A DNA stretch of 31,290 nt, from the IMG/VR virus record IMGVR_UViG_3300012000_000082, positions 1 to 31,290 of that record, one strand, 5' to 3'. The notes beneath the pieces were generated by a model. The model saw only the letters and a program-made list of their open reading frames with translations, was not told the origin of the DNA and searched no databases. The position numbers and the translations under genes were made by a program. Below, piece after piece: positions 1-31,290 of this stretch (position 1 is the first letter of the stretch; the number at the start of each line of letters is the position of its first letter). This DNA comes from a virus.

Positions 1-2411
1 TCACGTTCATCAAGAACTCTCAAAGCATCTTCACGAGAAAGTTCGTTAAGCGCCTCAAAAGCAGTCTTGCCATACTTTTTCTTCATGTCCGCTTCAGCAA
101 CAGCCTGAGCGTCACCGCGGTCCATGCCCTCTTCTTCTTGATACTTGTCTGCTAACGCTTCTTCTTCGTTGAGCAAATCTTTTACATACTGCCTATTGAA
201 TGCGTCTAGCGCTTCTTTGTTTTCAGGCTTATCTAGTGGGCTTGGCTGTCCTGCAATTTGCTCAAATGCGTCAGGGCCTTCTTCTTTTTCAATCTCAGCG
301 ATGATGCGTCCTGCTTCGCTGTCATTGATTCCTTGACGCTGACCGTCTCGGCCTTCGTCATAAATCTTTTCTAGTTCAGCGTTTGTATCTACGCCCTGTA
401 GTTGGAGTGCGTCACGAACTGCTTCTCCAGGAATGTTGGCAACAAAATCTTCCCCGTCATTGTCTTTGATAGAGATGTTTGCATATCCTGGCATTTCGTT
501 TCCAGGCTCAACAGAACGGCGAAGTTCTTTTGATAGTTCTTCTTTAGAAATATTCTGTGCCAAGAAAACAGGATTGTCGCTAAATCCTTCTGGCAATCCC
601 TCAATAGGGTTTTCTTTTGTTGATTCACGCCATGACTCAAAAGGCTTCTCATCTAGTTGAGCATATCCATCTGGAACATCTTCAATTGTTTTGTTCTCAG
701 GTAGGTGTGGAGTGTGGTCTTTGCTTTCAACAAAGCGAGCAAGTTCGTTCTCGTCTAAACCTTCTAGAAGTGGAGGTAGCGGAGTCTCGTCGCGCTTCTC
801 TTCAATAAATGCAGGTTCTTCTGCTGGAGTTTCTTCATCTGGAGAAATCTCTGTTTCTCTCTTGAAAGACTCAGCAACATCTGGAGTTGATTGTCCAACA
901 CTCTCGTCTCCCTTTCGGGCATCGTTGAGAGCAGTCTCGTTATCATTTCCACCAAGTTGCTTGTCATAAATTCTGGCAAGTTCCATCTCGTTATCTTCGC
1001 CAGCCTCTTTGAGGGCAAGATAAAGAGCATCTGCTGGAACATATTCGTTTCCACGACCAAATGGAAGAACTCCATAGCCCAGCGCTGGTTGTCCATCTTC
1101 TTGTGGAAGAACGCCTTCTTCTAGAGCATCACGCAAATCTTCAACATCGTAACGCTGCGCAAGTTCAGCAGGGTCGTCAGTGAAATCTGGGCTGTTCTCA
1201 TCAACTCTTCCTTCTGGAGAGTAGTCAGCATCTGGACGCAACTTATATGCGTTCTCTGGATAGTTGAACTCAAACTTTTTAGCAGGAGCCTTTGCCTTTT
1301 CTTCTTTTTGTTCTGGCTTAGCCTCTGGCTGCTTATCTGCTATTTGTTCGTGGTCATCAATTCCATCTAATACATCTGCCCATGAGGACTTATCATCAAA
1401 TACTTTTTCGCCATCTTTAGTGACAGCATAGTTACGATTTCCAGCGTCATCTTTCTGGACTTCAACTTTCCAGTTTTCATTTGACCAGATGTTTGGATTG
1501 TCCGCGTCTTTTTCCCAGCCATTTGGTGCTTCAAAAAATTCCAAATCTTTTTCATCCATTGGCTTATCAAAGATAGAAACATTTCTTACTGGCTTTGGAG
1601 AGAATCCATCTTTGCTTTGTCCAGGAAGAACTGCCTTTGTATATTCTCCAACCTCTGGATTTACGGCAACAATTCTTCCGTCAGCAAGTTCAATCTGCAC
1701 TCTTCCATCTGGCAAATCTGCAAGTGTGCGTCCAGTGAGACTGAAGATTCCACTAGCACGCTTAATAAGGTTTTTGATACCTCCACCTTGGAAAGCAAAT
1801 CGTCCTAAGCGGTCACGGCGCTGTAGTTGCGCACGGAGCGAACGATTCATTGGAGAGTTTCCGTCACCAAATGCTGCAAGGAGTGCTTGTAGTGGAACCT
1901 CACCTTGTGGAAGTGAAGATAAAAGAGCGTTGTAGTAAGTAAACTCTGGAGAATCAATCTCTGCTATCAAAGCAGAAGCCAAAACAGTTCTTGCGTAGTC
2001 ATCTTTGATTGCTGGGTCATCTACATACCAACGAACTCGTGCTTCACGAAGAGCAGAAGCGGTCATTGAGTGATTACGAGTAGAGCGTGGGTGCGCAACT
2101 GGTAGTAAATCAGTATTTGCTAGTGTCAAAGAGTTTGATTTATTGCTTTGGGCAAGATTGATAAATGTAGATAGTTCCTTGAGAGCCATATGTTGGCGCA
2201 AAGAGAAAGGAAGATTTCTTGTCTTCTCTAGGGAACGAAGAACTACAGTAAAAGCAGACTTTTTAGTAATACGACGTGTGGGAGTGATGCTTAGGTTTGC
2301 TTCCTCAACCATAGACAAAGCAGCATCTCTAATGCGACGTGCTTGGTCAATTGATTGCGCACGGCGACCCTCTTCAGAGATTGCGTAACTTAGGCGACGA
2401 ACTCTGCTCAC
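1..2411 (-). CDS. Large acidic virion-module protein (3' end beyond left edge)
   Basis: Open for about 803 codons without a stop, so the C-terminus lies outside the window. The start is GTG, sharing GTGA with the stop of the preceding gene, with a purine-rich GAGGAAGAAG just upstream. The first ~250 residues are basic and mixed (SRVRRLSYAISEEGRRAQ). After that the chain becomes very rich in Glu/Asp/Pro with low-complexity linkers. Two segments look like copies of one module, each containing an (A/R)DAL/LYLALK-type helix followed by ELxxIYD(K/E). Its place directly after portal and the 314-aa protein is where many actinophages carry a capsid-maturation, scaffold or MuF-like protein. No protease triad was recognised, so function is not assigned. 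It could be a multidomain minor capsid protein. Confidence 0.8.
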   Translation of the reverse strand, partial: MSRVRRLSYAISEEGRRAQSIDQARRIRDAALSMVEEANLSITPTRRITKKSAFTVVLRSLEKTRNLPFSLRQHMALKELSTFINLAQSNKSNSLTLANTDLLPVAHPRSTRNHSMTASALREARVRWYVDDPAIKDDYARTVLASALIAEIDSPEFTYYNALLSSLPQGEVPLQALLAAFGDGNSPMNRSLRAQLQRRDRLGRFAFQGGGIKNLIKRASGIFSLTGRTLADLPDGRVQIELADGRIVAVNPEVGEYTKAVLPGQSKDGFSPKPVRNVSIFDKPMDEKDLEFFEAPNGWEKDADNPNIWSNENWKVEVQKDDAGNRNYAVTKDGEKVFDDKSSWADVLDGIDDHEQIADKQPEAKPEQKEEKAKAPAKKFEFNYPENAYKLRPDADYSPEGRVDENSPDFTDDPAELAQRYDVEDLRDALEEGVLPQEDGQPALGYGVLPFGRGNEYVPADALYLALKEAGEDNEMELARIYDKQLGGNDNETALNDARKGDESVGQSTPDVAESFKRETEISPDEETPAEEPAFIEEKRDETPLPPLLEGLDENELARFVESKDHTPHLPENKTIEDVPDGYAQLDEKPFESWRESTKENPIEGLPEGFSDNPVFLAQNISKEELSKELRRSVEPGNEMPGYANISIKDNDGEDFVANIPGEAVRDALQLQGVDTNAELEKIYDEGRDGQRQGINDSEAGRIIAEIEKEEGPDAFEQIAGQPSPLDKPENKEALDAFNRQYVKDLLNEEEALADKYQEEEGMDRGDAQAVAEADMKKKYGKTAFEALNELSREDALRVLDER

Positions 2412-3352
2412 TCTTCTTCCTCTTCCTGCTCAGGTAACAAATCAGCATCAAGACTTTCATATCCAAGAGAAGCCAATAAAGAAGCACGGATAAATGGGTC
2501 ATCACCATTTCTAACACCGCGTAGCCATGCAGCACGAATTGCTGGCTCTGCTTCATAGCCAAATCCAGAATATTCAGTCATAGCCAAAATAGCATCCTCT
2601 GGATATTCGTAATCTTCTTCTGACCTAAGAGATACTTCTAGTTCTTTTCTTAGTGCATACTCTTCAAGTTCCTCTTCTGTCTCTGTGAAGTCTTTTTTGA
2701 TTACCCCATCTGGCAACACAGCGAATCGGCATACTCCCATTGGCTCAACTGGAAGTGAAATAATTTTGCACTCTGTTCCGCCAGCATAGAGAACGCAGTT
2801 TGCGCAATGGACGCCAATTTCTTGGTCTTTGTTCTCAGCGGCTGGTGTATATCCAGCCCAGATGCCAGAAGCATCTTCATTGAACTTTCCATACTTGTTT
2901 GCTATCTCTAATAGAGCATCTGCTAAATCTTTTTCTTCTGGAACTAATCCTGTAGCAGTAATTGATGCTGCTTTTCTATGACTCTTTGGTAGTAAATCGT
3001 TATCTGATTTATACGCAGGGTTATTTGGCTTTCCAGACTTTACAAGTTTCAAGAAAGCATTGACACGACCCATTGCCCATTGATTGCGAGTCATTCCTGG
3101 GCGATGTGAAACAGAATATGCCCCTGCGCCACGACGATAAACTGCTTTTAACTTAGCCAAAGTAACTTTATGCTTTGACTTTGCATTGTGGTTTGCTACT
3201 TTTTCTTTCAAAGACTTCTCAACGGATGCAGAGAACTTTACTTCTCGTGCAGCCTTCTGACTTCCAGCAGAACCCTTTTTATTTTTGCTAGAACCCTTAA
3301 TTCTGTCCTTTTTAGGTGCTGGTGTTTGAGCAATAGTTCTTTTGTCTGACAC
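2408..3352 (-). CDS. Portal-adjacent virion-module protein with Cys cluster (314 aa)
   Basis: The start is placed at GTG because CTCAGGAGCAATAAAGTG puts a strong AGGAG 7 nt ahead and the portal stop lies 1 nt upstream. A longer reading frame into portal has no such site. Residues ~1-60 are Lys/Ser-rich. The stretch RRGAGAYSVSHRPGMTRNQW near residue 85, followed by AMGRVNAFLKLV, resembles a conserved segment I associate with portal-proximal actinophage proteins often labelled capsid maturation protease; that label is from memory and unverified. A middle HCANCVLY...ECKI...GVCRF pattern gives four cysteines that could bind metal. The C-terminus is a run of glutamates whose GA-rich codons also form the ribosome-binding site of the next gene. 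Translational coupling is likely. Confidence 0.8.
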   Translation of the reverse strand: MSDKRTIAQTPAPKKDRIKGSSKNKKGSAGSQKAAREVKFSASVEKSLKEKVANHNAKSKHKVTLAKLKAVYRRGAGAYSVSHRPGMTRNQWAMGRVNAFLKLVKSGKPNNPAYKSDNDLLPKSHRKAASITATGLVPEEKDLADALLEIANKYGKFNEDASGIWAGYTPAAENKDQEIGVHCANCVLYAGGTECKIISLPVEPMGVCRFAVLPDGVIKKDFTETEEELEEYALRKELEVSLRSEEDYEYPEDAILAMTEYSGFGYEAEPAIRAAWLRGVRNGDDPFIRASLLASLGYESLDADLLPEQEEEEE

Positions 3353-3353
3353 T

Positions 3354-5084
3354 TTATTGCTCCTGAGCAGGTGGTGCTGGTTGTTCTGGTTTAGCAAGTG
3401 CTTGGTCTAGTTGCTGTTGTAACGCTGGGTCCATAGGAGCAACTGATTGTGCTTGCGCTGCATCACGAACAGCGTTCATTGCCTCTGGAGCAAACGCTGC
3501 AAGCATTGCTTCTGTAAGTTCTGGAGTAATTGTTCCGCGTTCGTTGAGTAAACGAAGCGCAATCTCTGTTGGAGTAGGCGCATCGGATTGTGAGAAGCCA
3601 TGAGCACGACGCCATGCCTCTTGTGAGATAACTCCGCGGTCAAATCCTGAGTCAGCATCTTGAGCACGGTCATTACGAGTTGAAACTGCTGATGGGTCAT
3701 ACCAAACAACAATCTTTTCAACATCTGCTGGGCTATAACCTTGTGCTTCAAGGTATGGACGAAGATAAACAATAGTGAGAGCATCAGCAATGAGCAACAT
3801 AAGTGGTTCAATGTGTGCTTTGTAGAGCGCTTCATCAATTTGAAGTGCGTTTGAATACTTTACGTTCGCAAGACCAGTAACAATGTCCTTTGGAACATCA
3901 AGTCCCTGCAAGATACGCTCTAGAACTCGGTCAGAACGCTCAGCAAGTGCTGGGTCAAACGAACGCTCAAACTTGAATTGCTTAATCTTGTCGCCAAGTT
4001 CTGCTGGACCACGAATAATAAGTGGAACAACTGCTGATGCAGACTCCTCATCACGAATTGGAGTTGTCATAGCATCAATAAGTTGCTCTTCAAACTCATC
4101 TTCTGCTTCTTCAGCAACAAACTGTGGATTTAGTTCGTTATCGGTGTCATATGGATAGTCTGGGTCGCCTTGTGCAGCAACAGAAAGTCCGTCTGGCAAA
4201 TACAACGCACCAGCATTGAGACGAGAGCGTGCTGTAGCACGGAATGTTCTGTTGAGGAGAAGAAGTTCAGCACAAAGGTCAAGCAAACCGCGTAAAGATG
4301 AATCTGCTTCGTCAGAGAAGCGCGGATGTGAACGCCAGATGCGTCCTACGAATGCTTTGTTTGAAAGTTTCTTTGCTCCAGGTGCATTTCCACCTGTTCC
4401 CATCTCACGACGAGAGATTACGTTATAACCGCCGCGATTATCCGCAAGAACTTCATCTACAGAACGAACATCCCAGGACTCTGGAATGCCATGTCCTCTT
4501 TGTTCTGGCATCTGAACTAAATAACATTCACCAGCAACAGAAAGATTGAGTGCAGCATCACGAAGAAGACCTGCTTGTCCGCCATATGCAGAGTTAAGTC
4601 TATTGAGAGCACGCTCTGCTGCTGCCGCAAGGCGTGGGTCAATCTTTGATGAAGAGCGAACTGATACTGGAGTCTCTGAAGGATTATCAACTACTGCTGC
4701 ATAAATGCGAATACGAGATACAACAGATGCAACTAGATTGAAAGCATATTTAATTTCACCAATAGCATCGTAATACTCCCACGCTTCTGCTTGCCATGCT
4801 GATGATGCTGCTGAACGACGAGATTTGAATTGCTCAAACTCCCCTTTGTCGTTTACCTTTACTTGAACAGCGGCGGCAGTCAAAGTTCTTGGTGTTGAAT
4901 ATGTTGCAGACTTTGCTGGATTAGAAAGAAAGATTGATGCTGGACCAGTAACTACTGGAGATGCTGTAACAATTTGTGTTGAGCGACTGCTACTACGACG
5001 AGTAGTGCGCTTCCTGCTGTTTGGGGATGGGGTTGGCTTTTTTGGCTCACTAGCGCCAGCGCCGTCACGCCGAAATACACCCAC
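3354..5084 (-). CDS. Portal protein
   Basis: A 576-aa protein, the usual size for a siphovirus portal: the dodecameric ring at the capsid vertex through which DNA is packaged and to which the tail attaches. Portal-like features are a basic, Ser/Thr-rich N-terminus, an early helical AWEYYDAIGEIKYAFNLVAS segment followed by VVSRIRIYA, the core GECYLV strand, and late IGL-type helices around DVPKDIVTGLANVKYSNALQ. The C-terminus is Gln/Pro/Ala-rich, typical of the disordered portal tail. An in-frame GTG 24 nt upstream lacks a Shine-Dalgarno site. The chosen GTG is preceded by AAGGAG at 7 nt, so I prefer it. The next gene starts 1 nt after the stop. No terminase gene precedes it, which is unusual. 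Confidence 0.9.
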   Translation of the reverse strand: MGVFRRDGAGASEPKKPTPSPNSRKRTTRRSSSRSTQIVTASPVVTGPASIFLSNPAKSATYSTPRTLTAAAVQVKVNDKGEFEQFKSRRSAASSAWQAEAWEYYDAIGEIKYAFNLVASVVSRIRIYAAVVDNPSETPVSVRSSSKIDPRLAAAAERALNRLNSAYGGQAGLLRDAALNLSVAGECYLVQMPEQRGHGIPESWDVRSVDEVLADNRGGYNVISRREMGTGGNAPGAKKLSNKAFVGRIWRSHPRFSDEADSSLRGLLDLCAELLLLNRTFRATARSRLNAGALYLPDGLSVAAQGDPDYPYDTDNELNPQFVAEEAEDEFEEQLIDAMTTPIRDEESASAVVPLIIRGPAELGDKIKQFKFERSFDPALAERSDRVLERILQGLDVPKDIVTGLANVKYSNALQIDEALYKAHIEPLMLLIADALTIVYLRPYLEAQGYSPADVEKIVVWYDPSAVSTRNDRAQDADSGFDRGVISQEAWRRAHGFSQSDAPTPTEIALRLLNERGTITPELTEAMLAAFAPEAMNAVRDAAQAQSVAPMDPALQQQLDQALAKPEQPAPPAQEQ

Positions 5085-5118
5085 AGAATTACTCCTTGTC
5101 TTTTTCACGGAATACGAA

Positions 5119-5412
5119 TCAATCTCTGTTTTCGTATGCGGTTAGAAGACCAACTATGGCTGACAGGGCAAGCACTAGGCAGACATAGAAAGTTATCGTA
5201 GGCATAATGATACTTGATAGAACAAACAATGATGCTGTCCAAATGCTCATACACCACATACATGTGAAGAGATAGCCAAACTTATTAGTCTCTGGGGGAA
5301 ACTTTTTCCACAATCGGTTTCGCAGCGGGGAGACAAGTTCATCTTGAATTACGAATCTAGTAGCACGGTATACGGCTAGGGCAGTAATAATAAAAACTAG
5401 AGGCTCTTTCAT
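5119..5412 (-). CDS. DUF1360-like membrane protein
   Basis: A 97-aa protein with two or three hydrophobic helices: N-terminal LVFIITALAVYRATRFV, a central segment after FTCMWCMSIWTA, and a C-terminal ITFYVCLVLALSAIVGLL. The pattern YRATRFVIQDE...P.R...F.TCMWCMSIW matches my knowledge of DUF1360, a small phage/bacterial membrane family with a conserved CxxC before a Trp. Its role is unknown. The ATG is chosen because it overlaps the upstream stop as ATGA, with GGGAG 9 nt before it; a longer frame starting inside the previous gene is less likely. Finding DUF1360 next to portal is a recurrent actinophage arrangement in my memory. Confidence 0.8.
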   Translation of the reverse strand: MKEPLVFIITALAVYRATRFVIQDELVSPLRNRLWKKFPPETNKFGYLFTCMWCMSIWTASLFVLSSIIMPTITFYVCLVLALSAIVGLLTAYENRD

Positions 5413-5753
5413 TCCACAATGCTCCCATACGGCTGCCAAGAACGAAGACGCGACCCGCAGCCACAGTTGTCATCTTTTCTAAAGACCATTATCTTTCCCT
5501 CAATTGTTTGAACCATATGAAGTTTGTCCTGCTTATCGTAGGAAACATACTTTTCTTGGAAAACAAGTTGCGGACCTTCTGGAGAGTCAAGACCAATCAT
5601 CACTCTGTCATTGACGACAATGATTCTGCATCTATCAAGCCTTCTAGTGCCTTGTGGACCACCCCCGCGAGGACCGAAGTTCTCAAAATCAACTTCTGAA
5701 CCTGGAGGGGCAATCGCAACGGCTGCTGGGAAGACATCAGCATGCACTTTCAT
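5409..5753 (-). CDS. Hypothetical virion-module protein (114 aa)
   Basis: Function not recognised. A beta-rich protein with hydrophobic strands (CRIIVVNDRVMIGLD, GKIMVFRKD) and a C-terminal NCGCGSRLRSW motif with two close cysteines. The N-terminus is short and Gly/Pro-rich (FGPRGGGPQG). It joins both neighbours by ATGA overlaps, so it belongs to the same operon as DUF1360 and portal and is probably co-translated. It could be a small virion or head-completion protein; this rests on context only. Confidence 0.75.
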   Translation of the reverse strand: MKVHADVFPAAVAIAPPGSEVDFENFGPRGGGPQGTRRLDRCRIIVVNDRVMIGLDSPEGPQLVFQEKYVSYDKQDKLHMVQTIEGKIMVFRKDDNCGCGSRLRSWQPYGSIVE

Positions 5754-6097
5754 TTCAAATCCTTATATTCCGATGGGACATAGAACTCTTCCCAGCCTAG
5801 GTAGTGCTTTGCAAGGGTTACTGGAACCAAAAGCGGCTTCTCTCTTGTTGCTTTTCCTTTGAAAAGAACATCATCAATATCTTCTTGGCTTCTTGCTACT
5901 TGACAATACATCCAAGATTGTATTTTTTGAAGCATCTCTAAAGGAAACGCAATTGGATAAGGGTTTTTATCTGCTGTAAGTGTCTCAAGGGGCCTTGCGT
6001 TAGGTCTAGCCTTTTGCTTTTTAGGATTTGTCCATATAGCAATCACTAAATCATTCTCAGAAAAGGTTCCAGAGGCTGTTTTGTATGTTCTAGCCAT
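5750..6097 (-). CDS. Hypothetical protein (115 aa)
   Basis: Function not recognised. The ATG giving MARTYKTASG is preferred: it lies 8 nt inside the end of the preceding gene, and the longer reading frame would run far into that gene. The sequence is basic and globular, with a central helix (LEMLQKIQSWMYCQVAR) and a C-terminal aromatic segment (GWEEFYVPSEYKDLK). It sits between a DNA-binding-like protein and small structural-module proteins in a tightly overlapping operon. Confidence 0.7.
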   Translation of the reverse strand: MARTYKTASGTFSENDLVIAIWTNPKKQKARPNARPLETLTADKNPYPIAFPLEMLQKIQSWMYCQVARSQEDIDDVLFKGKATREKPLLVPVTLAKHYLGWEEFYVPSEYKDLK

Positions 6098-6590
6098 TAG
6101 CCAACCGCCTTGCGATGGCTCGGTAAGTAATCCCAGCGGCTTCAGCGATGTCTGCGGCAGGAACTCCGCGGTTGTAGAGCATACGAGCGACATGGGTAAG
6201 TTCTTGGTTGGCTTTTGCAAACGGACTATCTGGAGGAGTCTTGGCTCTGTAGCGACTAGCAAGAAGGGCTAACTCTTGTAGGTGAGGTTTGATTTCTGGT
6301 GGAACGCTAGGAGAGATACTACGAAGTCTTGGAGAGTTCAGTAGCGGTGCTGTAGTAGTCAAAGACTTAGGTGGAGTCGCAGGGAGCGGTCTGCGTTGTT
6401 CCTCATCGGCTGCGTTCTTGACCCAGAAGTGAACTGTTGATTTTGGTCTAGGTGGTTGTAAAGAATCAGCGATTATTTTGAGAGACCAACCCGCTTTCCA
6501 CAACGCCCTGATTCGGTTGTTGAGTGCTGGTGGCTCTAGAGAAGAAAGAAATCTCACTTCATCTGATGGTAGGCGGACTTTTTTCTTCAT
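6090..6590 (-). CDS. Double helix-turn-helix protein (small-terminase-like or regulator)
   Basis: A 166-aa protein with two HTH-like segments: residues ~24-58 (ALWKAGWSLKIIADSL... STVHFWVK) and the C-terminal ~35 residues (MLYNRGVPAADIAEAAGITY then RAIARRLANG), joined by a Pro-rich linker and an amphipathic helix. The same order and spacing occur in the plus-strand protein at 8383-9018. As first gene of the virion operon it sits where a small terminase subunit often lies, but it could equally be an operon regulator. No Shine-Dalgarno precedes the ATG. Instead TAGAAT ends 6 nt before it, suggesting a leaderless transcript. Confidence 0.75.
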   Translation of the reverse strand: MKKKVRLPSDEVRFLSSLEPPALNNRIRALWKAGWSLKIIADSLQPPRPKSTVHFWVKNAADEEQRRPLPATPPKSLTTTAPLLNSPRLRSISPSVPPEIKPHLQELALLASRYRAKTPPDSPFAKANQELTHVARMLYNRGVPAADIAEAAGITYRAIARRLANG

Positions 6591-6596
6591 TGTTCT

Positions 6597-6625
6597 ATTC
6601 TACAGCAATTTTATTGAGGCGTACA
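6597..6625 (-). promoter_or_regulatory. Probable leaderless promoter of virion operon
   Basis: On the minus strand TAGAAT (6602-6597) lies exactly 6 nt before the ATG at 6590, so transcription would begin at or next to the start codon. The -35 position (TGTACG, 17-bp spacer) is poor. The call rests on the -10 and on the same spacing at two other genes. Confidence 0.45.
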
Positions 6626-6980
6626 GGCTAAGGCACTACAACACCTTAGAATGGACGATTTGTAAAATATATGAAGGTTTACGATTTTTGGTTTTGGCCT
6701 GTGAGACGGCTCTGCATGGTGCGAGCCCTTTCCTAAATCGTTTCCGGAAATGTTTTTGATGTATTGGCAAAATTGTTTTTAGTTTTATTTTTTCTTCAGA
6801 AAGTTGAGTCGTGTTGGCTCATGTTTTACTTTTTGGTTCTGGTTTTGTATTGCTGACAAAGACCTGCCTATGTCTAGTCAAATAAAAATGTTTTTAGTTG
6901 TTTGTAGTTGGTCTGGCTAAACATCTTGGTTGCTTATGTCATTGTCTAAAGTTCTAGTCAAGAGTTAGGAGATGGCTAGG

Positions 6981-6996
6981 TTACTGACGAGTAACT
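6981..6996. promoter_or_regulatory. Palindromic operator candidate, copy 1
   Basis: GTTACT-GACG-AGTAAC, a 6-bp inverted repeat with a 4-nt centre, embedded in a ~32-bp unit (GGCTA(G/A)GTTACT...CGAGTAACTTACT(G/A)GGCTGGCT) that is repeated directly next to it. Symmetry and spacing fit a dimeric HTH protein. Confidence 0.65.
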
Positions 6997-7012
6997 TACT
7001 GGGCTGGCTAAG

Positions 7013-7028
7013 TTACTAGCGAGTAACT
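7013..7028. promoter_or_regulatory. Palindromic operator candidate, copy 2
   Basis: GTTACT-AGCG-AGTAAC, start-to-start 32 bp from copy 1, about three helical turns, so proteins bound at both sites would face the same side. It lies ~70 bp upstream of the -35 box at 7097. Confidence 0.65.
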
Positions 7029-7096
7029 TACTAGGCTGGCTGACAACGCTGACAAAATGTGTGAGACAACTAACAAATAAATGTATGTGTTATGGC

Positions 7097-7125
7097 TTGA
7101 CATTGGGGGCTATGTGTCTTACTAT
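7097..7125 (+). promoter_or_regulatory. Promoter (TTGACA-17-TACTAT)
   Basis: Perfect -35 TTGACA and near-consensus -10 TACTAT with a 17-bp spacer, ~45 bp before the ATG of the 79-aa gene and just downstream of the paired palindromes. Confidence 0.85.
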
Positions 7126-7168
7126 TACTTCATTGCTACAAGGTGTAGCAATAAGAAAGGGAAAACAA

Positions 7169-7408
7169 ATGGCACAGTATGGAGTAAGTATCTTGGTAGA
7201 TGAGGGCAAGTCTTATGGCTCAACTCCCTACTCTTTCGTAGTAGATACAAAGGAAAATGTAAGAGACCTACTACTAAAGACCACCGCACCTATCACAGAG
7301 GTAATCGTGATGGAAGAGGCTTACGGCAAGGAAGCCCGTATGATGAGCGCAGAGGAAGTGCTGGGTATTGTTCTCAACCACCCACGAATGGCACTATCAC
7401 TAGCCTAA
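7169..7408 (+). CDS. Small protein of a plus-strand cassette (79 aa)
   Basis: The start is MAQYGVSI, with AAGAAAGGG 8-10 nt upstream; an in-frame ATG further upstream would precede the promoter's start point and is rejected. The sequence alternates strands and helices (VSILVDEGKSYG, ENVRDLLLKTTAPITEVIVM, SAEEVLGIVLNH), suggesting a compact alpha/beta fold. Function not recognised. It has its own promoter and a strong terminator, and as first gene right of the palindromic operators it may be expressed early. Confidence 0.8.
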   Translation: MAQYGVSILVDEGKSYGSTPYSFVVDTKENVRDLLLKTTAPITEVIVMEEAYGKEARMMSAEEVLGIVLNHPRMALSLA

Positions 7409-7424
7409 AAGTCTTAGCAGAGAA

Positions 7425-7446
7425 GCCCCCGCATGGGGGCTTTTTT
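7425..7446 (+). terminator. Intrinsic terminator
   Basis: Perfect 6-bp GC stem GCCCCC/GGGGGC with GCAT loop followed by six T. Confidence 0.9.
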
Positions 7447-7484
7447 GTTGCCTAAAGTATGACTGGTCATCTACCCTTTATGGC

Positions 7485-7512
7485 TTGACAAGTCTAAAGT
7501 GTTTGATAGTCT
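7485..7512 (+). promoter_or_regulatory. Promoter (TTGACA-16-TAGTCT)
   Basis: TTGACA with TAGTCT at 16 bp. Weaker -10 than its neighbours. It precedes a plus-oriented AAAAAGTAAAA motif copy at 7525-7535. Confidence 0.6.
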
Positions 7513-7555
7513 TTAGGTGTTAGGAAAAAGTAAAACCTAACAAAGGGGGAAAGAA

Positions 7556-7705
7556 ATGGAAATCAGAATAACGGCAAACCTAACAACTAAAGAAAAGGAA
7601 ACCTTACAAAAGGTAGGAGATACTTTAGAGGGTGTGGCTAATGTAGTAGTCAAGGCTCTACAAGTAGCAGAGAAGCCGATTAGGTTATGGTCTAAGTTCT
7701 GGTAA
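7556..7705 (+). CDS. Small hypothetical protein (49 aa)
   Basis: MEIRITANLTTKEKETLQKV and onward: an N-terminal strand, then a predicted helix with hydrophobic spacing, ending RLWSKFW. AAAGGGGGAAAG precedes the ATG. Bounded by its own promoter and terminator, which supports a real gene despite the size. Function unknown. Confidence 0.75.
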   Translation: MEIRITANLTTKEKETLQKVGDTLEGVANVVVKALQVAEKPIRLWSKFW

Positions 7706-7720
7706 AAGGCTCGCAAGAAG

Positions 7721-7742
7721 CCCCCCGCAAGGGGGGTTTTTT
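7721..7742 (+). terminator. Intrinsic terminator
   Basis: CCCCCC-GCAA-GGGGGG followed by six T. Confidence 0.9.
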
Positions 7743-7778
7743 GTTATCAAAATGTTATCTAAATCACCTAAAATAAAC

Positions 7779-7807
7779 TTGACACGCTTACCCGCATAGC
7801 ATAGTAT
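7779..7807 (+). promoter_or_regulatory. Promoter (TTGACA-17-TAGTAT)
   Basis: TTGACA and TAGTAT at 17 bp, ~34 bp before the next ATG. Confidence 0.85.
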
Positions 7808-7840
7808 TTACTCACAAGCACAAACAAAGGGGGAAACAAA

Positions 7841-8023
7841 ATGCTAGACACAATCACACAGGACACAGAGTTTGATTACGGTATGGGTCTAAAGTTAGAG
7901 GGCTCAAATGTTCAACCACTAAAGGTCAATAAAAATGCTCGCTATTGCGAGTGTGGCACTAAACTCTCAATGTATAACCTAGAGAGCAAGTGCTACCGCC
8001 ACCTAGCGGGCATAGCGTTCTAA
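7841..8023 (+). CDS. Zinc-knuckle-like small protein (60 aa)
   Basis: The C-terminal half contains CECGTKLSMYNLESKCYRH, a C-x-C...C-x2-H arrangement expected to bind one zinc; similar tails are common in small actinophage proteins. The N-terminal half is acidic. AAAGGGGGAAAC precedes the ATG. A monocistronic cassette with its own promoter and terminator. The role is unknown; binding a nucleic acid or host protein is plausible. Confidence 0.8.
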   Translation: MLDTITQDTEFDYGMGLKLEGSNVQPLKVNKNARYCECGTKLSMYNLESKCYRHLAGIAF

Positions 8024-8031
8024 GGCGAGAA

Positions 8032-8053
8032 GCCCCCCGCAAGGGGGGCTTTT
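8032..8053 (+). terminator. Intrinsic terminator
   Basis: GCCCCCC-GCAA-GGGGGGC followed by four T. Nearly identical to the terminator two genes earlier. Confidence 0.85.
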
Positions 8054-8094
8054 CTATGCCCGCAACTATGTGCTATAAAACACACCTTTATAGT

Positions 8095-8123
8095 TTGACA
8101 AATCTACCCCTATGTAATACTAT
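8095..8123 (+). promoter_or_regulatory. Promoter (TTGACA-17-TACTAT)
   Basis: Same -35, spacing and -10 as the promoter at 7097. Confidence 0.85.
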
Positions 8124-8153
8124 TAGGTCATAACAAAGAGAAAGGGATAGGAA

Positions 8154-8318
8154 ATGAAAGGACTACCTGATAGCGCAGTAGTAGGCACATACAAACGCCT
8201 ACACCGCAAGCCAAAGCGTAGTGCTAAGAGCAGAGAGCATTACCAAAAGGAAGCAGACTTTTGGAACGCTATCGTGTTCTCGGTTGTAGATGTCTTGAAG
8301 CCAAAGCGCAAAAGATAA
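8154..8318 (+). CDS. ADFWN-family small basic protein (54 aa)
   Basis: Starts MKGLPDSAVVGTYKRLHRKP and carries KEADFWNAI in the middle, ending in KPKRKR. It is a clear paralog of the minus-strand protein at 14171-14332 (MKYLPDSAIVGTYKRMRRKP...READFWNAI) and shares the RxxADFWN core with the protein at 30260-30439. Its high Lys/Arg content suggests nucleic-acid contact, but no known domain was recognised. RBS GGGATAGGAA. Confidence 0.8.
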   Translation: MKGLPDSAVVGTYKRLHRKPKRSAKSREHYQKEADFWNAIVFSVVDVLKPKRKR

Positions 8319-8325
8319 CCGCAAC

Positions 8326-8354
8326 TTGACAAATCCTATCCTCTTGTCTAAGGT
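8326..8354 (+). promoter_or_regulatory. Promoter (TTGACA-17-TAAGGT)
   Basis: Consensus -35 with a weaker -10 at 17 bp. No terminator separates it from the preceding gene, so readthrough is also possible. Confidence 0.65.
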
Positions 8355-8382
8355 TATGACAAAGAAAGGATAAAAGGATAAA

Positions 8383-9018
8383 ATGACAAAGATAAACTTC
8401 AGGACAAATCCTGAACAACTAAAGAAAGCGCACTCCGCTAGGGAAATCAACAGATACCCGCGAGTGAAAACAAACCCGCGACTAGCGGGCGAAATCAACA
8501 AAATTGGACAAGTGCTACCGCAGGAAATGGCTGACTTGCTAAAGTCGCTCAACACCGAAAGTAGAAATGGACTTGTTCATGCCCTCACTAAGAAAGGCTG
8601 GACACAGGCGAGTATTGGTAAAGCGTTAGACCTATCACGAGAAAGTATTAGACAAATCGTGAGAGGAACTACCGCGACACCCGTATCACCTGAAATCGTG
8701 ATACCTGAACCACCACGCTATCCAATGCCTACACAGGTTCAATACACAATGCCAAACCCTGAACTCCTAGCGAGGCTAAAGGAACTTCAACCTTTCGCTC
8801 AACAGGTTCGCTCATCAAGTAAAAAGTTTAGGGCAGAGGCAGAGGAATACTCATACCTGCTCAATCAGGCAACAGAGCAAGGCGTAACAGTTTATCGTCT
8901 AGCAAAGTTACTAGGCGTTACTCCGTCCGCTATTCAATTCCGACTTGTTCGCTATGGCTACCGCAATAGTGCTGGCGAAAGCAAGTCATACCAAACAATC
9001 AAGAAAGAGAACAGATAA
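8383..9018 (+). CDS. Double helix-turn-helix DNA-binding protein (211 aa)
   Basis: Two HTH segments: residues ~62-95 (ALTKKGWTQASIGKALDLSR then ESIRQIVRG), a classic turn with a recognition helix, and residues ~165-192 (QGVTVYRLAKLLGVTPSAIQ then FRLVRYGYR). They are separated by a Pro-rich linker and a charged helix starting NPELLARLKELQPF. The linker-helix-HTH half resembles that of the protein at 6090-6590 (PEIKPHLQELALL...). The two related proteins flank the palindromic control region, so one or both may bind there. AAAGGATAAAAGGATAAA precedes the ATG. It could be a repressor/activator or a small-terminase relative. Confidence 0.8.
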   Translation: MTKINFRTNPEQLKKAHSAREINRYPRVKTNPRLAGEINKIGQVLPQEMADLLKSLNTESRNGLVHALTKKGWTQASIGKALDLSRESIRQIVRGTTATPVSPEIVIPEPPRYPMPTQVQYTMPNPELLARLKELQPFAQQVRSSSKKFRAEAEEYSYLLNQATEQGVTVYRLAKLLGVTPSAIQFRLVRYGYRNSAGESKSYQTIKKENR

Positions 9019-9022
9019 CTAG

Positions 9023-9376
9023 ATGAAGCCAAGAGCGTGTTCCCAATGCGGGGACTGGTATAACCCTAAGTTTCAGGGAACTGAAAGCCTATGTGGGAAG
9101 TGCCATCTCAAAGAAGTCATCAAAGAAAAACAAAACGAGGCGGAGGGGAGTGATTACCAAAAAGTAAAAACTCCCCGTCCGGCAACCCAAACACAAACAA
9201 CTCATCAACCTGAACCAAGACTCAGGCGTGGAGAGTCAGAGTTCAGAGGCGAGTGCGCTAAATGTGGATTATGGCTTGAAGGCTCGGAGGTCTATAACAG
9301 AGAACGAGGCTGGATTTACAAATGGGTTCATGTTGATTATGACCGCACACGCAGGGACTACTGCTTAGTAGCATAG
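9023..9376 (+). CDS. Double zinc-ribbon protein (117 aa)
   Basis: The N-terminal CSQCGDWY...CGKCH pairs two CxxC knuckles; the C-terminal CAKCGLW...with a later Cys suggests a second metal site. A Thr/Gln/Pro-rich linker joins them and includes QKVKTP, encoded by a copy of the AAAAAGTAAAAA repeat in reading direction. It begins 4 nt after the previous stop with a weak RBS, so translation is probably coupled to the HTH protein; the two may act together. Function otherwise unknown. Confidence 0.8.
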   Translation: MKPRACSQCGDWYNPKFQGTESLCGKCHLKEVIKEKQNEAEGSDYQKVKTPRPATQTQTTHQPEPRLRRGESEFRGECAKCGLWLEGSEVYNRERGWIYKWVHVDYDRTRRDYCLVA

Positions 9377-9398
9377 TCAAATAAACGCAAACGAAGAA

Positions 9399-9420
9399 GC
9401 CCCTGATTTCTCAGGGGCTT
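9399..9420 (+). terminator. Intrinsic terminator ending plus-strand block
   Basis: 8-bp stem GCCCCTGA/TCAGGGGC with TTTC loop and TTTTCG. It lies between tail-to-tail gene blocks and may also slow minus-strand transcription. Confidence 0.85.
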
Positions 9421-9497
9421 TTCGCTGTTCTAAGTTGTTGTCCTTCCTAAACCTAACAACTCGTGTGTCAAGTTTAGTTCACAACGAGTGCGACTAT

Positions 9498-9968
9498 TTA
9501 GTCAGTTACCTTTACTGAAGTTCCTGCGAAGAGACGCTTGATTAGTTCCGCGTCATCAACCCGCACAGAAGTTTCATCGCAAGGGCAGAATTCTGCGAGC
9601 GCCCTGCGTGTTCCATGACTCAACCAACCCGGCTGGTCTTCATAACCACCATCAAACCCAAGTTGATAAAGTCTTTCTTGTACCAAATAAACAGAACGAG
9701 AGTTTCGTGAAATTGCCTCAAACTTCAGACTAGACAACAAAACAACTTCGTCATCTGCAAAAGTATCTGGCGCTGCCGCTGCAAACTTTTTACTTTTTGC
9801 TGGCTTTTCTTCCGGCACAACAACCGGCACATCTGCAACAACTTCTGGAGTTGTGAAGATTGCTGGTTCTGGTTCTGGCTCAACTACGATTGACTCCACC
9901 GCAACAGGCTCAATTACTGGTTCGTAATAAGGCTGTGGGTCTGGAGTTACGACATCATCATTGTTCAT
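9498..9968 (-). CDS. Peptidoglycan-binding-domain-like protein (156 aa)
   Basis: The start is placed at MNNDDVVTPD: AGAAGGA lies upstream and the ATG overlaps the preceding stop as ATGA. The first ~75 residues are a disordered Pro/Glu/Val-rich stretch. The C-terminal ~75 residues (SVYLVQERLYQLGF, DGGYEDQPGWLSHGTRRALA) match the helix pattern of PG_binding_1 domains: VQ..L..LG and a later TR.AL. Coupled to the lysozyme-like gene, it probably helps target cell-wall lysis. A virion-associated role is an alternative. Confidence 0.75.
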   Translation of the reverse strand: MNNDDVVTPDPQPYYEPVIEPVAVESIVVEPEPEPAIFTTPEVVADVPVVVPEEKPAKSKKFAAAAPDTFADDEVVLLSSLKFEAISRNSRSVYLVQERLYQLGFDGGYEDQPGWLSHGTRRALAEFCPCDETSVRVDDAELIKRLFAGTSVKVTD

Positions 9969-10573
9969 TGTGAAAATCCTTCTGGGAAGAGTTGATACCA
10001 ATGCTGAAATCTTACCTCATCACGATTAGTGTAAGGGGCTGAAATCTTCCAAGAAGTCCAATCCTCCCCACCATTACTCATGTGATACGCAATCTCAGCG
10101 TTGATTACTGGGTCAAACAAATCTTTGTTTGAGTCTAGGTCATACTTGTCTCGGCGCACTACACCAAGACCACCAATCATGTTGATTTGGAAGATGCCAT
10201 AGGAAGAGTCGCCTGTCCGTGTGTTGCCATTGAAAGCAAGGGGGCGACCATTGGATTCTTTCTTCACGACAGCCCACGCAGTTCTGAGAGCCTTGCCCTC
10301 AAAGCCAACCGCAGAGAGCAGTTGTGCGAGTTCTACATCGGAGAACGGGGTTTTCTTTACTGAGAACTTCTTTAGTTGAAGTTCGGCTAGTTTTGCTTTT
10401 TGTGCTTCTATTTCTGCCTCTACAGCCTTTTGAGTTATAGCCTCTTTAGCCTGAAGTTTGGCAACATTTTCTATTCCTGAAGTTTGGGCAAAAGCCGAGA
10501 CGACAGACAGAAAAGTTACTGACAATGCCACCGCAGTTATTTTTTCAATGGCTTTGTTAGTAGGTTTTAGCAT
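9965..10573 (-). CDS. Secreted lysozyme/transglycosylase-like endolysin (202 aa)
   Basis: An N-terminal signal peptide or anchor (basic NKAIEK, hydrophobic ITAVALSVTFLSVVSAFA, then AQT) is followed by a charged coiled-coil-like helix (residues ~35-70) and a lysozyme-fold domain. The likely catalytic Glu is E106 in VVKKESNGRP, followed by SSYGIFQINM near residues 123-132, a hallmark of SLT/goose-type-like muramidases. It would cleave peptidoglycan after Sec export; no separate holin was found next to it. AAAGGA precedes the ATG. It forms a two-gene lysis unit with the PG-binding protein. Confidence 0.85.
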   Translation of the reverse strand: MLKPTNKAIEKITAVALSVTFLSVVSAFAQTSGIENVAKLQAKEAITQKAVEAEIEAQKAKLAELQLKKFSVKKTPFSDVELAQLLSAVGFEGKALRTAWAVVKKESNGRPLAFNGNTRTGDSSYGIFQINMIGGLGVVRRDKYDLDSNKDLFDPVINAEIAYHMSNGGEDWTSWKISAPYTNRDEVRFQHWYQLFPEGFSQ

Positions 10574-10750
10574 TGATTTTCCTTTGTTAGGGGACAGGGA
10601 CAGGTGCTGTGGGAGCCACCTTTATCGGCGTCAAATACCCGCCTTATTCCCCCCGCTGTGGGGAGATGGTTGTGTTACAACCTTTCTTTCTAATGCTTCC
10701 TTATGTCTAGGTCGCTATGTCTTACTGGATTACCTTAGCACAGAAAAGTC

Positions 10751-10792
10751 AGACAAGTGGCGATTTCGGGGGTGAAAGTCGCCACTTTGTCT
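10751..10792 (-). terminator. Large inverted repeat, possible terminator
   Basis: AGACAAGTGGCGA (10751-10763) pairs with TCGCCACTTTGTCT (10779-10792, one bulged T) around a 15-nt loop, downstream of the DUF6011-like gene. On the minus strand it is followed by GACTTTTC, a weak U-tract, so it may be a terminator or a structured RNA end. Confidence 0.55.
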
Positions 10793-10802
10793 AACCCGCG
10801 TC

Positions 10803-11264
10803 TTACTTCCCGAAAGCCTGTCGGCAGACCGGACCAAGACCTAACTCACGACTTGTTTCGTCTGTGAGTTCAGCACCACACTTGGCACAGCAAGAGTAGT
10901 GAACAGCGAACAACTTGGCATACTTGTATGGGTCGCCAAGCAAAACACGCACAAAAGCGAGCGTATCTTCGGGTGCTGGCTTGATACGAGAGAAGCCTCC
11001 GTATGCGCCAAGCAGACGGCGAAGGTATGTGGTCTTCTTGAACTCACGAATTTCAACGAAGACAAGGTCATTATCAACAGGTTGAACCATGTAATCACCC
11101 ATAAGTTCATTTGTTGGTATGGCGTATTTAGATTTAGGAAGTTTAGAAAGTGCCTCATAAAGTTCCTTCCAATTGAACTTTAGGGCTGGATTTGCGACAG
11201 GCGCAACAACCGCAGGTGCGGGAGCAGGGTTCTCACCAAAGAGAACCAATTGTTGTGTGGTCAT
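10803..11264 (-). CDS. DUF6011-like zinc-binding protein (153 aa)
   Basis: The C-terminal CCAKCGAELTDETSRELGLG followed by PVCR matches the pattern CxxCGxxLTDxxSxxxGxGPxC that I associate with DUF6011, a small zinc-binding domain common in actinophages. The N-terminus is Ala/Pro/Val-rich and probably flexible, with a mixed middle region. The start is chosen after GAAAGGGGG; an upstream in-frame ATG has no RBS. It has its own promoter 25 nt upstream. Function unknown. Confidence 0.8.
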   Translation of the reverse strand: MTTQQLVLFGENPAPAPAVVAPVANPALKFNWKELYEALSKLPKSKYAIPTNELMGDYMVQPVDNDLVFVEIREFKKTTYLRRLLGAYGGFSRIKPAPEDTLAFVRVLLGDPYKYAKLFAVHYSCCAKCGAELTDETSRELGLGPVCRQAFGK

Positions 11265-11288
11265 TGTGTGACCCCCTTTCAAGACAGA

Positions 11289-11317
11289 ACAATACTACAA
11301 TCCAAAATAAAAGTCAA
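11289..11317 (-). promoter_or_regulatory. Promoter (TTGACT-17-TATTGT)
   Basis: Minus-strand TTGACT and TATTGT at 17 bp, directly after the terminator of the upstream operon and before the DUF6011-like gene. Confidence 0.75.
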
Positions 11318-11334
11318 GACGACACGCAGTAAGA

Positions 11335-11367
11335 AGCCCCCCACAAGAGGAAGGTATGTGGAGGGCT
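11335..11367 (-). terminator. Terminator of eight-gene operon
   Basis: AGCCC(C)CCAC pairs with GTGG(A)GGGCT around a 13-nt loop. Minus-strand tail is TTCTTAC. Confidence 0.65.
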
Positions 11368-11383
11368 TTGCCTTGAACTTTGT

Positions 11384-11536
11384 CTAGCGTTCCCTGCTTG
11401 CGAGCGTCGCGCTCGTCAAAGCCGAGAATCCTAGGGCGATAGTCCAAGGAACTGAATTCTGCCATGCCGCGAGAAAAGACGCAAGTCCGAAGACTAACGC
11501 TCCTACCGCAGTCCAAACTACATTGAGGTTATTCAT
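11384..11536 (-). CDS. Two-helix membrane mini-protein (50 aa)
   Basis: MNNLNVVWTAVGALVFGLAS and a second hydrophobic stretch (VPWTIALGFSALTSATLA) with a short polar turn predict a hairpin of two membrane helices and a basic C-terminus. The size and topology would allow a class II holin, but it is not next to the endolysin, so that is only a possibility. The ATG overlaps the upstream stop (ATGA). The longer in-frame upstream extension is unlikely since it overlaps the HTH gene. Confidence 0.7.
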   Translation of the reverse strand: MNNLNVVWTAVGALVFGLASFLAAWQNSVPWTIALGFSALTSATLASRER

Positions 11537-11739
11537 TGAGTCGTCTTCTTCCTTTTGGGGCTTGTGCGTCCTTTGACGCGGGCTGATGGGTCTCGCAGAG
11601 GTGTTCCGCGACTTTTGATTGCCTTGCGAGCGCAACGATACGAAACCTTTAGTTCGCTTGCCACACTCTCAATAGACAACCCCTCCGCATAAAGGCGGGA
11701 GGCGTCATCAGCAATTCTTTTACTTTTTGTTGAACTCAC
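11533..11739 (-). CDS. Small HTH protein (68 aa)
   Basis: Residues ~10-45 (ADDASRLYAEGLSIESVASE then LKVSYRCARKAIKSRG) form an HTH with a basic recognition helix; the tail RDPSARVKGRTSPKRKKTTQ is strongly basic. GTG start, with GAGGAG 8 nt upstream inside the end of the previous gene. The AAAAAGTAAAA repeat lies in codons 4-7. Probably a DNA-binding regulator; it resembles the single HTH units of the two larger double-HTH proteins. Confidence 0.8.
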   Translation of the reverse strand: MSSTKSKRIADDASRLYAEGLSIESVASELKVSYRCARKAIKSRGTPLRDPSARVKGRTSPKRKKTTQ

Positions 11740-11744
11740 GACTT

Positions 11745-12218
11745 TTACTCCTCGTCATAAGGTCTTTGTTTTGCTCCCATGATTACTTCAGGGTCTAAAC
11801 CTTTTGACCGCAACCACTCCTTGTTCTCAGGGTCTTGGGGGTCATTGACTACATGACGACCCTCGTTCCATGTGAAGAAAGATGTCGTGCCCTCAGGAAG
11901 AACCCAGAGGTGATACTGATTTGAGGTATCAACAAGTTGGCTTTCGGGTGGGAAGATTTCTACTGCCTCTCGTTCCGCGCCCGCGAGTTCGTTCTTGATA
12001 CGCTGGAAGTGTCTCCAGTCTCTAATCGCCTTTCGTTCGTTGTGGCGAATAGAAAGATGGATACCACTCTTGTCCCCTAGTTCGGGTTCAAGTATGTGCT
12101 TGATGACTGTATAGAACTTGTTTTTCCAGATAGTTTGATTAGGGTCAAGTGTTACCTCGTGCCCATTTACAACCGCAGTTGCTTCTACAAACTTATCCCA
12201 TGTTGGCTTGTTCGTCAT
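11745..12218 (-). CDS. Conserved phage protein, DUF7694-like (157 aa)
   Basis: The central block HLSIRHNERKAIRDWRHFQR, IKNELAG, REAVEIFPPESQLVDTSNQY and HLWVLPEG...WNEGRHV matches a conserved phage family I recall as DUF7694; the number is from memory. The catalytic role is unknown. Many charged and aromatic residues are conserved in that block, suggesting an enzyme or protein-binding module. It starts by ATGA overlap with a membrane mini-protein and ends a few nt before the HTH gene, within an eight-gene operon. Confidence 0.75.
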   Translation of the reverse strand: MTNKPTWDKFVEATAVVNGHEVTLDPNQTIWKNKFYTVIKHILEPELGDKSGIHLSIRHNERKAIRDWRHFQRIKNELAGAEREAVEIFPPESQLVDTSNQYHLWVLPEGTTSFFTWNEGRHVVNDPQDPENKEWLRSKGLDPEVIMGAKQRPYDEE

Positions 12219-12394
12219 ACTTTTGGATTGTCCTTTATCTTTTTCACAATGCGATACACCGCATAAGCCACAACACCTGCGATTAGTGCTGGTGTATAGA
12301 CGGATACATTGAAGAAGTTAGATGAAACCTCAATCCACTCAAACTGGCACTTGAAGTCGCAATTTGCCTCCGCAATAACTTGTGTAGTTTCCAT
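12215..12394 (-). CDS. Single-helix membrane mini-protein (59 aa)
   Basis: METTQVIAEANCDFKCQFEW... then VYTPALIAGVVAYAVYRIV, one membrane helix, followed by a basic tail KKIKDNPKV. AGGAGGTG gives a near-perfect Shine-Dalgarno 5 nt before the ATG, and the start shares a base with the upstream TAA (TAATG). Two cysteines precede the helix. Function unknown. Confidence 0.75.
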   Translation of the reverse strand: METTQVIAEANCDFKCQFEWIEVSSNFFNVSVYTPALIAGVVAYAVYRIVKKIKDNPKV

Positions 12395-12780
12395 TAGTTC
12401 ACCTCCTCTGCTATTTGGTTATACATCTCTGTGGCAGAAACATTTGACGGGAATTCAATAAGACTCATACCTTCTCCGGCAACTAAGAAAAGTGCCGACT
12501 CAACCGCATCATAGAGTTCTCTTTTTGCTTCAGGGTCTAATTCGTTGGAAACACTATCATCATCAAGACCTAAACTGTAGAACTCGTTGGTAAGTGCTTC
12601 TCTTAGTTGGAATTGCTTTTCTGGGCTATCTGTTTCTTGCGCCCAACTAAGAGTTAGACCGCAGGAAGCGAGCGCATCTAAAACTAAAAAGGTAGATACT
12701 GGCTCCTTCAACTCGTTAGATAACGAGTCAGTAAACTCTTCAACTAAATCCGCATAGACATTTGTCTCTCTGTCTGTCAT
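12394..12780 (-). CDS. Acidic hypothetical protein (128 aa)
   Basis: All-helical, acidic protein (starts MTDRETNVYADLVEEF). The start follows TTGGAGAAAGAAA; the ATG shares ATGA with the upstream gene. No domain recognised. It is flanked by two single-helix membrane mini-proteins in the same operon, so interaction with a membrane complex is possible but unproven. Confidence 0.75.
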   Translation of the reverse strand: MTDRETNVYADLVEEFTDSLSNELKEPVSTFLVLDALASCGLTLSWAQETDSPEKQFQLREALTNEFYSLGLDDDSVSNELDPEAKRELYDAVESALFLVAGEGMSLIEFPSNVSATEMYNQIAEEVN

Positions 12781-12947
12781 TTTCTTTCTCCAACTACTTT
12801 TTCCCATTCCAACTCAACCAACTCTTGGCGTAGTTGTTTGTTCTCCCGCATCAACTTCCCGTAGGCGTTGATGGAAACTACCATCACGAAGCATGAACCT
12901 GCGAGCGCGATAATGATTGCGAATAATGTTCCTGTGTCTAAAACCAT
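12777..12947 (-). CDS. Membrane-anchored coiled-coil mini-protein (56 aa)
   Basis: The N-terminal helix TLFAIIIALAGSCFVMVVSI is a membrane anchor; the C-terminal KLMRENKQLRQELVELEWEK is a heptad-like coiled coil. The layout resembles inner-membrane spanins, but the lysis genes are elsewhere. AGGAGGG lies 12 nt upstream, and the spacer plus start reads AAAAAGTAAAAATG: the repeat both supplies the stop of the previous gene (AAA AAG TAA) and runs into this ATG. Confidence 0.75.
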   Translation of the reverse strand: MVLDTGTLFAIIIALAGSCFVMVVSINAYGKLMRENKQLRQELVELEWEKVVGERK

Positions 12948-12949
12948 TT

Positions 12950-13135
12950 TTACTTTTTCCCTCCTAGTGATGGAAGCGGAAGATTTCTAACATACTCCCT
13001 CCGCGCTTCTCTTGTTGGCAAAGCGTCTCGTTCTGCTAACTGCTCCTGCGTCATGTATGTGAACTTCAATAAGAAATCCGCAAAGTCGTTATCTGAAATG
13101 ACCGCAAGGTCTTGTCCAAACTTTCCTTTGTTCAT
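12950..13135 (-). CDS. Hypothetical protein (61 aa)
   Basis: Starts MNKGKFGQDLAVISDNDFAD with a TAATG overlap and GGGGAAG upstream. Mostly helical and charged, with TREARREYVRNL near the C-terminus; ends GGKK, where AAA AAG TAA is the first part of the repeat motif. The pattern (short protein with LAERDALPTREARREYV) looks like the small conserved phage proteins next to tail or membrane genes, but I cannot assign a function. Confidence 0.7.
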   Translation of the reverse strand: MNKGKFGQDLAVISDNDFADFLLKFTYMTQEQLAERDALPTREARREYVRNLPLPSLGGKK

Positions 13136-13326
13136 TACTTCCCCTCTCCAAAATAACAAGTAATCATGTCTCCCCAGCAATAACCCTCTTCGCCACCGAC
13201 CCACCATAGGTTTCCTGAAACCTGAAGCAAGCCCCACACAAGCGCACCTGCGAGCGCGAGAGCGATAACAAACGCAACTCGTCTGCGTTGTATGTATTTC
13301 TTTTCCATCTTCATTACTATTGCCAT
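13135..13326 (-). CDS. Membrane mini-protein (63 aa)
   Basis: A basic N-terminus (KMEKKYIQRRR) precedes the membrane helix VAFVIALALAGALVWGLL and an aromatic/Cys tail (NLWWVGGEEGYCWGDMITCY). Start after AAAGGGCTAAGAAG; an upstream in-frame TTG is less likely. It opens an eight-gene operon with a promoter ~48 nt upstream. The two tail cysteines could form a disulfide if outside. Function unknown. Confidence 0.7.
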   Translation of the reverse strand: MAIVMKMEKKYIQRRRVAFVIALALAGALVWGLLQVSGNLWWVGGEEGYCWGDMITCYFGEGK

Positions 13327-13373
13327 CTTCTTAGCCCTTTCTCTAAGTTTGACTCCTTTGAGCCAATAAGATA

Positions 13374-13402
13374 ATAATACCAACTTCCCTGACTTTTTTC
13401 AA
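13374..13402 (-). promoter_or_regulatory. Promoter (TTGAAA-17-TATTAT)
   Basis: TTGAAA and TATTAT at 17 bp on the minus strand. It would drive the eight genes from 13326 down to the terminator at 11335-11367. Confidence 0.65.
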
Positions 13403-13403
13403 C

Positions 13404-13610
13404 TTACCTGACTTTCGGCGTGTCGCCCGCAGAAAGATAGATGGGGGTGCTTTTTACTTTTTGGTTAGCACTTTCTTCCTCCACGCAACCCCACTCCACA
13501 TAAGCGCACTTGTCCCAATAACAACGGGTAGCAAAGCACATCTCATCACCGCAGGGGCAATCTATCCACTTAGCGTCCGCATCACACTTGGAGCAAGTGG
13601 TCGCTTCCAT
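13404..13610 (-). CDS. Cys-rich zinc-binding small protein (68 aa)
   Basis: CSKCDADAKWIDCPCGDEMC, then CYWDKC and GCVEEE, give nine cysteines, probably two zinc sites. The AAAAAGTAAAAA repeat encodes NQKVKS near residue 50. It overlaps the phosphatase stop by TAATG, so the two are co-translated. Function not recognised. Confidence 0.75.
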   Translation of the reverse strand: MEATTCSKCDADAKWIDCPCGDEMCFATRCYWDKCAYVEWGCVEEESANQKVKSTPIYLSAGDTPKVR

Positions 13611-14146
13611 TACTCGCCCTTAGCGGGTAGGGATAGCAACCACTTCTCAAAGGTTGAGTTGAACAAAGCGTAGTCGCTTCGCTTGTCTCGGATTAGGCAG
13701 ATTGCTTCTTCCGCAGAGTAGCCCTCTTTCATAAGAACCAATGCCATGATTAGCCCTGAACGATTGAGACCTGCTTGGCAACGAATAAGAACTTTCTTAC
13801 CCGACTTCCAATCTTCGTGAGCAATCCGCACAATTTGGAATAACTCCTTGAAGTCAATCCCACTCATGTTCGGGCTATCGTAAAACGGATAGCGTATTTC
13901 TTTTACTAGCCAATCCGCAGGGTTTGCGTATTGGTAGGCAGTAATTACTGTATCAAAGTCTTCTTTAGTAATCTGCGCTCCCTCACGCTTGCTCTCCCAA
14001 ATTGTGTCGTCATCATCTGTTCCACCTTGAAAAAGGTTTGGTAAGACTTCACTCCACAATTCATTAGGGTAGTCAATCGCTTCGTATTGAGGCGCGATAC
14101 CTAAGTCGTCAATGTCGTCTATCTCTGTCCATGTTGTCTTCGTCAT
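13610..14146 (-). CDS. Dual-specificity phosphatase-like protein (178 aa)
   Basis: The Cx5R signature appears as VLIRCQAGLNRSGLI (Cys ~123, Arg ~129), the phosphate-binding loop of Cys-based tyrosine/dual-specificity phosphatases; a conserved Asp in RYPFYDSPNM (~90) fits the general acid. The usual His before the Cys is Arg here, seen in some atypical family members. Expected reaction: dephosphorylation of phosphotyrosine/serine proteins or small phosphorylated metabolites. The start follows GGAGG at 6 nt; the upstream ATG is part of that site. Co-translated with a Cys-rich mini-protein. A phage enzyme could modulate host signalling. Confidence 0.85.
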   Translation of the reverse strand: MTKTTWTEIDDIDDLGIAPQYEAIDYPNELWSEVLPNLFQGGTDDDDTIWESKREGAQITKEDFDTVITAYQYANPADWLVKEIRYPFYDSPNMSGIDFKELFQIVRIAHEDWKSGKKVLIRCQAGLNRSGLIMALVLMKEGYSAEEAICLIRDKRSDYALFNSTFEKWLLSLPAKGE

Positions 14147-14164
14147 TTTTTCCTCCATTTCCTT

Positions 14165-14193
14165 ATTTTATCATTTTGTTTTTGTTTTGGCAA
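14165..14193 (-). promoter_or_regulatory. Promoter (TTGCCA-17-TAAAAT)
   Basis: Minus-strand -35 TTGCCA lies within the last codons of the ADFWN gene; TAAAAT at 17 bp, ~18 nt before the phosphatase ATG. Confidence 0.6.
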
Positions 14194-14332
14194 ATCCTAA
14201 TACCGCATTAGCAATAGCGTTCCAGAAATCTGCTTCTCTCTGATACTGCGCCCTTGACTTGTAAGTAGCCTTAGGCTTACGGCGCATACGCTTGTATGTT
14301 CCGACTATTGCGCTATCTGGTAAATACTTCAT
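14171..14332 (-). CDS. ADFWN-family small basic protein (53 aa), leaderless
   Basis: MKYLPDSAIVGTYKRMRRKP, then READFWNAI, is about half identical to the plus-strand 54-aa protein at 8154-8318, including PDSA(V/I)VGTYKR and ADFWNAI; the C-termini differ. TATACT ends 6 nt before the ATG and there is no Shine-Dalgarno, so its mRNA is likely leaderless. Its last codons carry the promoter for the phosphatase gene. Function unknown; basic, possibly nucleic-acid binding. Confidence 0.75.
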   Translation of the reverse strand: MKYLPDSAIVGTYKRMRRKPKATYKSRAQYQREADFWNAIANAVLGFAKTKTK

Positions 14333-14338
14333 AACTGA

Positions 14339-14367
14339 AGTATAGCACTTTCTTTTAGAAAAGTCAA
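14339..14367 (-). promoter_or_regulatory. Leaderless promoter (TTGACT-17-TATACT)
   Basis: TTGACT, 17 bp, TATACT, then TCAGTT and ATG. The predicted start point coincides with the A of the start codon. Confidence 0.8.
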
Positions 14368-14368
14368 A

Positions 14369-14578
14369 TCAAGCCTTAGGCTTGCGTGGCTTGCGTTTCT
14401 TGGGCTGACGCTTGGCATACTCTTTTTGGGCATACCAACCCGCACCAAAGAACAACAAGAAACTTAGAGCGTTGGCTGAAATAAGCGCAGTAATAACTAT
14501 GACCGCAAGCGCGACCCATAGCAACTTCTTATAGATAGCCCACTCTTTAGGGTATGGCTTGAATACATACTTGAACAT
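14369..14578 (-). CDS. Small membrane protein with basic tail (69 aa)
   Basis: Two adjacent hydrophobic stretches (LLWVALAVIVITALISANAL and SFLLFFGAGWY) followed by a highly basic C-terminus (KRQPKKRKPRKPKA). GAAAGGGG precedes the ATG. The promoter starts ~22 nt upstream and the unit holds only this gene. The positive tail may contact DNA, RNA or lipid head groups. Function unknown. Confidence 0.75.
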   Translation of the reverse strand: MFKYVFKPYPKEWAIYKKLLWVALAVIVITALISANALSFLLFFGAGWYAQKEYAKRQPKKRKPRKPKA

Positions 14579-14599
14579 AATTTCCCCTTTCTTGACCTA

Positions 14600-14628
14600 A
14601 GGATAACATCTATCCGCATAAAAGTCAA
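14600..14628 (-). promoter_or_regulatory. Promoter (TTGACT-17-TATCCT)
   Basis: Minus-strand TTGACT and TATCCT at 17 bp, ahead of the 69-aa membrane protein. Confidence 0.7.
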
Positions 14629-14718
14629 ATTATAAAAAAGAGACATAACTCACAGAAAAAATGTCCGATTTGTCTTTACATGTTTTGAGCCAAGGTTTTT
14701 GGCATCTACGAACAAATT

Positions 14719-14765
14719 AAGTTGTTCTTACCTGGAACCAGGCATTTGGTGATTTTTACTTTTTG
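14719..14765. repeat. Composite boundary element E1
   Basis: AAGTTGTT, then a CCTGG/CCAGG inverted repeat, then TTTTTACTTTTTG. It lies between the terminator at 14793-14810 and the promoter at 14600-14628 on the minus strand. No coding potential with a start codon was found here. Confidence 0.65.
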
Positions 14766-14783
14766 CCTATGCGCTTTCCGGCA

Positions 14784-14811
14784 AAAAGAAAACCCCCGCT
14801 TACGCGAGGGC
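14784..14811 (-). terminator. Intrinsic terminator
   Basis: Minus-strand stem GCCCTCGC/GCGGGGG followed by TTTTCTTTTTG. Confidence 0.85.
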
Positions 14812-14825
14812 TTCCTAAAATCTAT

Positions 14826-15038
14826 TTAGTTTTTTACGAGAACCGCAGGGTCAAACCCTTTAGCGCACTCTCGCCCTACTGCCCATAAACCTTGGGACTC
14901 CTGTGAGTCGCTGGCTGGGTGGAGTATGAACCCCGCATTAGATAGGTGGACGAACCATGGGTTCTTACCTACTGTGCGTCCGCATTGGCAACACGCATTA
15001 TCGTTGAGACCATTTACCGCATCTCCGAAACTTAGCAT
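14826..15038 (-). CDS. Zinc-ribbon-like small protein (70 aa)
   Basis: CCQCGRTVGKNPWFVHLSNA...GRECAKGFDP: CxxCGR at ~16-21 and a late Cys, with His residues between, in the style of DUF6011-type phage zinc proteins. AAAGGGGGTGTTATAA precedes the ATG. A monocistronic unit with a strong promoter and terminator. Function unknown. Confidence 0.75.
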   Translation of the reverse strand: MLSFGDAVNGLNDNACCQCGRTVGKNPWFVHLSNAGFILHPASDSQESQGLWAVGRECAKGFDPAVLVKN

Positions 15039-15068
15039 TTATAACACCCCCTTTCTGCTAATACCCTA

Positions 15069-15097
15069 AGTATAACATAGCAGGGTTGAAAAGTCAA
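15069..15097 (-). promoter_or_regulatory. Promoter (TTGACT-17-TATACT)
   Basis: Minus-strand TTGACT begins 1 nt after the stop of the 51-aa zinc-ribbon gene; TATACT at 17 bp. Confidence 0.85.
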
Positions 15098-15098
15098 A

Positions 15099-15254
15099 TC
15101 ATGGCGTGTCGCATTGGAAGCAAACGGGTTCTCCATTTACTTCGTTCATACAACCACTATCAAAGTTCTCCTCGCACTTTACGCAGTAGCAAGGGTCGTC
15201 CTCTACCACATGAGTATTCAAGCAAGACTTACAAAACTTCGCAGTCGTGTCCAT
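15099..15254 (-). CDS. Three-knuckle zinc-ribbon mini-protein (51 aa)
   Basis: CKSC...CYCVKC...C...CFQC gives eight cysteines in 51 residues, enough for two zinc sites. The ATG lies inside the preceding gene, in another frame, with GAGGAG 7 nt upstream, and the genes overlap by 26 nt. The dense Cys pattern and good RBS support coding. Function unknown. Confidence 0.75.
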   Translation of the reverse strand: MDTTAKFCKSCLNTHVVEDDPCYCVKCEENFDSGCMNEVNGEPVCFQCDTP

Positions 15255-15339
15255 ACGCCCACTCCTCTGCGTCTATCTCATTGAGTAGGTTGAATACTCG
15301 TCCGCACTCAACACACTTGGCTTTAGTTGTTATTTCCAT
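15229..15339 (-). CDS. Zinc-knuckle mini-protein (36 aa)
   Basis: MEITTKAKCVECGRVFNLLN then a helix and GHDCEVL. The CxxC...HxC layout suits one zinc ion. It starts 10 nt inside the upstream gene, without a separate promoter, so expression depends on coupling. One of the shortest genes here; its place between two other Cys-rich genes supports it. Confidence 0.6.
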   Translation of the reverse strand: MEITTKAKCVECGRVFNLLNEIDAEEWAYGHDCEVL

Positions 15340-15470
15340 GGTGAGTGAACCACCTCGTTGTCGTATCCGCACTTTACGCAAGTGAACCAATAAGTTGAAC
15401 CATCATCTTGAAAATCTTCGTTCTCTGCCTCGCACTCATCTGCCTCACATAGAACCACATACTTAGCCAT
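15330..15470 (-). CDS. Zinc-ribbon mini-protein (46 aa)
   Basis: C8, C13 and CVKCGYD (~31-35) fit a zinc ribbon with an acidic insert (EAENEDFQDDGS). AAAGGGGAAAGAC precedes the ATG and a TATAAT promoter lies ~35 nt upstream. First gene of a three-gene overlapping zinc-protein operon. Confidence 0.75.
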   Translation of the reverse strand: MAKYVVLCEADECEAENEDFQDDGSTYWFTCVKCGYDNEVVHSPWK

Positions 15471-15501
15471 GTCTTTCCCCTTTCGTTGGCTTGTTGGTGT
15501 A

Positions 15502-15530
15502 ATTATAACAAACGCTTTTTAGAAATGCAA
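15502..15530 (-). promoter_or_regulatory. Promoter (TTGCAT-17-TATAAT)
   Basis: Perfect -10 TATAAT with TTGCAT at 17 bp, driving the three overlapping zinc-ribbon genes. Confidence 0.8.
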
Positions 15531-15541
15531 GTCGTGTCGCA

Positions 15542-15643
15542 AAGTTGTTTTTATGTCCAGCACCGCCGCCGCAGCAAGCGAGCGCGAAGATGCAGGTTTT
15601 TACTTTTTGCTAATGCAGTGGGTCCGGCAAACTTCCGAACAAC
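15542..15643. repeat. Composite boundary element E2
   Basis: AAGTTGTT (15542-15549), a GC-rich middle, TTTTTACTTTTTGCTAATGC (15597-15616), GCAGTGGGTCCGGC (15615-15628) and GAACAAC (15637-15643). The 20-mer recurs exactly at 17167-17186 and the 14-mer at 17130-17143. It sits between a terminator and the next promoter. Confidence 0.7.
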
Positions 15644-15670
15644 AAAAAAGACGCGGGGGTTAGTCCGCGC
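15642..15670 (-). terminator. Intrinsic terminator
   Basis: Minus-strand GCGCGG...CCGCGT stem followed by CTTTTTTG, 20 nt after the DUF3846 stop. Confidence 0.8.
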
Positions 15671-15690
15671 CTTTCTTGTGGGAAATCTAT

Positions 15691-16059
15691 TTAGTTGTAT
15701 AGCGCACCGAATAGGTAGGCAGTTGGAATTACTTGTGAGTTATACGCCAACCACTTCTCTACCTGCTCGTCAGTCAGTCCTAGCGTGTAGCCCTCTTCAT
15801 CGCTTCCGCCAGTAATGATTACATTGCCGAGAATAGGATTACCTGCTTTCCATGTCTCCGCATAGATAGCCGACCCGTGTAGGTTTAGTGGCAAGCCCTC
15901 TGCTATGCCATTTTCATTTACCCACATGTCTGTGTTCTCGTCAATTCCAACGCACTCTATCATTCCGCCAACCGCGTCAGATAAAGTCTTGTAAGAAGTT
16001 TCGTTAGTAAATTCAACAACGGACTTCTCACCACTTGTTGTGATTATGACTGCTTTCAT
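15691..16059 (-). CDS. DUF3846-like protein (122 aa)
   Basis: The pattern MKAVII...GEKSVVEF...YKTLSDAVGGMIECV...DMWVNENGIAEGLPLN...GNVIITGGSDEEG, then TLGLT, matches DUF3846, a small conserved protein of phages and mobile elements with no assigned activity. The whole protein is the domain. AAAGGGGGG precedes the ATG; a longer upstream frame is rejected because the promoter -10 overlaps it. Monocistronic cassette. Confidence 0.85.
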   Translation of the reverse strand: MKAVIITTSGEKSVVEFTNETSYKTLSDAVGGMIECVGIDENTDMWVNENGIAEGLPLNLHGSAIYAETWKAGNPILGNVIITGGSDEEGYTLGLTDEQVEKWLAYNSQVIPTAYLFGALYN

Positions 16060-16082
16060 AGTGTCCCCCCTTTCTTTCTCTA

Positions 16083-16111
16083 AGTATAACACCGCAGTAA
16101 ATAAAAGTCAA
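16083..16111 (-). promoter_or_regulatory. Promoter (TTGACT-17-TATACT)
   Basis: Consensus form of the phage promoter, immediately downstream of the terminator at 16129-16160. Confidence 0.85.
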
Positions 16112-16116
16112 GTATC

Positions 16117-16160
16117 TATAAAAAGAAAACTCCCCCGCGCCAAACCAAACGCGAGGGAGT
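16117..16160 (-). terminator. Intrinsic terminator
   Basis: 11-bp stem (one mismatch), minus-strand ACTCCCTCGCG/CGCGGGGGAGT, then TTTTCTTTTTATAG. Confidence 0.85.
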
Positions 16161-16176
16161 CTCCCACCCGACCCGA

Positions 16177-16416
16177 TTAGGCTACGAGCACCACTTCGTA
16201 GCCTCTTGTAAGTTTAGAACTCACCTTGTCGTTAGCGTATGACTTGGCGAGGAATGGATAAGCAAAAGTCTTGACTTGCTTTGCTTGTGGAGCGACTTCT
16301 TCAGCCTTTCCCCACATTGTAATAACCTTGTTATCTTCAACGATAACCTGATAAATCTTCTTGAGACCGGCATTTCCGCGTTCTCCGTCAGACTTCTTGA
16401 CGAGTATCCACTTCAT
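16177..16416 (-). CDS. WGR-domain-like small protein (79 aa)
   Basis: KKIYQVIVEDNKVITMWGKA, Q..KQVKTF, AKSYANDKV and KLTRGYEVV follow the order of a WGR domain (strand, WGR-like WGK, Phe, Ala-rich helix, K..GY). WGR domains bind nucleic acid ends in PARPs and bacterial proteins. A stand-alone WGR-like phage protein would be small but not unknown. The assignment is tentative. CAGAAAGGGG precedes the ATG. Confidence 0.7.
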   Translation of the reverse strand: MKWILVKKSDGERGNAGLKKIYQVIVEDNKVITMWGKAEEVAPQAKQVKTFAYPFLAKSYANDKVSSKLTRGYEVVLVA

Positions 16417-16446
16417 TGTTTTCCCCTTTCTGAAGTTGATAGGAGT

Positions 16447-16474
16447 ATTTTACCAGTTTGCTAGGGGAAGTCAA
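16447..16474 (-). promoter_or_regulatory. Promoter (TTGACT-16-TAAAAT)
   Basis: Minus-strand TTGACT and TAAAAT at 16 bp before the WGR-like gene. Confidence 0.7.
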
Positions 16475-16557
16475 GTCCAAATAGGTATTTCCGTAGTGTG
16501 TTCTCTATCACATTTTTTTACCCTATCACAAGAAGAACCCTTTGGCACTTCTTCCGC

Positions 16558-16613
16558 AAGTTGTTCGTTCTCTCCAGACAGCCGGGTCCAGAGCCGGTGG
16601 CAAAAAGTAAAAA
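16558..16613. repeat. Composite boundary element E3
   Basis: AAGTTGTTCG, a CCGG...CCGG inverted segment, then CAAAAAGTAAAAA. This is the only intergenic copy in region 5 whose AAAAAGTAAAAA part points against the local genes. Confidence 0.65.
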
Positions 16614-16652
16614 CTCGCTCTTCTGAGCCGGACATCAGAATAACTTGTACAT

Positions 16653-16680
16653 GAAAAAACCCCGGCTCTTCAGCCGGGGC
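16653..16680 (-). terminator. Intrinsic terminator
   Basis: Perfect 8-bp stem CCCCGGCT/AGCCGGGG with 4-nt loop; minus-strand TTTTTTC tail. Confidence 0.95.
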
Positions 16681-16693
16681 TTCTCCAGATAAC

Positions 16694-16939
16694 TTATCTA
16701 TCTAGGCGAAGTATCCGCACTAGGTCGCCGGCAGATAACTCCCAGCCGGAATCAGTCTTGCGAGCGCAAGCGGGGTGTGGCTCTATGTCCGCAGGTAAAG
16801 TAATTACTGCGTCATAGTCTTCCTCTAGATACGCTTCCCATGCTTGGATTGCGGGCTTAGCGTAGTCAAGTGGCAGAGGTGGGTAGAAATTACCGCGTAG
16901 GTGCATTTCCATTTGGATTTCTTTAGATAGTGTGTCCAT
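16694..16939 (-). CDS. Hypothetical protein with structured 5' leader (81 aa)
   Basis: MDTLSKEIQMEMHLRGNFYP...PLPLDYAKPAIQAWEAY...ITLPADI...RILRLDR resembles a small protein seen in many actinophages, from memory; no function is known. AAAGAAAGGGAACGC gives the RBS. Uniquely here, the promoter-to-start distance is ~100 nt and filled by a large hairpin starting at the predicted transcript 5' end, so this gene is the best candidate in the window for RNA-level control. Confidence 0.8.
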   Translation of the reverse strand: MDTLSKEIQMEMHLRGNFYPPLPLDYAKPAIQAWEAYLEEDYDAVITLPADIEPHPACARKTDSGWELSAGDLVRILRLDR

Positions 16940-16957
16940 GCGTTCCCTTTCTTTAGG

Positions 16958-17036
16958 TTCAGTAGGGGAGTCGTATTGTTTCCGACCCCCTAGGTTTCAG
17001 GTCGTTCAGGTGTCCAGCGACTTGCCCCCTACTGAA
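16958..17036 (-). ncRNA. Structured 5' leader (riboswitch- or attenuator-like)
   Basis: TTCAGTAGGGG (plus 16958-16968) pairs perfectly with CCCCTACTGAA (17026-17036); the stem continues as AGTCG/CGACT, and inside is a CGACC/GGTCG hairpin plus a further arm. The closing stem begins 1 nt after the predicted transcription start, and the RBS follows its 3' end by ~8 nt. No known riboswitch class was recognised. Confidence 0.6.
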
Positions 17037-17043
17037 TAACTGA

Positions 17044-17072
17044 AGTATAGCAACCCTAGAAAGAAAAGTCAA
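17044..17072 (-). promoter_or_regulatory. Promoter (TTGACT-17-TATACT)
   Basis: TATACTTCAGTTA at the -10/+1 is identical to that of the leaderless promoter at 14339, but here a structured leader follows instead of an ATG. Confidence 0.85.
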
Positions 17073-17104
17073 GTAGTGTCGTTCAGGAAATAGCGTACGC
17101 ATAA

Positions 17105-17179
17105 ATACTTGCGAACAACTTTTTGATTTGCAGTGGGTCCGGCTCCAGAAGATTGCGTGCCGGAGATTTTTACTTTTTG
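17105..17179. repeat. Composite boundary element E4
   Basis: CGAACAACTT (17112-17121), GCAGTGGGTCCGGC (17130-17143) and TTTTTACTTTTTG (17167-17179). It begins directly after the stop codon of the Ntn-hydrolase gene and ends before the next promoter. Confidence 0.7.
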
Positions 17180-17752
17180 CTAATGCGTCCCGAAGTGTTG
17201 AACCATCACATAGACCGGTGGTGAAGTGTTAGGGTCAAGGCGAGAAGCAATAGTTACTGCTTGCCTTGCTAATGTCTTGGCAGTTCCCAGAGTCCGCTTG
17301 CGTGTTTCCAGCGTAGCAAGTAACGCTCCTTGTGCGTAACCTCCGCCAGACCCGATTGTATAAACTCCCGACTCATCTCTAGCCCAAGAGAAATCCTCGC
17401 CTATCTCGTAGATAGTACCGTTGATAGCAACAATGATTTGGCTCTCATGCTCGCCATCTTTAGAGTATGAGTTGTCCTCAAAACACTTTTTCATTTCAGG
17501 TATGAAGTTCATGGTCATAAACTTATCCAGCCTCACGCCATAAGCGGTTGGAGCAATAGTAGGTGGCTTGAATACATACGCCATCAGATTGACGGCTCTC
17601 ATGTCTCCTGCTACACCAATGAGATACTCGCCATTTTTTATTACCTTGCCGTTGTCTTTCGGTAAAGAATAAATCTTATTGTCTTCAGTAACACGACTAT
17701 CGTATGCCAGTACAGCCCAGTTCTCGCCCTGAACGGCGGCGATTGTAGTCAT
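17180..17752 (-). CDS. Proteasome/HslV-like Ntn-hydrolase (190 aa)
   Basis: MTTIAAVQ is followed by AVLAYDSRVTEDNKI, GVAGD (46-50) and YTIGSGGGYAQGAL (131-144). This matches the order of proteasome beta/HslV peptidases: after Met removal Thr becomes residue 1 and the DSR Asp is residue 17 exactly; a Lys in GKVI (mature 35) sits near the Lys33 position. GSGG-YA-GA is the conserved Ser/Gly loop. Such subunits form rings with threonine-protease activity. No partner ATPase of the HslU type lies beside it. It is expressed with the 81-aa gene upstream. It could degrade host or phage proteins, or be a non-proteolytic Ntn relative. Confidence 0.85.
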   Translation of the reverse strand: MTTIAAVQGENWAVLAYDSRVTEDNKIYSLPKDNGKVIKNGEYLIGVAGDMRAVNLMAYVFKPPTIAPTAYGVRLDKFMTMNFIPEMKKCFEDNSYSKDGEHESQIIVAINGTIYEIGEDFSWARDESGVYTIGSGGGYAQGALLATLETRKRTLGTAKTLARQAVTIASRLDPNTSPPVYVMVQHFGTH

Positions 17753-17784
17753 CGTACTGCTCCCTGTCGGTTTTTACTTTTTGC

Positions 17785-18030
17785 CTAGCCTACGAAATCT
17801 TCCCAGAGTTCTTCTCTAAGTTGTTCGTATTTCTCTCCGTTATGCCCGTTGAAACGATTTGAGATGTCCTCGTCTCGGAGAAGATAGTCTAACGAAAGGA
17901 CGGCAACGCACCCCTCCTCGCCAAACATAATCACAAGTTTCGTGTCGCCATCATCAGGGTTATCCACAATGGAAGCAATAAAGGGTGAAGCCCCTCCGTT
18001 AGGGTGGTAGTCCTTAGACACTATTCGCAT
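17785..18030 (-). CDS. Hypothetical protein (81 aa)
   Basis: MRIVSKDYHPNGGASPFIAS, then IVDNPDDGDTKLVIMFGEEG and CVAVLSLDYLL: a small beta-rich protein with a helical acidic C-terminus. No clear Shine-Dalgarno; the promoter -10 is 23 nt before the ATG. The gap to the Ntn-hydrolase gene consists of the AAAAAGTAAAAAC repeat plus an RBS, so the two are likely co-transcribed. Function unknown. Confidence 0.75.
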   Translation of the reverse strand: MRIVSKDYHPNGGASPFIASIVDNPDDGDTKLVIMFGEEGCVAVLSLDYLLRDEDISNRFNGHNGEKYEQLREELWEDFVG

Positions 18031-18053
18031 GGCAAAAAGAGTAGCGTGCCGAA

Positions 18054-18081
18054 ATAGTATCAGTAGTTAGTAGAAAGTCAA
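18054..18081 (-). promoter_or_regulatory. Promoter (TTGACT-16-TACTAT)
   Basis: Follows the T-run of the terminator at 18092-18126; drives the 81-aa gene and the Ntn-hydrolase. Confidence 0.8.
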
Positions 18082-18091
18082 GAAAAAAGAG

Positions 18092-18196
18092 ACACCACTC
18101 CCTTTGGACAGGAGCAAAGGAGAGTGGCGGAGCGACAGGGGAAAGGGTATTACCCGTGCTCTATGTCGCCACCCGAAAGGGGGGGAGGTAGCGACA
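18092..18196 (-). ncRNA. Three-hairpin 3' end or small RNA with terminator
   Basis: Minus-strand order: hairpin TGTCGCTACC/GGTGGCGACA (18196-18164), small GGGTA/TACCC hairpin (~18145-18155), then CCACTCTCCTTTG/CAAAGGGAGTGG with TTTTTT (18126-18082), an intrinsic terminator. It follows the KOW-like gene by ~18 nt. One terminator would suffice, so a stable 3' RNA fragment is possible. Confidence 0.6.
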
Positions 18197-18213
18197 ATAC
18201 TGTTTTTACAGGA

Positions 18214-18564
18214 TTAGATTTTATCAACAATCTCAATGGGCACTACGACTTCGGCAGATAAAATCTCGCCAGCAGAAGTCTTACGAACAAACCGCCCTTT
18301 GGGATTATCAAGGTTGAGAACAATCTTTGTGCGCCTCTTACCGACAACGGAAGCAGTCTCACCGCGTAGATAAGAAGTTCCGCACCTGTCGTTTAGCCGA
18401 ACCCTATCTCCTACGGAAAAGTCTTCAACCTTTTTGTTAGCACCAATGACCATCAGCCTTGCGTCAATAAGTTTTCTTAGGTCGTGAAGTTGTCTGTCCA
18501 TGTCGCCATTTTCAACTTTGTCCGAGATGGCAACATACAAGTCTAAGTTGTTAGTCGTTATCAT
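18214..18564 (-). CDS. KOW/SH3-like small protein (116 aa)
   Basis: The second half, KVEDFSVGDRVRLNDRCGTS, YLRGETASVVGKRRTKIVLN and LDNPKGRFVR, has the beta-barrel pattern (VGDRV...GxxASVVG..) of KOW/SH3-like RNA-associated domains. The N-terminus is helical. Start chosen after GGAGAAGAAG; the ATG lies within the end of the preceding gene. RNA or ribosome binding is inferred from fold only. Confidence 0.7.
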   Translation of the reverse strand: MITTNNLDLYVAISDKVENGDMDRQLHDLRKLIDARLMVIGANKKVEDFSVGDRVRLNDRCGTSYLRGETASVVGKRRTKIVLNLDNPKGRFVRKTSAGEILSAEVVVPIEIVDKI

Positions 18565-18775
18565 CTTCTTCTCCATCTACAATGCCAATGTCGTTTGATA
18601 CAGACGCAACATCAAATCCATAGTATTCGTTGATAAATACACTAGCAACGCGAACCGCAAAGTCCTCATCACTCTCACCATCTTGTCTCAACTTCTCGTC
18701 AAGAACAACTGTGGTCATAAGCGTGAAGTAATCACCAACGAACATTACTGTTCGTGAAAGATTTATCTCGTCCAT
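18551..18775 (-). CDS. Acidic hypothetical protein (74 aa)
   Basis: MDEINLSRTVMFVGDYFTLM...DGESDEDFAVRVASVFINEY; ends in EEDDND. Function not recognised. The start codon is formed by the repeat: GGAAAAAGTAAAAATG, where the preceding gene's TAA lies just before GG. It overlaps the next gene by 14 nt. Confidence 0.75.
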   Translation of the reverse strand: MDEINLSRTVMFVGDYFTLMTTVVLDEKLRQDGESDEDFAVRVASVFINEYYGFDVASVSNDIGIVDGEEDDND

Positions 18776-18788
18776 TTTTACTTTTTCC

Positions 18789-19004
18789 TTAGCAACTCAT
18801 GGTGGAGACAACATGGGACAAGTAATCATCATAGGCGTCAGCGTTGCGATAAAACTCGCCATCACCTTGATAGGGATTTACCCACTCTTGCTTGGCTTCG
18901 TCCCAAATAGTTCCATCAGGAAACCGCGCCTCTTCGCTATCAACATCATGCGACCATACGCCTGTCTCATCATCAAACTTTAGTATGTAGTGGTGTTCAG
19001 CCAT
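18789..19004 (-). CDS. Hypothetical protein (71 aa)
   Basis: MAEHHYILKFDDETGVWSHD, WDEAKQEWVNPYQGDGEFY: aromatic and acidic, with a beta-strand start. GAGGAGGG gives a strong RBS and the ATG shares a base with the upstream TAA. Function unknown. Confidence 0.75.
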   Translation of the reverse strand: MAEHHYILKFDDETGVWSHDVDSEEARFPDGTIWDEAKQEWVNPYQGDGEFYRNADAYDDYLSHVVSTMSC

Positions 19005-19282
19005 TAGAGTCCCTCCTCCTCTGTTGCTTTTTGTATGTGTTCAGCAATCATGTCGGGGTCGCACCCAGCAGACACCAACATCTTGCGCCACAAGGTCATA
19101 GCACCAAACTTTTTATCCATAAGGAAGAACAACTCTTCCATGTCCAACTCTTGACCGCGTTCGTTCCTGTTATGTCTGCGTTCAATCTTTTCGTCCAGCA
19201 TAGTAATAAAAATGCCGAGCGACATAGTGAGCATGGATACTTCTTCTTCAGTTACTTGTACTTCTACTAAATCGTTAGCCAT
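19004..19282 (-). CDS. Helical hypothetical protein (92 aa)
   Basis: VTEEEVSMLTMSLGIFITML, DEKIERRHNRNERGQELDME: all-helical, amphipathic, charged. First gene of an operon with a near-consensus TATAAT promoter. GAAAGGGG precedes the ATG. Function not recognised. Confidence 0.75.
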   Translation of the reverse strand: MANDLVEVQVTEEEVSMLTMSLGIFITMLDEKIERRHNRNERGQELDMEELFFLMDKKFGAMTLWRKMLVSAGCDPDMIAEHIQKATEEEGL

Positions 19283-19312
19283 TTGCTAACCCCTTTCTTT
19301 ACCCTTGTCTTT

Positions 19313-19341
19313 ATTATACAGGACTTGACCCCCAAAGTCAA
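19313..19341 (-). promoter_or_regulatory. Strong promoter (TTGACT-17-TATAAT)
   Basis: Best match to the sigma70 consensus in the leftward block; drives four genes to the terminator at 18092-18126. Confidence 0.9.
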
Positions 19342-19349
19342 ATCCTTTT

Positions 19350-20426
19350 TTACTTCGCCAACACGAACACCTTGCTCTTAGCAACAAGTGGCTTATCTTC
19401 CGGACCTTTCACATAAGGACTAATCCAAATGCGTTTCTTGATTACGCCTTTGCTTACAGGGTCTTTGTAAGGTTGCCAACGCCAATGACCACCAACAATC
19501 CATCTATGCGACCACTCAACCGCGCTCTCTTCCTGTGTCTCGTCTGTGTCCGCACTTATGTATCTGCGCTTACGGAACTGAACAACTACAAACTCTGATG
19601 GCAGGTTCTCTCGCTCAATGCGTTTGCGTTGCGCTCTGTTTTCAGGCTTGTGCTTTGTTACTTCTGTAAGTGTCTGCGACATGATAAGAAAGTATGACCA
19701 AAGAAGTCTTGTTATGTTTGTAGCAGGAACTAACTTAGTTGCTTTGTATTCTTCCCACTCTTCATCAGAAAGTAGTTCTTTGCCACCCTGCTTGAAAGTA
19801 AGTTTTCTTATGGCTTCCATGTCGTTGTCTGATGGCATAACATCTTCGCCACCAATGATTTCATCTTGAAAAACACTTCCGCACCTTACCCAATGGAAAC
19901 GACCAAGTAATTGGGTTATGGGGTCTTTTTTGTTTTGGTCAAAGATTTGTTTTGCTACATCATCAGGTTGCGTGTATGCGTCATTCCAATAAGAAAGTGA
20001 AAGACCCATCTGTCCTTTTTCACCGAATACTTTTTTCCATGTAATCAAATGAATTAGCATTGTTCTTCCACGAACATCTTGTAGTTCTAGTGGCTTCTCA
20101 AAGTAAGCAAATCCTCTGTCCGCAGGGACTAAAGCCAAATCAAGTCTATCTGTCGGGTCTAGTTTTCCTGAAGCAAATGAAATGAGGTCAGTCATTTCAC
20201 TTTTTACGAAGAAGCACTCCGCATTGTTTCCTACTTCAACAATGTCGTTTTTGTAGATACCAATGACTTTCTTTTCGTCAGAGGCTTCCCAATCTGCTTC
20301 GTTCTCAAAGACATACTTCTTTCCTACTGAAATCTCAATGTAGGTTTGTAGTAAGTCTGTCCAGCGTTTATCGCCACACTTCCCCTTGAAGTATGCCTGT
20401 ATGTCTAGTGCGTCTGTTGGTTTCAC
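19350..20426 (-). CDS. Conserved phage/plasmid protein with RWIV-GHWR domain (358 aa)
   Basis: The C-terminal ~70 residues contain WSHRWIVGGHWRWQPY, RIWISPYVKGPEDKPL and a final beta strand, a conserved module I know from many actinobacterial phage and plasmid proteins; it has been linked in places to AcrVA2-like proteins, which I cannot verify here. The N-terminal ~200 residues are mixed, with a central helix-rich region (TNITRLLWSYFLIMSQTLTE) and a basic KRKR-type segment. It could act in replication, regulation or anti-defence. Monocistronic: the promoter overlaps the end of the upstream gene. Confidence 0.75.
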   Translation of the reverse strand: MKPTDALDIQAYFKGKCGDKRWTDLLQTYIEISVGKKYVFENEADWEASDEKKVIGIYKNDIVEVGNNAECFFVKSEMTDLISFASGKLDPTDRLDLALVPADRGFAYFEKPLELQDVRGRTMLIHLITWKKVFGEKGQMGLSLSYWNDAYTQPDDVAKQIFDQNKKDPITQLLGRFHWVRCGSVFQDEIIGGEDVMPSDNDMEAIRKLTFKQGGKELLSDEEWEEYKATKLVPATNITRLLWSYFLIMSQTLTEVTKHKPENRAQRKRIERENLPSEFVVVQFRKRRYISADTDETQEESAVEWSHRWIVGGHWRWQPYKDPVSKGVIKKRIWISPYVKGPEDKPLVAKSKVFVLAK

Positions 20427-20450
20427 ACTACCCCTTTCCCTCTACCCCGA

Positions 20451-20478
20451 ATTGTAGTTGATAGATTACTCAAAGTCA
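20451..20478 (-). promoter_or_regulatory. Promoter (TTGACT-16-TACAAT)
   Basis: The -35 TTGACT is within the last codons (F-D-F-E) of the preceding gene; TACAAT lies 16 bp away. Confidence 0.75.
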
Positions 20479-20876
20479 AATCCATCTTCACTATCTTCTT
20501 CAGCGTCTTCTTTTGGAAACAACTCCCTAAGGGGCATTATGTCCAGCATTTCTAGGTGTTCTCTGAAACAAAGAACTAGACACTCGTGGCACTCTTTAGT
20601 CGCCATGAATTGTTTGGCTATGCCCTTTTGGTAGAACGCCTCAACCATGTCGCTTATGGCTCTGATTTCCCACTCAAAGAGAACAAGTTTTGTATCGCGT
20701 TCATTTTTACTTTTTGCTGACTCACACATTGGTATCCAGCGAGTTGCTCTAGTTATTTTGATTTCGCCATCTTCAGTTGTGTTCTGTTCTGTGGCGATTG
20801 GCTCGTATTGGTGTAGCCCTGTCTTTAGGACTTTATCTACTTTCGTAAAAGAGATTGCTCTGTCTTTATCTTCCAT
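20466..20876 (-). CDS. Hypothetical protein (136 aa)
   Basis: Start set at MEDKDRAISFTKVDKVLKTG, since the longer frame runs through the upstream terminator hairpin. AGAGAG is the only weak RBS. A middle KECHEC pair and a Glu/Asp-rich C-terminus (EDAEEDSEDGFDFE) are visible; WIPMCESAKSKNERD is encoded partly by the AAAAAGTAAAAA repeat. An adjacent gene to the RWIV-GHWR protein, possibly functionally linked. Function unknown. Confidence 0.7.
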   Translation of the reverse strand: MEDKDRAISFTKVDKVLKTGLHQYEPIATEQNTTEDGEIKITRATRWIPMCESAKSKNERDTKLVLFEWEIRAISDMVEAFYQKGIAKQFMATKECHECLVLCFREHLEMLDIMPLRELFPKEDAEEDSEDGFDFE

Positions 20877-20897
20877 AGTCTCTCTGTAAGTAAGAGA

Positions 20898-20927
20898 GAA
20901 GCCCCTACCACTTTGGATAGGGGCTTC
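20898..20927 (-). terminator. Terminator-like hairpin
   Basis: 10-bp perfect inverted repeat GAAGCCCCTA/TAGGGGCTTC followed on the minus strand by TCTCTTACTT, a weak T-run. Confidence 0.7.
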
Positions 20928-20935
20928 CCAACTTT

Positions 20936-21376
20936 TCACTTATTTGCTCCTGTTAGAGCAAGGAGAGTAGCAACTGCCTCGTCAAGGCTTGCTTCGTTCT
21001 TGTGTTGTGGAGTTTTCATCACTTGAACGATTTTGTCTGTGGTGTGTTCAGCGAACACATCAACAAGGTGTGGATTTGCTTTTAGGAGTTCCTCTTTGTT
21101 GAGGTTCTCGCGTGTCTGTGTTCCAATAACTACAACTGGAACTCCAGCGATTGTTCCCTCTGTGGCAATACCAATCCAAGAAGAGCCAACCTTTTTGTAG
21201 CCGAGAAGTGTGTAGAGTTCTGCTTGCGCTTCTTCATACGCCTTTTCTGCTAGTGCTTTTGTGCGTTTTGCGCTTGCTAGAAGTTCAAGGGCTTGCTTAG
21301 CCTTTTTCGCTTCCGCAGGTGTCTTGTCTAGAACCTGTGTAGTTGAAACTTCAACTACTACTGTCTTTTTAGACAT
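20936..21376 (-). CDS. Coiled-coil-containing hypothetical protein (146 aa)
   Basis: Starts MSKKTVVVEVSTTQVLDKTP after GAAAGGACGCAA. A Lys/Ala/Glu-rich helical segment (residues ~18-60) predicts a coiled coil, followed by a beta-strand region (GIAGVPVVVIGTQTR-like) and a helical tail. No catalytic motif seen. It has its own promoter and terminator. Possibly a single-strand DNA or recombination accessory protein by general look, but this is not supported by any motif. Confidence 0.75.
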   Translation of the reverse strand: MSKKTVVVEVSTTQVLDKTPAEAKKAKQALELLASAKRTKALAEKAYEEAQAELYTLLGYKKVGSSWIGIATEGTIAGVPVVVIGTQTRENLNKEELLKANPHLVDVFAEHTTDKIVQVMKTPQHKNEASLDEAVATLLALTGANK

Positions 21377-21452
21377 TTGCGTCCTTTCATCTTTTAGGAG
21401 AGAAACCTTTTCACTCCTTTGCGTAAGAGAGTTACACTCACTTACAACTCCA

Positions 21453-21481
21453 AAGATACTCGCATTATTCCGCCAAGTCAA
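21453..21481 (-). promoter_or_regulatory. Promoter (TTGACT-17-TATCTT)
   Basis: Minus-strand TTGACT and TATCTT at 17 bp, ~77 nt before the 146-aa gene, leaving a leader of about 70 nt. Confidence 0.6.
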
Positions 21482-21523
21482 GTCCAAACAAGGATTTGCT
21501 TATGTGTTTTACATCACATAGTA

Positions 21524-21757
21524 TTAGCCCTCGTCAGATACAACCTGCTGGGCTATCTCAACGAAATCTTCGGCTGCCGAACCCTGAAAGTGCCACTCGC
21601 CATTTTCGTAGGTCTCAACAACTTCAGACCATTGTTCGTCTGTAATGAACAATCCGTTTTGGTATCCCTCAACTGTTGCTTTGTCCCAATAGGCGACAAT
21701 CAACTCGGTATCAGGTTCGTATGCTTCCAACTGCTCTAGTAGTTCTTTGACTTTCAT
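21524..21757 (-). CDS. Conserved small phage protein (77 aa)
   Basis: MKVKELLEQLEAYEPDTELI, VAYWDKATVEGY, TDEQWSEVVE resembles a widespread short phage protein whose opening (KVKELIEQLQ.YDPDTELIVAYWDK) I recall; its function is unknown. The start codon is part of the repeat: GCAAAAAGTAAAAATG. Last gene of the operon starting at 22480. Confidence 0.75.
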   Translation of the reverse strand: MKVKELLEQLEAYEPDTELIVAYWDKATVEGYQNGLFITDEQWSEVVETYENGEWHFQGSAAEDFVEIAQQVVSDEG

Positions 21758-21778
21758 TTTTACTTTTTGCTTCCTCTC

Positions 21779-21943
21779 TTAGGCTACTGCGAGTTCCGAG
21801 TTGTTCGGAGTTCGCACTTCTCTTCGCGGTTTGTGTGGGCGTGGAACATCTCCAACCCAATCGCAAACCAATCCGTCATACATGTCCTGCCATAAACCAA
21901 AGTCTTCTTTTATTTCCCACCCGCATTTCTTACACACAATCAT
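21779..21943 (-). CDS. Zinc-ribbon mini-protein (54 aa)
   Basis: MIVCKKCGWEIKEDFGLWQD...LVCDW gives CxxC plus a later Cys, and His further on (RPHKPRR). The start codon is part of the repeat motif (GGAAAAAGTAAAAATG), with GGAAAGG upstream as RBS. Function unknown. Confidence 0.75.
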   Translation of the reverse strand: MIVCKKCGWEIKEDFGLWQDMYDGLVCDWVGDVPRPHKPRREVRTPNNSELAVA

Positions 21944-21967
21944 TTTTACTTTTTCCTTTCCTTGCCG

Positions 21968-22480
21968 TTAGAAGTGAAAATCAACGGGAACTAGATACTG
22001 CTTATTTGGTTCAAGGGCGAGCCGATTTCTAAAGAACTCTAGGTTTGCCGAACCCTCTTTCAAGTCATAGACGCCCGTATCCGAACACCAATCGTTTGAT
22101 AAAAGTTTCCCTAGTCGTGCCAATGTCCAAGCACTCATACCTGTGCCGTAGTCAAACTTTTCGGGGTTGTAGTTCTCAATCATCTTGCCAATGTCAAACC
22201 CGTCTTTTGTTATCTCCGCTAAGTATTTTTCCATTTCCTTTTTACGATACCCAGCGAACTCTCTGATTATGTCGTCAGCAAGAAGTGGGTTCTCCGCATA
22301 GCAGAGAGCGTTCCGTTCTTCTTCCCAGCCCTCAAACAATCCGTCCCACCTGCCACCGACCTCATGCCAATCAGACCAAGTTGGATACGGGTCTTCTGAA
22401 TAAGTTATTTGGCTTTTGACTTCGCCAATAGCGTCCTCGCCACTTTCTGCTTCTACCAACATTATTTGGCAAACGTGCAT
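21968..22480 (-). CDS. Conserved phage protein with WSDWHEVGGRWDG motif (170 aa)
   Basis: The N-terminal region MHVCQIMLVEAESGEDAIGE and PYPTWSDWHEVGGRWDGLF is a conserved pattern in many phage proteins of unknown function. A helix-rich middle and a beta C-terminus ending in QYLVPVDFHF follow. GAGGGAGG gives a strong RBS. First gene of a three-gene unit whose promoter overlaps the upstream gene's end. Confidence 0.75.
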   Translation of the reverse strand: MHVCQIMLVEAESGEDAIGEVKSQITYSEDPYPTWSDWHEVGGRWDGLFEGWEEERNALCYAENPLLADDIIREFAGYRKKEMEKYLAEITKDGFDIGKMIENYNPEKFDYGTGMSAWTLARLGKLLSNDWCSDTGVYDLKEGSANLEFFRNRLALEPNKQYLVPVDFHF

Positions 22481-22504
22481 TTTGTTCCTCCCTCTCTTAC
22501 CCCT

Positions 22505-22532
22505 ATTGTAATCATTTATTCTGAAAAGTCAA
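22505..22532 (-). promoter_or_regulatory. Promoter (TTGACT-16-TACAAT)
   Basis: The -35 lies within the codons for L-D-F-S of the upstream gene; TACAAT 16 bp away. Confidence 0.75.
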
Positions 22533-22962
22533 GTTCCCCATTTATGATTTTTTCAGAGTGCGCTCTGTCTCTTAGATAGACCTCTGCGACTTTCAATGCC
22601 TCGTCTAGTTCATGCTCTACCGCGTCTAAGTGTTCGCCAAAGCAATACAAATCAAACCAAGAGTTATTTATCCAATCAAGAAGTTCTTGGTCGTTCGCCA
22701 ATTTCAATGCGTCATCTGTGTCTATGCCCGCGTCAATGAAATCTGTTGGCGAGAACAAACTAGAAACAATTTCTCCTTGTGGTGCGTCCAAGAGATTTGC
22801 TCTTGTCTCTCCATCACAATAAACATCTACTTGAAATCCTTTGTATTCAACTGTTGCTATACAACCCATACCTGTATAGAAAATAGCGTCCTGTTGTGAT
22901 GGGTGTGGGTCAAAGCCTAAGTGATACTTTATTTTTATTTCATCATCTGTCATTGTTGTCAT
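22516..22962 (-). CDS. Acidic hypothetical protein (148 aa)
   Basis: MTTMTDDEIKIKYHLGFDPH, ATVEYKGFQVDVYCDGETR, WFDLYCFGEHLDAVEHELDE: acidic alpha/beta protein, no recognised domain. AAAAGGGGAAAAC precedes the ATG. It lies downstream of a large hairpin and of the vWA gene without an obvious own promoter. Confidence 0.75.
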   Translation of the reverse strand: MTTMTDDEIKIKYHLGFDPHPSQQDAIFYTGMGCIATVEYKGFQVDVYCDGETRANLLDAPQGEIVSSLFSPTDFIDAGIDTDDALKLANDQELLDWINNSWFDLYCFGEHLDAVEHELDEALKVAEVYLRDRAHSEKIINGELDFSE

Positions 22963-22988
22963 TTGTTTTCCCCTTTTACTTTTTAGAT

Positions 22989-23073
22989 GTGTTGGCTCGG
23001 CTCTGTGGTGAGAGACGAAAGAGCAGGTTGTCTATTTTCGGAAGGACACTCCTGTCTATCACCGAGCCAACAC
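22989..23073 (-). ncRNA. Long intercistronic stem-loop
   Basis: GTGTTGGCTCGG (22989-23000) pairs perfectly with CCGAGCCAACAC (23062-23073); inside, GGTGAGAGAC (23007-23016) pairs with GTCTATCACC (23054-23063, one mismatch, competing for 2 nt). It starts ~11 nt after the vWA stop and is followed not by T's but by the AAAAAGTAAAA motif and the RBS of the next gene. A processing site, mRNA-stability element or RNA switch are all possible. Confidence 0.6.
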
Positions 23074-23084
23074 CTGTTAGAACA

Positions 23085-24878
23085 TTAGGCAACTGCCCTC
23101 TGTCCAACTCTTGTCATTACTTCCATAGCAGAGCGACCAATAACTTCGCTTGCTTGAACAGGGTCAGTAATCTCTGAAACAACTTTGGCATAGCCTTGAC
23201 CGAGTTCTCGCGCTCTGTATCCATTATCAAATGGCAACCATAGAACGCCAACACCTGCTTTTTCGCACTTCTTGATAATCTCTTTTGCTAATCGTGTTTC
23301 GTCTGAAGTGTATTCTCCATCTGAAACAATAACTAACAATCGTGCGCCATTTCCATGAAGTAGATTTAGTGCGCCATCTATTGCTTGAAATGCTTTGTAG
23401 AACTTTTCAGTTCCATCACTAGCAGTATAAACACTTACCTGCTCTAGTTTCTGTCCAACCTTTAGTGTTGGGAATACATCATTTCCGTAATAGACCATAG
23501 CGCACTTACCTTGTATGCGCCGAGTTGCTTCGGACATAACCCACGCAGTTGTCGCCATTGGCTTCATAGCAGAACCCATTGAACCTGAAATGTCGCACAT
23601 GATACCTACTGAAAGAGTTGGTTCGTCTGTGTGCTTGCGAACTCTTTTACGGAAAGGATTTTCGTCCTTATACACACCGCGAGCGCGGAGTGCTTTGTTC
23701 TGAATAATCGCTTTCGTGCGAAGTTTTCCCGGAGGAGTTGCGCTCGCAATAATCATTTCATCTCTCTCACGATACTTTGCTTTTTCAAGGAGACGAGAAA
23801 TGATTACGGAAGCAGAACGCTCTTGTGGAGTTGCGTCTCTCTGTTCTACTAATCTGCTATTTGTTTTTGTAGTTCCGGGACCTGTTGATTTGCTAAATAC
23901 TTGTCCAGCAACTTCTTTGTTGTCTGCTTGTTCCTTAGCCTCATTGTGCTTGGCTTCTGCTCGTTCCTTGAAGTCCTCACCGAGTTCTTGGTCTGCTAAA
24001 TCATCATAGTTAGCAATCTCAACTGCTTCCCCTGCTTCTCCAAGTTTTTCTAGGATTTCCTCTACTAACTCTTTTGGCATAGGAAAACCGCAACCGCCTG
24101 TTTCAGGATTTTCGTTCTCACCGCGTTCTTTCATAAGATTGCGAACTAACTCTGCCCATGCTTTTGCTAATGGGTAAAGGTCTGTTGCGTCTTTATGATT
24201 TGCGTGAAGTTGGAAAGGACGAATAATGTCGCAGAACTTTTCAACATTGTCTGCGCCAATCTGTTCCTCAACCCACTTGTAAATGTCTGCTACTTCGCGT
24301 TGGTCTAACACGCCAGCGATAACGCGACCATGAACAAGACCAATCAACTGTGCGATTGCTTTTGTAGGTGCTTCTTTATCAAATGCTTCTCTAGCGTCTC
24401 CAATCGCTAACTCCAACGCACTAGAGCGTAGGAATACGCGAGAGCGAGAGTTTGCTTGAACTCCTTGATACTCAATGCGACTTTCTTCCAACAAGTTCAA
24501 TGCTTCATACTCGTCTCGCTTTAGTTCTCTGTGTGCGTCAGGCATAGACCACAATGAGAAACGAGCGTGATAGGCTTCGTGCGAAATAGCACCTGTCGCC
24601 AATGGAAACTCGTATTGTGTTTTGCGAAGTGTTATGTCGCCAATCTTTTCAGGATTGACACCTGTTCCGAAAACTTTTTCTACAACGACTTCAACTTCTG
24701 CGAGCGCAGGATTGAAACGAGCAGGTGCTTCTCCACCGCCAGCGTTTGTTCCTACATACGCAATAATGTCGTCTCGCAAAGCCAAACGATTTGTTAGCGT
24801 TGCGATTTCTCTACCAACTTTCAACCACTCTCTTGGAGTGTCTTGAAACTTAGTCTCACCACTTACTAAATGTTTCAT
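23085..24878 (-). CDS. vWA protein with HExxH motif (MoxR partner, CobT-like)
   Basis: 597 aa. The C-terminal vWA domain (~421-597) has a MIDAS DISGSMGS (D429, S431, S433) and VSDGEYTSDE around D520. The N-terminal third holds SHEAYHARF (HExxH, 100-104) with NLLEESRIEYQ (~128-137) downstream, suggesting a zinc-peptidase-like site as in some vWA-linked predicted metallopeptidases. A charged, disordered middle joins them. Its neighbour is a MoxR AAA+ ATPase; MoxR-vWA pairs act as chaperone or metal-insertion machines, and CobS/CobT-like pairs occur in phages. It has its own promoter. Confidence 0.9.
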   Translation of the reverse strand: MKHLVSGETKFQDTPREWLKVGREIATLTNRLALRDDIIAYVGTNAGGGEAPARFNPALAEVEVVVEKVFGTGVNPEKIGDITLRKTQYEFPLATGAISHEAYHARFSLWSMPDAHRELKRDEYEALNLLEESRIEYQGVQANSRSRVFLRSSALELAIGDAREAFDKEAPTKAIAQLIGLVHGRVIAGVLDQREVADIYKWVEEQIGADNVEKFCDIIRPFQLHANHKDATDLYPLAKAWAELVRNLMKERGENENPETGGCGFPMPKELVEEILEKLGEAGEAVEIANYDDLADQELGEDFKERAEAKHNEAKEQADNKEVAGQVFSKSTGPGTTKTNSRLVEQRDATPQERSASVIISRLLEKAKYRERDEMIIASATPPGKLRTKAIIQNKALRARGVYKDENPFRKRVRKHTDEPTLSVGIMCDISGSMGSAMKPMATTAWVMSEATRRIQGKCAMVYYGNDVFPTLKVGQKLEQVSVYTASDGTEKFYKAFQAIDGALNLLHGNGARLLVIVSDGEYTSDETRLAKEIIKKCEKAGVGVLWLPFDNGYRARELGQGYAKVVSEITDPVQASEVIGRSAMEVMTRVGQRAVA

Positions 24879-24925
24879 TTCTTTTTCCCTTTTCTGTTAG
24901 TGGCTTCCGAACCACTAATAACCAA

Positions 24926-24954
24926 AGTATCCCATTTTGTATCCTTTTTGTCAA
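24926..24954 (-). promoter_or_regulatory. Promoter (TTGACA-17-GATACT)
   Basis: Perfect -35 TTGACA with GATACT at 17 bp, between the MoxR terminator and the vWA gene. Confidence 0.75.
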
Positions 24955-24965
24955 GTTGGGGGAAA

Positions 24966-24997
24966 GGGGGTGGGGCAAGGACACTCAACCCACCCCC
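24966..24997 (-). terminator. Terminator-like GC hairpin
   Basis: GGGGGTGGG/CCCACCCCC perfect 9-bp stem with 14-nt loop; the minus-strand tail TTTCCCCC is a weak T-run. Confidence 0.65.
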
Positions 24998-25022
24998 CGC
25001 GTAGCCCGCGTATCTAAGGGGG

Positions 25023-26084
25023 TTAGATTTTCGCGGGCTTTACTTCCTCACCGAAAGCGCGAGATAGAACATCAGAGATACTCGCCCTGTCGCTTTCAGG
25101 TGCGGAAGAGATTAGATTTTCTAGCGCAAACTTAGTTCCGAAAGTTGTTGCTATGTCGCGGAACGCAAGGAGTTCTCGCATTTGTGGCGACCAAGAAACT
25201 TCGTTCGCAAGTTGCTTGCGATAGAGATTTTGTGCCGAAGTGATTAGCAGACTTGGAACACCCAACTTCTTAGCGAGTGTGTAGTCAGTAGTCATTTCTG
25301 CTTGAAGTGTGAAGCGAGAAAGTAATGCTTCCGACAAACGAACTCCGGGAGCATTTGGATTTGTCGCACTCACTACAAAGAAGTCAGGGTGTGCTTTTAC
25401 TACACCGCGTTCAGGATTTGTAGAGACAACAACTTCTCTGCGTCCGTCCATAGCACCATAAAGGATTGCTAGAACCTTTGGGTCAATCAAACCAATCTCA
25501 TCTACGAAATAGATTTTGCCCTGTTCCATAGCGCGAATAAGACCGCCATCAACCCACTCAAAGTTTCCACTTGGAGTTTGGACATAAGAACCAATCAAGT
25601 CAGACGCTTCAATGTCGCCATGTCCAATCAAGGTTTCCATGTTGTCTCCGAAAGTTGCTTCAACGAGCGCAGTTTTTCCTGTACCTGGCGCACCGAACAA
25701 CAATGGGAACATAGGTGCGATTTCTTCACCTGCGAAACTTCTCTTTGTAGTTGCGTAAGCAAGTTTTAGAACTTCAACATCTTTATGCTCTCCCCATAGG
25801 CGAGCATGATAGATAGAACCATTTGGTCGCTTGAAAGTATCAGCACCACCAACGATTGCTTCTACCATTGGAAGTTCCTTTCTAACTTTAGAACCGCGTG
25901 GGGCGCGTTCTGCGCCAACTGCTCTCTCAACATAACGACCTGTTGGTAGAACTTTAGAAGCAAGTTCCTTACTTGCTTTTTCATTTAGACCTTGACTTGC
26001 TACCTGCTCAATGATTTCCCATAGAGTAGGTGAAGCGTTAGGTGTTAGAACGCCATAGCGTTCTTTTGCTTTTACATCATACAT
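25023..26084 (-). CDS. MoxR/CobS-like AAA+ ATPase (353 aa)
   Basis: Walker A GAPGTGKT (131-138), Walker B IYFVDE (191-196), sensor-1 SATNPN (239-244) and arginine-finger region SEALLSRF (251-258). The order and the VDG insert before Walker B fit MoxR-type ATPases, hexameric remodelling machines that work with vWA proteins. The partner is encoded next (23085-24878), and a 152-aa protein lies just upstream, 14 nt away. AGGGGGG precedes the ATG. A phage version may remodel a host or virion complex; CobS in host cobalamin synthesis is the family precedent. Confidence 0.92.
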   Translation of the reverse strand: MYDVKAKERYGVLTPNASPTLWEIIEQVASQGLNEKASKELASKVLPTGRYVERAVGAERAPRGSKVRKELPMVEAIVGGADTFKRPNGSIYHARLWGEHKDVEVLKLAYATTKRSFAGEEIAPMFPLLFGAPGTGKTALVEATFGDNMETLIGHGDIEASDLIGSYVQTPSGNFEWVDGGLIRAMEQGKIYFVDEIGLIDPKVLAILYGAMDGRREVVVSTNPERGVVKAHPDFFVVSATNPNAPGVRLSEALLSRFTLQAEMTTDYTLAKKLGVPSLLITSAQNLYRKQLANEVSWSPQMRELLAFRDIATTFGTKFALENLISSAPESDRASISDVLSRAFGEEVKPAKI

Positions 26085-26098
26085 AAGTTTAGCCCCCC

Positions 26099-26557
26099 TT
26101 AGACTAACTCTTTAGGAAAGCCAAGTGCTTTCCGCGAAATACCTACACGATAGAGAACACGACTTGGAGTAGTTCCCTTTGCTAAATCGTCAGCGTCAAA
26201 CTTTGATACTTCAACCAAGATAGGTTCTTGGCGAATAATCCAGCCATGCTTTGTCATTTCATCAAAGAAAGAGAACGCATAACGCATACGATTTTCTGTG
26301 AAGTCAGAGATTTTTTCGTCCTCAAGTTTTACCCCTACTGCGACATACTCTTTGACTTGTTCGTGGCGAAGCGAAGTGCTACGCCATTGTTTCTTTAGTG
26401 AAGCAGGAGTAACTACTCGTCTATGGATTGCCATAGGAGTAAGTGTTCCTACATTTGTATAACAATCAGGTGTGATTAGCATTTGCGTTGTTTCGCCAGC
26501 CCTTACGAACTCGGCATAAACCGCAACCCCCTGAACTTTTGCTTCTTTGTCTAACAT
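26099..26557 (-). CDS. Hypothetical protein of MoxR-vWA unit (152 aa)
   Basis: MLDKEAKVQGVAVYAEFVRA after CGAAAGGACACC. Beta-rich N-terminal half (ETTQMLITPDCYTNV) and a second half with MRYAFSFFDEMTKHGWIIRQ. No known domain. Transcribed first in the unit with the MoxR ATPase, so it may be an adaptor or substrate. Confidence 0.75.
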   Translation of the reverse strand: MLDKEAKVQGVAVYAEFVRAGETTQMLITPDCYTNVGTLTPMAIHRRVVTPASLKKQWRSTSLRHEQVKEYVAVGVKLEDEKISDFTENRMRYAFSFFDEMTKHGWIIRQEPILVEVSKFDADDLAKGTTPSRVLYRVGISRKALGFPKELV

Positions 26558-26601
26558 GGTGTCCTTTCGTATTTGTGTCCTTGTATTCAGTTGTATCCCC
26601 A

Positions 26602-26629
26602 AGTATAACTATTTTTAGCAGATTGTCAA
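26602..26629 (-). promoter_or_regulatory. Promoter (TTGACA-16-TATACT)
   Basis: TTGACA and TATACT at 16 bp; drives the 152-aa gene and the MoxR ATPase. Confidence 0.85.
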
Positions 26630-26680
26630 ATCGTAGAACAAGTGTGTCGGGTAGGGGGTTTCCCCCCTAACCAACCAATA

Positions 26681-26923
26681 CTACTCTTTTTCTACTGCTT
26701 TGTCAAATTGAGCGTCAAGGTCGTCTTCCATTACTGATTGGTAGATTTCAGCCCTCTGTTGCTCATCTGATTTAGCGAGCGCATAGGCAACCGAAGCCCT
26801 ATCCGCGTCCCCTGCCATCTCAACCGCACTCCAATCGTCTTCCGACCAATCGGAAGTTTCCACAATCACAATGCCATCTGCGTTGCCATAGTTTCCATCT
26901 ATGGCGAAGTATGAAGTTGCCAC
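26681..26923 (-). CDS. Acidic hypothetical protein (80 aa)
   Basis: GTG start formed from a repeat variant: GAAAGGAAAAAGTAAAAGTG. MATSYFAIDGNYGNADGIVI, then DWSEDDWSAVEMAGDADRAS: acidic with a helical C-terminus. Function unknown. Last gene of the unit starting at 27922. Confidence 0.75.
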   Translation of the reverse strand: MATSYFAIDGNYGNADGIVIVETSDWSEDDWSAVEMAGDADRASVAYALAKSDEQQRAEIYQSVMEDDLDAQFDKAVEKE

Positions 26924-26941
26924 TTTTACTTTTTCCTTTCT

Positions 26942-27091
26942 TTACTTGATTTCGTAGTCAGAGCAGATTTGCTCAACCGCATCATTGAGAGAGTTTATTA
27001 GCAAACTAACTTCGTGGTCGTTGAGATGAGCAATCATCTCATCTGTGATAGATGAACTCCACGCAACCCCTCTTATAGATAAACGAGACAT
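26942..27091 (-). CDS. Helical mini-protein (49 aa)
   Basis: MSRLSIRGVAWSSSITDEMI...VSLLINSLNDAVEQICSDYE after GAAAGGATAAGG. Fills the gap between two neighbours within the same unit. Function unknown. Confidence 0.7.
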   Translation of the reverse strand: MSRLSIRGVAWSSSITDEMIAHLNDHEVSLLINSLNDAVEQICSDYEIK

Positions 27092-27095
27092 AACC

Positions 27096-27764
27096 TTATC
27101 CTTTCACTAGTTCTACATCTTTGACCGCAGAAACTTCAATGACTTTTTTAGCCCCCGGACAATCCGAATACCAATCATCAACATCTTCAGAGTTAGCGCA
27201 AGCGCACCCATCTACATTGTCTCGTTCTTCGTAGTCAGCGTGAGAGTCAGGTATGTCCCACTCTTTTTCTATGGAGTGTTCCCCATCTTGGAAAACATAC
27301 ACGCCACCGAAACCTTGTTCTTCTTCCCAATCTAAAGTTATTTCTAACTCTGGGTATTGAGAAGAAAGATTTTCAAGGGCTTCAATAGGTGGAGACCACG
27401 CAGTTTGAAATCTGTAACCAAGATTAGTTTCAGAGTCATTAGTCATTTCAGTATCAGAATACTTGTTGCTATCTGCTACACCAATGTCCCACTTAGTTCC
27501 CCACTCACGATTATTGAAGTTATACCAGTTGAACGCACCATCACCTTGTCGTTCTCCATCTGCGTAACCATGAACACCCTCATACTCTTCCATCTTGTCT
27601 TCAGGTGGGCGAACTATGTTCCAGAACGCAATAATCGGATTTGAGTAAGTCTGCGCCCCATCTTCAAAGTTGCGTTGGTATGGCGCATTGAGTTGTGCTT
27701 TTACTTTTTGGATTTGCTCTTTGTCGCCATCTATGGACAAAGAGTTGAATACCCAGTTTGGCAT
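27096..27764 (-). CDS. Api92/DUF1281-like ferredoxin-fold protein (222 aa)
   Basis: MPNWVFNSLSIDGDKEQIQK, FNNREWGTKWDIGVAD and FQTAWSPPIEALENLSSQYP then ELEITLDWEEE follow the Api92/DUF1281 pattern (MPNW.xN.L.I.G, WGTKW, F.TAWsPP). The family is common in phages and plasmids and its role is unclear. The start shares TAATG with the 52-aa gene; a longer in-frame extension is rejected. A C-terminal CACANSED Cys pair is additional. Confidence 0.85.
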   Translation of the reverse strand: MPNWVFNSLSIDGDKEQIQKVKAQLNAPYQRNFEDGAQTYSNPIIAFWNIVRPPEDKMEEYEGVHGYADGERQGDGAFNWYNFNNREWGTKWDIGVADSNKYSDTEMTNDSETNLGYRFQTAWSPPIEALENLSSQYPELEITLDWEEEQGFGGVYVFQDGEHSIEKEWDIPDSHADYEERDNVDGCACANSEDVDDWYSDCPGAKKVIEVSAVKDVELVKG

Positions 27765-27922
27765 TAGTTCTCCTCCCCAAATGGTTCTGTGTCCCACTCG
27801 TAACTAATAAGGTTCTTTCCATCAACAAGTGGCTTTACTTTTTCTTTCATAAACTTGTATGCGAAGTAGTCATACGCAACTCCATCAGCAAGTTCTAACT
27901 TTAGATAAATGGCGTTTGCCAT
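27764..27922 (-). CDS. Small hypothetical protein (52 aa)
   Basis: MANAIYLKLELADGVAYDYF then KEKVKPLVDG, whose codons carry a shorter form of the repeat. AAAGGGGACAAAG precedes the ATG. First gene of a four-gene unit with a TATACT promoter. Function unknown. Confidence 0.75.
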   Translation of the reverse strand: MANAIYLKLELADGVAYDYFAYKFMKEKVKPLVDGKNLISYEWDTEPFGEEN

Positions 27923-27952
27923 CTTTGTCCCCTTTCTATAAAGACAATGCTA

Positions 27953-27980
27953 AGTATAAGGATTTTTATTGTTTTGTCAA
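27953..27980 (-). promoter_or_regulatory. Promoter (TTGACA-16-TATACT)
   Basis: The -35 TTGACA lies in the last codons (D-L-T-K) of the upstream 53-aa gene; TATACT at 16 bp. Confidence 0.85.
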
Positions 27981-28127
27981 GTCTTGTTCCAACAATGCTT
28001 TTCGTTTTTGTTCAGCACGGCTTTTGTTGCGCTTTGTTCTCTTGTCTGCGAATACGGCTATCCGTTGGTTCAGGACAAAGCGACCACGCCCCCGAACCAA
28101 TCCGTCTAACTCGTTTTGCTTTTTCAT
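27966..28127 (-). CDS. Basic mini-protein, leaderless (53 aa)
   Basis: MKKQNELDGLVRGRGRFVLN...DKRTKRNKSRAEQKRKALLE: very basic, with a helical C-terminus. TAAAAT ends 6 nt before the ATG and there is no Shine-Dalgarno, so leaderless expression is likely. Nucleic-acid binding is plausible from charge only. Its end contains the next promoter. Confidence 0.7.
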   Translation of the reverse strand: MKKQNELDGLVRGRGRFVLNQRIAVFADKRTKRNKSRAEQKRKALLEQDLTKQ

Positions 28128-28133
28128 GCTCTC

Positions 28134-28162
28134 ATTTTACAAGATGCGGTTCTCTTTGTCAA
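28134..28162 (-). promoter_or_regulatory. Leaderless promoter (TTGACA-17-TAAAAT)
   Basis: TTGACA, 17 bp, TAAAAT, then 6 nt and ATG, the same geometry as at 14332. Confidence 0.8.
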
Positions 28163-28200
28163 GATGGTGTAGTTGGACTTCCAGCAAATCCCGTTGAGCA

Positions 28201-28254
28201 CATCACAACAACTCGCGGTTCTAGCCAGTAACCTTCCCTGTTTTTACTTTTTGG
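28201..28254. repeat. Composite boundary element E5
   Basis: CATCACAACAACTCGCGGTT then CTAGCCAG, followed by TTTTTACTTTTTGG at 28241-28254. Direct partner of the copy at 28311-28338. Confidence 0.7.
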
Positions 28255-28273
28255 TAAGGGCACGCCGTTTGCG

Positions 28274-28338
28274 TTTTTACTTTTTGGTGCGTACGCCTTC
28301 GCTGTGGCGACATCGCAACAACTTGCGGTTCTACACCA
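28274..28338. repeat. Composite boundary element E6
   Basis: TTTTTACTTTTTGG (28274-28287) plus CATCGCAACAACTTGCGGTT then CTACACCAG (28311-28338), 110 bp from its twin. The order of the two parts is reversed relative to E5. Confidence 0.65.
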
Positions 28339-28387
28339 GCAGCGGGCTGCATCGCGTTATGTAAGAGCGAGCCGTTATGTGCGTACA

Positions 28388-28417
28388 GCAAAAACGACTT
28401 GCCGTTATTACGACAAG
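28388..28417 (-). terminator. Intrinsic terminator
   Basis: Minus-strand CTTGTCG/CGGCAAG stem with TAATAA loop followed by TCGTTTTTG. Confidence 0.7.
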
Positions 28418-28442
28418 CCGTTCTTGGTCTTAGAGAAAGGGA

Positions 28443-28847
28443 TTACGCAGACTCTAGCGACACACGCCGTTTCCAGCCCTCGCCACTAATGCGAATTCGG
28501 AAAACTTCCTCAAACGCTTTAGCAACCATGTCGGTTATGTCTGTGTAATTTTCATCGGCTTCTCTATTGAGCGAGCCGACATTTGGGATAGACGGCACAT
28601 CGGAGTCCTCTGTGTAGTCGCCCAATACTAGAACTCTGTCGCCTGTCCAGCGACCAGAGATGTCGGTTTGTGGAAAGTCTCCACCACCGCGAGCAGGACT
28701 TGTCATCATCAAGATGTACATAGCGTCTGCTAAAGACCCGCCGCCATTGACGGCAGTATGTTCATACTGCTTTAGACCTAAGCCCAAGCCGTGTGGATTT
28801 ACTACTTCTCTCTTATCAACATTGACAAGAACATGATACTGACCCAA
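28443..28847 (-). CDS. Conserved phage protein, MGQYH family (134 aa)
   Basis: TTG start with AAAGGGG 8 nt upstream. MGQYHVLVNVDKREVVNPHG, LGLGLKQYEH, SPARGGGDF, GRWTGDRVLVLGDYTED is a pattern I recall from conserved phage proteins of unknown function; the conserved His, Lys and Asp residues suggest a folded domain. End of a five-gene unit. Confidence 0.75.
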   Translation of the reverse strand: MGQYHVLVNVDKREVVNPHGLGLGLKQYEHTAVNGGGSLADAMYILMMTSPARGGGDFPQTDISGRWTGDRVLVLGDYTEDSDVPSIPNVGSLNREADENYTDITDMVAKAFEEVFRIRISGEGWKRRVSLESA

Positions 28848-28852
28848 TCTAT

Positions 28853-29104
28853 TTACCCCTTTATCTCTACACGAACCGCCTCGTGCAATTCGTTGTATTT
28901 CATCATAGTATACGCGTCATCAACAAAATTGTCAATAGCGTGGTCTACTAATTCCTCATCTGTAAGACGGGTGTCTAAGTTTTCGTTGACTAAGTCCTCG
29001 TCAAATTCAAATTCAATCTTGGCAATAATTTTGCGACCCACAATTATCCCTTTCTCGTATTTGGTGTTTGTTTCTACTCTGTGAGTGATAGATGTTTTTC
29101 TCAT
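28853..29104 (-). CDS. Hypothetical protein (83 aa)
   Basis: MRKTSITHRVETNTKYEKGI, then KIIAKIEFEFDEDLVNENLD and a helical acidic tail. Joined by ATGA to the upstream gene. Function unknown. Confidence 0.75.
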   Translation of the reverse strand: MRKTSITHRVETNTKYEKGIIVGRKIIAKIEFEFDEDLVNENLDTRLTDEELVDHAIDNFVDDAYTMMKYNELHEAVRVEIKG

Positions 29105-29424
29105 AGCGCAAGGCTATCGTCATACTCATCCTCATCATCAAATTGACCTATGAGTGTTTCAAAACCCTCGTTAGGGTCGTCTACATTAGTAGTAACCGCG
29201 TTGATAAAACGTAGAGAGCACGAGTCATCAAACCACTCTTGTAAAGTTTCAAACATTTTGTCAGGCGACATTTCGTCTGAAGTAATCAACGGGTCATAAC
29301 CATAAGTCCGCATTAGTTCTACTTGCTCATCATCCATGAGCAAATAAATTTTGTGGCAGGTGTCCCACGCAATTGCTTTAGCGTCAACTACTCGCTCTTT
29401 GACTAAGTCAAAAGTAATAGGCAT
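29101..29424 (-). CDS. Conserved acidic phage protein (107 aa)
   Basis: MPITFDLVKERVVDAKAIAW, CHKIYLLMDDEQVELMRTYG and a Glu/Asp-rich C-terminus resemble a small actinophage protein family without known function. TAATG overlap with the zinc-ribbon gene upstream and ATGA with the next, so tightly coupled. Confidence 0.75.
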   Translation of the reverse strand: MPITFDLVKERVVDAKAIAWDTCHKIYLLMDDEQVELMRTYGYDPLITSDEMSPDKMFETLQEWFDDSCSLRFINAVTTNVDDPNEGFETLIGQFDDEDEYDDSLAL

Positions 29425-29597
29425 TACGCCACCTCCAACTTCTGACCAAACCCTAAACCGAGTTTGTTAGTTGAGTAAGTCTGATAATCAGACTCGCACA
29501 TAAAAGCCCATGGTCCCATTTTTGTTTGTGCGTCATACAGCGCAGGGGCGCCGCAGAAATCGCAGTTAGGAATCTCCGATACTTTCGCAGTATTCAC
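29424..29597 (-). CDS. Zinc-ribbon mini-protein (57 aa)
   Basis: CDFCGAPALYDAQTKMGPWA followed by FMCESDY gives CxxC plus Cys. GTG start with AAAGGAG 5 nt upstream, preferred over an upstream in-frame ATG that precedes the RBS. First gene of a five-gene unit. A similar short protein is common in actinophages by memory. Confidence 0.8.
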   Translation of the reverse strand: MNTAKVSEIPNCDFCGAPALYDAQTKMGPWAFMCESDYQTYSTNKLGLGFGQKLEVA

Positions 29598-29626
29598 TTT
29601 GTCTCCTTTCTCTAAAGACAAAGCGC

Positions 29627-29655
29627 ACTTTACACCACTAAAACAAACTTGTCAA
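29627..29655 (-). promoter_or_regulatory. Promoter (TTGACA-17-TAAAGT)
   Basis: The -35 lies within the last codons of the Pyr_excise-like gene; TAAAGT at 17 bp. Confidence 0.75.
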
Positions 29656-30091
29656 CTATTGATTTTGGTTCAGGCCAGACATACTCCAGATTGTTTGGAA
29701 CATCAGGCCAGAGATGTTGATAGTGTTCAGGGAACTTACGAATCAGGTTTGACTGATGGGACTCGTGAAAGGCTGCATCACCAAGCCAAGATGGATAAGT
29801 TGTTTGTTCTTGCAGGGCCGCCAGGTCTTCCAGGATTTTCTGGAACCTCGGTTTCATTGTGTCTTTATATCCTCGTGCTATCCATTCATCGCAGATGGCG
29901 ATAGCGTATAGAGCGAGTGCGGTTTCGTATCCGTTCCACATCAGAACAGCAGGATGGTTCCTCCATCCCTTAGTCTCACCGTTGAGTGCACGGAAAATCT
30001 GAAAGGCTTCTACCCGTTGCTTACCTAGTCTGCGATAGTCCAGCACACTAGCGGTTTCACGGAAATCTGCGCATGGCAGGAACGTCTGCAT
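29630..30091 (-). CDS. Pyr_excise/MSMEG_6728-like protein (153 aa)
   Basis: MQTFLPCADFRETASVLDYR, RLGKQRVEAFQI, GWRNHPAVLMWNGYE, PSWLGDAAFHESHQSNLIRK and HYQHLWPDVP match the family related to T4 endonuclease V (pyrimidine-dimer glycosylase) and the MSMEG_6728 group. In T4 the enzyme removes UV-induced dimers; whether this member keeps glycosylase activity is not shown. GAGAGAC precedes the ATG. Position ~29798-29835 contains, antisense, a copy of the AAGTTGTTTGT-GCAGGGCC repeat. Confidence 0.9.
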   Translation of the reverse strand: MQTFLPCADFRETASVLDYRRLGKQRVEAFQIFRALNGETKGWRNHPAVLMWNGYETALALYAIAICDEWIARGYKDTMKPRFQKILEDLAALQEQTTYPSWLGDAAFHESHQSNLIRKFPEHYQHLWPDVPNNLEYVWPEPKSIVDKFVLVV

Positions 30092-30142
30092 AATTCGTCT
30101 CTCTATCTCTTGCCGCTTTTACTTTTTAGCGGTTAAGCAAAA

Positions 30143-30171
30143 ACAGTAACGGTTAGCGCACGCCGCGTCAA
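30143..30171 (-). promoter_or_regulatory. Promoter (TTGACG-17-TACTGT)
   Basis: Minus-strand TTGACG and TACTGT at 17 bp, ~52 nt before the Pyr_excise-like ATG; a TTTTACTTTTT motif lies in the leader (30117-30128). Confidence 0.65.
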
Positions 30172-30259
30172 TAGTCATGCCGCTATTTTTTGTTTTTGCT
30201 TTTTGGCTTGGATTCTTTCTTCCCTCGCCGCGATTGCAAATAGCGCACGCCATAAAAAC

Positions 30260-30439
30260 TTATTTAGTCTTGTTCTCACGGTTGACCTCCCTCCTACCGG
30301 TTATTGCGTCCCATACAAAGTATGTAACGGTATTCCAGAAATCGGCAGACCTTTGAGCACGGTTCATATTTACTTCGTAGTCGCGTTGACTACGGTCAAT
30401 GTTGAGTAACACTTTTGCAATGATTGCTTCAAATATCAT
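30260..30439 (-). CDS. ADFWN-family-like mini-protein (59 aa)
   Basis: MIFEAIIAKVLLNIDRSQRD...NRAQRSADFWNTVTYFVWDA: shares (S/R)RAQxxxADFWN with the two proteins at 8154-8318 and 14171-14332 but has a different N-terminus and a GRREVNRENKTK tail. No clear RBS. The similarity is short, so membership is tentative. Confidence 0.6.
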   Translation of the reverse strand: MIFEAIIAKVLLNIDRSQRDYEVNMNRAQRSADFWNTVTYFVWDAITGRREVNRENKTK

Positions 30440-30992
30440 AAACAGTATTTTACTTAGCGCTCGCCGTTATGTCAATAGGGGCACGCCGCTCTTGCCGCTG
30501 CTGCCTGGCCGCTGTGAGAAGTTGTTGAATTGTTTGTAGTTGACTTTGCGGCGGAGCCGCAAAGCGGAGTCTAGTGATAGAAAATATAAAAGTCAAATCC
30601 ACACGCTCGCCACTCAGAAGACCGGCCGCCAGGTAGAACTACAAACAACTTACGGACATCGTTAAGACATCCCTCGTGGTGCAGCCTCCCAGATTCAGAC
30701 ACCTGTGTTTTTACTTTTTACTTATCAGGTGGAGGAGATGGTGGTTACGGCGGAGGTGGCGTGCCGGCCCCTGCACATCAAAACAAGTTGTTGGTTTCTT
30801 TACCTGGTCCGGTCATGCCTGAACAACCTGCGCAACGATGCTTGTTCTGGAAGGCGGGCCCTGCAACTACAAACAATTTGCTGGCTGTGGATAACCAGGT
30901 AAACACTCTGGCGCATACAGGATTACAACTAACGGTTTACTAAAAGTAGCACTTGCCGGCTTCTGGCTGCAAGCAACTACGAACAATTGCGG
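30440..30992. other. Repeat-rich region without supported genes
   Basis: Contains four copies of a (C)AACTACAAACAA(C/T)T repeat in both orientations (30529-30542, 30637-30651, 30864-30880, 30974-30990), a CTTTGCGG/CCGCAAAG hairpin (30544-30564), a promoter (30568-30596), an AAAAAGTAAAAA motif (30708-30719), and GCGCTCGCCGTT/GCACGCCGC words. Open frames here lack RBS and look unlike proteins. An origin, terminus or partition-like site would fit, but nothing proves it. Confidence 0.55.
30568..30596 (-). promoter_or_regulatory. Promoter (TTGACT-17-TAGACT)
   Basis: Good match at 17 bp, but ~130 nt before the next gene (30439) with a hairpin in between, so a leader RNA may exist. Confidence 0.6.
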
Positions 30993-31007
30993 TTACTGGT
31001 CAGTAAC
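30992..31007. promoter_or_regulatory. Palindromic operator candidate, copy 3
   Basis: GTTACT-GGTC-AGTAAC, same arms as the pair at 6981-7028, overlapping the stop codon of the 52-aa zinc-ribbon gene and 2 nt from a CAACTACGAACAATTGC repeat. Confidence 0.6.
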
Positions 31008-31151
31008 TTGTTCTTCGGACGCAGGAGGCACGGTTATGTTAAGAACACCCATCTCTGTTGTGGTTGAGCAACCAGGGCACCGTTGATACGCACCCTTCTC
31101 ATACAGCGTCCCACACCAGAAGCAATCGGTTAATACTTGTTCATTGTCCAT
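30993..31151 (-). CDS. Zinc-ribbon mini-protein (52 aa)
   Basis: CFWCGTLYEKGAYQRCPGCS is a classic two-CxxC zinc ribbon; the C-terminus is short and acidic (PPASEEQVTDQ). AAAGGAG lies ~10 nt upstream, just after an AAAAAGTAAAAATG motif copy. The stop codon lies inside palindrome copy 3. Confidence 0.75.
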   Translation of the reverse strand: MDNEQVLTDCFWCGTLYEKGAYQRCPGCSTTTEMGVLNITVPPASEEQVTDQ

Positions 31152-31200
31152 TCCCAGGCCGCTCCTTTCATTTTTACTTTTTGGCTAAGCGCAAGCCGTT

Positions 31201-31240
31201 AGTTACCTTTTGGCACCTAAAGTTACCTTTTGACACCTTA
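31201..31240. repeat. Tandem 20-bp repeats
   Basis: AGTTACCTTTTGGCACCTAA and AGTTACCTTTTGACACCTTA, head to tail, with a third decayed unit AGGTACATTTGCGCTCG after them. Iteron-like, and close to the other repeats of the right end. Confidence 0.75.
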
Positions 31241-31290
31241 AGGTACATTTGCGCTCGCCGTTGATTTGACTTTTTACTTTTTACTAACTA

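Follow-up and report, generated by a model that had tools for sequence, protein, structure and literature searches.

A short asymmetric word recurs throughout much of the window, the whole stretch of 31,290 nucleotides that was analysed, where it marks gene and transcription-unit boundaries in a presumed early region. The favoured reading, with a probability of about 0.5, is that these approximately 26 boundary sites of about 15 bp are putatively bound by a phage protein and would halt or insulate transcription directionally, in the manner of stoperators. The source is an uncultured phage of actinobacteria, about 125 kb in size and probably of freshwater origin; a megablast search with the window as query found no match among annotated phages, and the Rfam and tRNA scans were both empty. 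The natural unit of the word is a single asymmetric site, [T]AG[C]AAAAAGTAAAAA, which the initial annotation had written as TTTTTACTTTTTG. At no more than one mismatch the 12-mer occurs 26 times against 1.09 expected, with a maximum of 5 in 100 shuffles; 18 copies are exact, and these together with the one-mismatch copies span 6.8-31.3 kb. In relatives represented at near full length, the core 11-mer is present 19-26 times, chiefly within a single block of about 20-25 kb, and longer records hold 16-31 sites each. A position weight matrix built from 123 sites showed about 15 informative positions, with neither dyad symmetry nor flanking signal around the site. Other lineages have the in-register variants GGGTAAAAA, GGATAAAAA and GGGAAAAAA, in which the TAAAAA half is nearly invariant while the other half is lineage-specific. 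Across viral contigs, exact TTAGCAAAAAGTAAAAA appeared among the matches listed as single copies in many unrelated-looking contigs.

At four junctions, E1-E4, the initial annotation had described a composite element flanked by a terminator on the upstream side (lacking at E4) and a promoter on the downstream side, with a gene beyond each. This order holds at E1-E3, and at E4 the site stands directly past the stop codon of an HslV-like gene. E1 (14753-14764, minus strand, AAAAAGTAAAAA on the transcribed strand) lies between an intrinsic terminator at approximately 14786-14813 and a sigma-70-like promoter, TTGACT-17-TATCCT, at 14600-14628, and all 12 of its positions are kept in L011, L012, G025, L028 and G027. 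E2 (15597-15608, minus) lies between a terminator at approximately 15643-15672 and the promoter TTGCAT-17-TATAAT at 15502-15530; E3 (16602-16613, plus) lies between a terminator at approximately 16653-16683 and TTGACT-16-TAAAAT at 16447-16474; and E4 (17167-17178, minus) has TTGACT-17-TATACT downstream at 17044-17072, all of these terminators and promoters being on the minus strand. The repeats themselves were recovered: TTTTTACTTTTTG at 14753, 15597 and 17167 on the plus strand and in reverse at 16601-16613, the AAGTTGTT/AACAACTT word at 14719, 15542, 16558 and 17114, the exact 20-mer TTTTTACTTTTTGCTAATGC common to 15597-15616 and 17167-17186, and the shared 14-mer, which is really a 15-mer, TGCAGTGGGTCCGGC, at 15614 and 17129. 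The composite did not hold together: in two relatives with flanks 80-84% identical, only RSCAAAAAGTAAAAA is kept at E1-E4, and the half-palindromes (CCTGG/CCAGG, GGTCCGG) vary freely, as does the 14-mer. Of the companion words near sites in six genomes, AACAACTT/AAGTTGTT is enriched about two-fold (44/122 against 22 expected), whereas CCTGG and GGTCCGG are not enriched. Nor is the word peculiar to E1-E4: many of its 26 copies stand at gene junctions that have neither terminator nor promoter. E3 runs opposite to its flanking genes, likewise in both relatives (L011 and L012); no other site in the window departs so clearly from the shared orientation rule. Reversed and conserved so, E3 counts against a directional-block model.

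Orientation and placement follow the genes. In nine genomes, 188 of 209 sites point the same way as the gene nearest to them (P 5e-35), and 85% of the sites fall in 18-42% of each record. Gene junctions hold 20 of the 26 window sites (P 1e-6), where they often fill the space between one stop codon and the following start codon, and six lie inside genes. On the minus strand, sites end in the start codons of genes 12777-12947 (site 12947-12958), 21524-21757 (21757-21768) and 21779-21943 (21943-21954) and, with one mismatch, in the GTG start of gene 26681-26923 (26923-26934), while another (18775-18786) sits between a stop codon and the start codon of gene 18551-18775. The minus-strand site at 17771-17782, past the stop of gene 17785-18030 and ahead of the HslV-like gene, is kept at 12/12 positions in 8 of 10 aligned relatives. 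Minus-strand sites are found upstream of genes 6090-6590 at the head of the structural block (6823-6834), 22516-22962 (22973-22984) and 29630-30091 (30116-30127), each with one mismatch, and upstream of gene 30993-31151 (31171-31182); another (30708-30719) lies 123 nt upstream of the -35 box of the promoter at 30596-30568, near the 5' end of gene 30450-30602. Also on this strand are a close pair (28241-28252 and 28274-28285), a weak one-mismatch site, AAAAAGCAAAAA (30193-30204), a site at the window end (31271-31282) and a one-mismatch site near the 5' end of gene 27096-27797 (27698-27709). Within genes, minus-strand copies occur in 9498-10001 (9787-9798), in the 3' part of 13404-13610 (13451-13462), in 20466-20939 (20704-20715) and, with one mismatch, in the KSK codons at the 5' end of the HTH gene 11533-11739 (11717-11728). 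In the plus-strand gene block at 7-9.4 kb, site orientation flips along with the genes: the one-mismatch site at 7525-7536 runs in the same plus orientation as the genes, and that at 9159-9170 (plus) is read as QKVK within gene 9023-9376.

The terminator-site-promoter geometry claimed at E1-E4 proved general over six genomes, with 11 T-tails at most 50 bp upstream of sites where 1.8 were expected, and 28 promoters at 50-150 bp on the downstream side where 8.9 were expected, so that the insulator option of the initial annotation is compatible with the data. Furthermore, a position after the terminator and before the promoter argues for a function at the DNA level. Between L011 and the window, 214 of 216 site bases are identical with flanks at 84%, and in more distant relatives site identity is 90-100% against 64-72% in the flanks. 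This excess of identity relative to the flanks was found for copies inside genes as well, and near-perfect purifying selection acts on the sites. Such selection, the orientation lock and the words particular to each lineage are better matched by a site that a protein binds than by simple homology.

Sequence patterns thus suggest that a protein binds the sites and that binding may block or insulate transcription. A phage-encoded sequence-specific DNA-binding protein would occupy the sites, and bound sites would halt or insulate RNA polymerase in an orientation-dependent manner, back up the terminators and separate each unit from its upstream neighbour; they could also shut down the whole early block. 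The best guess for the binder is the predicted two-HTH protein of gene 6090-6590 (minus strand), universal in the family, in which residues 41 and 51, both in the first HTH, are fixed differently between AAG-word and GG-word lineages. For comparison, the portal (584 aa) has one such column, and six other scored control proteins have none, nor does the HTH protein 11533-11739. A profile of this candidate family against the PDB found no mycobacteriophage repressor at E up to 1; the candidate has no significant fold match, and neither in sequence nor in fold does it show a detectable relation to the known stoperator-binding repressor. The 68-aa HTH protein with a basic tail (11533-11739, minus) is also universal and is a possible second candidate; its recognition-helix column 33 separates the words, yet the B/D word change occurs without a change there. 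One clade in fact uses two words, GGGTAAAAA in L087 versus GGGAAAAAA in L018 and L021, and the recognition helices of both proteins are unchanged between them. A two-HTH paralogue of the first candidate (8383-9018, plus) is missing from some site-bearing genomes, which argues against it as a necessary binder: it was not found in G022, G026, G027 and G029, all with the same word, of which G022, G026 and G029 are incomplete records.

A different role for a bound phage protein, that of an activator boosting early or middle transcription from upstream of sigma-70 promoters, is rather unlikely. The excess of promoters 50-150 bp downstream would suit an activator, as would the L015-L021 lineage, where the distance from a 21-bp element to the -35 box downstream of it is 15-29 nt, in most cases 17-18 or 28-29 nt and hence about one helical turn apart. 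In the window lineage, however, distances to the promoter are 60-136 nt without phase, and many copies overlap start codons or sit in genes with no promoter downstream. It is quite improbable that the site is the promoter itself, or an RNA-level signal for translation or RNA processing of early transcripts, although the orientation lock and the ATG directly after 20 of 140 sites, about one in seven, would be expected of it: no -10-like hexamer occurs at any fixed offset, there is no flanking information, sigma-70 region 2 was not found, and sites between terminator and promoter would be transcribed only through read-through.

The initial annotation had offered, beside insulators, the option of recombination or homology joints, shared repeats for swapping promoter-gene-terminator cassettes, and this now has little probability. 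A comparable role in gene shuffling is credited, in a passage of PMC4503421 citing Arbiol 2010 and Comeau 2014, to the PeSLs (promoter-early plus stem-loop) of T4-type phages, and in both cases a terminator and a promoter bracket small gene cassettes in a variable region; unlike PeSLs as outlined in that passage (PMC4503421), the window has a distinct site of about 15 bp that follows the terminator and precedes the promoter, and this site shows no enrichment of breakpoints. The sites do lie at cassette boundaries, and one real cassette swap was observed in G006, where blocks 14753-15056 and 15712-16459 have traded places and E1 is the exact point at which the moved block stops aligning, but the site is conserved there anyway and a single swap is no pattern. 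Against four relatives, whose gene lists are predictions, conserved junctions numbered 25 with a site and 42 without, and broken junctions 28 with and 85 without; a site was thus present in 28/113 broken against 25/67 conserved junctions, an odds ratio of 1.8 in the direction opposite to recombination joints (p = 0.09). The idea fails the check that the initial annotation had set for it, since junctions bearing a site show no excess of breaks; moreover, six sites are inside genes, the conserved core is only about 15 bp and A-rich, and mere homology predicts neither the purifying selection nor the lineage-specific words. Structural or replication sites (nucleoid binding, partition, origin iterons, packaging) are very improbable, for although many copies of one asymmetric word cluster in one genome block, the gene-following orientation, the flip at 7-9.4 kb and the junction placement would all be unexpected.

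The directional, stoperator-like reading has its closest parallel in Cluster A phages, whose stoperators are asymmetric sites of 13-14 bp that number 20-30 per genome, follow the direction of transcription, occupy short gaps between genes and have a motif that varies by subcluster (PMC6550527, PMC9283540). Cluster A phages are temperate, with lysogenic immunity, and a bound stoperator stops elongating transcription in a single orientation. The window sites resemble those of L5 and TipsytheTRex in being short, asymmetric and without dyad symmetry, 26 in the window, in orientation with transcription, in location in short intergenic gaps and in a lineage-specific motif. They differ in lying mostly in one block and in following terminators and preceding promoters, and some are found within genes. 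Some Cluster A copies are operators overlapping early lytic promoters, as in L5, whereas no site of the window family overlaps a predicted sigma-70 promoter (score >=11.2, six genomes), so the L5-type promoter-operator class was not found. The TipsytheTRex-type repressor is monomeric, with an HTH and a Stoperator domain; in the PDB, at E up to 1, the candidate-family profile found no such mycobacteriophage repressor. Eight long relatives gave no tyrosine integrase, so that a prophage state in need of silencing is not evident; a serine resolvase of 223-233 aa is present in 4 of the 8. Among relatives of the window phage, Actinomycetia phage DSL-LC01 (OQ999401) lacks the AAAAAGTAAAAA site and has a repeated 26-bp word, GATTCTAAAGATGTTATAATRGAATC, which like the window sites precedes small-gene cassettes, often after a terminator, but unlike them contains a -10 box and inverted-repeat ends; it is probably a promoter/operator. 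A more far-reaching proposal, tentative and on balance doubtful, is that the boundary code is unrelated by descent to known stoperators, with a new two-HTH regulator and directional insulation of early units without lysogeny, in a large, largely uncultured actinobacterial phage family.

To our knowledge, most of the documentation on stoperators comes from a single cluster of phages. The site family accounts for the A-rich words that recur at these gene junctions, and it cautions against taking such words for recombination joints. If the stoperator-like reading is true, genome-wide directional control of transcription would be more general, being seen in a widespread group related to a lake phage, and the words, which vary in register at one base or a few, would provide a natural set of cases in which to test how specificity shifts jointly in a regulator and in two dozen sites.

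The word TTTTTACTTTTT, which reads AAAAAGTAAAAA on the transcribed strand, was found in the window in 18 exact and 26 one-mismatch copies against 1.09 expected. The initial annotation had placed it at four minus-strand boundary elements, E1-E4 (14579-17180); all words and exact repeats claimed there are present, but the copies are spread over the window rather than restricted to these elements. Site strand tracks gene strand: copies in the minus block are minus and those in the plus block, at 7525 and 9159, are plus; E3 (16602) is the one that clearly departs from this rule. When nine genomes from two lineages are taken together, 188 of 209 sites share the orientation of the nearest gene. Gene junctions, 30% of the sequence, hold 20 of the 26 window sites (P 1e-6), the site filling the gap from stop to start codon at several of them, and six sites lie within genes. 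In the nine genomes 85% of sites fall in 18-42% of each record, and in the near-full-length records G002 and G006 most form one block adjoining the portal gene. Among 120 sites from six genomes, terminator T-tails were counted 11 times within 50 bp upstream (1.8 expected) and promoters 28 times at 50-150 bp downstream (8.9 expected); therefore the order terminator, site, promoter, noted at E1-E4 (with no terminator at E4), is general. No overlap of sites with predicted sigma-70 promoters (score 11.2 or more) was found in six genomes.

The window, a viral contig of 31 kb, begins with part of a structural block on the minus strand (3-6590), which includes the portal gene. It also carries a short block of plus-strand genes (7-9.4 kb) and some 50 small minus-strand genes; these last two parts are called the early block by analogy, not from timing. 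One end of G002, a 124,941-base contig, matches it at 99.9% identity. The portal protein of the window shares 74.5% identity with its counterpart in Actinomycetia phage DSL-LC01, a phage from a lake with a metagenome-assembled genome, and portals of large Microbacterium and Arthrobacter phages are more distant relatives. An HslV/proteasome-like peptidase gene (17180-17752, minus; phrog_1040, E 3.6e-27), with sites on both flanks, is present in all 15 relatives compared. One small gene exists as two diverged copies in opposite orientation, YLPDSAIVGTYKR in the plus block (8154-8318) and GLPDSAVVGTYKR in the minus block (14171-14332), 73% identical over 109 nt, and gene 19350-20426 is inverted and relocated from the minus to the plus block in G006 (74964-75978). 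Eight long relatives yielded no tyrosine integrase; four of them encode a small serine resolvase of 223-233 aa (G002 53357-53803, G006 119305-119748, G024 68653-69096, G025 1895-2338). A conserved minus-strand leader (16955-17030), which separates the E4 promoter from gene 16694-16939, carries a long inverted repeat, CAGTAGGGG...CCCCTACTG, and is possibly a structured RNA; Rfam gave no match to it, and a 47-aa reading frame there (16959-17102) has matches in eight relatives.

The profile of 123 sites from five genomes of the window lineage is AG(C)AAAAAGTAAAA(A), with about 15 informative positions and neither dyad symmetry nor flanking information. Window and L011 agree at 214 of 216 site bases, against 84% identity in the flanks, and in more distant relatives sites are 90-100% and flanks 64-72% identical, a difference also seen for sites within coding sequence. 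That the site family is real is strongly supported. At E1-E4 the core site alone is conserved among relatives, and the GC-rich half-palindromes and shared 14-mer once described with it are not; the reported composite element is this core plus variable sequence. AACAACTT/AAGTTGTT accompanies 44 of 122 junction sites (22 expected), a twofold, weak association. AAGTTGTT is itself over-represented in the window (19 against 2.35 expected), partly via coding sequence, with seven intergenic copies, e.g. at 14719, 15542, 16558 and 17114.

Records negative for this AAAAAG word often have a substitute in the same place: RGGGTAAAAAT in G024, G028 and others, GGATAAAAAT in L094, and CTATRTATRARGGGGAAAAAA in L015-L021, commonly placed directly 3' of a terminator, with a -35 box following 15-29 nt downstream. 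The cores AAGTAAAAA, GGGTAAAAA, GGATAAAAA and GGGAAAAAA align in register. A number of short or distant records showed no recognisable word. In the portal tree the records with the GG-word variant form a single clade (100/99), and L087, a GGGTAAAAA record, nests in the GGGAAAAAA group. A second over-represented word, GTGCAGGAA, occurs in GG-word lineages (L073, L075, L087, L094, L096, L102). Instead of the site, DSL-LC01 (L103) has 16 copies of a 26-bp word with inverted-repeat ends, GATTCTAAAGATGTTATAATRGAATC (24795-43305), ahead of small-gene cassettes and many directly 3' of a terminator; the word is promoter-like and probably a repeated promoter/operator.

Since the site is conserved, directional, read at the DNA level, and located at unit boundaries after terminators and before but not at promoters, a bound protein is its likeliest explanation; at about even odds, a putative protein on the site would stop or insulate RNA polymerase at transcription-unit boundaries. 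Three HTH proteins were examined as possible binders. That of 6090-6590 is universal in the phage family and is confidently predicted as two tri-helical HTH units (mean pLDDT 85.8), their relative placement being unsure (pTM 0.45). The two residues of this protein that tell AAG-word from GG-word lineages sit in its first HTH; because this observation is post hoc and residues and word both change on one tree branch, the match makes the protein a candidate binder as a lead, not proof, and a weak Pfam match to Terminase_5 leaves a terminase small subunit as another possible identity. Likewise universal is the 11533-11739 protein, whose recognition helix has one word-separating residue; its gene, in the AAG-word lineage, bears a site at the 5' end in the window, and the N-terminal KSK codons recur among relatives. 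Several site-carrying records yielded no 8383-9018 protein. The sites had also been proposed as recombination joints between cassettes, and in one clear exchange, between the window and G006, the alignment stops at the E1 site; when window gene neighbours were followed in four relatives, site-bearing junctions were broken no more often than others, which, with gene sets predicted and lost genes scored as breaks, counts against such joints.

For a bound protein acting on RNA polymerase, the closest precedent is the stoperators of Cluster A mycobacteriophages. Each genome has 20-30 of these asymmetric 13-14 bp sites, which lie in short intergenic gaps, point along transcription and are recognised by a monomer that carries two DNA-binding domains (PMC6550527, PMC9283540). 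Unlike with stoperators, no copy of the promoter-operator class was recognised among the sites of six genomes. Neither fold comparison nor a search of the PDB with the 6090-6590 family profile (E up to 1) turned up a relative of the known repressor. The window system is regarded as stoperator-like in its anatomy and, given these negatives and a halting activity that is putative here, is not filed as a member.
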